Of a stretch of 47,350 nucleotides of DNA, positions 1 through 47,350 are shown in pieces. Source of the DNA: a virus; the IMG/VR virus record IMGVR_UViG_3300046003_003527, positions 1-47,350 of that record; one strand, written 5' to 3'. The stretch's first letter is position 1. Each line of letters opens with the position of its first letter. Below the pieces are notes generated by a model, which worked only from the letters and a program-made list of their open reading frames with translations, was not told the origin of the DNA and did not search any database. The position numbers were made by a program, and so were the translations under genes.

Positions 1-1
1 G

Positions 2-340
2 AGTCGTAAAAACCTTAACACACGAAAAAGATTATATTCTGTTTTTTTTAATGGTTTAGATATACATGATCAAATTGAAGGTAATGACCCTAATTTAAGT
101 ACATTATCAACGGAAATTAGAGATAATCATACTGGACCAAATAAAAGTACAAATGGTTATTTGAGTGATAAATTTGATCTTGTTACATACCCATTAGAAT
201 TTAAAATTGATAATAAAGTTTCGGCTAATAAAGAATCAAATGCTTTAGCTATATCAGTTAAAACCGAAGGAATAAACCGATTACTTAAAGCTGATAAAAA
301 AATTAAAAGTGAAATCAAATATAGTAAAATACTAATATAA
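2..340 (+). CDS. 3' end of an unknown, probably structural, phage protein (partial)
   Basis: The frame is open from the first complete codon at base 2 to the TAA at 338-340, giving 112 residues of a C-terminal end whose start lies outside the window. The visible part is rich in Asn, Lys, Asp and Ser and has no Cys, membrane segment or recognisable motif. It ends three bases before the ATG of the giant hub-like gene, so the two are very probably co-transcribed and this is likely another virion component. That role is inferred from position only. Confidence 0.75.
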   Translation, partial: SRKNLNTRKRLYSVFFNGLDIHDQIEGNDPNLSTLSTEIRDNHTGPNKSTNGYLSDKFDLVTYPLEFKIDNKVSANKESNALAISVKTEGINRLLKADKKIKSEIKYSKILI

Positions 341-343
341 AAT

Positions 344-3300
344 ATGGCATCATATAATCAAAATTTTTTAGATAAAAGGTATATATCAAACAATGATATT
401 GATGTAAACGCTATGATGATTAGTGTTATAGATGAAACTAAAAATGGTACCTTTGACACACTCAAAAAAGAATTGGAATCAACTCAAAATGATAATATTT
501 TAACAGCTGGTGTAAGTAATCACACTATTTTTGCACAAAATATGGTAAAAGAAACCACCACTGGTAAATTTTTTAAAAGCGGTCAAATGTTTTTAAATAA
601 TATAGAATGTGAATCAAACCCTGGTTACTTAGATTTTAATTTTCTAACAACAGCTTTTAAAACAACACAAGGTTTAGTTGAATTACCTATACACACGATA
701 TTAAAAATTGGTGGTATGTACGATTTTTATTATTATAATGATTATGAAAAAGACGATAAAATTGATCTTGGTATTGTAAATGGTTTAAAAACAAAAAATG
801 GTTATGATTTATTTGATGACCCTATCATAAGAAACAAACATTATGGTACTTATGTATTTGATGATAAGAACCTTATTTTAGCAACAGCACCATTTGTAAA
901 ACCAATAACACCAAAACATGTTGATGATTTGGTTGGTAATGGTAGTGATTCTTTTAGTAATACTAATTTTAGTAAAAACTATAAAGAAAAATACTATGAT
1001 TATGATCTTGAGGTTCAATTGTCTTTAAATAATAATATCGCATCACACATGCCATTTAGTGGTTATGGTGTTTTGAACAATTACATGAATGCAATGTCGC
1101 ATTTCTTTTTTGGGCAAGGACTTGATGGTAGTACTGATATAACTGATACCACAAATAATGACGGTATTCCTTATCATATTATTGGTAATTTTAAGGGTAA
1201 TTTAAAAACGTTTAAAACTTATAATGATACACAACTTAATTTTTTAGCATCATATAATAGTTTTGGCCCCAAAATTAAACATAATATTAATATTGAGGTT
1301 TTAAAAACAAGTTTAAATACATTAACAAAAACAATCACACTTGACGCTAAGTTTGTTTTTTCAAAAGATACTAAAAAAACTGAGTTTTTTTTATTGCTAT
1401 CAAAAATTAAAGCTAATTACCTTGGCGGTTATATTTCAACAGATTATGTTTACACAATAATTAAAGGTTTATGTGAAGTTAATAATTTAAACGCAAAACA
1501 TGAAAATATTCCTTTATCCGATTTCACCGCATTATTAATACACTTACTTTTTTATCCAGATGGTACTGAAAGAGATTCCAGAAGACCTAATAAAACACTT
1601 AGAATATTATCATTGTATGACGTGGACCCAAATTCATTCATGCCAATAATAACATATGACACAAAAACTATTTCACAACTTACCGATTTTTTAACAAATA
1701 TAATAATTGAGTCACCAGAAAAACAATATGAACAAGTCGCCTATTTATTATTATCTTTATGGTCAAAAGAATTTAACCGAAAAATAAGTGATAGGTTATC
1801 AAAGATAGATGAAGAAGGTACATACGTTGTTTACCCAAGTTGTGGGGGTGAGATTAATATTAAAGAATTATTTTCAAATAAAAATTACACCTACAATAAA
1901 ACAAATAATGTATCAACACTTATAGAAAAAGCTGATTTAAGTGATTCTTATATCACAGGTCTAACAACATCATCATTTACTAATATTGGTACGAATGAAA
2001 AACGTTATGATAATATAAACAATGATGTGTTAAGTGCTTTAAATTTTGATTACAAAACTTTTTACAGCAACTTACCAAACAATATTTCGATTGATAAACC
2101 ACCTATTGCCGATTTTCTAGCTATAAAGGGTTTAGCTGGTACACTTAAATATTCACAAAAAGATACGAATCCAAAATCAATAGAAGATAACGACAATTTC
2201 TTTTTATCAAAATATCAAGTTGTAACATCAAATCTTGATAGATATGATGATTTATATATTATCGCAAACACAACAAACCCGTCTGGAATTAAAGAATTAT
2301 ATTTTGATAATAGAAATCTTATTAATAATACATCTAAATTATTTTGGTTTGATCAAACAAGAAATATTTTTCCGATAACCAAAGACTATGTTTCACAAAA
2401 CGGTCAACATTTAGTGGATGGTAAAGTTTATGATAACTATGAGGTGTCACAATACGGTCATGATGGTAACGTAAGACAGTTGTATGATTGGGGTAATCCG
2501 TTAAAGGATAAACTTAATATTACCGACTATTCAAAATTTGAAAAAGATAAATCTTTATATTTTAGTGCTAAATGGTTTACTATTGATAATAAAAAAGAAA
2601 TAGTTACTACAGCTGAAATTGATGCGCTTATTGACATATTTGGTGTTGATAAGTTAGAAGATTTTAGGTCTTTATTTAAAAATTTTACTGATACAGACAC
2701 AGGGGATTATTTTACCGAAACTTTTAACACGTTTAACTTTCAGTCGTTAATCAAACATACAAATATTTTTGGTTATAAAGATTTACCAGATAGCGTAACA
2801 TTAGATAGAGCATACACAAAAGAAGAGATATCAGCTTTTTTATGTGGTTATTCTGGTTATTTTATTGAGTTTGCATCTAAAAATGATGTATCTAAAATAA
2901 TAAACTACGCTTTAACGATCGGTCAAGAAAATAAAGCTAAAATTGTTATTGATGAGTTTATGAACGATAAGATAACGATCAACAACTACTCAACAACAGG
3001 ACCTTTATATGTAGATAATACCTTAAACAACCCAAAAGGTCTTAGGTTAAACTCTAATATATTTAATCCAATAATAATGTATGCTACTGAAACAAGAACA
3101 CCTGATAATATTATAGCTAAACTTGACTATAGGTTATTATTTAGAACATTGTTATTCGGAGACCAACCTATTAAATCATATGACGTAAAAACAATACCAG
3201 ATAATTTTAACACTTTGGTTGATAAATATTTGGGATCTCGTGAATTATATAGCGTTGAACCAACACTGGGAAAAATATTATTACCAGAATTAACAAAGAT

Positions 3301-6300
3301 ATTCTTTAGTACATTAAACATTGAAATTACCGAAGGTAATTTAAAATTATTATTAGCGTACTTAAAAAGTTATATATATTATTATATTGGTTCAGAAGAA
3401 AAATCAATAATCTCATCCGATGGTTTTGACATAACAGGTTTAAAAATAATTAATAATAGAAACGCAACAATATATCCTTCATCTGATACAGCTAAAGATG
3501 AAGAGATTGATTATACTATTGACCCTGATGCTAATAGTACTAACATTGTGATAAATCAGGTTACAAACGGTGTTTTAGAACCAGTTGGTGAAGTAAAATA
3601 CTTATTTAACACAATTGATGACCTTAAACCAAGGGAAAAACTTAAAGAGTATATCGATTATACTAATAAAAATATTTTAACAAACCAGATAGAAACTTTT
3701 AATATAGGTTTAGAGAAGTTTTCAGAACTAGCAAAATCAAAAATTGATACATTACCTACGTTAGAAGATTCTGGGTCAGAAGATGAAAAATGGGATGAAA
3801 AATTAAAAAAACAAGATATTGAATTAAGAACAGGTACTTACTATAGGATTAAAACGTTATATGATAGAAGTGTTTCATTTAATAATATAGATTTAAACGA
3901 TAGTAAATTAATTAGAAAAAGAAGTAAAGATTTAGCTAATATAAATGTAAATGACATATTAGATAATCCGTTATTTTTTAATTTTAATATTGAAACAGAT
4001 GACACTGACTATGAAAATTGTGTTGATAAAAATATAATCGCGGATAAGACAGATCCAAAAATCAGTGATGGTAGGTTAAAAGATCTTTATGATTATGCCT
4101 TTGTTTTGGATAGAGGTAATAATGATTACGGTAGTAGGGTATTGGCGAATATTAACGCACTTAAAAAGGTTATTGCGGATGACATAACAAATGTTACGCA
4201 AGTTGATAATACACTAAGATCAAAGTCAATGTGGTCCGTCTTATCAACCTTAGCGAGTGATCACGAATTTTTGTTATTACCTTTAACATCTTATATTAAT
4301 TTAAACGGTGCTGTTAAGGATGCCACTGACCCTTTTGAATTGGCTCATGATATGTTTGGTGTTTTTAACAACCTTGAAATGTTCAAGTCAAACCCAGCGT
4401 TCATATTTCAATTGGGTTCATTAACATCAAACGTTTCCGCTGGTAATAAACAAAAGAGAAACAGTTTATCCGAATTTGATTTGAGTAATACATTTTGTAT
4501 GGACATAGAAACAAACCAATTGGATTCAGATGGTAATGGTAAACTTTTAGATGAGGGTATACCAAATGATATTTTAAATTCAAACGTTTCTTCATTTATT
4601 GTCGATTTTGGAAATAAAAACCAAAACATGTTTCAAAATATTCAACTATCAACAGATGAATTTGCTAACACGGAAGAAAGTATATTTACTCAGGTTAATT
4701 TAACATCAGATAGTGGAAATATCGCTCAGTTATCAACAGGTAAATTATTTACCGCAATGGAAAACAGATCTTATTCTTGTACTGTTACAAGTTTAGGTAA
4801 TGCTAGTATACAACCATTAACATATTTTTACGTTAAAAACGTACCATTATTTTACGGAACTTATTGGATTACGAATGTAAGTCATAAAATAACACCCAAT
4901 AATATGACAACAACATTTAAAGGTGTTAGACAACCAATAGCAAAGAAACCAACAGCAAACACAACCGTATTACAACAATTATTTAAAAAAGCAGAAGCTG
5001 CTGTTGTAGCATCTGGTGGTATTTCAAACGATCAAAGAATTAACGGGGCCACATTTGGACCTGTTTTTGCCGCAAATAACAGAGATAGTCCAGCAGATGC
5101 TACTGATAATGGTTTCGGTTTATTTGCACAAGAATCTGTTCAAAAACCAGGTCTTTTTGTTAATTATAGTGGGCAATGGATTGCGGCCGCATATCTTAAA
5201 TTGATGACAAAAGGTGATAAAAGTAATATGTTATTAATAAAAGCTTTAATCGCTTATTTATATAGCAATGCGTCAACACTTATTAATGAGATTAATGCCA
5301 CTACCAATAGTGCTAATGGTGTTATTGATCCACCATCGCCAGCGACTGCTGTTAAATATTTTGCTGATATCATTGTTTATGATCTATATAACAAAATAGA
5401 TACTAATAATATTGATATTAAAAAAAATGGTGCAACATCGGTATCAATATCGAAATTACTTGGTAATTACGATACGAAAAATAGTGATTATGAAGAGATA
5501 TTATCTGAATTTCAACAAAAAAATGATACTGAGGCGTTAGAATATTTAAAACATGATAAAGCAATAACAGGTGTTAAAACAACGTTAATTACCTCAGATA
5601 CTGGTGGTGTTGTCGCTAATGATGCGGCTAAAGCAAAAATAAGTTATCCCGATGATATTGAAGGTATACCAGCCACAGATACATCCAACTTTATTGGTGC
5701 GGCGTATTGGGTTTCAGGTAAAAAAGAAAATAACTTTATTGAGTTACAAGGTTTTAATAGATATCAGTTAACTAATGAGTTATATAATACAACTAAACCA
5801 GGTAACTCAGCAAACCCTTTTATACCTGATTTTGAACTAACAAGTTTTACCCTTGACTCTGGCGTAAGTACGATTGACCTTAACTCAAAATATTTTATTA
5901 TTGTTAAATTTAGTAATAGTCCTAATGGAAACTATACACCCGAAATAGTTCAACCGAATAATAACCTAACTATTAACCCTAACATTAACCCTAACGCTAA
6001 TTTAAACCCAGTTACAGCTAATTTAAATAATATTAACACTACTAATACTAGTCTTAGTACTCCATTACCTGGTAATCCTAATTATATAGATCCTTATTTT
6101 AATAATAACCCATGGGGTAGTTCTATTTTTAACCCCGTTCCAACGAATTATACCGCTCCTACCCTTAAGTATGGTATACGTGAAAAATTCGTGGTATTAA
6201 CAACCACTACTACACAATCACTAGAATTTGTTATTGGTCAACAAAATTATGAAAAATATAAAAGTTATGGGCATATCGAGATTGAACTTTATACCCCTTA

Positions 6301-8002
6301 TAAGACATCTGACGGTTACCCAAAACAAGTTATAACAGAGTGGAAGTATAAAAGAATAGGTACTAAAAAATATGATTTTAATCCTACAAATGCGACATCA
6401 CAAAATACGACTAACATACCTGTTGTACTCGGTTTTGGAGATGTAAATGGTGGGGGGGAATCGAAAACATATTCTACAAATAACGGTAAATTTACTTACG
6501 GTAAATCATTTAGTAATAAATATAATAGGGGTGGAAATGATTATCTAGCGAATGTATTAGGTGCTATTAAAAACGGTAATAATTCATACGTTAGTTTTCT
6601 TTCTATAAGACTTTGGGACGAGAAAGCTAAATTCCTCAAAGATCGAACTGTTAGAAGTTATATTGACCTTAACGTTTTAGGTAATAATGTAGATAAAAAA
6701 GCTTGGACAATAGAAAATAAAAATATTGACCTAAGCAACCTTTATATTCAACAACCACCAGCAGGAAATAACGCAGCAGGAAATAACGCAGCAGGAAATA
6801 ACAGACGTAGTTCACAAAGACGGACTACGACTAGGACTAAAAATGTATCACAACTAACTGGCCAAGCACTCAACAATGCGATGTATATTAAAAATTACCT
6901 AAAAGGTAAAGGTTTTTCAAAAGAAGAAGTTGCTGGTACTTTGGGTAACATGATGACAGAAACAGGGGGTTCATTTGACCCTGAAATAACAAATGGAAGG
7001 GATGTTAACCGTCTAATATCTGTAGGTTTAATACAATGGAATAGTATAAATTTTAATAAAACCAACAAACAGGGAGTACTTAATAAAATTGGGTATACTG
7101 TACAAGCACAATTAGATTATTTAACTGCTGGTGGTTGGAAAAACAAGACCAATCAATTCCGTGAAGATTTTAAAAAAGAAATCCAAAACCAAAACCCCAC
7201 ATTAAAAATCTCCCAAACTAAGGGTAAAGCAGAAGGGTTATCGGAAGGGGAGTTTAATGCTTATAAAGCTGGATATTTTTTCGCCCAATCTGTTGAAATT
7301 TGCAATAATTGTAATCAAGGCTTTGAAAGTTATCATGAGACAATTACTAAAACAGTTGGCACCGATAAATACACCATAAAAGCGTTTGAAAGAAGTGGAT
7401 ATGCAGTTGATTTTTATAAAAGAATGAATGACGTTAACGACCCTTTAAAATGGGAATCCACAGCATCATCAGCACAGCCAACATCATCATCAGCACAGCC
7501 AACATCATCATCAGCGCAGTCAACATCACAGGATGTAGTAACAATAGGGGATTCTATTTCAATACTTATTAATAAAATTTATCCAAATATAAAACTTATA
7601 CCTAATTTAAGCGAGAGTGGTAAACCAGCTAGTTGGTTATTGGGTCAATTAGAAAAAATTAATAACACAATTAGTGCTCCTTTATATGTAATCTTATCTA
7701 TTGGATCAAATAATCTTTGGAAATTAGATTCAGATGGTGTTGATAAAAAACTAATTGAAAAAATTAAAGAAGTTTTCCCTTCCGCTAATTTATATATACT
7801 AAATGGTAGTTATGGTTGGCTTAATCTAACAGGTGGGTCTGATAAAGATTGGGAAGATAAAATAAATAAGTATACCAGTTTTTATGAAGATAAAGGTTTT
7901 AATATTATTGGTGATGTGAGTAAACTAACTACCCACCCAAGACAGGATGATAATTTGCTTAAATCCTTTAATAGAAATATGAAAGCGCTTAAGATAATAT
8001 AG
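344..8002 (+). CDS. Giant baseplate hub-like protein with tail lysozyme and C-terminal SGNH hydrolase domains (2552 aa)
   Basis: Residues 1 to about 1400 are unrecognised. Residues about 1415-1535 look like the end of a tail hub (gp27/gpD-type) domain, including the stretch YWITNVSHKI followed by a T-x-F-x-G-V-R segment. About 1910-1960 is an Asn/Pro-rich linker. A small repeat (AGNNA units) at about 2140-2153 leads into a phage tail lysozyme-like domain at about 2165-2365, with GNMMTETGG supplying candidate catalytic Glu2206. A Ser/Gln/Pro repeat linker (about 2374-2394) leads to an SGNH hydrolase domain: GDS with nucleophile Ser2404, a GSNN block at 2454-2457, and a His-Pro at 2531-2532. 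The Asp usually three residues before that His is Leu here. The family picture suggests cell-wall penetration plus removal of acyl groups from surface glycan. The lysozyme and SGNH assignments are fairly secure; the hub assignment is moderate. Confidence 0.75.
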   Translation: MASYNQNFLDKRYISNNDIDVNAMMISVIDETKNGTFDTLKKELESTQNDNILTAGVSNHTIFAQNMVKETTTGKFFKSGQMFLNNIECESNPGYLDFNFLTTAFKTTQGLVELPIHTILKIGGMYDFYYYNDYEKDDKIDLGIVNGLKTKNGYDLFDDPIIRNKHYGTYVFDDKNLILATAPFVKPITPKHVDDLVGNGSDSFSNTNFSKNYKEKYYDYDLEVQLSLNNNIASHMPFSGYGVLNNYMNAMSHFFFGQGLDGSTDITDTTNNDGIPYHIIGNFKGNLKTFKTYNDTQLNFLASYNSFGPKIKHNINIEVLKTSLNTLTKTITLDAKFVFSKDTKKTEFFLLLSKIKANYLGGYISTDYVYTIIKGLCEVNNLNAKHENIPLSDFTALLIHLLFYPDGTERDSRRPNKTLRILSLYDVDPNSFMPIITYDTKTISQLTDFLTNIIIESPEKQYEQVAYLLLSLWSKEFNRKISDRLSKIDEEGTYVVYPSCGGEINIKELFSNKNYTYNKTNNVSTLIEKADLSDSYITGLTTSSFTNIGTNEKRYDNINNDVLSALNFDYKTFYSNLPNNISIDKPPIADFLAIKGLAGTLKYSQKDTNPKSIEDNDNFFLSKYQVVTSNLDRYDDLYIIANTTNPSGIKELYFDNRNLINNTSKLFWFDQTRNIFPITKDYVSQNGQHLVDGKVYDNYEVSQYGHDGNVRQLYDWGNPLKDKLNITDYSKFEKDKSLYFSAKWFTIDNKKEIVTTAEIDALIDIFGVDKLEDFRSLFKNFTDTDTGDYFTETFNTFNFQSLIKHTNIFGYKDLPDSVTLDRAYTKEEISAFLCGYSGYFIEFASKNDVSKIINYALTIGQENKAKIVIDEFMNDKITINNYSTTGPLYVDNTLNNPKGLRLNSNIFNPIIMYATETRTPDNIIAKLDYRLLFRTLLFGDQPIKSYDVKTIPDNFNTLVDKYLGSRELYSVEPTLGKILLPELTKIFFSTLNIEITEGNLKLLLAYLKSYIYYYIGSEEKSIISSDGFDITGLKIINNRNATIYPSSDTAKDEEIDYTIDPDANSTNIVINQVTNGVLEPVGEVKYLFNTIDDLKPREKLKEYIDYTNKNILTNQIETFNIGLEKFSELAKSKIDTLPTLEDSGSEDEKWDEKLKKQDIELRTGTYYRIKTLYDRSVSFNNIDLNDSKLIRKRSKDLANINVNDILDNPLFFNFNIETDDTDYENCVDKNIIADKTDPKISDGRLKDLYDYAFVLDRGNNDYGSRVLANINALKKVIADDITNVTQVDNTLRSKSMWSVLSTLASDHEFLLLPLTSYINLNGAVKDATDPFELAHDMFGVFNNLEMFKSNPAFIFQLGSLTSNVSAGNKQKRNSLSEFDLSNTFCMDIETNQLDSDGNGKLLDEGIPNDILNSNVSSFIVDFGNKNQNMFQNIQLSTDEFANTEESIFTQVNLTSDSGNIAQLSTGKLFTAMENRSYSCTVTSLGNASIQPLTYFYVKNVPLFYGTYWITNVSHKITPNNMTTTFKGVRQPIAKKPTANTTVLQQLFKKAEAAVVASGGISNDQRINGATFGPVFAANNRDSPADATDNGFGLFAQESVQKPGLFVNYSGQWIAAAYLKLMTKGDKSNMLLIKALIAYLYSNASTLINEINATTNSANGVIDPPSPATAVKYFADIIVYDLYNKIDTNNIDIKKNGATSVSISKLLGNYDTKNSDYEEILSEFQQKNDTEALEYLKHDKAITGVKTTLITSDTGGVVANDAAKAKISYPDDIEGIPATDTSNFIGAAYWVSGKKENNFIELQGFNRYQLTNELYNTTKPGNSANPFIPDFELTSFTLDSGVSTIDLNSKYFIIVKFSNSPNGNYTPEIVQPNNNLTINPNINPNANLNPVTANLNNINTTNTSLSTPLPGNPNYIDPYFNNNPWGSSIFNPVPTNYTAPTLKYGIREKFVVLTTTTTQSLEFVIGQQNYEKYKSYGHIEIELYTPYKTSDGYPKQVITEWKYKRIGTKKYDFNPTNATSQNTTNIPVVLGFGDVNGGGESKTYSTNNGKFTYGKSFSNKYNRGGNDYLANVLGAIKNGNNSYVSFLSIRLWDEKAKFLKDRTVRSYIDLNVLGNNVDKKAWTIENKNIDLSNLYIQQPPAGNNAAGNNAAGNNRRSSQRRTTTRTKNVSQLTGQALNNAMYIKNYLKGKGFSKEEVAGTLGNMMTETGGSFDPEITNGRDVNRLISVGLIQWNSINFNKTNKQGVLNKIGYTVQAQLDYLTAGGWKNKTNQFREDFKKEIQNQNPTLKISQTKGKAEGLSEGEFNAYKAGYFFAQSVEICNNCNQGFESYHETITKTVGTDKYTIKAFERSGYAVDFYKRMNDVNDPLKWESTASSAQPTSSSAQPTSSSAQSTSQDVVTIGDSISILINKIYPNIKLIPNLSESGKPASWLLGQLEKINNTISAPLYVILSIGSNNLWKLDSDGVDKKLIEKIKEVFPSANLYILNGSYGWLNLTGGSDKDWEDKINKYTSFYEDKGFNIIGDVSKLTTHPRQDDNLLKSFNRNMKALKII
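6761..6802 (+). repeat. 15-bp in-frame tandem repeat, 2.8 copies
   Basis: The unit GCAGGAAATAACGCA occurs twice perfectly and is followed by 12 bases of a third copy. It encodes AGNNA units. It sits immediately upstream of the lysozyme-like domain of the giant hub-like protein, so it is a flexible linker whose length could change by slippage without a frameshift. Confidence 0.9.
7463..7525 (+). repeat. 21-bp in-frame tandem repeat, 3 copies
   Basis: Three consecutive 21-base units encode SSSAQPT-like heptapeptides. Units 1 and 2 differ at one base, and unit 3 carries two changes. The repeat separates the lysozyme-like domain from the SGNH hydrolase domain of the hub-like protein, so it is an interdomain linker. 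Confidence 0.9.
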
Positions 8003-8060
8003 CAATTGATGTTGCTGCAAGCAATTATCATAATTATAATAACTTTAATAAAAACACAGA

Positions 8061-8068
8061 TATTTATA
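8061..8068 (+). promoter_or_regulatory. Candidate late-type element TATTTATA
   Basis: TATTTATA lies 22 bases upstream of the ATG at 8083, in an 80-base gap. The same octamer lies 18 and 20 bases upstream of two other structural-block first genes (18046 and 36210). It is the reverse complement of the T4 late promoter box TATAAATA. The 8003-8060 part of the gap shows no convincing TTG/TAnnTTTG promoter. In AT-rich DNA this octamer also occurs by chance inside genes, so support is modest. Confidence 0.35.
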
Positions 8069-8082
8069 ATAAATAAAAGTAT

Positions 8083-8310
8083 ATGAATAATTTTAACAGT
8101 AAACTGGACCAATTTTTAGGTAAAAAAATTGAAGAAGCACAAATGGGCGAAGAAGTTTGCGATATTAAAACTGGGGTTTGTTATATAAAAACAAAAGACG
8201 GTTTAATTGAAAGAACATTAATTGAAAAAAAATTAATGATGGAAGATGGTAGAGAATTACTAAGAGAAGAATCACCAATAAGTCACAGTCGTAAAACATA
8301 TTTAAGATGA
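8083..8310 (+). CDS. Small conserved-looking protein of unknown function (75 aa)
   Basis: The protein is small and charged, with two Cys seven residues apart (VCDIKTGVCY, residues about 25-34), a Lys/Glu-rich C-terminal half, and no membrane segment. The ATG follows an A/T-rich leader typical of Bacteroidota genes. Its stop overlaps the next start as ATGA, so translation is probably coupled to the 248-residue protein. It reads as a real gene because of tight packing and ordinary codon use. I cannot assign a function. Confidence 0.65.
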   Translation: MNNFNSKLDQFLGKKIEEAQMGEEVCDIKTGVCYIKTKDGLIERTLIEKKLMMEDGRELLREESPISHSRKTYLR

Positions 8311-9053
8311 ACAAGAATTTAGATAAAATATTATCCGAAGAGGTAAAAAGATTTAATAACATTATGGCTTACCAAGAAAAGTTGGGTGAGGGTCATCACT
8401 ATAAATTCTATGAAGCTGAGGGAGATGCTCCAGATGAAGAAGTTCCAGCGGATGCTGGTGTGGACACCGCTGTTCCAGACGCTGAATTAGGTGTTGAGGC
8501 TCCTGCTACAGATGCTGGTGTAGACACCGCTGTTCCAGATGCTGAAATGGGTGCTGAAGAAGCTCCTGTTGGTGATGTGGCACCAGAAGGTGGTGAAATA
8601 CCACCAGCTGAAGGTGATACTGAAATTGACGTGACTGATTTGGTTAATACAAGTAAAGAATTATCTGGTAAAACGGACAGCATTATTCAAAAAATCGCTG
8701 ATTCTAGTTCTAAAATTGAAGCTATCATTAATAAAATTAATGGCGTTGAACAAGGTTTACAAAAAATGGACTCAGTCATTCAACAAATGAATGCTTTGAC
8801 AAAACAAGTTGAGTTAATGAGACCACCAACTGAAGAAGAAAGAAGAAAAGCTTTAGCTAAAGATTCATATCCTTTTAGTGTCACACAAGACGAGTATATG
8901 AGTGGAAATGCACCAAAAACACAAACTGATCTTGAAAGTAGACCAGATAAATTAACTATGATGGACAGTCTTATGAATGATTATAATGAGGTTGACATTA
9001 AAAATAGTTTTTACAATGCAAATAATAAAGAAAAACCAGTAAGTAATTATTAA
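8307..9053 (+). CDS. Acidic Ala/Pro-rich, coiled-coil protein of unknown function (248 aa)
   Basis: Residues about 35-105 are very acidic and Ala/Pro/Val-rich, and contain two copies of a 20-residue unit (residues 49-68 and 69-88). Residues about 110-172 have heptad-like spacing of Ile, Leu, Val and Met, predicting a coiled coil (for example KTDSIIQKIADSSSKIEAII). The C-terminal 80 residues are polar. An acidic disordered half followed by a coiled coil would suit a scaffold, adaptor or virion-internal protein, but this is speculation. It overlaps the 75-residue gene by four bases and is followed two bases later by the 101-residue gene. Confidence 0.7.
   Translation: MNKNLDKILSEEVKRFNNIMAYQEKLGEGHHYKFYEAEGDAPDEEVPADAGVDTAVPDAELGVEAPATDAGVDTAVPDAEMGAEEAPVGDVAPEGGEIPPAEGDTEIDVTDLVNTSKELSGKTDSIIQKIADSSSKIEAIINKINGVEQGLQKMDSVIQQMNALTKQVELMRPPTEEERRKALAKDSYPFSVTQDEYMSGNAPKTQTDLESRPDKLTMMDSLMNDYNEVDIKNSFYNANNKEKPVSNY
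8451..8570 (+). repeat. 60-bp tandem duplication inside a gene, 2 copies
   Basis: Bases 8451-8510 and 8511-8570 align over their full length, beginning with GATGCTGGTGT and continuing through ACACCGCTGTTCCAGA, with divergence mostly in the last third. The unit is an exact multiple of three and duplicates 20 residues of the acidic region of the 248-residue protein. Confidence 0.85.
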
Positions 9054-9055
9054 TA

Positions 9056-9361
9056 ATGAGACATATACAACAAGAATTTATTACACAAAAATTAACAGTT
9101 GGTGACCCAGCAATTGGTTTTGTAAATACAGATGAACATACAATAGAATATTACGGTTTTATAACATTGGGTAATACGAATGATACAGTAGTTGCTACTA
9201 TTAATGGTATTAGCGGTATAACGCTTTCAATGATGGGTATGATTGAAATGCCGTTACAATCTTTAGTAGTTACAGCGGTAAACGCTAGTTTGAACGAAAC
9301 AACTTCTGTTTATAGAGGTTTATTAGTGTTTGGTGTTAAGAAATACAAATCAATTTTTTAA
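9056..9361 (+). CDS. Small unknown protein, probably all-beta (101 aa)
   Basis: The sequence is a run of short alternating hydrophobic/polar stretches rich in Thr, Val, Ile and Gly, with no Cys and no long helix, suggesting a compact beta-sandwich. It starts two bases after the stop of the 248-residue gene and is the last gene before the gp32 promoter, so it closes the first structural block. A minor virion protein is plausible. No family is recognised. Confidence 0.65.
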   Translation: MRHIQQEFITQKLTVGDPAIGFVNTDEHTIEYYGFITLGNTNDTVVATINGISGITLSMMGMIEMPLQSLVVTAVNASLNETTSVYRGLLVFGVKKYKSIF

Positions 9362-9387
9362 ATTTTTAAAAATATTTTACCAGAAAC

Positions 9388-9418
9388 TTGTTTTTTGTAG
9401 TTTTTGTTCTTACTTTTG
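9388..9418 (+). promoter_or_regulatory. Bacteroidota-type sigma-A promoter upstream of the gp32 gene
   Basis: TTG at 9388-9390, a 20-base spacer, and TACTTTTG at 9411-9418 match the Bacteroidota vegetative promoter (TTG, 19-21 bases, TAnnTTTG) at every fixed position. Transcription would begin around 9424-9427, leaving a leader of about 15 A/T-rich bases before the ATG at 9440. This lies in one of the few real gaps, before a gene that must be expressed strongly and early. Confidence 0.8.
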
Positions 9419-9439
9419 TAGCATAAAATTTATATTATT

Positions 9440-10381
9440 ATGATTGACTACAAGAAAATCGATTGGTCCAAGGCCGCAACAGACACACTGGCCGACTACG
9501 AAAAAGCAAAGTCGAAAACAACACAGACTACCCAATCTAGTTCTGTCGACTTAACAAAGTATTTCACGATCGCACTTGATGAAGGTGCGCAAAGCGGTGA
9601 AAAATCAGTTAGGATTCTTCCTAACCAAGACGATCCAACTAAATGGTACAAAGTTGGTTATTTCCACAACCTAAAAATAGGTAAAAGATGGACAAAACTT
9701 TATGATCCATCACAAGATGGCGATGATTCTCCTTTGAATGAGATGTACAAATTCTTAATGAAGAGTGCAGACAAAGAAGACAAGAAATTGGCTATCAATT
9801 ACAAATCACGCCAGTTCTTTATTGTTCGTGTTATCGAACGTGGTAAAGAGCATGAAGGTGTTAAATTCTGGAGATTTCCAGCAGTACAAGATGGTTCAGG
9901 TATTATGGACAAAATTGCACCACTTGTTAAAAAATACGGTGCGTTTTGGAACCCGTTTGAAGGCTTTGATATTACAATCTCTATGCTTAGAGATAAATCA
10001 AAAGACAGTAAAGTTGGTTTCACTAAAGTTTCATCTGTCATTCCTGATAGAGAATCTAAATTGTCTGATGATGAAAACCAATCAGTTGAGTGGTTGAGTG
10101 ATCCAATGGCATGGACTGATGTTTTCAAGAAAAAATCTATTGAATATTTAAACATTGTTGCTGAAGGTAGCGAACCAATTTGGGATGCTGAGCAAAAATG
10201 CTTTATCGCTAAAGTTGAAGATGGAGTAAGTACATACACTGGAGCTTCCGCACCAACACCTAAAGCTAAGTACGAGACACCAGCACCAGTTGCTATGTCT
10301 GAAGAAGATACTGATGTAGATGGTGTTGTAGAAGAAAGCGCACCAGCTGGTCAGTTAAAGATTGACGATTTACCATTCTAA
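9440..10381 (+). CDS. 32: gp32-like single-stranded DNA-binding protein (313 aa)
   Basis: This protein coats ssDNA during replication and recombination. The overall plan matches T4 gp32 (301 residues): a basic N-terminal segment (DYKKIDWSKA), an OB-fold core with aromatic/basic stretches (SVRILPNQDDPTKWYKVGYF, then FWRFPAVQDG and GAFWNPFEGFDI), and an acidic C-terminal tail. Two features differ from T4. The His/Cys zinc-binding insert is absent, since the only Cys is residue 254. The protein also ends in IDDLPF, like the protein-interaction tip of bacterial SSBs. It has its own promoter and is followed by a hairpin terminator before uvsX, consistent with a need for far more gp32 than recombinase. 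Confidence 0.9.
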   Translation: MIDYKKIDWSKAATDTLADYEKAKSKTTQTTQSSSVDLTKYFTIALDEGAQSGEKSVRILPNQDDPTKWYKVGYFHNLKIGKRWTKLYDPSQDGDDSPLNEMYKFLMKSADKEDKKLAINYKSRQFFIVRVIERGKEHEGVKFWRFPAVQDGSGIMDKIAPLVKKYGAFWNPFEGFDITISMLRDKSKDSKVGFTKVSSVIPDRESKLSDDENQSVEWLSDPMAWTDVFKKKSIEYLNIVAEGSEPIWDAEQKCFIAKVEDGVSTYTGASAPTPKAKYETPAPVAMSEEDTDVDGVVEESAPAGQLKIDDLPF

Positions 10382-10393
10382 AAATAACATATT

Positions 10394-10448
10394 AAGCATG
10401 GATGTAAGTATGGATATGATGTCTATACAAGTGTCCATGCTTTTTTTT
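10394..10448 (+). terminator. Nested-hairpin intrinsic terminator or attenuator between the gp32 gene and uvsX
   Basis: AAGCATGGA (10394-10402) pairs with TCCATGCTT (10434-10442) and is followed by eight T residues (10441-10448). Inside this outer stem lies a second hairpin, GTATGGA/TCTATAC with a seven-base loop. No clear promoter is visible between it and uvsX, so read-through would feed the downstream replication genes. Confidence 0.8.
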
Positions 10449-10464
10449 AAACATTAAATATTAT

Positions 10465-11481
10465 ATGGCAGTAAAGAAAAAAGAATTTTCTTTTGATGAT
10501 CTCAAAAAGAAGATGAGTACAACAACTAAATACAAATCAGATTTATTTCTGAGTTGTGGTGAAGCCTTTTTAGAGGCATCTGGGGTTCCAGGTCCATGTA
10601 TGGGTCACATTAATATGTTACTTGGTCACACCAACACAGGTAAGACAAGTGCGTTAATTGCGGCATCAGTTGATGCGCAAAAAAAGGGTATCTTACCAGT
10701 TTATTTGGTAACAGAGAAAAAATGGAGTTTTGAACATTGCCAACTTATGGGTTTAGAGTGTTCAAGAAATGAAGAAACTGGTGAGTGGGATGGATTCTTC
10801 CTATACCGTGATGATTTTAATTACATTGAACAAGTTACTGATTACATCAATGAAGTTTTAGATATGCAAGCTAAAGGTGATTTACCTTATGATGTTTGTT
10901 TCTTCTGGGATTCAGTTGGTTCGGTGCCATGTAAAATGACATGGGAAGGTAAAGGTGGTAAACAACATACCGCAGGTGCGTTGGCTGAAAAGATTAACAT
11001 GGGTATTAACCAAAGAATCAATAACAGCCGTAAAGAAACATCACCATATTTAAATGGTCTTGTTGTGTGTAACTTACCATGGGTAAGACTTCCAGATTCT
11101 CCAATGGGTCAACCTAAGATGAAACCAAAAGGTGGTGAGGCTATCTATCAAGCGGCTACATTAGTGTTCCGTTTTGGTAATGAAGCTGACGGTGGTATAA
11201 ACAAAATTGATGCAACAAGCAAAGGTAGAAAAATCAATTTTGCGACAAGAACCAAAGTTACTGTGGATAAAAACCATATCAACGGTCTTGGTTACGCTGA
11301 CTCAAAAATTATTGTTACACCACACGGATTCATTACTGATGATAAACGTGACAATAAAGCGGCATTAGACTTGTACAAAAAACAAACTTTCGAGTACTGG
11401 GCTAGTAAAATAGATGATGCTAACTTCGAGTTAGAGGAATATGAGGTTAACCAAAAAATCTCTTATTCCGATGAAGATTAA
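10465..11481 (+). CDS. uvsX: UvsX-like RecA-family recombinase (338 aa)
   Basis: This enzyme catalyses ATP-dependent homologous pairing and strand exchange for recombination-dependent replication and repair. Walker A is GHTNTGKT at residues 54-61, and Walker B is the hydrophobic strand ending in Asp149 (VCFFWDS). The loop-rich segment after residue 160, with GGKQHTAGALAEKINMGINQ and later KPKGGEAIYQAAT, is typical of UvsX. The acidic tail ends ISYSDED. Length is slightly below T4 UvsX (391 residues). It lies between the gp32-like gene and an exonuclease gene that starts inside its last codons, so the three form a core replication/recombination cluster. Confidence 0.93.
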   Translation: MAVKKKEFSFDDLKKKMSTTTKYKSDLFLSCGEAFLEASGVPGPCMGHINMLLGHTNTGKTSALIAASVDAQKKGILPVYLVTEKKWSFEHCQLMGLECSRNEETGEWDGFFLYRDDFNYIEQVTDYINEVLDMQAKGDLPYDVCFFWDSVGSVPCKMTWEGKGGKQHTAGALAEKINMGINQRINNSRKETSPYLNGLVVCNLPWVRLPDSPMGQPKMKPKGGEAIYQAATLVFRFGNEADGGINKIDATSKGRKINFATRTKVTVDKNHINGLGYADSKIIVTPHGFITDDKRDNKAALDLYKKQTFEYWASKIDDANFELEEYEVNQKISYSDED

Positions 11482-12529
11482 TAAACCAATAAGACATAAT
11501 AAAGTTAATACAACTATTAACTCATTACTTATAGATGGTGAATATCTTTTAAAACAAGGGTTTCATGGTACCAAGCAGCTACAAGGTAAAGAAGGTAGCG
11601 TTGGTACCATATTCCATTTTATTAACACCATTAAGAGGTTCTATCAAGATTACGCAGTCACAAAGGTTGTTGTATTTTGGGAAGGTAAAGGGTCTAAAGA
11701 TTATAGACAAGGTTACTATCCATACTACAAACAAAACCGTGACAACAAAGTAACGATTGATGAAAAACACGATTTGGATCGACAAAGAATCCGAATCAAA
11801 CAATACCTAGAGGAATTATCAATTAGACAGGTTGAAATTGATGGATGTGAGGCCGATGATGGTATAGCATACTATTCAATGAACTCGGTTAATGAGAGTA
11901 AGATTGTTTATACAAATGATCGTGACTTATTACAATTATTGGATGAAAATACGAAAGTATGTTTGACAATAAAGGGTGCTAAGGTTATGATTAATATGGA
12001 TAATTTTGACAGCTATTTTGATTACCACTATTCAAATGTTGGTATTATTAAAATGATTGCTGGTGATACAAGCGACAACATATCTGGTTTACAAAATATT
12101 GGTGAACAAAAAGTGTTAAAATATTTCCCAGAAATAAAAAAACAAACCGTTAACCAGGATTGGGTTATCGATAGAACGAAAGAGTTATTGATTGAAAAAC
12201 CGAATGATAAAACGTTGAATACTATCATTAACGGTGAAACCAAATGGGGTACATACGGAACGGATTATTTTTCAGTAATGAATAAAATAATTAATCTCAA
12301 AGAACCACATGTTACTGACGAATTAAAGGAAGCTATTAGTGAGATGGTTAATGAAACTTTGTCACCTGAAGGACGTGGTGGTATCAAAAAAATCATGGAA
12401 ATGATGAAAGAAGATGAATTGTTAAATTTTTTACCAAGAAATGATGATAGTTTTTTTACCTTTTGGTCTTCATTTATAACAATAATAAAGAAGGAAGAAA
12501 GTTTATACCATAAAAAAAAGATGTTATAA
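11471..12529 (+). CDS. 5'-3' exonuclease, FEN / T4 RNase H family (352 aa)
   Basis: Flap endonuclease or RNase H family enzymes remove RNA primers and flaps from Okazaki fragments. Metal-binding acidic motifs are present in order: LLIDGE (Asp about 22), VVFWEGKGSKDYR with the basic arch region after it, CEADDG (Glu127, Asp129, Asp130), YTNDRDLLQLL, and the helix-hairpin-helix region with AGDTSDNISG (about 197-205). I start at 11471 (MKINKP), which overlaps the uvsX end by 11 bases. A start at 11441 would add ten residues and lie deeper in uvsX. It could be closer to T4 Rnh or to T5-type exonucleases; the biochemical class is secure. Confidence 0.88.
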   Translation: MKINKPIRHNKVNTTINSLLIDGEYLLKQGFHGTKQLQGKEGSVGTIFHFINTIKRFYQDYAVTKVVVFWEGKGSKDYRQGYYPYYKQNRDNKVTIDEKHDLDRQRIRIKQYLEELSIRQVEIDGCEADDGIAYYSMNSVNESKIVYTNDRDLLQLLDENTKVCLTIKGAKVMINMDNFDSYFDYHYSNVGIIKMIAGDTSDNISGLQNIGEQKVLKYFPEIKKQTVNQDWVIDRTKELLIEKPNDKTLNTIINGETKWGTYGTDYFSVMNKIINLKEPHVTDELKEAISEMVNETLSPEGRGGIKKIMEMMKEDELLNFLPRNDDSFFTFWSSFITIIKKEESLYHKKKML

Positions 12530-12564
12530 AACACAAAAAAATGATCAAAAAAAAGGTTCATAAT

Positions 12565-12595
12565 TTGGTTTTACGATCAACTTTTATTACTATTA
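12565..12595 (+). promoter_or_regulatory. Weak candidate Bacteroidota promoter
   Basis: TTG (12565-12567), a 20-base spacer and TACTATTA (12588-12595) have the right geometry, but the -7 box matches only partly (TA kept, TTTG replaced by ATTA). It precedes the ATG at 12611 in an 81-base gap. An imperfect inverted repeat (TGATC/GATCA) overlaps it. Confidence 0.3.
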
Positions 12596-12610
12596 TATAA
12601 AATATAAAAA

Positions 12611-13093
12611 ATGTATACAACACAAAAAACAAATAACATGGAAGAAAAAAGAGAGCAACGTAAATTTGAGTTTACGCTTTATCTAAACGACAACATTATC
12701 GTACAAAGATTCTTTAACATTATCGGTTTTAATAACAAAGCGATAAACTCAATGAACTTTAAACATGCGATGGATGAAAACGTTTCGTTGATTAAAAGTA
12801 TTTTAAAAGACAAAGCATCAGACTTTATGACTGAACACCACAGGCATTTCTTTGAAATACCAAATTATGAACAAAATGGTTCTAAAGACGCGATGAAAAT
12901 TGTGATTAAACATGATGGTAATGTAATTTCTTACAGAGAATGGGATGCAACCATTTACCCTGTTAAAATTAGATACACAGTTGATATTCGTCAGCACATC
13001 TATGAATTGATTACACGTGTTCAAAAATGTTTATGCACACCAACAAGAGAGTTAGAGACAGAATACCTTGGATATAGTTTACGAACACAATAA
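12611..13093 (+). CDS. Unknown protein between the exonuclease and helicase genes (160 aa)
   Basis: The protein is soluble and basic with no membrane segment. Notable parts are FEFTLYLNDNIIVQRFFNII (residues about 17-36), a His-rich stretch (MTEHHRHFFEIP) and a C-terminal helix with two close Cys (KCLC). An alternative ATG lies at 12638 (residue 10); I prefer 12611 because it follows the A-rich leader usual in this genome. It is sandwiched between replication nuclease and helicase genes, 13 bases before the latter. A replication accessory role such as helicase loading is possible, but nothing in the sequence proves it. Confidence 0.75.
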   Translation: MYTTQKTNNMEEKREQRKFEFTLYLNDNIIVQRFFNIIGFNNKAINSMNFKHAMDENVSLIKSILKDKASDFMTEHHRHFFEIPNYEQNGSKDAMKIVIKHDGNVISYREWDATIYPVKIRYTVDIRQHIYELITRVQKCLCTPTRELETEYLGYSLRTQ

Positions 13094-13106
13094 AATTAAA
13101 AATTAA

Positions 13107-14519
13107 ATGGCTAAAATAATAAGCAGCTTTGAAGATTTAGGTAAAGATTTTCAATTACAATTAATAAATGAAATAGTTACAGACCACAAATTTGGTGAAT
13201 CAATAATAGATATTATTGAACCAAAATATTTTCCATCCGAGGCCTTCCAAAAGATTGCTCACATAATTAAGAACTACCATAAAGAACACGATGTGTTATT
13301 AAATTTTCCATCGTTAAGACTTGAGGTTAAAAATGAAATTGGGCCAGAGTTTGAAGCTTTTAGAACGCAATTAGATGATACTATCAACGATATAGAAAAT
13401 TGTAAAGTTGGTAACCTAAACACACAGAATAACGCTAAAAAATTCTGTAAATTACAATCAATACGTAGTGCTGTAAATGAGATAAAAACGAAATTAGATC
13501 GTGGTGTTATTTCAGACTACGATGAAATCGAAAAAAAGATTAAAGATGCTATCACTTTTAAAGAAGAACAGGATCCCATCTTATTATTCGATAACATAGA
13601 CAAAGTCTTATCAGAAGACTATAGAGACCCAATGCCAACAGGTATTCAGGGTATCGATGACTGCACAAAAGGTGGGTTATCAAAAGGTGAGGTTGGTTTA
13701 GTTATTGCACCACTTGGTGTTGGTAAAACAACTTTCTTAACAAAAGTTGCTAGTAGCGCATTCCTTAGTGGAAGAACTGTATTACAAATATTTTTTGAGG
13801 ATAAAGAAGAAGCTGTACAGAGAAAACATTTTTCAGCTTTAACAAAAATACCGCTTTCTGAGTTATCAGAAAATAAAGCTTTGATTCAAACAAAAATCAA
13901 AGCTATTAAAGAGGAATACAAAAACAATTTGTATTTACAGAAATTACCAGCCGATGGTGTTACGATAAATAAAATCAAAAACATCATTAAAAAAATCAAT
14001 TCTAAAGGTACTAAAGTTGATATGCTTGTTTTAGACTACATTGACTGTCTTTCCATGGAGAAAGAAACTTCAAATTCAGAGGAGTGGTCAAATGAAGGTA
14101 AAATCATGCGTGCGTTTGAAAGTATGGTAGATGAGATGAATGTTGCTGGTTGGACCGCAACCCAAGGTAATAGAAGTTCAACAAGTGTTGAGGTGGTTAA
14201 GACTGAAAATATGGGTGGTAACCTTAAAAAAGCGCAGATTGCTCACTTTATTATGAGTATTGGTAAAACTCTTGAACAAAAAGATCATAAGGTTGCAACA
14301 ATATCAATCCTTAAAAACCGTATGGGTGATGATGGTATGATATTTAAAGATTGTTTATTTGACAATTCAAGGATTTTAATCGATACAAATGATATGTTAA
14401 CGGAAAAAGGTTTTGAGACTCAAAAACAACAGCAAAGTGTTGAGGTTAGAAGGAAATACTTAGAGGGGTTAAAAAAAGATAAAGAAGAAACAACAGAAAT
14501 TAGTGAAGGTTTAGGATAA
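13107..14519 (+). CDS. 41: Replicative DNA helicase, gp41/DnaB-like (470 aa)
   Basis: This is a hexameric 5'-3' helicase that unwinds the fork and recruits primase. An all-helical N-terminal domain (residues 1 to about 160) precedes a RecA-like motor domain: GIQGIDDCTKGGLSKGEVGL, Walker A APLGVGKT at 201-208, Walker B MLVLDYID with Asp310, and the GNRSS sensor region after WTATQ. The C-terminal 30 residues are charged and probably disordered. The length is close to T4 gp41 (475 residues). The matching primase gene is not adjacent; it lies at 44536 in a separate transcription unit. Confidence 0.92.
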   Translation: MAKIISSFEDLGKDFQLQLINEIVTDHKFGESIIDIIEPKYFPSEAFQKIAHIIKNYHKEHDVLLNFPSLRLEVKNEIGPEFEAFRTQLDDTINDIENCKVGNLNTQNNAKKFCKLQSIRSAVNEIKTKLDRGVISDYDEIEKKIKDAITFKEEQDPILLFDNIDKVLSEDYRDPMPTGIQGIDDCTKGGLSKGEVGLVIAPLGVGKTTFLTKVASSAFLSGRTVLQIFFEDKEEAVQRKHFSALTKIPLSELSENKALIQTKIKAIKEEYKNNLYLQKLPADGVTINKIKNIIKKINSKGTKVDMLVLDYIDCLSMEKETSNSEEWSNEGKIMRAFESMVDEMNVAGWTATQGNRSSTSVEVVKTENMGGNLKKAQIAHFIMSIGKTLEQKDHKVATISILKNRMGDDGMIFKDCLFDNSRILIDTNDMLTEKGFETQKQQQSVEVRRKYLEGLKKDKEETTEISEGLG

Positions 14520-14560
14520 TAAACGTATCTTTACCCATATTTATTTAAACAATAAAAATT

Positions 14561-15511
14561 ATGCAAGAAAAAATTTTACAGGAAAATCCAAATAGATTTG
14601 TTATTTTCCCTATTGAACACAACGACATTTGGGAGTTCTACAAACAACATCAGGCTGCGTTTTGGACAGCTGAAGAAGTCGATTTATCTAACGATACCAG
14701 GGATTGGCAAAACTTAACGGATAATGAAAGGTATTTTATTAAAAACATTTTATCATTCTTTGCTTCATCGGATGGTATTGTTAATGAAAACCTTGCTGAG
14801 AATTTTTTAAAAGAAGTGCAATACCCAGAGGCTAAGTTCTTTTATGGGATTCAGATTGCCATGGAAAATATCCACAGCCTTATGTATTCTTTGTTGATTG
14901 ATACTTACATATCAAATGCACAAGAAAAACTAGAAAGTTTCAGGGCATTGGAACATTTACCAGCGGTACAGAAAAAAGCTAATTGGGCTTTGAACTGGAT
15001 TGAAAACGCTTCTTTTCAAGAAAGATTGGTTGCGTTTGCGGCTGTAGAAGGTATTTTCTTCTCAGGATCTTTCTGCTCAATTTTTTGGTTAAAATCAAGA
15101 GGTTTGATGCAGGGTTTATGCAACGCAAATACACTTATTTTTAAAGACGAAAATTTACATTGTGATTTTGCGATTAACTTAATTAACAACCACATTGAGA
15201 ATAAACCATCAGAAAGTAGAATCAGAGAGATTTTATTATCTGCTTTGGAAATCGAAAAAGAATTTATCACAGAGTCATTACCAGTGTCACTTATTGGTAT
15301 GAACTCAAACTTAATGAAACAATATTTAGAGTTTGTTACAGATGGTTTGTTGGTTAAATTTGGGTGCAAAAAAGAGTTCAACGTTGAACAACCTTTTAAA
15401 TTCATGGAACAAATTGCTGTTGAAACAAAAGGTAACTTCTTTGAGTCAAGAACAGTAGAGTATCAGAAAGCTAAATTGAATGAGAAGCTTAGTTTTACTG
15501 ATAATTTTTAA
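14561..15511 (+). CDS. nrdB: Class Ia ribonucleotide reductase small (R2) subunit (316 aa)
   Basis: This subunit houses the diiron-tyrosyl radical cofactor that drives NDP reduction. All ligands are visible: Asp41 (EEVDLS), Glu102 and His105 (MENIHS), Glu163 (AAVEGIFF), Glu197 and His200 (KDENLH). The radical Tyr is Tyr109, four residues after His105. The MENIHS[11 protein letters not shown] arrangement is closer to the eukaryotic/mouse R2 type than to E. coli NrdB. The C-terminal SFTDNF is the expected R1-docking peptide. It precedes nrdA by 29 bases, the reverse of the common nrdA-nrdB order. Its leader contains an AT-rich box (TATTTATTTAA at 14538) but no clear sigma-A promoter. Confidence 0.95.
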
Positions 15512-15540
15512 ATTAAATTAAACAAATAAAAAAAAATAAA

Positions 15541-17952
15541 ATGATCATACAAAAACGTGATGATGAACAAGCTGCGTTTAATCCGTCAAAAATTTTGACG
15601 AGAATTAAAAAAGCGGCTAAAGGATTAAAAGTTAGTTCAGACGAAATTTTTATAAAAGGGATTACCTCATTACCAAATGAAGGGGTTGTAACAACAAAAG
15701 AGATTGATAAGTTGTTGGCTGAAATAGCGGCATCATATACTGGTAGTCATTACGATTACAGTAAATTGGCTGCAAATATCGCCATATCATCTTATCATAA
15801 AGAAACAAACCCAAGCTTCACCGAAACAATGAAATTGTTAGCTGAGGATAGCATCATCAATGATGAATTAATAAAAATGATCGAAGATTATGGTGCTGAT
15901 AATGTGGATGCGGTTATCAATCACGAAAAAGATTTTCAATTTGATTACTTTGCTTGGAGATCTTTACACGAGATGTATTTAACAAAAACATCATTGGGTA
16001 AACAAATTGAAAGACCACAACACATGTATATGCGTGTAGCTTTATGGGTGACTAAATCATTTGAAGAAGCGGTTGAGTACTATGAAGCGTTATCTAATCA
16101 ATTCATTTCTCCAGCAACACCGATCATGATTAATTCTGGTACCAAAATTCCTCAATTAGCGTCATGTGTATTACATTACAATAATGATGACTCAAGAAAC
16201 GGTCTTTTAGACAGTTTAAGAGATATTTCAGTTTATTCTGCTGATGCAGCTGGTATTGGATTATGTATGTCAAATATCCGTAGTAAAGAAAGTAGGATTA
16301 AAACATCTGGTGGTTTTGCTGGTGGGTTATTAAAATACCTTAAAATTGTAAATGAATCACTTCGTTTCTTTAATCAACAAGGTCGTAGACCAGGAAGTGC
16401 TGCGATTTATGTTGAACCATGGCACAAAGATATTTTTGATCTTCTTGAGATTAAAAAGAATACAGGTGCTGAAGAATTAAGAGCAAGAGATTTATTCACA
16501 GCGTTATGGATTCCAGATAATTTCATGAGAGCGGTTGAAGACGATACTGATTGGTATTTATTCTGCCCGAATGACATCGTTAAGAATGGTTTAAAACCAC
16601 TTCAGGAGTGTTTTGGGGATGAGTATGAGGCTAACTACAATAAGGCCGTAGAAATGGGTTTAGGTAAAAAAGTAAAGGCTCAAGAAATATGGATTAAAGT
16701 TATTGAAGCACAAGTTGAAACTGGTGTACCATACCTTTGTTCAAAAGACAACGCTAATAAAAAAACTAACCACCAAAACATTGGGGTTATCAAACAGTCA
16801 AATCTTTGCAACGAAATTTATCAGTTTACAGATGAAAAGACAACAGCTATCTGCACACTATCATCTGTGGTGGTTAAAAACTATGTTAAGAATAAAACAT
16901 TTGATTTTGAACATTTATGTCGTGAGGTTAGAAAAATTGTTAGAGCACTTAATAAAGTTGTTGATATCAACTCCTATTCAACTGAAAAGGGTAAAAAAGG
17001 TGGTTTGGAACAAAGAGCAATCGCTATTGGGGTTCAAGGACTTGCCGATGTATTCTTTTTGATGGACTATGTGTTTACATCTGAAGAGGCTAAAAAACTT
17101 AATAAAAGAATATTTGAAACAATTTACTTTGCAGCTATAACCGAAAGTAATGAATTGTGTAAAACTGGTGAGTACAAACCTTACAAACATTTCAAAGGAT
17201 CTCCAATGTCAAAAGGTATATTCCAATTTGATATGTGGGGTGTTGACCAAAGTGAATTAATGTGGGATTGGGAATCTTTAAAAGGTTCGGTAAAAGAACA
17301 CGGTATTTGTAATAGTTTGTTTACGGCACAAATGCCAGTTGCTTCATCAGCTAAAATTACAGGTTCGTATGAGATGACTGAGGTTATTTCTTCTAACCTA
17401 TTCAATAGAAGAGTTGTTGGTGGTGAGTTCTTAATCGCTAATAGATACTTGATTGAAGATTTTGAAGATTTAGGTATTTGGTCAGAAGCTTTTAAAAATG
17501 AAATCATCATGAACGAAGGTTCTATTCAAAATATTAATTTTAATAAGTTTTTGGATACAACTGATAAACATTACGAGAAAAAAATTAAGAGAATTGAACA
17601 TTTAATCCAAAAATATAGAATAATTTGGGAAGTTTCACAGAAAGAGTTAATTGATATGGCCGCAGATAGAGCACCTTTTATTGATCAATCACAATCTATG
17701 AATGTTTATTTCCAGGCACCAACAGTTCAGAAACTATCATCTAGTCACTTCTGGGCTTGGAAACGAGGTCTTAAATCACTTTGTTACTATGTTAGAACAA
17801 AAGCTATCTCAACAGGGGCAAAACACTTAGCAATTAGCGTACCAAATGCCGAAGTACCAACTGCTGTTACACCTAAACCAGAACCGATACAAGTTCTTGA
17901 AGCGGTTAAACCAGAAAATAGTCAATTTGATTGTTTTGGATGTAGTTCATAA
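15541..17952 (+). CDS. nrdA: Class Ia ribonucleotide reductase large (R1) subunit (803 aa)
   Basis: This subunit reduces ribonucleoside diphosphates to deoxy forms for phage DNA synthesis. An N-terminal ATP-cone-like regulatory segment begins at IIQKRDDEQAAFNPSKI. The catalytic domain has Cys209 (QLASC) and Cys438 (TAICTLSS) as the redox pair, and Asn421, Cys423 and Glu425 in NLCNE as the active site with the thiyl radical Cys. Tyr749-Tyr750 (LCYYVRTK) form the radical transfer path, and a C-terminal CFGC (798-801) acts as the shuttling dithiol. All key residues are intact. The length matches eukaryote-like R1 enzymes. The gene ends the replication/nucleotide block and is followed by an intrinsic terminator. 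Confidence 0.96.
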   Translation: MIIQKRDDEQAAFNPSKILTRIKKAAKGLKVSSDEIFIKGITSLPNEGVVTTKEIDKLLAEIAASYTGSHYDYSKLAANIAISSYHKETNPSFTETMKLLAEDSIINDELIKMIEDYGADNVDAVINHEKDFQFDYFAWRSLHEMYLTKTSLGKQIERPQHMYMRVALWVTKSFEEAVEYYEALSNQFISPATPIMINSGTKIPQLASCVLHYNNDDSRNGLLDSLRDISVYSADAAGIGLCMSNIRSKESRIKTSGGFAGGLLKYLKIVNESLRFFNQQGRRPGSAAIYVEPWHKDIFDLLEIKKNTGAEELRARDLFTALWIPDNFMRAVEDDTDWYLFCPNDIVKNGLKPLQECFGDEYEANYNKAVEMGLGKKVKAQEIWIKVIEAQVETGVPYLCSKDNANKKTNHQNIGVIKQSNLCNEIYQFTDEKTTAICTLSSVVVKNYVKNKTFDFEHLCREVRKIVRALNKVVDINSYSTEKGKKGGLEQRAIAIGVQGLADVFFLMDYVFTSEEAKKLNKRIFETIYFAAITESNELCKTGEYKPYKHFKGSPMSKGIFQFDMWGVDQSELMWDWESLKGSVKEHGICNSLFTAQMPVASSAKITGSYEMTEVISSNLFNRRVVGGEFLIANRYLIEDFEDLGIWSEAFKNEIIMNEGSIQNINFNKFLDTTDKHYEKKIKRIEHLIQKYRIIWEVSQKELIDMAADRAPFIDQSQSMNVYFQAPTVQKLSSSHFWAWKRGLKSLCYYVRTKAISTGAKHLAISVPNAEVPTAVTPKPEPIQVLEAVKPENSQFDCFGCSS

Positions 17953-17973
17953 TTAATATATCGATATTATTGG

Positions 17974-18002
17974 AATCCCGTCACATTGGCGGGATTTTTT
18001 TT
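17974..18002 (+). terminator. Intrinsic terminator after nrdA
   Basis: AATCCCG (17974-17980) pairs perfectly with CGGGATT (17990-17996) across a nine-base loop, and a run of T residues continues to about 18002. It separates the nucleotide metabolism block from the baseplate block. Confidence 0.9.
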
Positions 18003-18027
18003 ATTTACAAAAAATAAATTATTACGA

Positions 18028-18039
18028 TATTTATAAATA
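18028..18039 (+). promoter_or_regulatory. Candidate late-type promoter element (TATTTATAAATA)
   Basis: The 12-mer contains both TATTTATA and the T4 late-promoter octamer TATAAATA (18032-18039). It lies between the nrdA terminator and the first baseplate gene, starting 18 bases before its ATG. No TTG/TAnnTTTG promoter is visible in this gap, yet a promoter is required after the terminator, so this is the best of the three candidate late elements. Confidence 0.5.
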
Positions 18040-18045
18040 AAGAAT

Positions 18046-18462
18046 ATGGCAATTAAAAAACAAACCTTTGGTATTGATTTTCCTTTCACTGAATCAAATA
18101 GTGGGGATTATGTTGGTTTGACCAGTATACCAGAAGCTGAGGTAAAATCTATGCTAATACACCTTCTTTTAACAAGAAGAGGTTCCAGATATTATTTACC
18201 AGATTTTGGTACAAATTTATATCAGTATATATTCGAACCACTTGATGAAACAACTCTTGGTAAGATTGAAAATGAAATTCAAGATGCTGTTGAAAAATAC
18301 ATACCGAATTTAAAATTAAATGCTATTAATATCACAAAAGTTGGGGATGAAACCGAATTTTTAAATAACACTGAAAAAGAACATCAAATTAGAATAAATT
18401 TAGATTACACAATAAGCTCTAAAACATTTTCAACGAGCGATAAATTATCAATAACAGTATAA
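18046..18462 (+). CDS. 25: gp25-like baseplate wedge protein (138 aa)
   Basis: gp25 family proteins nucleate sheath polymerisation at the inner baseplate. Family features are clear: an N-terminal FGIDFPF segment, the LLLTRRGSRYYLPDFGTNL core (residues about 40-60) with the conserved R-G-x-R-x-x-x-P-x-x-G-T pattern, then YIFEPLDE and a C-terminal beta-strand pair. The length equals T4 gp25 (132 residues) within a few residues. It begins the baseplate operon and is one base from the gp6-like gene, an order conserved in many myoviruses. Confidence 0.93.
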   Translation: MAIKKQTFGIDFPFTESNSGDYVGLTSIPEAEVKSMLIHLLLTRRGSRYYLPDFGTNLYQYIFEPLDETTLGKIENEIQDAVEKYIPNLKLNAINITKVGDETEFLNNTEKEHQIRINLDYTISSKTFSTSDKLSITV

Positions 18463-18463
18463 A

Positions 18464-20278
18464 ATGGCAAATAGACAAATAAATTATAGTAAAAGAGATT
18501 TCGCTGCATTAAAAACGGAGCAAATAAACTATATTAAACAATATTATCCTGAAGTTGTACAAAGCTTTAATGACGCATCAATATTATCGGTATTTTTAGA
18601 TTTAAATGCCGCTATCGCTGATAACTTAAACTTTCAAATCGATAGGGCTTTACAAGAGACCGTTTTAGACTATGCACAGGAAAAACAATCATTATATAAC
18701 ATAGCTAAGACTTATGGTCTTAAATTACCTACAAAATCGTCTGCCGTAGCTGTTGTGGAGTTTACGGTTCAAGTACCTGCTTATGGTGATCAAGAAGATA
18801 TTAGATACCTACCTATTATTAAATCTGGTACACAAGTATCAAACGGTGAAAATACATACGAATTATTATATGATGTTGATTTTGCTTCAGCAACAAATAT
18901 TTCAGGTAATGTTGATAGAACAAAAATACCTATTTTTATTAATAACAATATTAGTGCTTATTTATTAACAAAAACTGGTATTATTATAGCTGGTACAACA
19001 AAAGTTTATAACCAAACATTTGTTAACTCAATACCTTTTTATAAAATAGTTTTACCCGAAAACAACGTTTTATCTGTTGAATCAATAATTCATAAAGCTG
19101 GTACAACATTTACTATAACACCAACTGATAGTGAGTTTATTAACAGTCCAAATAGATGGTATGAGGTACCTTCATTGGCTGAAGACAGTGTTTTTGTTGA
19201 GGATACAAATTCTCCTAGGGTAAATGGTATCGCTAAAGGAATCTACCAAAAAATTGATAAAAGATATATCACTGAATTTACACCAAAAGGTTTTTGTACA
19301 GTAACGTTTGGTGCTCAAACAGACTCATCTTTTGATATTTTAGATGATTTCTTAGATGGTGGTACGTTTAACCTTAAAAGTTTCTTAAGAAATGGTAGTT
19401 TAGGTTTGGCACCAATAGCAAATACAACAGTATTTGTTAAATATAGGATTGGTGGTGGTGTTGGTACAAACGCTGGTCCTGGTACGATAACAACTATTAA
19501 TAGACTAACCGCAAATATAAATGGCCCTGATGCGGCGGTTAATTCAACGGTACAAGCATCGATATCAGTTACAAACAGAACACCAGCTGTTGGTGGATCT
19601 GATGAACCAACTATTGAGGAATTAAGAAATTATATTGGTTATAATTTTGCTGCTCAAAATAGAGCTGTAACATTAAATGATTATAAAGTTTTACTATTAA
19701 GTATGCCGAGTAAATTTGGTACACCAGCAAAAACAAGTATAACACAAAAACAAAATAAAATTGAGATAGGTGTTTTATCATATGACGCTAATGGTGATAT
19801 ATCAAATACAGTTACATCTTTATTGATGGAAAATATAGCAGCGTATTTATCAAAATTTAGAATGATAAATGATTATGTTATTGTTAAACCAGCTGAAATA
19901 ATTGATTTAGGTTTTGAAATCGGTGTATTGGTTGAAAACGGTCAACAAATAGCGTCAGTATCAAACATAACAACAATTGTTAAGAACGAATTTTTGGATG
20001 AGAAAAAACAATTAGGTAAGAGTTATAGTGTTGGTGAGATGATCAAAAAAATAACACAAGTTGATGGTGTTTTAAATGTAAACTATGTTAAAGCGTTTAA
20101 TAAAACAGGTGTTGGTTATTCAACCAATACAACAAGCCAATCTTTAATTGACACTGCAACTGGTGAAATGGATATAACAAATAATTATATCGTTGTTGAT
20201 GAGTATCAAATGTTAAATATTAGAAACAGTGATGTTGATATAAAAGTGATACCAGTTATCGCAACAGGAATTAGTTAA
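18464..20278 (+). CDS. 6: gp6-like baseplate wedge protein, baseplate J family (604 aa)
   Basis: gp6/J-type proteins form the iris-like ring of the inner baseplate. The N-terminal region (INYSKRDFAALKTEQINYIK, then DLNAAIADNLNFQIDRALQE at about 45-65) is characteristic of T4 gp6 relatives. The C-terminal half carries the J-type core: GSDEPTIEELRNYIGYNF and RAVTLNDYKVLLLSMP at about 375-420, followed by beta-rich domains. Length is close to T4 gp6 (660). It sits directly after the gp25-like gene, which reinforces the call. Confidence 0.9.
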   Translation: MANRQINYSKRDFAALKTEQINYIKQYYPEVVQSFNDASILSVFLDLNAAIADNLNFQIDRALQETVLDYAQEKQSLYNIAKTYGLKLPTKSSAVAVVEFTVQVPAYGDQEDIRYLPIIKSGTQVSNGENTYELLYDVDFASATNISGNVDRTKIPIFINNNISAYLLTKTGIIIAGTTKVYNQTFVNSIPFYKIVLPENNVLSVESIIHKAGTTFTITPTDSEFINSPNRWYEVPSLAEDSVFVEDTNSPRVNGIAKGIYQKIDKRYITEFTPKGFCTVTFGAQTDSSFDILDDFLDGGTFNLKSFLRNGSLGLAPIANTTVFVKYRIGGGVGTNAGPGTITTINRLTANINGPDAAVNSTVQASISVTNRTPAVGGSDEPTIEELRNYIGYNFAAQNRAVTLNDYKVLLLSMPSKFGTPAKTSITQKQNKIEIGVLSYDANGDISNTVTSLLMENIAAYLSKFRMINDYVIVKPAEIIDLGFEIGVLVENGQQIASVSNITTIVKNEFLDEKKQLGKSYSVGEMIKKITQVDGVLNVNYVKAFNKTGVGYSTNTTSQSLIDTATGEMDITNNYIVVDEYQMLNIRNSDVDIKVIPVIATGIS

Positions 20279-20280
20279 TT

Positions 20281-22566
20281 ATGGAAAAAAACATTAGAAT
20301 AGTTTTAAATGATAACCAAACAAATGAAAGGATACAATTAAACTTAGAAGACGATTTTGATAATCTAGAAATTTTAAGTTTAAAAATATCCAGTACAGAT
20401 GCTTATAGAAAATCTTCATCTGATTTTGGGGTTATTGTTGGTAGGGTTCAGACAACAAATGGGTATGGTTTACAAAACGCTAGGGTATCGATATTTGTAC
20501 CTATAACAGGTGATGACAAACTTAGACCAGAGATAACTGAACTATACCCATTTGAAACGGTTAATGATCAATTTCCTAATGGAGTTAGATATAACTTATT
20601 ACCTAGAAATAGGAATCAAAACCCAAGTCATAGAGCTGTAGGTAATTTACCAAACACAAACGATTTTGTTCATTATCCACAATATGTTGAGATAATGGAG
20701 AAGTATTATAAGTATACCGCAGTAACAAATGATTCTGGTGATTATATGATATTTGGTGTACCTGTTGGTTCACATAGCATAATGATGGATTTCGATCTTT
20801 TTGACACAAAAAGTTTTGAATTATCCGCTAATGATTTAATTGAAACAACAACACAATATACGAGTATACAAGCCATAGCCACATCAACAGGTACAGCTAA
20901 TTCCTCAGATATCAATCAAATACCGAATTACATTTATCAATCGGATGGCACTTTTAATGTTGAGGTAAAAACAAACATTAATGAGATGCCTAATATATTT
21001 AATGAGGTAAAACAAATTAATGTTTCACCTTTCTGGGGTGATGATGTTGAACATGATATTGGTATCACAAGATGTGATTTCAAAGTTAATTATAATTACA
21101 CACCAACAGCAATATTTTTTGGTTGGGTTGCAAGCCCAAGTGCTGGTTATCATATAAAAAGTGATTACAGTTTTTCTCTTTTTGATGAAAAACCGTTGGA
21201 AGTTTTTGGTTTTGATAAATCATTAAATCGTGATACATGTGAGGTTTGGCCACTTGATAATATGGTTGTTGTTGTTTATAGGTTAGATGATAAACTAACA
21301 CCAGGTAGTAGGGTTAGAGTCGGGGCTTTTAAAGCAGAACCTCATACAGGTATATTTAGGATTTCATTACCCATGTATATGGACTATTATAAGTTAACTC
21401 AATTTGGTGATATGGTACCAACTGACGACACCAAAAATAGTATACCAACGAAAGGCTATTACGCTTTTGAGTTATATGAAAACGGAGAAGCTTTTCAAAC
21501 TAGAATACCGTGGGGTGGATACGCTTTAACACCAACACCAGGTATAAGAATACCAGCGTCAGTAAATGGCGAACCATTGACAGGTGGATGGGAAGGTACC
21601 ACAAACGGTTTGTTTGAATATGATTTAATTAATAAAAAACGAAAATTTTATACATTAAAAACAAAGTATACTAAACATAGAGTTGATAATGTTGCACTCC
21701 CTGGTAGCGAATTAACATATTTTCCGTCAATAAACCCTAATAAGGATATTGAGTGGAATTTTCCTGTTAGTAGGGAAGATGCTATCTATATTGAAAATGT
21801 TGAGATAATTGGTTCAGCTTTAATACCAAGATATTCTATTGATGTTAATCCTGATTTTTTTGATTATAATAAAACTGATTACACAAACGAAAATTATGAT
21901 AAAGATTACGACCCATATATGATTTATCCTGTAAATATACTAAATTATATATATATACCACCTGAAAATTCTTACGGTGAACCAGTTAAAACTTATGAAT
22001 ACCATACTGGTATCGGTTCTGGTTTATTTGGTTTAAATCAAGGTAAAGTGTTTAGTCAAATATTTAGAGGTAATGACTTTTTAGATTATAATACTGGTGA
22101 AAATTTTTATGGGGATAGCAGAACCTATAATTTTGGTGATAATTCAGACGGTCCTTTAAATTTAAGTTTATTTGCTGTTGAATTAGCTAAGAGTAATGAA
22201 GCAACAACAAATGATTCTGGTGTACACAGGAGATTCACACAGGCGTATAGTCCTACTATGACATTCGGTCCATTTATATCCTCATCGAGAGGTTTTACTA
22301 CCCTTGGATTACCTGGGGTTACATTTAATAGTAATAAATATTCTGTTCTAGAAACATCAATATATGATATTACTGACGAATTAAAAGAATTAATAGATGA
22401 TAAGGTTTATACTTCATACGGTTTTTATACTGGTAATGCGGCACCAACATCATTCGATCCAGACATTTCAAATAGATACAAAGGTAATTACTATTATTTT
22501 GGTTATTGGGATGGTTCAAATGTATTAAAATCAATAGAAAAAAATTATTTTACAAACAATGGGTGA
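20281..22566 (+). CDS. Unknown baseplate-operon protein with carboxypeptidase-regulatory-like domain (761 aa)
   Basis: Residues about 47-172 resemble a carboxypeptidase-regulatory/transthyretin-like beta-sandwich: GVIVGRVQTTNGYGLQNARV at the start, and TNDSGDYMIFGVPVGSHSI as the typical D-G-x-Y-x-x-x-x-v-P-x-G segment near the end, with a long insertion between. The remainder is rich in Tyr, Asn, Asp and Gly and appears mostly beta, with no membrane segment. It begins two bases after the gp6-like gene and overlaps the next gene by eight bases. By position it should be a baseplate wedge or peripheral protein. I cannot match it to a specific T4 protein. Confidence 0.7.
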   Translation: MEKNIRIVLNDNQTNERIQLNLEDDFDNLEILSLKISSTDAYRKSSSDFGVIVGRVQTTNGYGLQNARVSIFVPITGDDKLRPEITELYPFETVNDQFPNGVRYNLLPRNRNQNPSHRAVGNLPNTNDFVHYPQYVEIMEKYYKYTAVTNDSGDYMIFGVPVGSHSIMMDFDLFDTKSFELSANDLIETTTQYTSIQAIATSTGTANSSDINQIPNYIYQSDGTFNVEVKTNINEMPNIFNEVKQINVSPFWGDDVEHDIGITRCDFKVNYNYTPTAIFFGWVASPSAGYHIKSDYSFSLFDEKPLEVFGFDKSLNRDTCEVWPLDNMVVVVYRLDDKLTPGSRVRVGAFKAEPHTGIFRISLPMYMDYYKLTQFGDMVPTDDTKNSIPTKGYYAFELYENGEAFQTRIPWGGYALTPTPGIRIPASVNGEPLTGGWEGTTNGLFEYDLINKKRKFYTLKTKYTKHRVDNVALPGSELTYFPSINPNKDIEWNFPVSREDAIYIENVEIIGSALIPRYSIDVNPDFFDYNKTDYTNENYDKDYDPYMIYPVNILNYIYIPPENSYGEPVKTYEYHTGIGSGLFGLNQGKVFSQIFRGNDFLDYNTGENFYGDSRTYNFGDNSDGPLNLSLFAVELAKSNEATTNDSGVHRRFTQAYSPTMTFGPFISSSRGFTTLGLPGVTFNSNKYSVLETSIYDITDELKELIDDKVYTSYGFYTGNAAPTSFDPDISNRYKGNYYYFGYWDGSNVLKSIEKNYFTNNG

Positions 22567-24226
22567 TATCGTTGAAGTATTAGGGTCAAAAAAGTTTAAT
22601 GGTGCTACCAATGAAACGTTAAAATCTAGGATCATACTAGAACAACCTGCTATGGTTAGAAATGAATATAATTTATTTACTAATATATCACAGGATGATC
22701 AGTTTGTTAAGGAGAAAAATGAAAACCTAAAATATAAAATTTATGGTACAATATCACCTATCGTATCAAAAGAAGTACACTATAGAGACGTAAAAATAAA
22801 TGTTAATAAAAATATTTTAGATTTTAATAAAAATAATTGGTCTGTTGTTTTAGCAATACCAGTTAAATTTAATGCAGCTAAAGGTAAAAAAGAGTATGCG
22901 ATAAAATATACATCAGACAACGTAAGTAAGATATTTAATATCGATTTTTCAAAAGGTTTACCAGCTAGTGTAATGTACCCAAACCTTAAAATGTCTGATA
23001 AAAGATTTTCTTTTTTATTACATTTTGAACACAATTTTTTAATCGGTGATACGGTTTATGTAAGAAGTGAAGATACTCTTAAATTGGCGAGCGGTGCTTA
23101 TAATATTGTGAATGTTGATGGTAATAAAATCACAATAGATGCTCCAATATCAACTCTTAGTTTTAACAAAGATGTGGTATCAGAAAAACAATTATTACCT
23201 GATAATAATACCACAGCGGTTCGAATGGGTGTTACAACAACACCACCTCAAAATTCGTATACTGGTGTTATAAGAAATGTTCAAACAAAAGATAATACAA
23301 CTATTTTAAATGCGTTAAAAAACCCAAGACCAGCACCATATAATTTAATAGAACCAAAATTCTTTATTTCAAAAGTTGTTGATAATGAGGTTTTAGAGTA
23401 TTACGTTAAACAACTAAAAATCGTTAAAATAGTTGATGAACTTGATCAATGTGGTTTTGCTAATAATCTTTTTAATAGTGAATTAATAAATTATTATTTC
23501 ACTGATGATTTAGATGTTAATAGTTTATATGATAATAAAAATGAACCAATAACCGAATGTTATCTTGGTATCATAAAAAATGGGCCAACAAAAACAAATG
23601 TGTTTGAAGCTGTTGAATCTAATTTTAATTATTTAATTGATTATACAAATACTGGTGAGGGTATAAAAACCGTGGCTGAAAAATCAACATCTGACGTTTC
23701 TGATAAACCAGATTTAAATAATATTTTAGATTATGGTATTTGTGAATATTCTTCCGAATTATTAACCGAAACGTTAATATCACCAGTAATGCATAATTTT
23801 TTCCATAATGATGTTATATTTAAGTACAAACCATTCTATGAGATAAAGTTAAGGTTAAAATCAACATATGTAGAGGATTCTGTATCAAATAGATTTATAC
23901 CAACGTATGCTGTCTATAGTAGAAAAAACGATAAATTTATTTGGAGAGATATACTAGATATAGGTTTTTCTGATGATGAAGGTAATTTAATAGATTTACC
24001 TTTTTTAAACGGTAGTAGGTATCTCTATCAAAGATTAAATTTTCATGTTTTAAGTGAAAAAAATAAAACTAAAAAATACGCTTTAAATGTTAATGATATA
24101 ACAAACATTGATTCGGTTAATATTACCGTTGATTATATAAGAAATGTTACTGACGATTTATTTGGTGATAATAATAACGATACTAATAACGATTCATTCC
24201 AAACCTATACCGATAAGAAATGTTAA
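22559..24226 (+). CDS. Unknown baseplate-operon protein (555 aa)
   Basis: This is a soluble, Asn/Asp/Lys-rich protein with mostly beta-prone segments and no recognisable catalytic motif or signal peptide. The stretch LIGDTVYVRSEDTLKLASGAYNI followed by VDGNKITIDAPI (residues about 160-200) looks like a small beta-barrel. The start overlaps the preceding gene by eight bases, and the end overlaps the next by seven, so it is translationally embedded in the baseplate operon. A structural role is inferred from context alone. Confidence 0.7.
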   Translation: MGDIVEVLGSKKFNGATNETLKSRIILEQPAMVRNEYNLFTNISQDDQFVKEKNENLKYKIYGTISPIVSKEVHYRDVKINVNKNILDFNKNNWSVVLAIPVKFNAAKGKKEYAIKYTSDNVSKIFNIDFSKGLPASVMYPNLKMSDKRFSFLLHFEHNFLIGDTVYVRSEDTLKLASGAYNIVNVDGNKITIDAPISTLSFNKDVVSEKQLLPDNNTTAVRMGVTTTPPQNSYTGVIRNVQTKDNTTILNALKNPRPAPYNLIEPKFFISKVVDNEVLEYYVKQLKIVKIVDELDQCGFANNLFNSELINYYFTDDLDVNSLYDNKNEPITECYLGIIKNGPTKTNVFEAVESNFNYLIDYTNTGEGIKTVAEKSTSDVSDKPDLNNILDYGICEYSSELLTETLISPVMHNFFHNDVIFKYKPFYEIKLRLKSTYVEDSVSNRFIPTYAVYSRKNDKFIWRDILDIGFSDDEGNLIDLPFLNGSRYLYQRLNFHVLSEKNKTKKYALNVNDITNIDSVNITVDYIRNVTDDLFGDNNNDTNNDSFQTYTDKKC

Positions 24227-26382
24227 AAAAAACTTTTAAAACAAACACATCGTTAATAACAAATCTATTTGTTTCCTCGGAAGATAACGCTTCCGACACT
24301 GATTTTGTGTTTCAAAATATATTAGATGTTGAATCGTTAGCTAATATTAATGGTGTTATCGATTTTGAATCAATTGAGTATAAGCACGTTAATGATAGTG
24401 TTGAATTTGATATATTTTTTTTACAATATCTATTAAAAGATGAAATAGACCAAATGAAAAATTATGTTGAATCATCTTTTAATGATTACAGCGATAAAGT
24501 TCTTTCGATAAAAACGAGTGTTAAAAGTGAGTTATTTGAGATAAGGGATGACAATGATTTAAGAGCACCACAGTTTGACGGAACACTTGAATTAACTAGA
24601 AATGAGATAAAAGATAATAAACCATATGTTGTTGTTGACCCGTTTGTTGAAATAAGAAAAAATTATCCATCAAAACCAGGTTACCCACATTTTTATAATA
24701 CATTTGCTTTCCCTTTTTGGGAAAAAAAAGATGCTTGGGTTGATTTAAAATATGGTTTTAATAACAAAACATATACATATAACTCTTTTTTGATGATTGA
24801 GATATATGATACCTATGAGGTTGAAAAACAAAAAAAGATAACAACAATACCAATATATGTTTCGGACAGATATCTTTTTAAGGAAAAGAGAGAAACAAAA
24901 ACATATAATGTTAACGATGGGCTTGGTAATCTAGTAGAATCTGTAATAGAGGGTATAACACAAAAAAGACCAGTTTTTAATTTATCAGAAGGTATTGATG
25001 GGTATTCTTTTTTCTTTTTAAAGAAATATATTAAATCTGATTTTTACGTTAAATTTTATTTTTGGGATGCCTTAAACGGTAAAAAAATACAATTCATCCC
25101 ATCAGGAAAAAGTAATAATAGAAAGAAATGGTTACAAGACGTTGAAGTTTTTAATCAAAAAGATTTATATTTAAAATATGAATTAGATTATACAAATAAA
25201 AAATATAAGATTTTTGATTTAAATAACACAACAGGTGATTTTGATATAGAAGTTGATAAAATTGATTTATATGAATTTGCTTATGATGATTACTGGTCAA
25301 AGTTTTTTGTTGCCAATACACAACCAACAAATGTAAAACCAACACAAATTGTTCCAGTATATACAGACATACTACCTTTTAAAAACAAAATTACTGGTAA
25401 GTATTCTTTAACGGATACAAAATATCTCACAGTAAAAGATGGTATTAGAGGTGAACAGGAAGTTATTGATGTATCCATAGGTACAAAATTTGAATATGTT
25501 TATGGTCCTATTGGTACCGCTTTTAATAATAATTCTACTGCTAATAATGATTATGGGTTTACCCTAGTTGAGGTACCTGATGTTAAGGGTAATTATTACG
25601 GTTATTTTCTTACCTTAGCAAATAATATTGATACGAAAACAATAGGTTTATTAAACATAAGAGATGTAAAATCTGGTATTGTAAATATAAAAGGGTCTAA
25701 AAAAAGAATAGAATCGATTTTATTAAAAAATATAAACAAAGATAATAAAGGGTTTTTAATTGAAAGTCTTTCACTAGAAAATGTTAAATTTACATCAAAC
25801 GAACAAAGTGTCGATTTATCAAACACAAGTACTTTATCATACGCAGTTCAAAATTATCCAATAGGAACCACTACATATACAGAAACACATGTTTTACCAA
25901 AAATAAATAATAAAAAAACTTTTAGTGATCTTGATACATTGTTTGGTGAAGCTTTTGAGCAGTATAAACTAAAGGTTGAAGGTAAATCACATAATATTAA
26001 TCAAGATATTTACGATAACTTAAGCCAAAGAATTTTTGCTAACATGAGTGCTTTGGGTGAACAGATTAACCTACCTATAAATATCCCTAGCCCAGGTGAT
26101 GCGTATACTCCGCAAAATCTTACGCAAAAATTAGTAACCGAACCTTTATTTAAAGAACAAACATTTACTTTAATAGCCAGTACTATATCAAATAAAATGT
26201 TATATGATCAAGAAATTTTAATATCACTTGACCTGGTTTTTGGTAAATTAGGTTTATTTTATGCTGGTATTATTAAAGAGATGAATATTAATGGGACGTT
26301 AGTTATTAATTACATTGAATCAGATAATACTACCGCAACAACACAAAAATTAAGTATTCCAATTAATATTGATATAAAATAA
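24220..26382 (+). CDS. Unknown baseplate-operon protein (720 aa)
   Basis: This is a large, beta-rich, Tyr/Asp/Lys-rich protein. The N-terminal 60 residues are Asn/Ser/Asp-rich. A region at about residues 140-175 contains DPFVEIRKNYPSKPGYPHFY and FAFPFWEKKDAWVD. A helical stretch near residues 570-615 includes LDTLFGEAFEQYKLKVEG. No enzyme motif is seen. It overlaps both neighbours (seven bases before; the stop and next start share base 26382 as TAATG). Probable virion component, function unknown. Confidence 0.7.
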   Translation: MLKKTFKTNTSLITNLFVSSEDNASDTDFVFQNILDVESLANINGVIDFESIEYKHVNDSVEFDIFFLQYLLKDEIDQMKNYVESSFNDYSDKVLSIKTSVKSELFEIRDDNDLRAPQFDGTLELTRNEIKDNKPYVVVDPFVEIRKNYPSKPGYPHFYNTFAFPFWEKKDAWVDLKYGFNNKTYTYNSFLMIEIYDTYEVEKQKKITTIPIYVSDRYLFKEKRETKTYNVNDGLGNLVESVIEGITQKRPVFNLSEGIDGYSFFFLKKYIKSDFYVKFYFWDALNGKKIQFIPSGKSNNRKKWLQDVEVFNQKDLYLKYELDYTNKKYKIFDLNNTTGDFDIEVDKIDLYEFAYDDYWSKFFVANTQPTNVKPTQIVPVYTDILPFKNKITGKYSLTDTKYLTVKDGIRGEQEVIDVSIGTKFEYVYGPIGTAFNNNSTANNDYGFTLVEVPDVKGNYYGYFLTLANNIDTKTIGLLNIRDVKSGIVNIKGSKKRIESILLKNINKDNKGFLIESLSLENVKFTSNEQSVDLSNTSTLSYAVQNYPIGTTTYTETHVLPKINNKKTFSDLDTLFGEAFEQYKLKVEGKSHNINQDIYDNLSQRIFANMSALGEQINLPINIPSPGDAYTPQNLTQKLVTEPLFKEQTFTLIASTISNKMLYDQEILISLDLVFGKLGLFYAGIIKEMNINGTLVINYIESDNTTATTQKLSIPINIDIK

Positions 26383-27224
26383 TGACAACAATTTTAATAA
26401 ACGGTGAAGATAGGGTTATTAACCTGTACCTTGAATCAAAAATCGATCCAAACGGATCTTTTGTTTTACCATACCATTATGAATCAAGCGATAAAATTGC
26501 ACAAATTGAAGCTACATTAGCTGATAATGAGTTATTTATAACAGGTAAACCGACTCAAAAATATATAACAAATACTGTTAACGTATCAACTATCGAAGAA
26601 GTTAAAGCACATTTTTTACCATCTCCAGATAAATATTTTATCCAAGGTGTGACTGATAGTAAATTTTCGTTATTAGACCTTAGTTATCCTAAAAATGTGG
26701 CTTTAAAACAAAATAGGGTAGAAAATAGGGTAGAAAATAGGGGTAATATCCGAGAAGCGAGGTTTTTTGATAACACAACGTCTTTTGATGACGTAAAATT
26801 TTTTGACGGTAATGGACCCATAGAAACCCCACCACCAAAAAATATTAGAGTTGGTAAAAAGGTGGAAATAAGCGGTACTGATGTTGTTGGTATGATTTTA
26901 TTGGAATCTGATGCTAGAATTGAATATGTTTTATATTTAGATACACCAAATCCTATATTATATGTTGATAATGCTAATGGAAGTACTATATTTAAATATA
27001 TGAGAAATGATTTGGATGAAGTCATTAGACCAGGGTTAAATTATTATTCTAACATGGTTGACGAACCAAAAGTTTTATCTGAAGTATTTATAGAAAGAGG
27101 AACAAATAATGCGTTTGAACCGATGAGAAAACTAAAAAATGTTAAAGATTTAAATGAATTGGTAAAAACAGGATTTGGGTACTACAAAATAAACACAAGA
27201 GGATATAATTTTAAAGATAAATAA
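26382..27224 (+). CDS. Unknown baseplate-operon protein (280 aa)
   Basis: This is a mixed alpha/beta protein with a short repeated peptide NRVENRVENRG near residues 110-120, made by a 12-base tandem repeat. A Pro-rich hinge (ETPPPKNIRVGKK) separates an N-terminal part from a beta-rich C-terminal part that ends in a GFGYYKINTRGYNF segment. Its start overlaps the previous stop and its stop is two bases before the next ATG. A structural role is inferred from the operon. Confidence 0.7.
   Translation: MTTILINGEDRVINLYLESKIDPNGSFVLPYHYESSDKIAQIEATLADNELFITGKPTQKYITNTVNVSTIEEVKAHFLPSPDKYFIQGVTDSKFSLLDLSYPKNVALKQNRVENRVENRGNIREARFFDNTTSFDDVKFFDGNGPIETPPPKNIRVGKKVEISGTDVVGMILLESDARIEYVLYLDTPNPILYVDNANGSTIFKYMRNDLDEVIRPGLNYYSNMVDEPKVLSEVFIERGTNNAFEPMRKLKNVKDLNELVKTGFGYYKINTRGYNFKDK
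26710..26743 (+). repeat. 12-bp in-frame tandem repeat, about 2.8 copies
   Basis: The unit AAAATAGGGTAG occurs twice and is followed by a partial third copy. It encodes the NRVENRVENRG peptide in the 280-residue protein. Copy-number change would keep the reading frame. Confidence 0.85.
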
Positions 27225-27226
27225 AT

Positions 27227-28120
27227 ATGGCAATTGGTGTATACGGAGTTAAAAGACCAGCAGATGTTGACCCTTCAGACATAGAAGTTATTGTTTTATA
27301 CAGTAAAACAAGAAATTCAACTGAAACGCAGACTGTTACAAAATTAAAAGGTACCGATGTTATTAAACAGGTATTTGACCCAACAAACGCTGTTGAGGTA
27401 TTAGGTGGTATGTATAATTTAGAGTTACCTAAAACAGTTTTTAACGCTAGAGGGTATTATACAGTCTATATTAGACCTGCTCAAATAAGAATACAAATTG
27501 AGGATTGTGCTGAATTAGCAACTTTTCCAGATATAAAAGGTCTTGTGTTTAACACAACAAGTGTACCAACTGAATTTCAAAGTAAATTCACTAATAACGG
27601 TTTAGATGGTTATAGAGTTGAGTATTTAAATGAGAACGGTAGTAAACAATCAAATATCTACAGGATTATCACATCCTCTTTTATTGTTGAACCAGTACAG
27701 GTAGACACACCGAATAGTTCAGTAAAAACAATTAAATACACATACAATAATGTTGGATCACTATTGTTTTGTACGGTAACACCAAACGCAGCACCAAGTT
27801 TTAAACCAACTGCAACACCATTTATTGGTTATAAAGGTCAAAATGTTATAATAACGAATACAAGTTTTACACCACAAATACTTGAGGTTGAATTAGTTAA
27901 CTATGATATTGAAAGTTTGGCAATCGCTTTATATTCCAATCAAACAAAATCAATGGAAGATGGTATATACACATTGTATGATTTCGATAATAACATCTAC
28001 GCTCAATATGATTTATATGAGATTAAAGATAGTACAGATAATAAATTGTATGAAGTTAGAACAAAAAGAGATAATATAGATACAACAAAAGATTTAAATA
28101 ATATAGTAGGAAATGGCTAA
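27227..28120 (+). CDS. Unknown baseplate-operon protein (297 aa)
   Basis: This beta-rich protein begins MAIGVYGVKRPADVDPSDIEV. Its middle (IRPAQIRIQIEDCAELATFP) and C-terminal part (PFIGYKGQNVIITNTSFTPQ) suggest several small beta-sandwich units. It has no signal peptide, membrane segment or catalytic motif. It starts two bases after the 280-residue gene and overlaps the giant downstream gene by eight bases. It could connect wedge and fibre proteins, but this is positional guesswork. Confidence 0.7.
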   Translation: MAIGVYGVKRPADVDPSDIEVIVLYSKTRNSTETQTVTKLKGTDVIKQVFDPTNAVEVLGGMYNLELPKTVFNARGYYTVYIRPAQIRIQIEDCAELATFPDIKGLVFNTTSVPTEFQSKFTNNGLDGYRVEYLNENGSKQSNIYRIITSSFIVEPVQVDTPNSSVKTIKYTYNNVGSLLFCTVTPNAAPSFKPTATPFIGYKGQNVIITNTSFTPQILEVELVNYDIESLAIALYSNQTKSMEDGIYTLYDFDNNIYAQYDLYEIKDSTDNKLYEVRTKRDNIDTTKDLNNIVGNG

Positions 28121-31100
28121 TCTTAGTTACTCAAACACACCATTAATAGCCGATTTATACGATACACCAGAAGCGGCGATTGCGGCTTCAATTAATTTAG
28201 GTTGTAGTGGATACAGAACGTATAACATTAACGGGCAAAATAAATATGTTCCTTGTGGGACATATTTGGCTTATGAACAAGCCTTAAAGTTTGTAAAAAG
28301 ACAAGGGGTTCAAAATGCGATATCAGGTAAAGGTAATATTGGTGATAAAGCTGTTGGTTTGCAATTCGCAAATAACAACAATGAAATAGCTGGTGACCCG
28401 TTTTTTACTTTAGGTAATTTTTCAATCAATACTAGTGTTTCGCAAAAACCAGCTATTGGTAAAACAGCTAAAATTAGTCCTGAAACAAGACAGTATACGG
28501 CGGCATCAATAAATGATTTAAACCCTAATAAAAATACAGATGCAACAACCAATTTGGTTGATACTATTAACGCTAAGATTGAAAATAATTTAACGGTAAC
28601 GATTCTTTTTGATAAGAAAAAATTAGAGAATTATGTTTTATATTCTCCATTAAAAGAAACCGTTAAAAATACAATAGTTGAAATATCACAAAAATATCCA
28701 GCGGCCCTTAAATTAAACGTAACTGGTTTATTATCACCGACTGTGATTGATTATAGTTATAACACCAATAAAGATACTTCTGAGTTTAAGATAAACATAA
28801 ATAACATTGAAAACCCGTTTGATATCGAATACACTGTAACTGGTACACTAGTAACTGATAATCCAAACATAACACCCATTAGAAATTTTTCTAAAAAATA
28901 CCGTGATTTTGTTCTTTATTACAATGACATTGAGTATAAAATATTAAATGTAACCTTACCAAACTCAAAAACCGATACCGATAACGGTATTTATTTGGTT
29001 GTTCAAGGTAATCCTTTTGGTGATGTGGTTAATAACAACCAAACAGTTAATAAAACATTCTGGTTAAAACCATCATTAAAAAAATTCGATGAATTCCAAA
29101 GTGGTTTATCTGACATGGGTAAATTTTTGATGGATTATGATTATGAGTTAAAAAGATATGTTTCGGTTATTAGGTATACAAAAGTAACAGATTCTGGTGT
29201 TAGATTAAATACTGAAGAACGATTAGTTTTTCCACAATCTGATAGCAACAATATTGATATTTTTTCCTCAGATTTTGATGTTTATTTAACAAAATTGAAT
29301 CGAATATCAGATGATTTTGACGAAACTAAAACAAACTTAATTTCAAGATTCTTAACAACAGATTCGTTAAAAGAATTTGATACTGATGATAGGAAAATAA
29401 AGTTGATGTTTGGTCTTATTGGTAAAAATTTTGATAACATAAGAAAGTACATTGATGGTATAACCTTCATGACAAATTTAACTTATGACAAAATTGAAAA
29501 CATACCAGATTTATTGGTTAAGAATTTTGGTAACATGTTGGGTTTTGAAACCTACAATGTTGAAGATGAAAATACAATCATTGAATCTTTATTCAATATA
29601 AAAGATCTTAATGTTGAACCTGGTTTAACCCCAGCTGAAATTGATATTGAATTATGGAGAAGAATATTTATAAACGCTTATTATCTTTGGAAATCAAAAG
29701 GTACTAGAAAATCAATTGAATTTATTTTAAATTTGGTTGGTTTACCAGATTCTATTTTTGAGATTAGTGAGCATGTTTATATGGCTAGAAATCCGATTAA
29801 TTATACCGATAAGTCATATGAAATATATGGTAATAATTATTCTGATGAAACGTTATTAACTTTACTGCCTTTTGATAAAGATGGTTACCCAACGGTACCT
29901 CACGATGTGAGATACCAAGAAAGTGGTTTTACCACAACAAATGATGGTAGAAACTTTGGACCTTATGATTTTGGTAAACAATACATCCAAGCTTTTGAAA
30001 AAAGAGGTAATGTTGATATGTTTACGGTTGATAGATATGTTGATAATGTTAAATCATGGGCTTATAGCACAGAAGAGGTTTTAAGATTATCAGATGATTC
30101 TGTTGGGTATACAGAATACTACGAACCAAACTCTAAATTAGTTATCAACTCAAAAGAGTTGGAAGTTTATTTAGCCTCAGATAAAATATTTGATTTATCA
30201 ATTTATAGATATTACAATAGAAACGCTGTTGATATTAATAGTGATTTAACGTTTAGGGTTGTACCAACAATAAATGGGGGTGATTTAACCTTTAATCAGT
30301 TCTTACAAAAATCACTTGACAACTACATTAAGCCAGATAATAGAAAAACAATTAAAACATATCCAACATTAACTAAAATATATTACGATTATCTAAACAG
30401 TGTCTCGTCACCAATGACAAACACAAAAGATTTAGAATTCTTAAGTTATTTTGATTCATCTTGGGTAAAATTGGTACAACAATTTACACCAGCAACAACA
30501 ATATTAAACGCTGGTAAGAAAATACAGAACTCCAAGTTCATGGATAATAAGTTTATCTATAAACACGGGTTAAACAATAGTGTTAGTTGGTTAGGTACAG
30601 ATGGGTCAGAATTTCAAGATTTAGCCAAAAAAACGGTTAATCAAGGTTTAATAAACCCATTCAATACAATTGGTGTTAACAAATTACCAATTGCTGGTGA
30701 ATCATCAACATTTACACTTGAAGGTTTAAGGGGTAAAAATTATGTTGGTTATGATCCAACGATTAACGAATATTTTGGTTTTTATTATGGTATTGAAGAA
30801 GCCTGCGCTTCAGAACTTCAAATATACAAATGGGAAGATGGTTTAGATTTTGGTAACGATACCATACATTTTGGTAATGTGAACGTTGGAAACCTTGAAT
30901 CGTTTGGTTTAGGGAACCCAGCTTATGGACCTAATTATTACCCAACCAGTAAAATAATAACATTACCAGATGGTCCTGGTACATATTTATTAGCATTTAA
31001 ATATGCAAGTAATGATGATTTATATGTTTATAACGCGTCAACCAATAGCAACCCAAGTTTAATAGCTACTTTAGGATCTACAGGTACAATAAGTTCTTAT

Positions 31101-34100
31101 AGTGCTATAGTAACAGTTACTGGTAATACAATATCAGTCTATAACGATCTTAATAATGGTTTTGATTGTTATATTTCAGATTTATTTGTTATACCTTTAA
31201 CTGAAGTACAAAAGAAGGGTACTTTCATAACATATGATAATAAGTTATATAGACTAAACACAAACACTTTATTTATTAACCCTACCCAAATAAATACGTA
31301 CCCAGAAGTTAAAAAAAGTTATGTGTTATTGGATGCTGGATATATCTCAGATACCATAACGTTACCAAACGGACCTGGTGATTATAAAGTGACATTCACT
31401 TTATCAGGTGATGATGTTATTATCTACGATGGTTATATTTCTGGTGCTACAACTTCATCTAGTACCACACAAATAGATTCATTTAGTATTGTTAGTGGAA
31501 CAACCAAAACATACTCAGCTAATTTAACTTTAGCAACAAATTATATAACAATTAGAAACATATTTACTTTTGGTAATGATGCTACGATAACAAATTTAGT
31601 TATATCACAAAAACATACACCAGATTCGTTAACAGTTAACAGTGAAATGGTTTATGAATATATACCATTTGATGCTGACGCAAAAACATTAACGTTTAAA
31701 GATTCTGATTCAATATTATTGATGCCAGACCCTATTTCTGGTAACACACATACAGTTAAATTACCAGAAGGACCTGGAACATATCAGTTAACTTTCACAA
31801 CAGATACTGGAGATGATATGAGAGTATATGACGGTAAAACAATCGCTGGGACTCTTTTAATAACCAAGGCTCGTGGTGCTGGTGTTGTTAATCACTCAAG
31901 TTCAATAACCTCAACTACTGGCTTTATCACTTTTTATAATATTGGTAACGTTAATACACCAAATAAAATTATAGATTTAAAATTAGATGGTGTTCCATTG
32001 GATGCGACATCACTTGAGGAGAGAAATTATTATATTGAAGCGATATCTTTTGGTCATGCTCATTTAGCAGCTGACGTTGATTTCTTATGTCCAATACCAA
32101 AACCACACACATGCTATTTTAATTTTAGTGGTAATACGATATCAATGGCAACAGCTGGTATCACTGATTATTATGATGAGTCTGGTAAATATTTGACGAT
32201 TGAACAATCAAAATATTACGGGTATTCAAAAAATACCGTAGCAACAAAACCAAATAATGCTCTTTACGGAACAACATCTAATTGGATTATACCTTACCAA
32301 AAAGAAAATATATGGACTACTGGTGTGACTTACTATAAAGGTGATATTGTAAAGTACCCAAGCACAGGTTCAACTTATTATGAAGTTACGTTTGATACTG
32401 TTACAGGTACAACAACAACACCAACTGGTGCCACGGTGACAACTATTGTTCCTGGTTTATATCAACATTATACTGGAAGAACAACGACAGACCCTTACAT
32501 GCATATAAACTCTGCAAACATTAAAAAGAATTTGATTAATCCGTTGTCGGATATAATCTCATTTAATTTAACAAAATCATTATACTTATACCAAGTTTAT
32601 AGTGGGGCTACAGATCAAGAAACTTATAAAGTTATTGATAATTTATTAAATGATGAGTTATATATTAGTGATTCAAACACGTTATCATTTGATGGTTTTT
32701 ATTCGTTAGATGAAACTAAAGTTGGTCCTTTTTATACTCCAAATGTTGAATCGATAGGTATACAAACATTGGTTGAATCGATAGATCTGGTTCCAGACAC
32801 AAATAATTATATAGATTTTGAATCACTTAATACCAATTTTAATTTTGTTAATAGTAATATTAGTTTAAGTAACGGTTATTACTTAATAAAACAAAATAAA
32901 TATTTTAAATTTGACATAGATTTATTTTTTGAATCAGAACTTATTGTACAACAATCTGTTATAATCAAATTAATTGATCAATTTGGTGGGTTAATTCATG
33001 AACAATTATTCACATTTAGTGGTGCTGACGTAAATACGCTTAGAGTTGTTAATTTTACACATGAGGGTGTGTTTTTTACCGATACAAAGGTTTATTTAGT
33101 GATTGAACCAGTAACAGAAGGGTGTAGATTATCTAGATACGAAACAATTGATGTTGATTATGCTAATGCTGCAACATACGATTCATTAGATGACCCAAGA
33201 TTTAGGGTTTATTTTAATGGTGGTAGAGGTTTAATTAATAACCATTATTTTGACGATGCTTTATCAATAGAACCGATTGGTTATAATGATAATCATACGG
33301 TAGATAATTATTTATTAAAACTTGAAAATACGTATGATACATACGAATTCATACCAAAATTAAATATAAACCAATCATATGGTGAGGATTACAATTTTGG
33401 TTTATTATATGGGCGATATTTTGAAAAGTATAAAAATACTTCACAAATTGGTGATGTAACTTCTTATGAAAAGAAATTTAATAATGATTATGTTAATTTT
33501 GAATTAACTGTTAGAAGTAAAGAATTAAATAACACACCTCAATATTATACTACTGGTAGTACACCTCAAATTTATTATTCATTTGCTGGTTCTGAAAAAA
33601 CATATACAATTTCATCCACTGGAAATTACTTAGGTAATACACCACAGGCTGTTGAAAACACTAGTATAACAAAAAATATTTTTATCGGTAAAACACCAAA
33701 ACCTAGAGTGGTTAATCTTAATAGACCAAATTATCCGTTTTTAAAGTTATATAATAATGATGTTGAGTTAACAGGTACAACCATTAATTTTTTGGGGTAT
33801 GATGATGGTCTTGATGATTATAATCAATTAGATTTTAGTGGTGATTTAGTTGACAGTTTAATATCTAAAAAAAGGTATAAATTAATTACTGGTTCAACAT
33901 ACGGATATTTAAAAAAAGAAAATGATGTTTATAAAACAGAACTATATCAAGATATTTTATCTGTTGTACCATATTTCAGTACAAGTATTAATAATTACGT
34001 TATTAATGATATCGTTAAAGTTAAATTAAGTAATTATAGAAAAGTTGTTGAAAGCACCACAGGTACAACGGTAGAAACAACTGATGTTGAAAGATTATAT

Positions 34101-36173
34101 GTTTGTGTGGAAGATATAACAGCCGATCATTTATGTAAAATAAGTGGTTATTCATCAACATTTGAAATACACCCAATCTACAGACCAAATGGTGCTAGAA
34201 CTTGTTTTATTCCAATAGAAAATTATAATTTAAAAAATTTCACACCAATAGGTTATGATAAACAAATTATATTTGATACAACAAGGTCAAATGTTGCTCC
34301 TTATAGATACAGAGAACCAATTATATTAGACGGCACACCAACACAAAAATTAGATTTAGGTGACATAGTTAAAACTTACGCTAGTGGTAGTGGTTCGTCA
34401 ACAGTATATACTTTATATGAATATGTTTACAATAAACCATTAACTTGGGATTCAACTAACAATTATTATCTTGGTGAAATAGTTTATTACCCTGGATCTA
34501 ATTTTGCGACAGACGCTAAATATAGTTTTTGGTATAACGTAAACTCCTCAACTGGTACTCCACCAGGTGGTGCTGGTTGGTATGAAATGCCTGTAACTGG
34601 TACGAACGCCAATAGCCCATTTTGGATAAAAGATATTACAGGTATAACAACAAACCCAAATTTTTATACTAACGGACCAGCAGCGTATAGAGTTAAAAAT
34701 TTATTACCAACTGTGTCTAGTGTAACTGGGTATGATTATCGCCTACCATTAACTGGAACAACAAATATTGCAATCGCTGATGCGTTTTATCGAACTTTAC
34801 CTGGTGACACAAACGGTATAGAAGAACACACTGATGTTATCGATTATTTTAGAATAACAGGATCAACATTAGATTATACGGGTACGTCTAACAGTTTAAT
34901 GACTTTTACTGGTACACAAGATACCAATTTAATACAGAATAGTTACACTTATACACTAGTAAATGGTTTATTATATGGATTTACTTTTCCACAACGATTA
35001 GTTGGGCAGGTGTTTTGGATGTATTATAACCCATTAGTTAATATACAACCATTATTTCATAATGTAGGTACTACAGCCGAAGATAACGGGATATTAGATT
35101 TTATTGCTACAGGTACAACATATAACAGCAATTCTAATTATCACAGTAAAAAATACACTGTTAGCAGAAATGTTTTATATAGAACAGTTCCTGGTATTGG
35201 AACATTTACAAACGCAATAGAACCACACTTATCTACAAATTGGGAAGAGCGTGATTTTATGTTGGTTAATAAATTTACCTTTAAAAAAGATAGATGTAGG
35301 GTTAGTATTTATGAAGGTACGATTGAATCAATTAATACTCTAACAAAAAATAACCTTTATTTCTTTGATAGTAATTTAAAATTAAAAACAGGTTTTACAG
35401 AACAAACGTTTAGTGGAGCAACAACAAACGAAAAACTATTAAATGGTGTTAATAAACTTTTTGATGCTAAGAACACAAATCTTAGAAGTGTTAAAAATTA
35501 TGGTTTAACTGGGTTTAGAAAAGTTGGTAGTGACATAATTATGGATTATTATTATGAAAAAGATGATAACGGGTTACCTTTTACTGGTGAGTTTATTGGT
35601 GGTTTAACAATAACAAATCCTTGTGGACATACAGCAAAAACAATATTTGGTGCTTTATTTGAAGCTGATTTAACCAAGTTAGACCAATTGAGCCCTAGGA
35701 TTATGACACCACAAGCTTTACCAGAAAATATTGGATTAATAACACGTTTCCGACCAGAAGTTAGATTAATTATTAATCAAAACGGTGCGTCAAATGTAAC
35801 CGTTATTGTTGAAAATAATACAGCTGGTACCACAGTGTTTAATAAAGTATTAACTAAAAATAAATATTTTGATGAAAACGTTATTGTTAATTACGGAGAA
35901 TCTATTACAATTACTATTAAAACTGATATAACAAGAAACCTTAGTAGATATACATCAGGATTCATGGATAATTATACATTATTTGATGCAAATGATAATG
36001 GTATTGAAAACGGATATTTTGTTTCAACAAAAACAAACGTAAGTAGATTAGTAACAAGAACAATAAAATTAAAAGATATAAATGAAGGTAGAGTTGTAAA
36101 AATTGATTTTGACGGTGCGACAATTGTAACCGCTGAAACGGTTGACCCGAGAGATTACATAAAACTACCATAA
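28113..36173 (+). CDS. Giant baseplate/tail protein with tail-protein-I/gp7-like segment and repeated adhesin-like modules (2686 aa)
   Basis: Residues about 480-570 carry a helical segment (EIDIELWRRIFINAYYLWKS, then GTRKSIEFILNLVGLP) typical of the phage tail protein I / gp7-type wedge family. Three modules whose conserved LPxGPGxY motif starts at residues 951, 1084 and 1217 are spaced exactly 133 residues apart; each continues into a D-D-x-x-V-Y-type strand, resembling a carbohydrate-binding beta-sandwich. Segments near 1398-1455, 2106-2170 and 2339-2385 follow the pattern of small CBM5/12-like domains (W-x-x-x-x-x-Y-x-x-G-D-x-V-x-Y, or the Y...LYR...P...NW variant). The C-terminal 200 residues are beta-rich. 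At more than twice the length of T4 gp7 (1032 residues), it may join wedge and receptor-binding roles in one chain. The structural call is firm; binding specificity is unknown. Confidence 0.75.
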   Translation: MANLSYSNTPLIADLYDTPEAAIAASINLGCSGYRTYNINGQNKYVPCGTYLAYEQALKFVKRQGVQNAISGKGNIGDKAVGLQFANNNNEIAGDPFFTLGNFSINTSVSQKPAIGKTAKISPETRQYTAASINDLNPNKNTDATTNLVDTINAKIENNLTVTILFDKKKLENYVLYSPLKETVKNTIVEISQKYPAALKLNVTGLLSPTVIDYSYNTNKDTSEFKININNIENPFDIEYTVTGTLVTDNPNITPIRNFSKKYRDFVLYYNDIEYKILNVTLPNSKTDTDNGIYLVVQGNPFGDVVNNNQTVNKTFWLKPSLKKFDEFQSGLSDMGKFLMDYDYELKRYVSVIRYTKVTDSGVRLNTEERLVFPQSDSNNIDIFSSDFDVYLTKLNRISDDFDETKTNLISRFLTTDSLKEFDTDDRKIKLMFGLIGKNFDNIRKYIDGITFMTNLTYDKIENIPDLLVKNFGNMLGFETYNVEDENTIIESLFNIKDLNVEPGLTPAEIDIELWRRIFINAYYLWKSKGTRKSIEFILNLVGLPDSIFEISEHVYMARNPINYTDKSYEIYGNNYSDETLLTLLPFDKDGYPTVPHDVRYQESGFTTTNDGRNFGPYDFGKQYIQAFEKRGNVDMFTVDRYVDNVKSWAYSTEEVLRLSDDSVGYTEYYEPNSKLVINSKELEVYLASDKIFDLSIYRYYNRNAVDINSDLTFRVVPTINGGDLTFNQFLQKSLDNYIKPDNRKTIKTYPTLTKIYYDYLNSVSSPMTNTKDLEFLSYFDSSWVKLVQQFTPATTILNAGKKIQNSKFMDNKFIYKHGLNNSVSWLGTDGSEFQDLAKKTVNQGLINPFNTIGVNKLPIAGESSTFTLEGLRGKNYVGYDPTINEYFGFYYGIEEACASELQIYKWEDGLDFGNDTIHFGNVNVGNLESFGLGNPAYGPNYYPTSKIITLPDGPGTYLLAFKYASNDDLYVYNASTNSNPSLIATLGSTGTISSYSAIVTVTGNTISVYNDLNNGFDCYISDLFVIPLTEVQKKGTFITYDNKLYRLNTNTLFINPTQINTYPEVKKSYVLLDAGYISDTITLPNGPGDYKVTFTLSGDDVIIYDGYISGATTSSSTTQIDSFSIVSGTTKTYSANLTLATNYITIRNIFTFGNDATITNLVISQKHTPDSLTVNSEMVYEYIPFDADAKTLTFKDSDSILLMPDPISGNTHTVKLPEGPGTYQLTFTTDTGDDMRVYDGKTIAGTLLITKARGAGVVNHSSSITSTTGFITFYNIGNVNTPNKIIDLKLDGVPLDATSLEERNYYIEAISFGHAHLAADVDFLCPIPKPHTCYFNFSGNTISMATAGITDYYDESGKYLTIEQSKYYGYSKNTVATKPNNALYGTTSNWIIPYQKENIWTTGVTYYKGDIVKYPSTGSTYYEVTFDTVTGTTTTPTGATVTTIVPGLYQHYTGRTTTDPYMHINSANIKKNLINPLSDIISFNLTKSLYLYQVYSGATDQETYKVIDNLLNDELYISDSNTLSFDGFYSLDETKVGPFYTPNVESIGIQTLVESIDLVPDTNNYIDFESLNTNFNFVNSNISLSNGYYLIKQNKYFKFDIDLFFESELIVQQSVIIKLIDQFGGLIHEQLFTFSGADVNTLRVVNFTHEGVFFTDTKVYLVIEPVTEGCRLSRYETIDVDYANAATYDSLDDPRFRVYFNGGRGLINNHYFDDALSIEPIGYNDNHTVDNYLLKLENTYDTYEFIPKLNINQSYGEDYNFGLLYGRYFEKYKNTSQIGDVTSYEKKFNNDYVNFELTVRSKELNNTPQYYTTGSTPQIYYSFAGSEKTYTISSTGNYLGNTPQAVENTSITKNIFIGKTPKPRVVNLNRPNYPFLKLYNNDVELTGTTINFLGYDDGLDDYNQLDFSGDLVDSLISKKRYKLITGSTYGYLKKENDVYKTELYQDILSVVPYFSTSINNYVINDIVKVKLSNYRKVVESTTGTTVETTDVERLYVCVEDITADHLCKISGYSSTFEIHPIYRPNGARTCFIPIENYNLKNFTPIGYDKQIIFDTTRSNVAPYRYREPIILDGTPTQKLDLGDIVKTYASGSGSSTVYTLYEYVYNKPLTWDSTNNYYLGEIVYYPGSNFATDAKYSFWYNVNSSTGTPPGGAGWYEMPVTGTNANSPFWIKDITGITTNPNFYTNGPAAYRVKNLLPTVSSVTGYDYRLPLTGTTNIAIADAFYRTLPGDTNGIEEHTDVIDYFRITGSTLDYTGTSNSLMTFTGTQDTNLIQNSYTYTLVNGLLYGFTFPQRLVGQVFWMYYNPLVNIQPLFHNVGTTAEDNGILDFIATGTTYNSNSNYHSKKYTVSRNVLYRTVPGIGTFTNAIEPHLSTNWEERDFMLVNKFTFKKDRCRVSIYEGTIESINTLTKNNLYFFDSNLKLKTGFTEQTFSGATTNEKLLNGVNKLFDAKNTNLRSVKNYGLTGFRKVGSDIIMDYYYEKDDNGLPFTGEFIGGLTITNPCGHTAKTIFGALFEADLTKLDQLSPRIMTPQALPENIGLITRFRPEVRLIINQNGASNVTVIVENNTAGTTVFNKVLTKNKYFDENVIVNYGESITITIKTDITRNLSRYTSGFMDNYTLFDANDNGIENGYFVSTKTNVSRLVTRTIKLKDINEGRVVKIDFDGATIVTAETVDPRDYIKLP

Positions 36174-36189
36174 ATTTATAAAATAACGG

Positions 36190-36197
36190 TATTTATA
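36190..36197 (+). promoter_or_regulatory. Candidate late-type element TATTTATA
   Basis: TATTTATA begins 20 bases before the ATG at 36210, in a 36-base gap between the giant baseplate gene and the first fibre-type gene. The spacing is nearly the same as for the elements at 8061 and 18028. No sigma-A-type promoter is seen here. Confidence 0.35.
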
Positions 36198-36209
36198 TAA
36201 AAACAAAAA

Positions 36210-38969
36210 ATGAGCTATATAATTAAGAAAAACGATCCGTTGGTTAATGTTAAATTAACCAATAACGGTAGGAGAAATCTAGCTGAGGGAACTTTAAATT
36301 TTACATATTTTGGTCTTGGTGATGGTGAAATGGACTATTCCAATGATTCATTCCCAAATGTTAATATTTTAAGACCATCCGATAATGTGTTAGGTTTAAG
36401 TTTACCGTTAACATATGATGGTGTTGATTATTTAAACCCAATAACAATTGTTAATGCGATACCAAATGAAATTTATACATCGGCAATAGAAAGAGGTTTT
36501 TTTAATTATGATACAACTGGTTCAACAATAAGCTTAAATTCTGATTTATGGCTTGTCGGGCCATTAACAAGCACAACAGGTAGTACAACAGGTGTTACAA
36601 CAGGTGTTACAACAACATCAATTGATTTAACATATAACAGTGGTGGCACCATAAACTCTTCATATGATACGACAATAAAAGAGGGTGACTATCTATTTGT
36701 TAAATTTAAAACCAGTGGATATACAACAAATTACACAACAACACAAGTACCAGCTGATGAAATAACAGTAGAACCAGTTCAATACTTAATGTATACCATA
36801 AAAACAATTAATAGTTCTAGTACATATAATTTAACTGGGTTAACCACTGGTACAACAATTACAGTTGTTGTTGATCGTGATTTACCAGCATTTGGTTCTT
36901 ACGAACTTGATGCGTTTATTTATCCAGGTAAAGATACAATCAAAGATTATTATGATGAAGCAAGCCCAATGGCTTACTGGCAAGGTGGGTTATTAGATTT
37001 TTCAAATAATAACACCCAATCAGACTTAGATGTTCCAGTTTGGAACATGAATATAATTAATATTGAAGATATTATTGGTTTAGATTCAACGGTTGATAAA
37101 TCAAAATATGATGTTGTATCAAAAGATTATTTAGGTACCGCAATAAATTTTAATTATTATGATACAAACCATAAAATTGGGGTTATACATTACACAAATA
37201 ATACGGTTTCTAATTTTTATGGTGAAGGTTTTTATCGCTCAACATTTAAACTTAAAGTACCTTATATAATGTGGCATAAACAACAGTTTACTAGCAATGT
37301 TGCTGATACAGTTGGTTATACATTTGTTGCTGACACAGAATTAAAATTTTTAACAGAAACAAGTCAAGTTGGGTTTGGTTCATCTAAATATCCTTATTAT
37401 GATCTTGTTGATCAAGAAACTGATAAAACGGTAGTAGGTAAAGTTTTTGTTGACGAAAAAGTTGTTGTGATTGACCACCCAGAATTATTATCAGCTTTAT
37501 CATACAAAGCAAATAGAAACTGGACATTACCAAAACCTTTGTTAAATCTAACAGAACCAGGTATTTGTGGTAATACAAGCACAACAGGTATTTTACAACC
37601 AGGTGAGTATTTGTATGTAACTTATATGTTACTTGATAGTGGTGGTATAACAGGTATGCATTGTGAAGATTACACGACAATACAAAATACGACTACAACA
37701 GCTAAGGATGTACTATTCCAATTTAATAAAAAAACAGATGACCCTAATTACACCGAATTTTCTTTCTTAAAAGATTATGATGATAATACGGGTATTGGTT
37801 TTAAAACTAATCAGGTATTAATGTTATGGCAAAAATCTACAACAGCTATAAAACCAGATCCAACAAACTGGGCTTATATTGACGTAAGCGAATTTTTGGG
37901 TACAAATGGTTGTGTAACTGGTGTTATGAATGTTAATGGTACTAATTTTGAATTACATGCTGATATTATTGACTATGATGCTGATAAATTGGGTTCTCAC
38001 TCAGTAATTGATATTAACGTTTTTGATGTTTTTGAATTGGGTGACACGCCAGTTGGTGAGATAATAGTTATTTTTAATGGTACCGTACAAACACAAGCAT
38101 CAGATGACACATTAAGTGACGGTACATATTATGCGTATCCAACAACATATGCCGTTGGACCTAATAGTAGAAGGGTTATTGTTTTTGCACAAGGTTATGG
38201 TACTAACCCAGATCTTTTACAAATTTACTATTTAACTGGTACAAGTATCACATCAAAAACAATTAAACAAGTTATAACAGTACCATCATTGGCTACCATT
38301 AACTCAAATACAAACGCTGACGCAATTTATAAATCAACAATAGCACCTAATAGAATATCTCTTAAATTAGATAAACAACCAAATAACTCAACTGTATGGT
38401 TGTTTTACAAAGGTATGTTATTAAATGCAACAACATATGGTGTTTTTGTTACAAATGAGACAATCGATAATAGACGCGTTGAATTAAATTTTACACCAAC
38501 ACAGGGTAGTGAAATAACAATGTTCTATTTAGATAATTCTGGTGCTGGACAAACAGTATCAACAAATGTTTTAACAAAAGATACGATATCAGCGCTTAGA
38601 GTAAATATTGATCAATTTATGCTTGACAATAGTGATACGGATATCTATAATTTAAGTGATTATATTACCATACCAGGTATCTCATCAACAGACTTTAGTT
38701 TTGGTGATGAAGTGTTTTTCTTTGGTAATATAGAAACAGATATTAAAGCCACAATATACAAAACACAATTAACTTGTAACGTGTTACCTAATCAATACAT
38801 AACAACTGATAACCCAACATTTAATTCTGACCAGGATAAAGTTGCGTTTACTCAAATAGGTATTTTTGATTCTAATTCTGTATTGGTGGCTATTGGTAAA
38901 TTTTCAGAGCCAATAACAAGAAAATATAATTCTGATATGCTAGTAATACAAGCCACAATCGATTTCTAA
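36210..38969 (+). CDS. Tail-fibre or baseplate-periphery protein with LTxxGRxxL N-terminal module (919 aa)
   Basis: The N-terminus (VKLTNNGRRNLAEGTLNFTY, then FGLGDGEMDY) is the same module found alone in the 81-residue protein and at the start of the 126-residue protein downstream. The body is Thr/Gly/Asn-rich and beta-prone. Landmarks shared in the same order with the 624-residue protein are a YGE...KLxxPY segment (about 335-350), a VVVIDHPE segment (about 418), and a C-terminal block starting QIGIFDSNSVLVAIGKFSEP (about 879). This makes it a fused version of the 81 + 624 residue pair. A 12-base tandem repeat lies near residue 122. A role in fibre attachment is inferred. Confidence 0.75.
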   Translation: MSYIIKKNDPLVNVKLTNNGRRNLAEGTLNFTYFGLGDGEMDYSNDSFPNVNILRPSDNVLGLSLPLTYDGVDYLNPITIVNAIPNEIYTSAIERGFFNYDTTGSTISLNSDLWLVGPLTSTTGSTTGVTTGVTTTSIDLTYNSGGTINSSYDTTIKEGDYLFVKFKTSGYTTNYTTTQVPADEITVEPVQYLMYTIKTINSSSTYNLTGLTTGTTITVVVDRDLPAFGSYELDAFIYPGKDTIKDYYDEASPMAYWQGGLLDFSNNNTQSDLDVPVWNMNIINIEDIIGLDSTVDKSKYDVVSKDYLGTAINFNYYDTNHKIGVIHYTNNTVSNFYGEGFYRSTFKLKVPYIMWHKQQFTSNVADTVGYTFVADTELKFLTETSQVGFGSSKYPYYDLVDQETDKTVVGKVFVDEKVVVIDHPELLSALSYKANRNWTLPKPLLNLTEPGICGNTSTTGILQPGEYLYVTYMLLDSGGITGMHCEDYTTIQNTTTTAKDVLFQFNKKTDDPNYTEFSFLKDYDDNTGIGFKTNQVLMLWQKSTTAIKPDPTNWAYIDVSEFLGTNGCVTGVMNVNGTNFELHADIIDYDADKLGSHSVIDINVFDVFELGDTPVGEIIVIFNGTVQTQASDDTLSDGTYYAYPTTYAVGPNSRRVIVFAQGYGTNPDLLQIYYLTGTSITSKTIKQVITVPSLATINSNTNADAIYKSTIAPNRISLKLDKQPNNSTVWLFYKGMLLNATTYGVFVTNETIDNRRVELNFTPTQGSEITMFYLDNSGAGQTVSTNVLTKDTISALRVNIDQFMLDNSDTDIYNLSDYITIPGISSTDFSFGDEVFFFGNIETDIKATIYKTQLTCNVLPNQYITTDNPTFNSDQDKVAFTQIGIFDSNSVLVAIGKFSEPITRKYNSDMLVIQATIDF
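36573..36608 (+). repeat. 12-bp in-frame tandem repeat, 3 copies
   Basis: The unit ACAACAGGTGTT is present three times (the first copy ends TAGT) and runs into a fourth partial copy. It encodes a Thr-Thr-Gly-Val/Ser linker near residue 122 of the 919-residue protein. Confidence 0.85.
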
Positions 38970-39349
38970 TGGGATTCATAAAAAGAAATAAATACACTTT
39001 TGAAATATACCTTACAGATAAAGGTAGAGAAGCGTTTGTAAACGATGGTTTTAAAAATAACGTTAAATATTTTTCATTAATAGATAACTCAAATTACAAC
39101 CAAATGAGCAATGTGGACCCACACGTTTTAACGGGTCAAACAATACCAACGATAAAATTTTATGACACCACAGAAGTTAATAACACAAGTGAGGTCTATG
39201 TACAGGATGCTAAAAGAGGTTCAATTGATAACGATATACGTTTCACTCATGGTTTTTTAGGTGTTAACCAAAGAGCTGAAAATAATTATGTCGCGTATGA
39301 CCCAGACCTATCAACAGAAACGATTAAGATAATAACATATAAAAACTAA
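38969..39349 (+). CDS. Small tail-associated protein of the LTxxGRxxL family (126 aa)
   Basis: The first 45 residues (FEIYLTDKGREAFVNDGFKN, then VKYFSLIDNSNYNQMSNVDP) align with the N-terminal module of the 919-residue protein and with the 81-residue protein: LT-x-x-GR, a hydrophobic helix, a strand, then an acidic/Asn loop. The rest is polar. The start shares a base with the previous stop (TAATG) and the stop shares a base with the next start, so three consecutive genes are translationally coupled. Probably an adaptor in the fibre/baseplate periphery; function inferred. Confidence 0.75.
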   Translation: MGFIKRNKYTFEIYLTDKGREAFVNDGFKNNVKYFSLIDNSNYNQMSNVDPHVLTGQTIPTIKFYDTTEVNNTSEVYVQDAKRGSIDNDIRFTHGFLGVNQRAENNYVAYDPDLSTETIKIITYKN

Positions 39350-40383
39350 TGGCTAGACAATACAATCTTAAAAATTTAAACGGTATACACCTTAAAGCAC
39401 CTTATGATTACACATCATATACTACTGGGGGTGTTAACGCCTTGATTGAAGATTATGATTTTTACCCTTATAAATCAAATGATTTATCAGATTTTGAATT
39501 TATTAACGGGTCTTATAATTTGGTTGATAAAACGTCACCTTATTATAACATGCCAATGGGTGATGGGTTTATTGGTAACAACTCAAAAGCTTCAAGAATC
39601 GTTAATGTTGATTACGCACAATTTAAAAAAAATAAGACATTAGTTAAAGGTGGGGTATACTACACAAGTTTTGATATGTACTTTAATTTTAATGGTGAAG
39701 GTCAAAACTATGCTGTTAACTCGACAGGTTATACGATTAATGTCAATATCTACGCTATTATTGGTAATAATAAGAAAAAACTTAAGTTATCAAATTTAAA
39801 AGTTTATGATTATGCTTCCGCTACGTACAGCGGATCAACATCTAATCCAGTTGTTGCTGGTTATGTTAATATTAGTACATCTTTTTTTAATAACTGGGTT
39901 ACTATAATAGATTCAAACACAACTTTAAATGTGTCTTATTTACCACATCCACACCAATATGTTATTAATAACAACGGCGCGACATCAATTGGGTATTCAT
40001 GGACAGAAGGTACTGTTGGTTCCCCTTATTATGGGAACTCACTGGGAGCTAATCTTGCTGGTCATTCGAGCGTTACTAAAATCTCGTTTTCAACACCAGA
40101 GGTTAGTGGAGTATCACCAAATTATACAATGCAAGATCAAGGGCTTGCACCAGAACCAAACATTAGCCCGTTTAATATTATGAGTGGTTACATGTTTAAA
40201 GTTACAGCTGAATTAGATGTAAGCACAGAAACGTTATTTAATTCAAATATATGTACTGGTAATAAAGATTTTAAAATAATGGTTGATTATAATGGAAGGA
40301 TATCACAGACAACAGTTGCTTATGTAAATGAAACATTTGATTTACCAGATAGTGCTCCTGTTGGTCCACCACCATCATTATAA
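39349..40383 (+). CDS. Unknown fibre-cluster protein (344 aa)
   Basis: The protein is beta-rich, aromatic and rich in Gly/Asn/Ser, with no Cys except one near the C-terminus (NICTGN), no membrane segment and a Pro-rich end (VGPPPSL). Regions such as GGVYYTSFDMYFNFNGEGQN and HQYVINNNGATSIGYSW look like beta-sandwich or receptor-binding strands. Its start overlaps the previous stop by one base. It lies within a run of fibre-type genes, so a receptor-binding or fibre role is likely but not proven. Confidence 0.7.
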   Translation: MARQYNLKNLNGIHLKAPYDYTSYTTGGVNALIEDYDFYPYKSNDLSDFEFINGSYNLVDKTSPYYNMPMGDGFIGNNSKASRIVNVDYAQFKKNKTLVKGGVYYTSFDMYFNFNGEGQNYAVNSTGYTINVNIYAIIGNNKKKLKLSNLKVYDYASATYSGSTSNPVVAGYVNISTSFFNNWVTIIDSNTTLNVSYLPHPHQYVINNNGATSIGYSWTEGTVGSPYYGNSLGANLAGHSSVTKISFSTPEVSGVSPNYTMQDQGLAPEPNISPFNIMSGYMFKVTAELDVSTETLFNSNICTGNKDFKIMVDYNGRISQTTVAYVNETFDLPDSAPVGPPPSL

Positions 40384-40400
40384 AAAAAAATAAATAATTA

Positions 40401-41036
40401 ATGGCAACTATACCAGTAAGTTACAGAAGAAGGGTTGAATATAAAATGCCCGTTTTTAATTTTAGCATACCTAAAATCGGTTTTTACATAAACACCCCAG
40501 GCGTTAGTGTAGTTGGACCAGATAAATACCTTACCAATGAATCAGAGGGTAAATTTAATATCCTAAACCCAAACACGAGCTCAATATATTTTAATAACTT
40601 AACATATGTAAAGGCACAATTTAGGGATTCTAAATTAAATTCAAGGTTAAACACTTTAAAACTAATATTGGTAAATGAATATGATGAAACCAATTTAGTT
40701 GGTAGTGAAGGTATTGTTGGTACAAAACATTACCAAGAGTATCAATTAACAAAAAACGGTAAGTTAATCGGTAAATTAACTTTGGTTATACCAGTTGGTT
40801 TATTAGAATCAAATAAAATGTTATTACCGTTGACAACTTTGGAGTTTTCAGCCTTTTACGAGGTTTTAAATTTAAATGTTTTAGACACACATTATTACGG
40901 TAAAACACCAACCGATCCAGATAAAAGAGTGGGTGTTGTTGATCTAACTTTTAATATAAAATGTTTTACTGATAACACATTTAACAATGTGGTTAATGAA
41001 CAAGTTGTTATTAGTGTGATACTCGTTAAAACATAA
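40401..41036 (+). CDS. Unknown fibre-cluster protein (211 aa)
   Basis: This basic, beta-rich protein begins with an Arg-rich segment (SYRRRVEYK). It has a PKIGFYINTPGVSVVGPDKYL stretch (about 25-45) and ends in alternating hydrophobic strands (VVISVILVKT). It lacks signal peptide and catalytic motifs. It is 17 bases after the 344-residue gene and four bases before the methyltransferase gene, implying co-expression with the latter. Structural role by position; otherwise unknown. Confidence 0.7.
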   Translation: MATIPVSYRRRVEYKMPVFNFSIPKIGFYINTPGVSVVGPDKYLTNESEGKFNILNPNTSSIYFNNLTYVKAQFRDSKLNSRLNTLKLILVNEYDETNLVGSEGIVGTKHYQEYQLTKNGKLIGKLTLVIPVGLLESNKMLLPLTTLEFSAFYEVLNLNVLDTHYYGKTPTDPDKRVGVVDLTFNIKCFTDNTFNNVVNEQVVISVILVKT

Positions 41037-41040
41037 AAAA

Positions 41041-41670
41041 ATGAATTTAATATTTGATATAGGGGCTAATTTAGGTAGTACGGTAAAAATATTCATAAGA
41101 AAATCTAAAAAAATTGTTGCTTTTGAACCAAACAAACTTTTAGTTAATAACTTAAAGGAGATGTTTAAACATGATAATGTTATTATAGACACCAGAGCTT
41201 TATCTAACAAAGTGGGTACAAAAGTATTTAACGTTTCTAATGCAGATTCGTTATCAACATTTTCAGAAGATTGGATTCATAACTCAAGATTTTCGAATAC
41301 AATAACATGGGATACTCAAATTGAGGTTGAAACAACAACATTGGACAATATAATAGAAGAGTATGGTATTCCAGATTATGTTAAAATAGATGTTGAAGGT
41401 TACGAATATGAGGTTTTATCTTCATTAACAAAGTTTTTACCAGATACGTTATTTGCGTTTGAGTGGGCTGAGGAAACAAAAGATAAAATTTGTCTTATTT
41501 TAGAACACGTAAACAATTTAGGTTACAGATCTTTTGGTTATACGGAAGAAGATAAAGTTTTATTTGATGGTGAGATTGACTGGGTAGGATATGAAAAATT
41601 TTTGAAAACTGTTGAAGAATTCAAACCCGAAAGAAAAGTTAGATGGGGTATGATATATTTTAAAAAATAA
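41041..41670 (+). CDS. FkbM-type SAM-dependent methyltransferase (209 aa)
   Basis: FkbM-family enzymes transfer methyl groups from SAM, usually to sugar hydroxyls. The Rossmann-like order is clear: motif I FDIGANLG (residues 5-12), the second strand ending in a FEPN motif (28-31) with the ribose-binding Glu, and the VKIDVEGYEYEVL motif (114-126) with Asp117, Glu119 and Gly120, which is diagnostic of the family. The length is typical of a single-domain enzyme. It is embedded between tail-fibre-type genes, four bases after the upstream gene, so possible substrates are a virion glycan or host surface sugars. That is inference. Confidence 0.88.
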   Translation: MNLIFDIGANLGSTVKIFIRKSKKIVAFEPNKLLVNNLKEMFKHDNVIIDTRALSNKVGTKVFNVSNADSLSTFSEDWIHNSRFSNTITWDTQIEVETTTLDNIIEEYGIPDYVKIDVEGYEYEVLSSLTKFLPDTLFAFEWAEETKDKICLILEHVNNLGYRSFGYTEEDKVLFDGEIDWVGYEKFLKTVEEFKPERKVRWGMIYFKK

Positions 41671-41714
41671 AAAAAAATAAAAGAGCTGTATATTTATTAT
41701 ATAGAAATAATAAC

Positions 41715-41744
41715 TTGATTTGTACAATAAAATTAATATATTTA
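41715..41744 (+). promoter_or_regulatory. Candidate Bacteroidota-type promoter before the 81-residue gene
   Basis: TTG (41715-41717), a 19-base spacer and TATATTTA (41737-41744) match the Bacteroidota consensus with one mismatch (final G is A). It lies in an 88-base gap, the largest in the fibre cluster, ending 14 bases before the ATG. AT-rich surroundings weaken it. An overlapping TATTTAAATA at 41739 could instead be a late-type box. Confidence 0.45.
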
Positions 41745-41758
41745 AATAAACAAAAAAA

Positions 41759-42004
41759 ATGGGGTTCGTACTACAAAGCGGAAGCACTGAAGAAATTAAA
41801 GTTTACCTAACAGAGTTGGGTAGAAGACGACTTTTGGAACAAGGTTTTAAACCAGTTACTTTTTCTATTTCAGATGAAGACGGTAATTATAATGCGTTAT
41901 CAACTATCGATCAGATAGTTACGGATATAACTGGTGATTATAATGATAATGTTTACGCAATATCAAAAAACATAACAATAAAAAGTCAAATATTAAGAAA
42001 ATAA
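41759..42004 (+). CDS. Small stand-alone LTxxGRxxL-module protein (81 aa)
   Basis: The protein consists almost entirely of the module that begins the 919- and 126-residue proteins: VYLTELGRRRLLEQGF, a strand (KPVTFSISDEDGNYN), then a helical segment and a basic end. It is six bases upstream of the 624-residue gene, whose body resembles the rest of the 919-residue protein. The two therefore look like a split equivalent of that longer protein. Likely a tail adaptor; no catalytic motif. Confidence 0.75.
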   Translation: MGFVLQSGSTEEIKVYLTELGRRRLLEQGFKPVTFSISDEDGNYNALSTIDQIVTDITGDYNDNVYAISKNITIKSQILRK

Positions 42005-42010
42005 CATAAA

Positions 42011-43885
42011 ATGAGTGCAATATTAAAAGTTAGAATCCCATACTACAGCAGAACAATTTCTACTGGTACAGATGGTATCGCTGAGTTCTATTTGTTAGAG
42101 GCTCCAACACATATACCAGTATTAAATCAAACTGTTGTTATCACACATACAGAAGTTTCAACAAGTACAGGTTTATATACAAAATTAAATGATTTAGGGT
42201 CAAACACCAGTTTAGGTCAATTCCAATCACTGACAGACCTTAGCGCTAATCAAGCACAAGTTACAGCTAATGGTGGTTATACTTATGTTTTTTCGATTGC
42301 ATATAGCGACACACAGTTTTCACAACCACAATATGGTGGGGCTTGTCGTGGTTATATTGAATATGATGTTAACCCAATTAATTACAATGTTTTAAAAACA
42401 GTTGAGAGTGTTGTTTTAGTTAATGAAACAGTACCTTTTGATTTATCAAATGGTTTTCAGGAATTAAACCATACATTTAGTGGTACAACATTAAACAGTA
42501 CGGATATTTTACCAGGTTTCTTTGTTGGTAGACAAGATAATAACACTATTTTTGCTAACTTACTAAAGTCACTTAATTTACCTGTTACGAGTGAAGAATA
42601 TAAAAAATATTCAAGATCCGCTTACGGTGTATTAAGTGCAGCTGGTACAAATGATACCGTTGCTGTTACAAGAAACGGTGTCGCGTATAAATGGACTGCA
42701 ATCACAAATACATTTACAGGGTCAACAGATACATTATTAGTTCACCCAACAACTGGTTACACTGGTGAGTATTATGATACTGTTATGCAAACAATTGGTT
42801 GTAATGAATTTGAAACAAATAAACCTTGGAATTTACCAGTTCCAAATGATTTATACATGATATTTGAAATACCAAATAACAAATACGGTGAAATCATTGA
42901 CGGTAAGACTGTTAAATTAGAATTACCTTATTATACTGGTACTTTATCAGGTACAGCCGATCCAAAACGTTTGGGTATTATGACTGGTTGGACAGGACCA
43001 ACTACAATTGAATTATACGGTACTTACAATACGGCTGGTATAAACAATAATTTAGATAAGAAATTATCTGAACCAGATATTAGTGTTGGCACACTTGGTG
43101 TTAGACCTGATTTAGCAACAGTTGGTTCAACAACTTATGAGAGTAATGTTGTATTGTTATTTACGGATGCGGTACAAACACCTTCTGTAAACTTTAACAA
43201 CTGGGGTGATGCCTATAGTGAGGTTATAAATGGAACTAGAGTGTTTTCACCTACAGCTCAAGAAAAACCAACATACAGTTATAAAAACGATGTTTGTGTT
43301 GGGGCTGCTTACTTAGATAAGGGGTTTATTGTAATCACACACCCATTAATCGTTGATTCATATTTCCGTAATGTTTTTGATGGTTATATTTATACTAGCG
43401 GTGCTGGTACCGCTATGGTTAAAAACTATGATGTAACAAAAAATATTACTGGTACAACTGTCAATGCTGATAGTAGAGGTGTTGTTAGAACTACAGATTC
43501 TAATGATACATATGAGTTGGTCGTGACCAAAGATGGTAACAATGTTCTATGGGACAATACACAATTCATCTACACTGGTGCAACTGATTATACATTATCA
43601 TACAATAGTTATAACAGCGAAAAATCTTTAAACATTGTTTGTTTGGCATCTTCAGATGAGTTTTTTAAATCAACAAACGATACTGCAAAAGATATGATGA
43701 GCGTTGACCAAATGGAAGACTTTGCATCGTTTAAATCAACAAATGGTGATTTATACCCTGTTATTATCACACAATTAGGTATTCACGATCAAGATGGAAA
43801 TTTATTAGCAATTTGCAAACCAACACAACCAATTAAAAAATATTGGTATGACGTTGTCAGTTTTAATATCAAAATTAGATTATAA
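42011..43885 (+). CDS. Large fibre/baseplate-periphery protein related to the 919-residue protein (624 aa)
   Basis: This is a Thr/Gly/Asn-rich beta protein. Order-conserved similarity to the 919-residue protein includes a YGEII...VKLELPYY segment (about 294-308), VGAAYLDKGFIVITHP (about 431-446), and a C-terminal block QLGIHDQDGNLLAICKPTQP (from about 588) followed by I-K-K-Y. It lacks the N-terminal LTxxGRxxL module, which the preceding 81-residue gene supplies. The ATG follows an A-rich leader six bases after that gene. A fibre or adhesin role is inferred from composition and location. Confidence 0.75.
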   Translation: MSAILKVRIPYYSRTISTGTDGIAEFYLLEAPTHIPVLNQTVVITHTEVSTSTGLYTKLNDLGSNTSLGQFQSLTDLSANQAQVTANGGYTYVFSIAYSDTQFSQPQYGGACRGYIEYDVNPINYNVLKTVESVVLVNETVPFDLSNGFQELNHTFSGTTLNSTDILPGFFVGRQDNNTIFANLLKSLNLPVTSEEYKKYSRSAYGVLSAAGTNDTVAVTRNGVAYKWTAITNTFTGSTDTLLVHPTTGYTGEYYDTVMQTIGCNEFETNKPWNLPVPNDLYMIFEIPNNKYGEIIDGKTVKLELPYYTGTLSGTADPKRLGIMTGWTGPTTIELYGTYNTAGINNNLDKKLSEPDISVGTLGVRPDLATVGSTTYESNVVLLFTDAVQTPSVNFNNWGDAYSEVINGTRVFSPTAQEKPTYSYKNDVCVGAAYLDKGFIVITHPLIVDSYFRNVFDGYIYTSGAGTAMVKNYDVTKNITGTTVNADSRGVVRTTDSNDTYELVVTKDGNNVLWDNTQFIYTGATDYTLSYNSYNSEKSLNIVCLASSDEFFKSTNDTAKDMMSVDQMEDFASFKSTNGDLYPVIITQLGIHDQDGNLLAICKPTQPIKKYWYDVVSFNIKIRL

Positions 43886-43894
43886 TTAAATTTT

Positions 43895-44494
43895 ATGGTA
43901 AAAGAAGTACAAGAAGAATATTACTTACTTGGGTTAGATGTGTCAACCAAAACAATTGGGATTTCACTATTCAACAATAAAGGAGAGCTTTTGGAGTTAA
44001 CACATATTTCTCCAAAAGCTAAACCCGAACCTAAAACAAAGACTGAGGAGCTTATCAAAAAATCCGATTTGTTTTATGATTTTATACAGAAGTATAAAAC
44101 ACTCAACATTAAACATGTGGTTATCGAGGAACCGTTATTAAGATCAAACAACGTTAACACCGTTGGTACCTTATTACGTTTTAATGGTATGATTACCAAG
44201 ATATGTTATGACGTGATTGGTGTTGTACCAGAATACATCTCCACTTATGAGGCTAGGAAATATGCATTTCCTGAGTTTATGCAACCAGGAAGCACTGGAA
44301 AACTTGTTTTATTTGGTGGATTACCTAAAGATGTTGATAAGAAAAAACTTATTTGGGATAGAGTATCTAAAAGAGAACCCCAAATTAACTGGTTATTAGA
44401 CAAAAAAGGTCAATTAAAAAAAGAAAATTTTGATATGTCTGATTCTTACACAGTTATGCTTGCTTTTGCCCACATGAAAGAAATTTTCGAATAA
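43895..44494 (+). CDS. RuvC-like (RNase H-fold) nuclease, probable Holliday junction resolvase (199 aa)
   Basis: The protein has the RuvC-type acidic constellation: Asp15 in LLGLDVSTKTIGISLF, Glu78/Glu79 in HVVIEEPLL, and Asp180/Asp183 in FDMSDSYTVMLAF. The strand-turn-strand before Asp15 and the Ser/Thr-Lys-Thr-x-G after it fit the family. Such enzymes resolve branched DNA, which a recombination-dependent replicator must do before packaging. It starts nine bases after the last fibre-type gene, so it is transcribed with the structural genes rather than with the primase unit that follows. That placement suits late action. Confidence 0.82.
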   Translation: MVKEVQEEYYLLGLDVSTKTIGISLFNNKGELLELTHISPKAKPEPKTKTEELIKKSDLFYDFIQKYKTLNIKHVVIEEPLLRSNNVNTVGTLLRFNGMITKICYDVIGVVPEYISTYEARKYAFPEFMQPGSTGKLVLFGGLPKDVDKKKLIWDRVSKREPQINWLLDKKGQLKKENFDMSDSYTVMLAFAHMKEIFE

Positions 44495-44496
44495 AT

Positions 44497-44527
44497 TTGT
44501 TTATAAAAGAATAATTCCTTATATTTG
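44497..44527 (+). promoter_or_regulatory. Bacteroidota-type sigma-A promoter upstream of the primase gene
   Basis: TTG at 44497-44499, a 20-base spacer and TATATTTG at 44520-44527 match the Bacteroidota consensus completely, with the same spacer as the gp32 promoter. The expected start of transcription (about 44533-44536) is at or next to the ATG at 44536, so the primase message would be leaderless or nearly so. Confidence 0.75.
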
Positions 44528-44535
44528 TAGGAATT

Positions 44536-45498
44536 ATGGATTTACTAAATAACGAATTAGAAACAGACAAGCTAATTGATTTATTAGAATCCTTTTTAGG
44601 TGAACCTAGAAAGCACTATAAACGTAAAAAGCAAATTAGTTTTGACTGTCCGAACTGTTCTGCCATGAAAGGGGTTGAGTTCGATAAAAAGGGTAATCTT
44701 GAGATTTCCTATAAAGACGGTGTGTATAATTGTTGGTCGTGCGGTGAAATAGATGGAACAAAGGGTCGTCTATCTTTTTTAGTTAAAAAATATTCTAATA
44801 AAAAAACGCTAGATCAATTCTATAAACTTAATTTTAAGTTCATTCAACAAAAAACTATTGAGGAGAAAAAGGATGAATTAAAGTTACCTGATGAATATAT
44901 ACCGCTTGATGGAAAGATAAGTAACTCTAGATTTAACGTTGCTTTTGATTACCTCTATACTAGAGGTTTAAACGATTCACACATTAAAAAATACAAAATA
45001 GGATTTTGTTTGGAAGGTAAATACCAAAATCGTGTTGTTATACCATCTTATGATATTGATGGTAAACTAAACTTTTTTGTAACAAGATCTATTAGTCCAA
45101 AAACAACCAAGTTCAAGTATTTGAACCCATCGGTTGAAAAACAAACATTAATTTTTAACGAAGCTTTAATTAACTGGGAAAAACCAGTGTTTTTAGTTGA
45201 AGGTGTTTTCGATCATATCGTTATACCTAATAGCATTCCATTGCTTGGTAAAAAAATGTCTGAAAAATTATTTAAAGAATTATATTTTAAATCAAATAAT
45301 TTCATTATTATTGCACTCGATCCCGATGCGTGGAATGATACCGTTGGAATATACAATAAATTAGATGCTGGCCGACTCTATAAAAAGGTGTTGGTTTTAA
45401 CATTACCTAAAGGTATTGATATTTCATTGTATTATGAAAAGTATGGACCAGAAAATTTAGGTAAATTATTACAAACAAGTAAAAGAATTAAAGAATGA
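44536..45498 (+). CDS. 61: DNA primase, gp61/DnaG-like with zinc finger and TOPRIM domain (320 aa)
   Basis: This enzyme makes RNA primers for lagging-strand synthesis with the helicase. The N-terminal zinc finger has Cys38-x-x-Cys41 and Cys66-x-x-Cys69 (DCPNC and NCWSC). The TOPRIM domain shows Glu222 in VFLVEGVFDH and Asp262-x-Asp264 in IIALDPDAW, followed by a KKVLVLTLPKG strand and ID-x-S-L-Y, common at the end of phage primase TOPRIM domains. The length is close to T4 gp61 (342 residues). It is first in an overlapping operon with two nucleases (ATGA junctions), behind its own promoter. Confidence 0.9.
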   Translation: MDLLNNELETDKLIDLLESFLGEPRKHYKRKKQISFDCPNCSAMKGVEFDKKGNLEISYKDGVYNCWSCGEIDGTKGRLSFLVKKYSNKKTLDQFYKLNFKFIQQKTIEEKKDELKLPDEYIPLDGKISNSRFNVAFDYLYTRGLNDSHIKKYKIGFCLEGKYQNRVVIPSYDIDGKLNFFVTRSISPKTTKFKYLNPSVEKQTLIFNEALINWEKPVFLVEGVFDHIVIPNSIPLLGKKMSEKLFKELYFKSNNFIIIALDPDAWNDTVGIYNKLDAGRLYKKVLVLTLPKGIDISLYYEKYGPENLGKLLQTSKRIKE

Positions 45499-46238
45499 TA
45501 ACATTAGATCACGCAACCCACACGTATACCAACAGTGAAAAACCAACTGTTAAATATACATCAGTTACTACTGTATTGGGGCAGTACAAAGAAAAATTTA
45601 ACGAAGATTACCACGCCGAAAGGGTGGCAAAAAGAAAAGGTGTAAGCAAAGAAGAAGTTATTGCTGAATGGAGAGAAATTAACCGCATGGCTAATGAGTA
45701 TGGAACTGCGCTGCATGAGATTCTTGAAAGATTCTTGTTGGCACCAAACAGAATGTACTCACCAAGAGATGAGTTTGAAAAGATTGTAATTGGTGCGTTT
45801 AGAGATGTTTGTTACGAAGAAGGTTTGGGTTTAATTGATAGTCCTTATTTGAAACCAGAGCACATCATGTCAATTGAGTTTAATGATGAGCAAGGTGTCG
45901 CAGGTACTTCAGACATTATTGAGGATTTACCAGACGGTGTGTTCTTCAATGTATGGGATTTCAAGACAAACAAAAAATTTGAGTACGAAAACAAATATGG
46001 TGAGTTCTTACATTTCCCATTAGATCACTTAACTCACTGTCAATACAATGACTATACAATTCAATTATCTGTGTATGCTGTGATGTACGAGATAGAGACT
46101 AAGAAAAAGTTTAATCGTGGGGGTTTATTCTATTGGGATAAAAATATCCAAACGTTTAAACTAATCCCAATCAGCTATATGAAGAAAGAAGCTGAGATGC
46201 TTATACAACATTATAAAATGAAAAGAATTATATTATGA
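45495..46238 (+). CDS. PD-(D/E)XK nuclease, RecB/Cas4-like (247 aa)
   Basis: The motif order matches the RecB-type nuclease superfamily: GTALHEILE with His74, GVAGTSDII with Asp140, VWDFKTNKK with Asp155-x-Lys157 (the D-x-K catalytic pair), and a later Q-L-S-V-Y-A helix fitting the Q-x-x-x-Y motif. There are no four-Cys iron-sulphur ligands of Cas4 type. The start overlaps the primase stop as ATGA, and the stop overlaps the gp47-like start in the same way. It probably acts with the gp47-type nuclease in end resection; the precise substrate is unknown. Confidence 0.87.
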   Translation: MITLDHATHTYTNSEKPTVKYTSVTTVLGQYKEKFNEDYHAERVAKRKGVSKEEVIAEWREINRMANEYGTALHEILERFLLAPNRMYSPRDEFEKIVIGAFRDVCYEEGLGLIDSPYLKPEHIMSIEFNDEQGVAGTSDIIEDLPDGVFFNVWDFKTNKKFEYENKYGEFLHFPLDHLTHCQYNDYTIQLSVYAVMYEIETKKKFNRGGLFYWDKNIQTFKLIPISYMKKEAEMLIQHYKMKRIIL

Positions 46239-47032
46239 TAGAAACAATTGCACATATAGCGGATATCCATTTTAGAAATATCCAAAGACATAATGAGTTT
46301 AGAGCGATTTGCGAGAACTTTTTTGATCAAATGAAACGAATTAAACCAGAAAGGATTGTTATTGCTGGTGATATCGTTCACTCAAGAAACCAAATTAGTC
46401 CAGAATTGGTTAATGAGGTATCATGGTTTTTAAACGGTTGTTCTAAGGTCGCTGGTAAGGTTATTATCATACCAGGCAACCATGACATCGTTGAGCAGAA
46501 TAAAGAGCGTATGGATGCTTTAACACCCATTATTAAAGCACTTGATGTTGATAACATCATTTATTACACAAAATCAGGTTTATATCAAGATGAAAATGTT
46601 ATTTGGTCTGTATTTAGTATTTTTGATAACCATATGGCCCCAGAAAACTTGGAAATGAGACCATATAATGGTTCTTATATCGGTTTATACCATGGTACAA
46701 TTGTTGGTGCTGTGAATGAACAAGGTTTTAAATTTACACATGGTGCTGAAGTAAACAAATTCAGACATTGTGATATGGTTCTTTGCGGTGATATACATAA
46801 AAGACAAGTTTTTATGCACGATACCACACCAATTATTATGGTCGGTTCGTTGATTCAACAAAATTTCGGGGAAAATGTTAGTGAACATGGTTTTAACGTG
46901 GTTAAAATACAAAACGATAAATCATTATCATATGAATTTTTTGATATTGAAAATCCTGTTAAGTATTTGACGTTTAAAATAAGCGATATCAGTGATATTG
47001 AAGAAAATAATGAAATACTGGTAAATGCATAG
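46235..47032 (+). CDS. 47: gp47/SbcD/Mre11-like recombination nuclease subunit (265 aa)
   Basis: Metallophosphoesterase motifs are all present: Asp10-x-His12 (ADIHF), GDIVH at 45-49, GNHD at 81-84, a HG motif at 153-154, and GDIHK at 185-189. In T4 this subunit pairs with the gp46 ATPase to resect ends for UvsX-dependent recombination. At 265 residues it is shorter than T4 gp47 (339) and stops soon after the phosphoesterase core, so the C-terminal capping/interaction region is reduced or supplied elsewhere. The gp46 partner is not in the window but could follow. The start overlaps the preceding gene by four bases. Confidence 0.88.
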   Translation: MIETIAHIADIHFRNIQRHNEFRAICENFFDQMKRIKPERIVIAGDIVHSRNQISPELVNEVSWFLNGCSKVAGKVIIIPGNHDIVEQNKERMDALTPIIKALDVDNIIYYTKSGLYQDENVIWSVFSIFDNHMAPENLEMRPYNGSYIGLYHGTIVGAVNEQGFKFTHGAEVNKFRHCDMVLCGDIHKRQVFMHDTTPIIMVGSLIQQNFGENVSEHGFNVVKIQNDKSLSYEFFDIENPVKYLTFKISDISDIEENNEILVNA

Positions 47033-47350
47033 TTTTAATATAGAAAAATCTTTACATGAGGACATAGTCGACTTTTGTAAGGTAAATCAAATAATTGATA
47101 TAGACGATTTCATCAACAAAACACTTAGAAAAGGTTTTGATTTAAGAAAATATGGTGAATCGTTTGCGATGTTTTTTAACAAGACTGAAGCTGATATGAT
47201 TTTTAAAGGACCACCTGTTGAAGAAGGGCCTATTGCAGAACCAGAGGTTATTATTGAGCAACCAAAGAAAAAAGGTGGTAAAAAGAAAAAGGTTGTGGAA
47301 CCTATTGTTGAAAAAGAACCTGAAGTTGTTGATGAACAACCAAAGGATCC
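47025..47350 (+). CDS. 5' end of an unknown Lys-rich protein (partial, at least 108 aa)
   Basis: An ATG at 47025 overlaps the gp47-like stop by eight bases, and the frame stays open to the window edge. Residues 1-60 are a compact, probably helical segment (SLHEDIVDFCKVNQIIDIDD, then FINKTLRKGFDLRKYG). This is followed by a Pro/Glu-rich stretch with a Lys cluster (KKKGGKKKKV), probably a disordered linker. It is not the start of a gp46-type ATPase as far as visible, since no Walker A appears. Position between gp47 and the expected gp46 gene suggests a small recombination accessory protein, function unknown. Confidence 0.75.
   Translation, partial: MHSFNIEKSLHEDIVDFCKVNQIIDIDDFINKTLRKGFDLRKYGESFAMFFNKTEADMIFKGPPVEEGPIAEPEVIIEQPKKKGGKKKKVVEPIVEKEPEVVDEQPKD

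Follow-up and report, generated by a model that had tools for sequence, protein, structure and literature searches.

Gp44 (Tal) of the S. aureus phage phi11 has a gp27/Mu gp44-like hub domain and, at its C-terminal end, an SGNH domain that was compared to the CE2 esterase 2WAO (PMC4876445). The protein, also listed with an endopeptidase domain (PMC5380687), has approximately 633 residues, comes from a siphophage with a Gram-positive host and has no described muramidase domain. T4 places a muramidase at the tail tip beside its hub, with gp53 as a neighbour; gp27 and gp5 are, however, separate proteins, and the lysozyme belongs to another family and has no esterase attached. The podovirus tail-tip protein gp13 of phi29 (PDB 3csq) pairs its lysozyme domain with an M23-like domain of its own, but has neither a hub nor an SGNH domain. 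Gp033 of immuto, a cultured Flavobacterium phage (938 aa), ends in a VanY/M15-like sequence (annotated as carboxypeptidase) and thus carries another enzyme. The closest viral SGNH fold to the one described below is that of A0A6J5NSN6 in BFVD ('Lysozyme', uncultured Caudovirales phage, 668 aa), with a TM score of 0.76 but only 20% sequence identity.

The stretch of DNA analysed here ("the window") is a virus record of 47,350 bases, in which a 2552-residue protein, starting from ATG, is encoded at 344-8002 on the + strand. In contrast to phi11 Gp44, it is a putative giant contractile-tail hub with a gp13-type muramidase between the hub and the SGNH domain. It shares with phi29 gp13 a homologous lysozyme domain and the matching catalytic Glu, and its relatives likewise pair such a domain with M23; it shares a gene neighbourhood with immuto gp033, and has no detectable sequence relation to the T4 hub. 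A preliminary description of this sequence had set the fused chain against the separate gp5 and gp27 of T4. That difference holds, but the precedent was understated, since phi11 Gp44 shows that the principle of a hub-SGNH fusion is already known; the BFVD 'Lysozyme' has the same fold. As far as our searches show, what is new is the pairing of a muramidase with an SGNH domain on a giant hub, together with the turnover of the enzyme cassette; we found no literature on such a cassette system in a search of mainly open-access papers.

The ORF is a single frame with zero internal stops. A second assembly in IMG/VR (L002; L numbers denote our loci) contains the entire gene, identical to the window copy, the SGNH end is present on four further contigs in all (L002, L003, L005, and L012), and one more IMG/VR contig carries the N-terminal part alone. 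The ORF is therefore not the assembly error of one sample, and the proposal of one uninterrupted 2552-residue chain stands. In cultured phages, tblastn with the whole protein and with the SGNH domains of its relatives gave one chance match at E 10 and otherwise none. Because only 343 bases precede the gene in the window, its upstream genes are known from relatives only.

The protein begins with a conserved N-terminal part (aa 1-1090; 344-3613), which L057 and L059 encode as a separate upstream ORF. The putative hub core (aa 1095-1550; 3626-4993) shows the strongest conservation in the family and includes a signature block (aa 1405-1532; 4556-4939) with GTYWITNVSHKITPNNMTTTFKGVRQP at its C-terminal end. 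A variable region (4994-6757) then leads to the enzymes; in L046, L049, and L056, hub and cassette are two adjacent ORFs, split near the start of this region (the L056 hub ORF ends at 10597), revealing a natural fusion/fission point. The enzymes are joined by short tandem-repeat linkers, as had been noted before: a 15-bp unit repeated 2.9 times (6759-6802; AAGNN repeats) precedes the Phage_lysozyme2 (Lys2) domain (aa 2177-2370; 6872-7453), and a 21-bp unit repeated 3.3 times (7460-7528; SSAQPTS repeats) precedes the SGNH-fold domain (aa 2398-2552; 7535-7999). All of these features lie on the + strand.

The lysozyme assignment of the preliminary description, with Glu2206 (6959-6961) as candidate catalytic residue, is well supported. 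Residues 2177-2279 match PF18013 at E 1.2e-9, scoring 38.9 bits where the cut-off is 28.2, and a profile of the window protein and three relatives matches phi29 gp13 (PDB 3csr/3csq) at E 2e-7. Glu2206 is unchanged in four relatives and aligns with Glu45 of phi29 gp13, the suggested catalytic residue of that enzyme, corresponding to a Glu of a similar fold whose role has been confirmed by mutation (PMC10394673). Judged by these alignments, the domain is of the phi29 gp13 type and predicted to be a muramidase.

For the C-terminal domain, sequence alone gives a sub-threshold match to Lipase_GDSL_2 in the window (E 0.23) and values of E 0.0009-0.04 in relatives. Built from six sequences, an AF2 model (pLDDT 81, pTM 0.80) has the predicted alpha/beta/alpha fold of the SGNH/GDSL superfamily: GDS follows a strand, GSNN lies behind a strand of the sheet and THP comes ahead of the final helix, all in the expected arrangement. 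A Foldseek search of the PDB places PAF-AH, sialate O-acetylesterases, GDSL lipases, TesA, and CE3 among the top matches (best E 1.4e-4, probability 0.99-1.00). Phage tail fibres are further Foldseek neighbours. The fold that had been proposed for this domain is thus recovered, and the motif residues are where they had been placed: Ser2404 (block I; 7553-7555), Gly2426 (block II; 7619-7621), Asn2456 of GSNN (block III; 7709-7711), and His2531 (block V; 7934-7936). From fold and motif order, Ser2404 and His2531 are probably close to each other. Lipases and PAF-AH-like enzymes belong to the same superfamily, and the domain might be thought to act as a lipase or phospholipase on a membrane; we consider this most improbable, as the domain is small, has no obvious lid and is found together with wall glycan and peptide hydrolases.

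The Asp that usually stands three residues before the block V His is absent: as previously observed, this position is Leu2528 in the window, and across nine homologues it is L, V, C, or T and Asp in none. Ser2404, Asn2456, His2531, Asp2403, an NGxYGW motif, and Asp2536 (7949-7951) are invariant in all nine, as are 27 of 155 columns overall, at pairwise identities of 31-65% (one near-identical pair excepted); Gly2426 is substituted in one. Since the missing Asp is common to all nine and Ser, Asn, and His are invariant, its absence is a trait of the subfamily rather than a sign of decay. Some CE2 esterases are described as Ser-His dyads (PMC9487903), so that loss of the Asp alone does not exclude membership of SGNH/GDSL, although a canonical triad cannot be claimed. 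Asp2536, five residues after the His and directly before the last helix, may supply the acid. The domain could instead bind wall or glycan as a module that has lost catalysis, as the Asp missing from 9/9 copies and the apparent loss of the block V His from a different GDSL domain in a related hub (L071) might suggest; invariance of Ser, Asn, and His across such divergent copies, and the precedent of Asp-free activity in the CE2 dyads, make this improbable. The earlier reading of block V as noncanonical therefore stands, and its suggestion of an inactive enzyme is the less likely part.

Assignment of the N-terminal region is by context. The block at residues 1415-1535 lies inside the most conserved part of the protein, and its AlphaFold model is poor (pLDDT 43): the best Foldseek match has E 0.15, and all matches with a probability of at least 0.54 are contractile-injection or phage tail/baseplate proteins, none of them significant. 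The hub core does not significantly match any known family or solved structure, PHROGs and Pfam searches of 21 hub cores gave nothing significant, and hhalign of the hub against T4 gp27 was negative. A match of one hub core to phrog_184 'baseplate hub' (E 0.29) was taken as chance. The hub profile gave zero matches at E 10 in immuto, Mel-JY01, and LR756508, and a scan of genome contigs for the hub found none.

Downstream of the hub, the window encodes SSB, UvsX, a 5'-3' exonuclease, DnaB, NrdB, NrdA, gp25, and gp6/Baseplate_J, a T4-like set. One end of the immuto record reads gp034 (gp53-like), gp033, gp032, and the other polA, two ORFs, SSB, RecA, exonuclease, DnaB, NrdB, NrdA; if that record is circular or permuted, its order is that of the window. 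In relatives, an ORF of approximately 110 aa two genes upstream of the hub shares a gp53 motif with T4; its pairwise hhalign match to T4 gp53 has E 0.0015 with a probability of only 17. Its match to immuto gp034 is weak (E 0.9), whereas that to LR756508 has E 0.001. The LR756508 ORF that follows the gp53-like gene is homologous to immuto gp033 (E 5e-8) and matches the hub block in register (E 0.007 by blastp of a relative; pairwise hhalign E 0.0009, probability 23), and immuto gp033 itself gives an in-register but non-significant hhalign match to the hub (E 0.09). A tail sheath model is matched in 8/8 relatives' contigs (E <= 6e-5, two of them above the Pfam cut-off), and in our searches of these eight contigs SGNH (two contigs) and Lys2 (four contigs) are confined to the hub ORF. 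Synteny and sheath thus place the hub ORF among the clustered tail genes of a contractile phage. Taken together, the synteny with immuto, the sheath, the gp53-like neighbour, and the weak profile matches make it quite likely that the protein serves as a hub. The hub-like region of the preliminary description is upheld by context as a hub-type tail protein, and not by a family match or structure of its own.

The great length of the chain, and a match to phrog_9570 (tape measure), could point to a tape measure or fibre rather than a hub. This match is, however, limited to the lysozyme region, and the chain is poor in helix-forming residues. A relative has a candidate tape measure in a separate, helix-former-rich ORF of 920 aa between sheath and hub, immuto carries its own annotated tape measure, and the hubs of relatives come after the gp53-like gene, all of which leaves the tape measure or fibre reading with very little probability.

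Several neighbouring genes deserve mention. Between the gp53-like gene and the hub lies a conserved protein of approximately 780-1010 aa without family match (L006, 5052-7994, and equivalents); it might be the hub's other half, although hhalign of this protein as a split first tube domain was not significant. Downstream of the baseplate genes, the window encodes a 2686-aa ORF (28113-36173) without PHROGs match, and the ORFs at 36210-38969 and 42011-43885 have a similar motif near their ends (TQIGIFDSNSVLVAIGKFSEPI and TQLGIHDQDGNLLAICKPTQPI, respectively), so that they are possibly related fibre-type proteins. In the Microcystis phage Mel-JY01 (L081), a gene annotated 'tail lysozyme' (14496-14999) lies directly before a gp6-like gene, in the place expected for gp25; it may have inherited this name from gp25.

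A scan with the hub block yielded 42 loci, representing about 22 distinct hubs. Cassettes were called by Pfam on the hub tails and, for unscanned representatives, by alignment or reading of the sequences; "other" denotes domains without a Pfam match, some of which are lysozyme-like by eye only. The content is largely wall hydrolases (Lys2, M23, DUF2272, VanY, SleB-like, Hydrolase_2, SGNH, and others). M23 is combined with Lys2 (L004/L041, L006/L043, L013, L036/L040, L045, L048, and L056), with Hydrolase_2 (L052 and L046), or with other domains (L047 and L051), and DUF2272 with Hydrolase_2 (L049) or other domains (L063, L069, and L070); the Hydrolase_2 matches of L046 and L049 are under the Pfam cut-off. 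VanY is combined with Lys2 in L062 and with an unassigned glycosidase in L064, and Lys2 stands alone in L058 and L060. The SGNH domain accompanies Lys2 (the window and L067), DUF2272 and Lys2 (L022 and L025), a glycosidase (L010), or DUF2272 and a glycosidase (L026 and L059). L071 carries Lys2 with an unrelated GDSL-type domain, which occupies the C-terminal approximately 200 aa of its ORF (1491-6827); its block V reads SDQWDLTPSGY, with Asp at the usual position of the seemingly lost His, and it is possibly dead. As far as predicted domains tell, the base of the hub is conserved and the C-terminal cassette is varied among the approximately 22 hubs, even between near-identical ones. The glycosidase of some cassettes resembles a cyanophage 'endolysin'. 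In Synechococcus phage Syn19 (L084, 7395-12041), a 1548-aa 'endolysin' that shares the glycosidase-like domain with some cassettes is encoded directly after gp26 and a 'baseplate hub assembly catalyst' gene.

The hub tree bears on how this variety arose. The hub clade of the window (support 100/100) contains three cassette types, and the nearly identical hubs of L047 and L048 (branches 0.009 and 0.026) differ in that Lys2 was found in L048 only. The starred branches of the tree force at least three SGNH gains or losses, and the SGNH domain does not cluster on the tree beyond chance compared with randomly dealt labels (57/500 shuffles as low). The SGNH domain of L010 groups with those of L025/L026 (98/97), whereas its hub belongs to the window's clade. 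On these trees and alignments, the cassette is swapped between phages independently of the hub. Neither this swapping nor the encoding of hub and cassette as separate ORFs in some relatives had been noticed in the preliminary description.

The SGNH domains closest to that of the window (50-51% identical) are on L095 and L091. L095 is an immuto-type hub (33.7% identity to the gp033 region, E 1e-29) that also contains a segment with a match to a cyanophage tail-lysozyme-domain protein and, by eye, a CHAP-like domain. L091, spike-like by eye and likely a spike protein, has matches over its body to immuto gp116 and to a protein that a Microcystis phage encodes near gp25. L091 gave nothing beyond chance against T4 gp5, and a search with this protein for a spike gene in the window and eight relatives, run without a positive control, gave zero matches.

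We propose, at even confidence, that the protein is a virion-borne tip for penetrating the wall: the hub of a contractile phage would carry an exchangeable cassette that couples a muramidase to SGNH-mediated acyl removal. The N-terminal approximately 1550 residues would form the structural hub and the remainder a wall-penetration cassette on flexible linkers. Upon adsorption and sheath contraction, the tip would enter the periplasm and deliver both enzymes; the phi29 gp13-type muramidase (Glu2206) would cleave the glycan strands, and the SGNH esterase, with Ser2404-His2531, an oxyanion hole of Gly2426 and Asn2456 and without the classical Asp, would strip ester-linked acyl groups that obstruct the muramidase, most likely the O-acetyl of MurNAc. 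Lysozymes are blocked when MurNAc is O-acetylated at C6, and Ape1, of the SGNH/GDSL type, is an esterase of O-acetyl-peptidoglycan (PMC6174289). An order of deacylation before cleavage, as suggested in the preliminary description, is conjectural. We further infer that the tip assembles as a trimer, that its enzymes are active, that the esterase has peptidoglycan as its substrate, and that it cooperates with the muramidase. Cassette swapping independent of the hub would be expected if the cassette is tuned to host wall chemistry.

In the literature that we found, the reported substrates of phage SGNH domains are surface polysaccharides, acted upon by tailspike deacetylases. Capsule is the target of gp41, an SGNH tailspike of Aristophanes that is reported to be a deacetylase (PMC11058221), and PMC5380687 lists tailspikes that deacetylate LPS. 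Together with the sialate O-acetylesterases and tail fibres among the Foldseek neighbours, this raises the prospect that the domain deacylates not peptidoglycan but O-antigen, capsule, or exopolysaccharide, easing the tip through the outer layer. We hold this to be rather unlikely, since the domain sits on a central hub amid wall hydrolases and not on a peripheral spike, and all seven hub-borne SGNH copies in the hub family adjoin a muramidase-like domain. This co-occurrence is weak evidence, because most SGNH-free cassettes also have a muramidase-like domain.

Returning to the proposed penetration tip, a broader interpretation that we advance only tentatively is that the hub tip of these large contractile phages serves as a platform for exchange and evolves as receptor-binding proteins do, with its peptidase, muramidase, and esterase modules reshuffled to suit the chemistry of the host wall. 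The SGNH subfamily would then be dedicated to peptidoglycan deacylation from the tail, with a non-Asp active site, and would have moved between unrelated hub and spike proteins. Wall penetration may then be, besides receptor binding, a fast-evolving, modular barrier of host range. The cassettes represent naturally assembled sets of wall enzymes, among them an esterase subfamily with possible activity on walls whose O-acetylation blocks lysozymes, and they make testable the question of whether a tail-tip esterase enables a phage muramidase to work on acetylated peptidoglycan.
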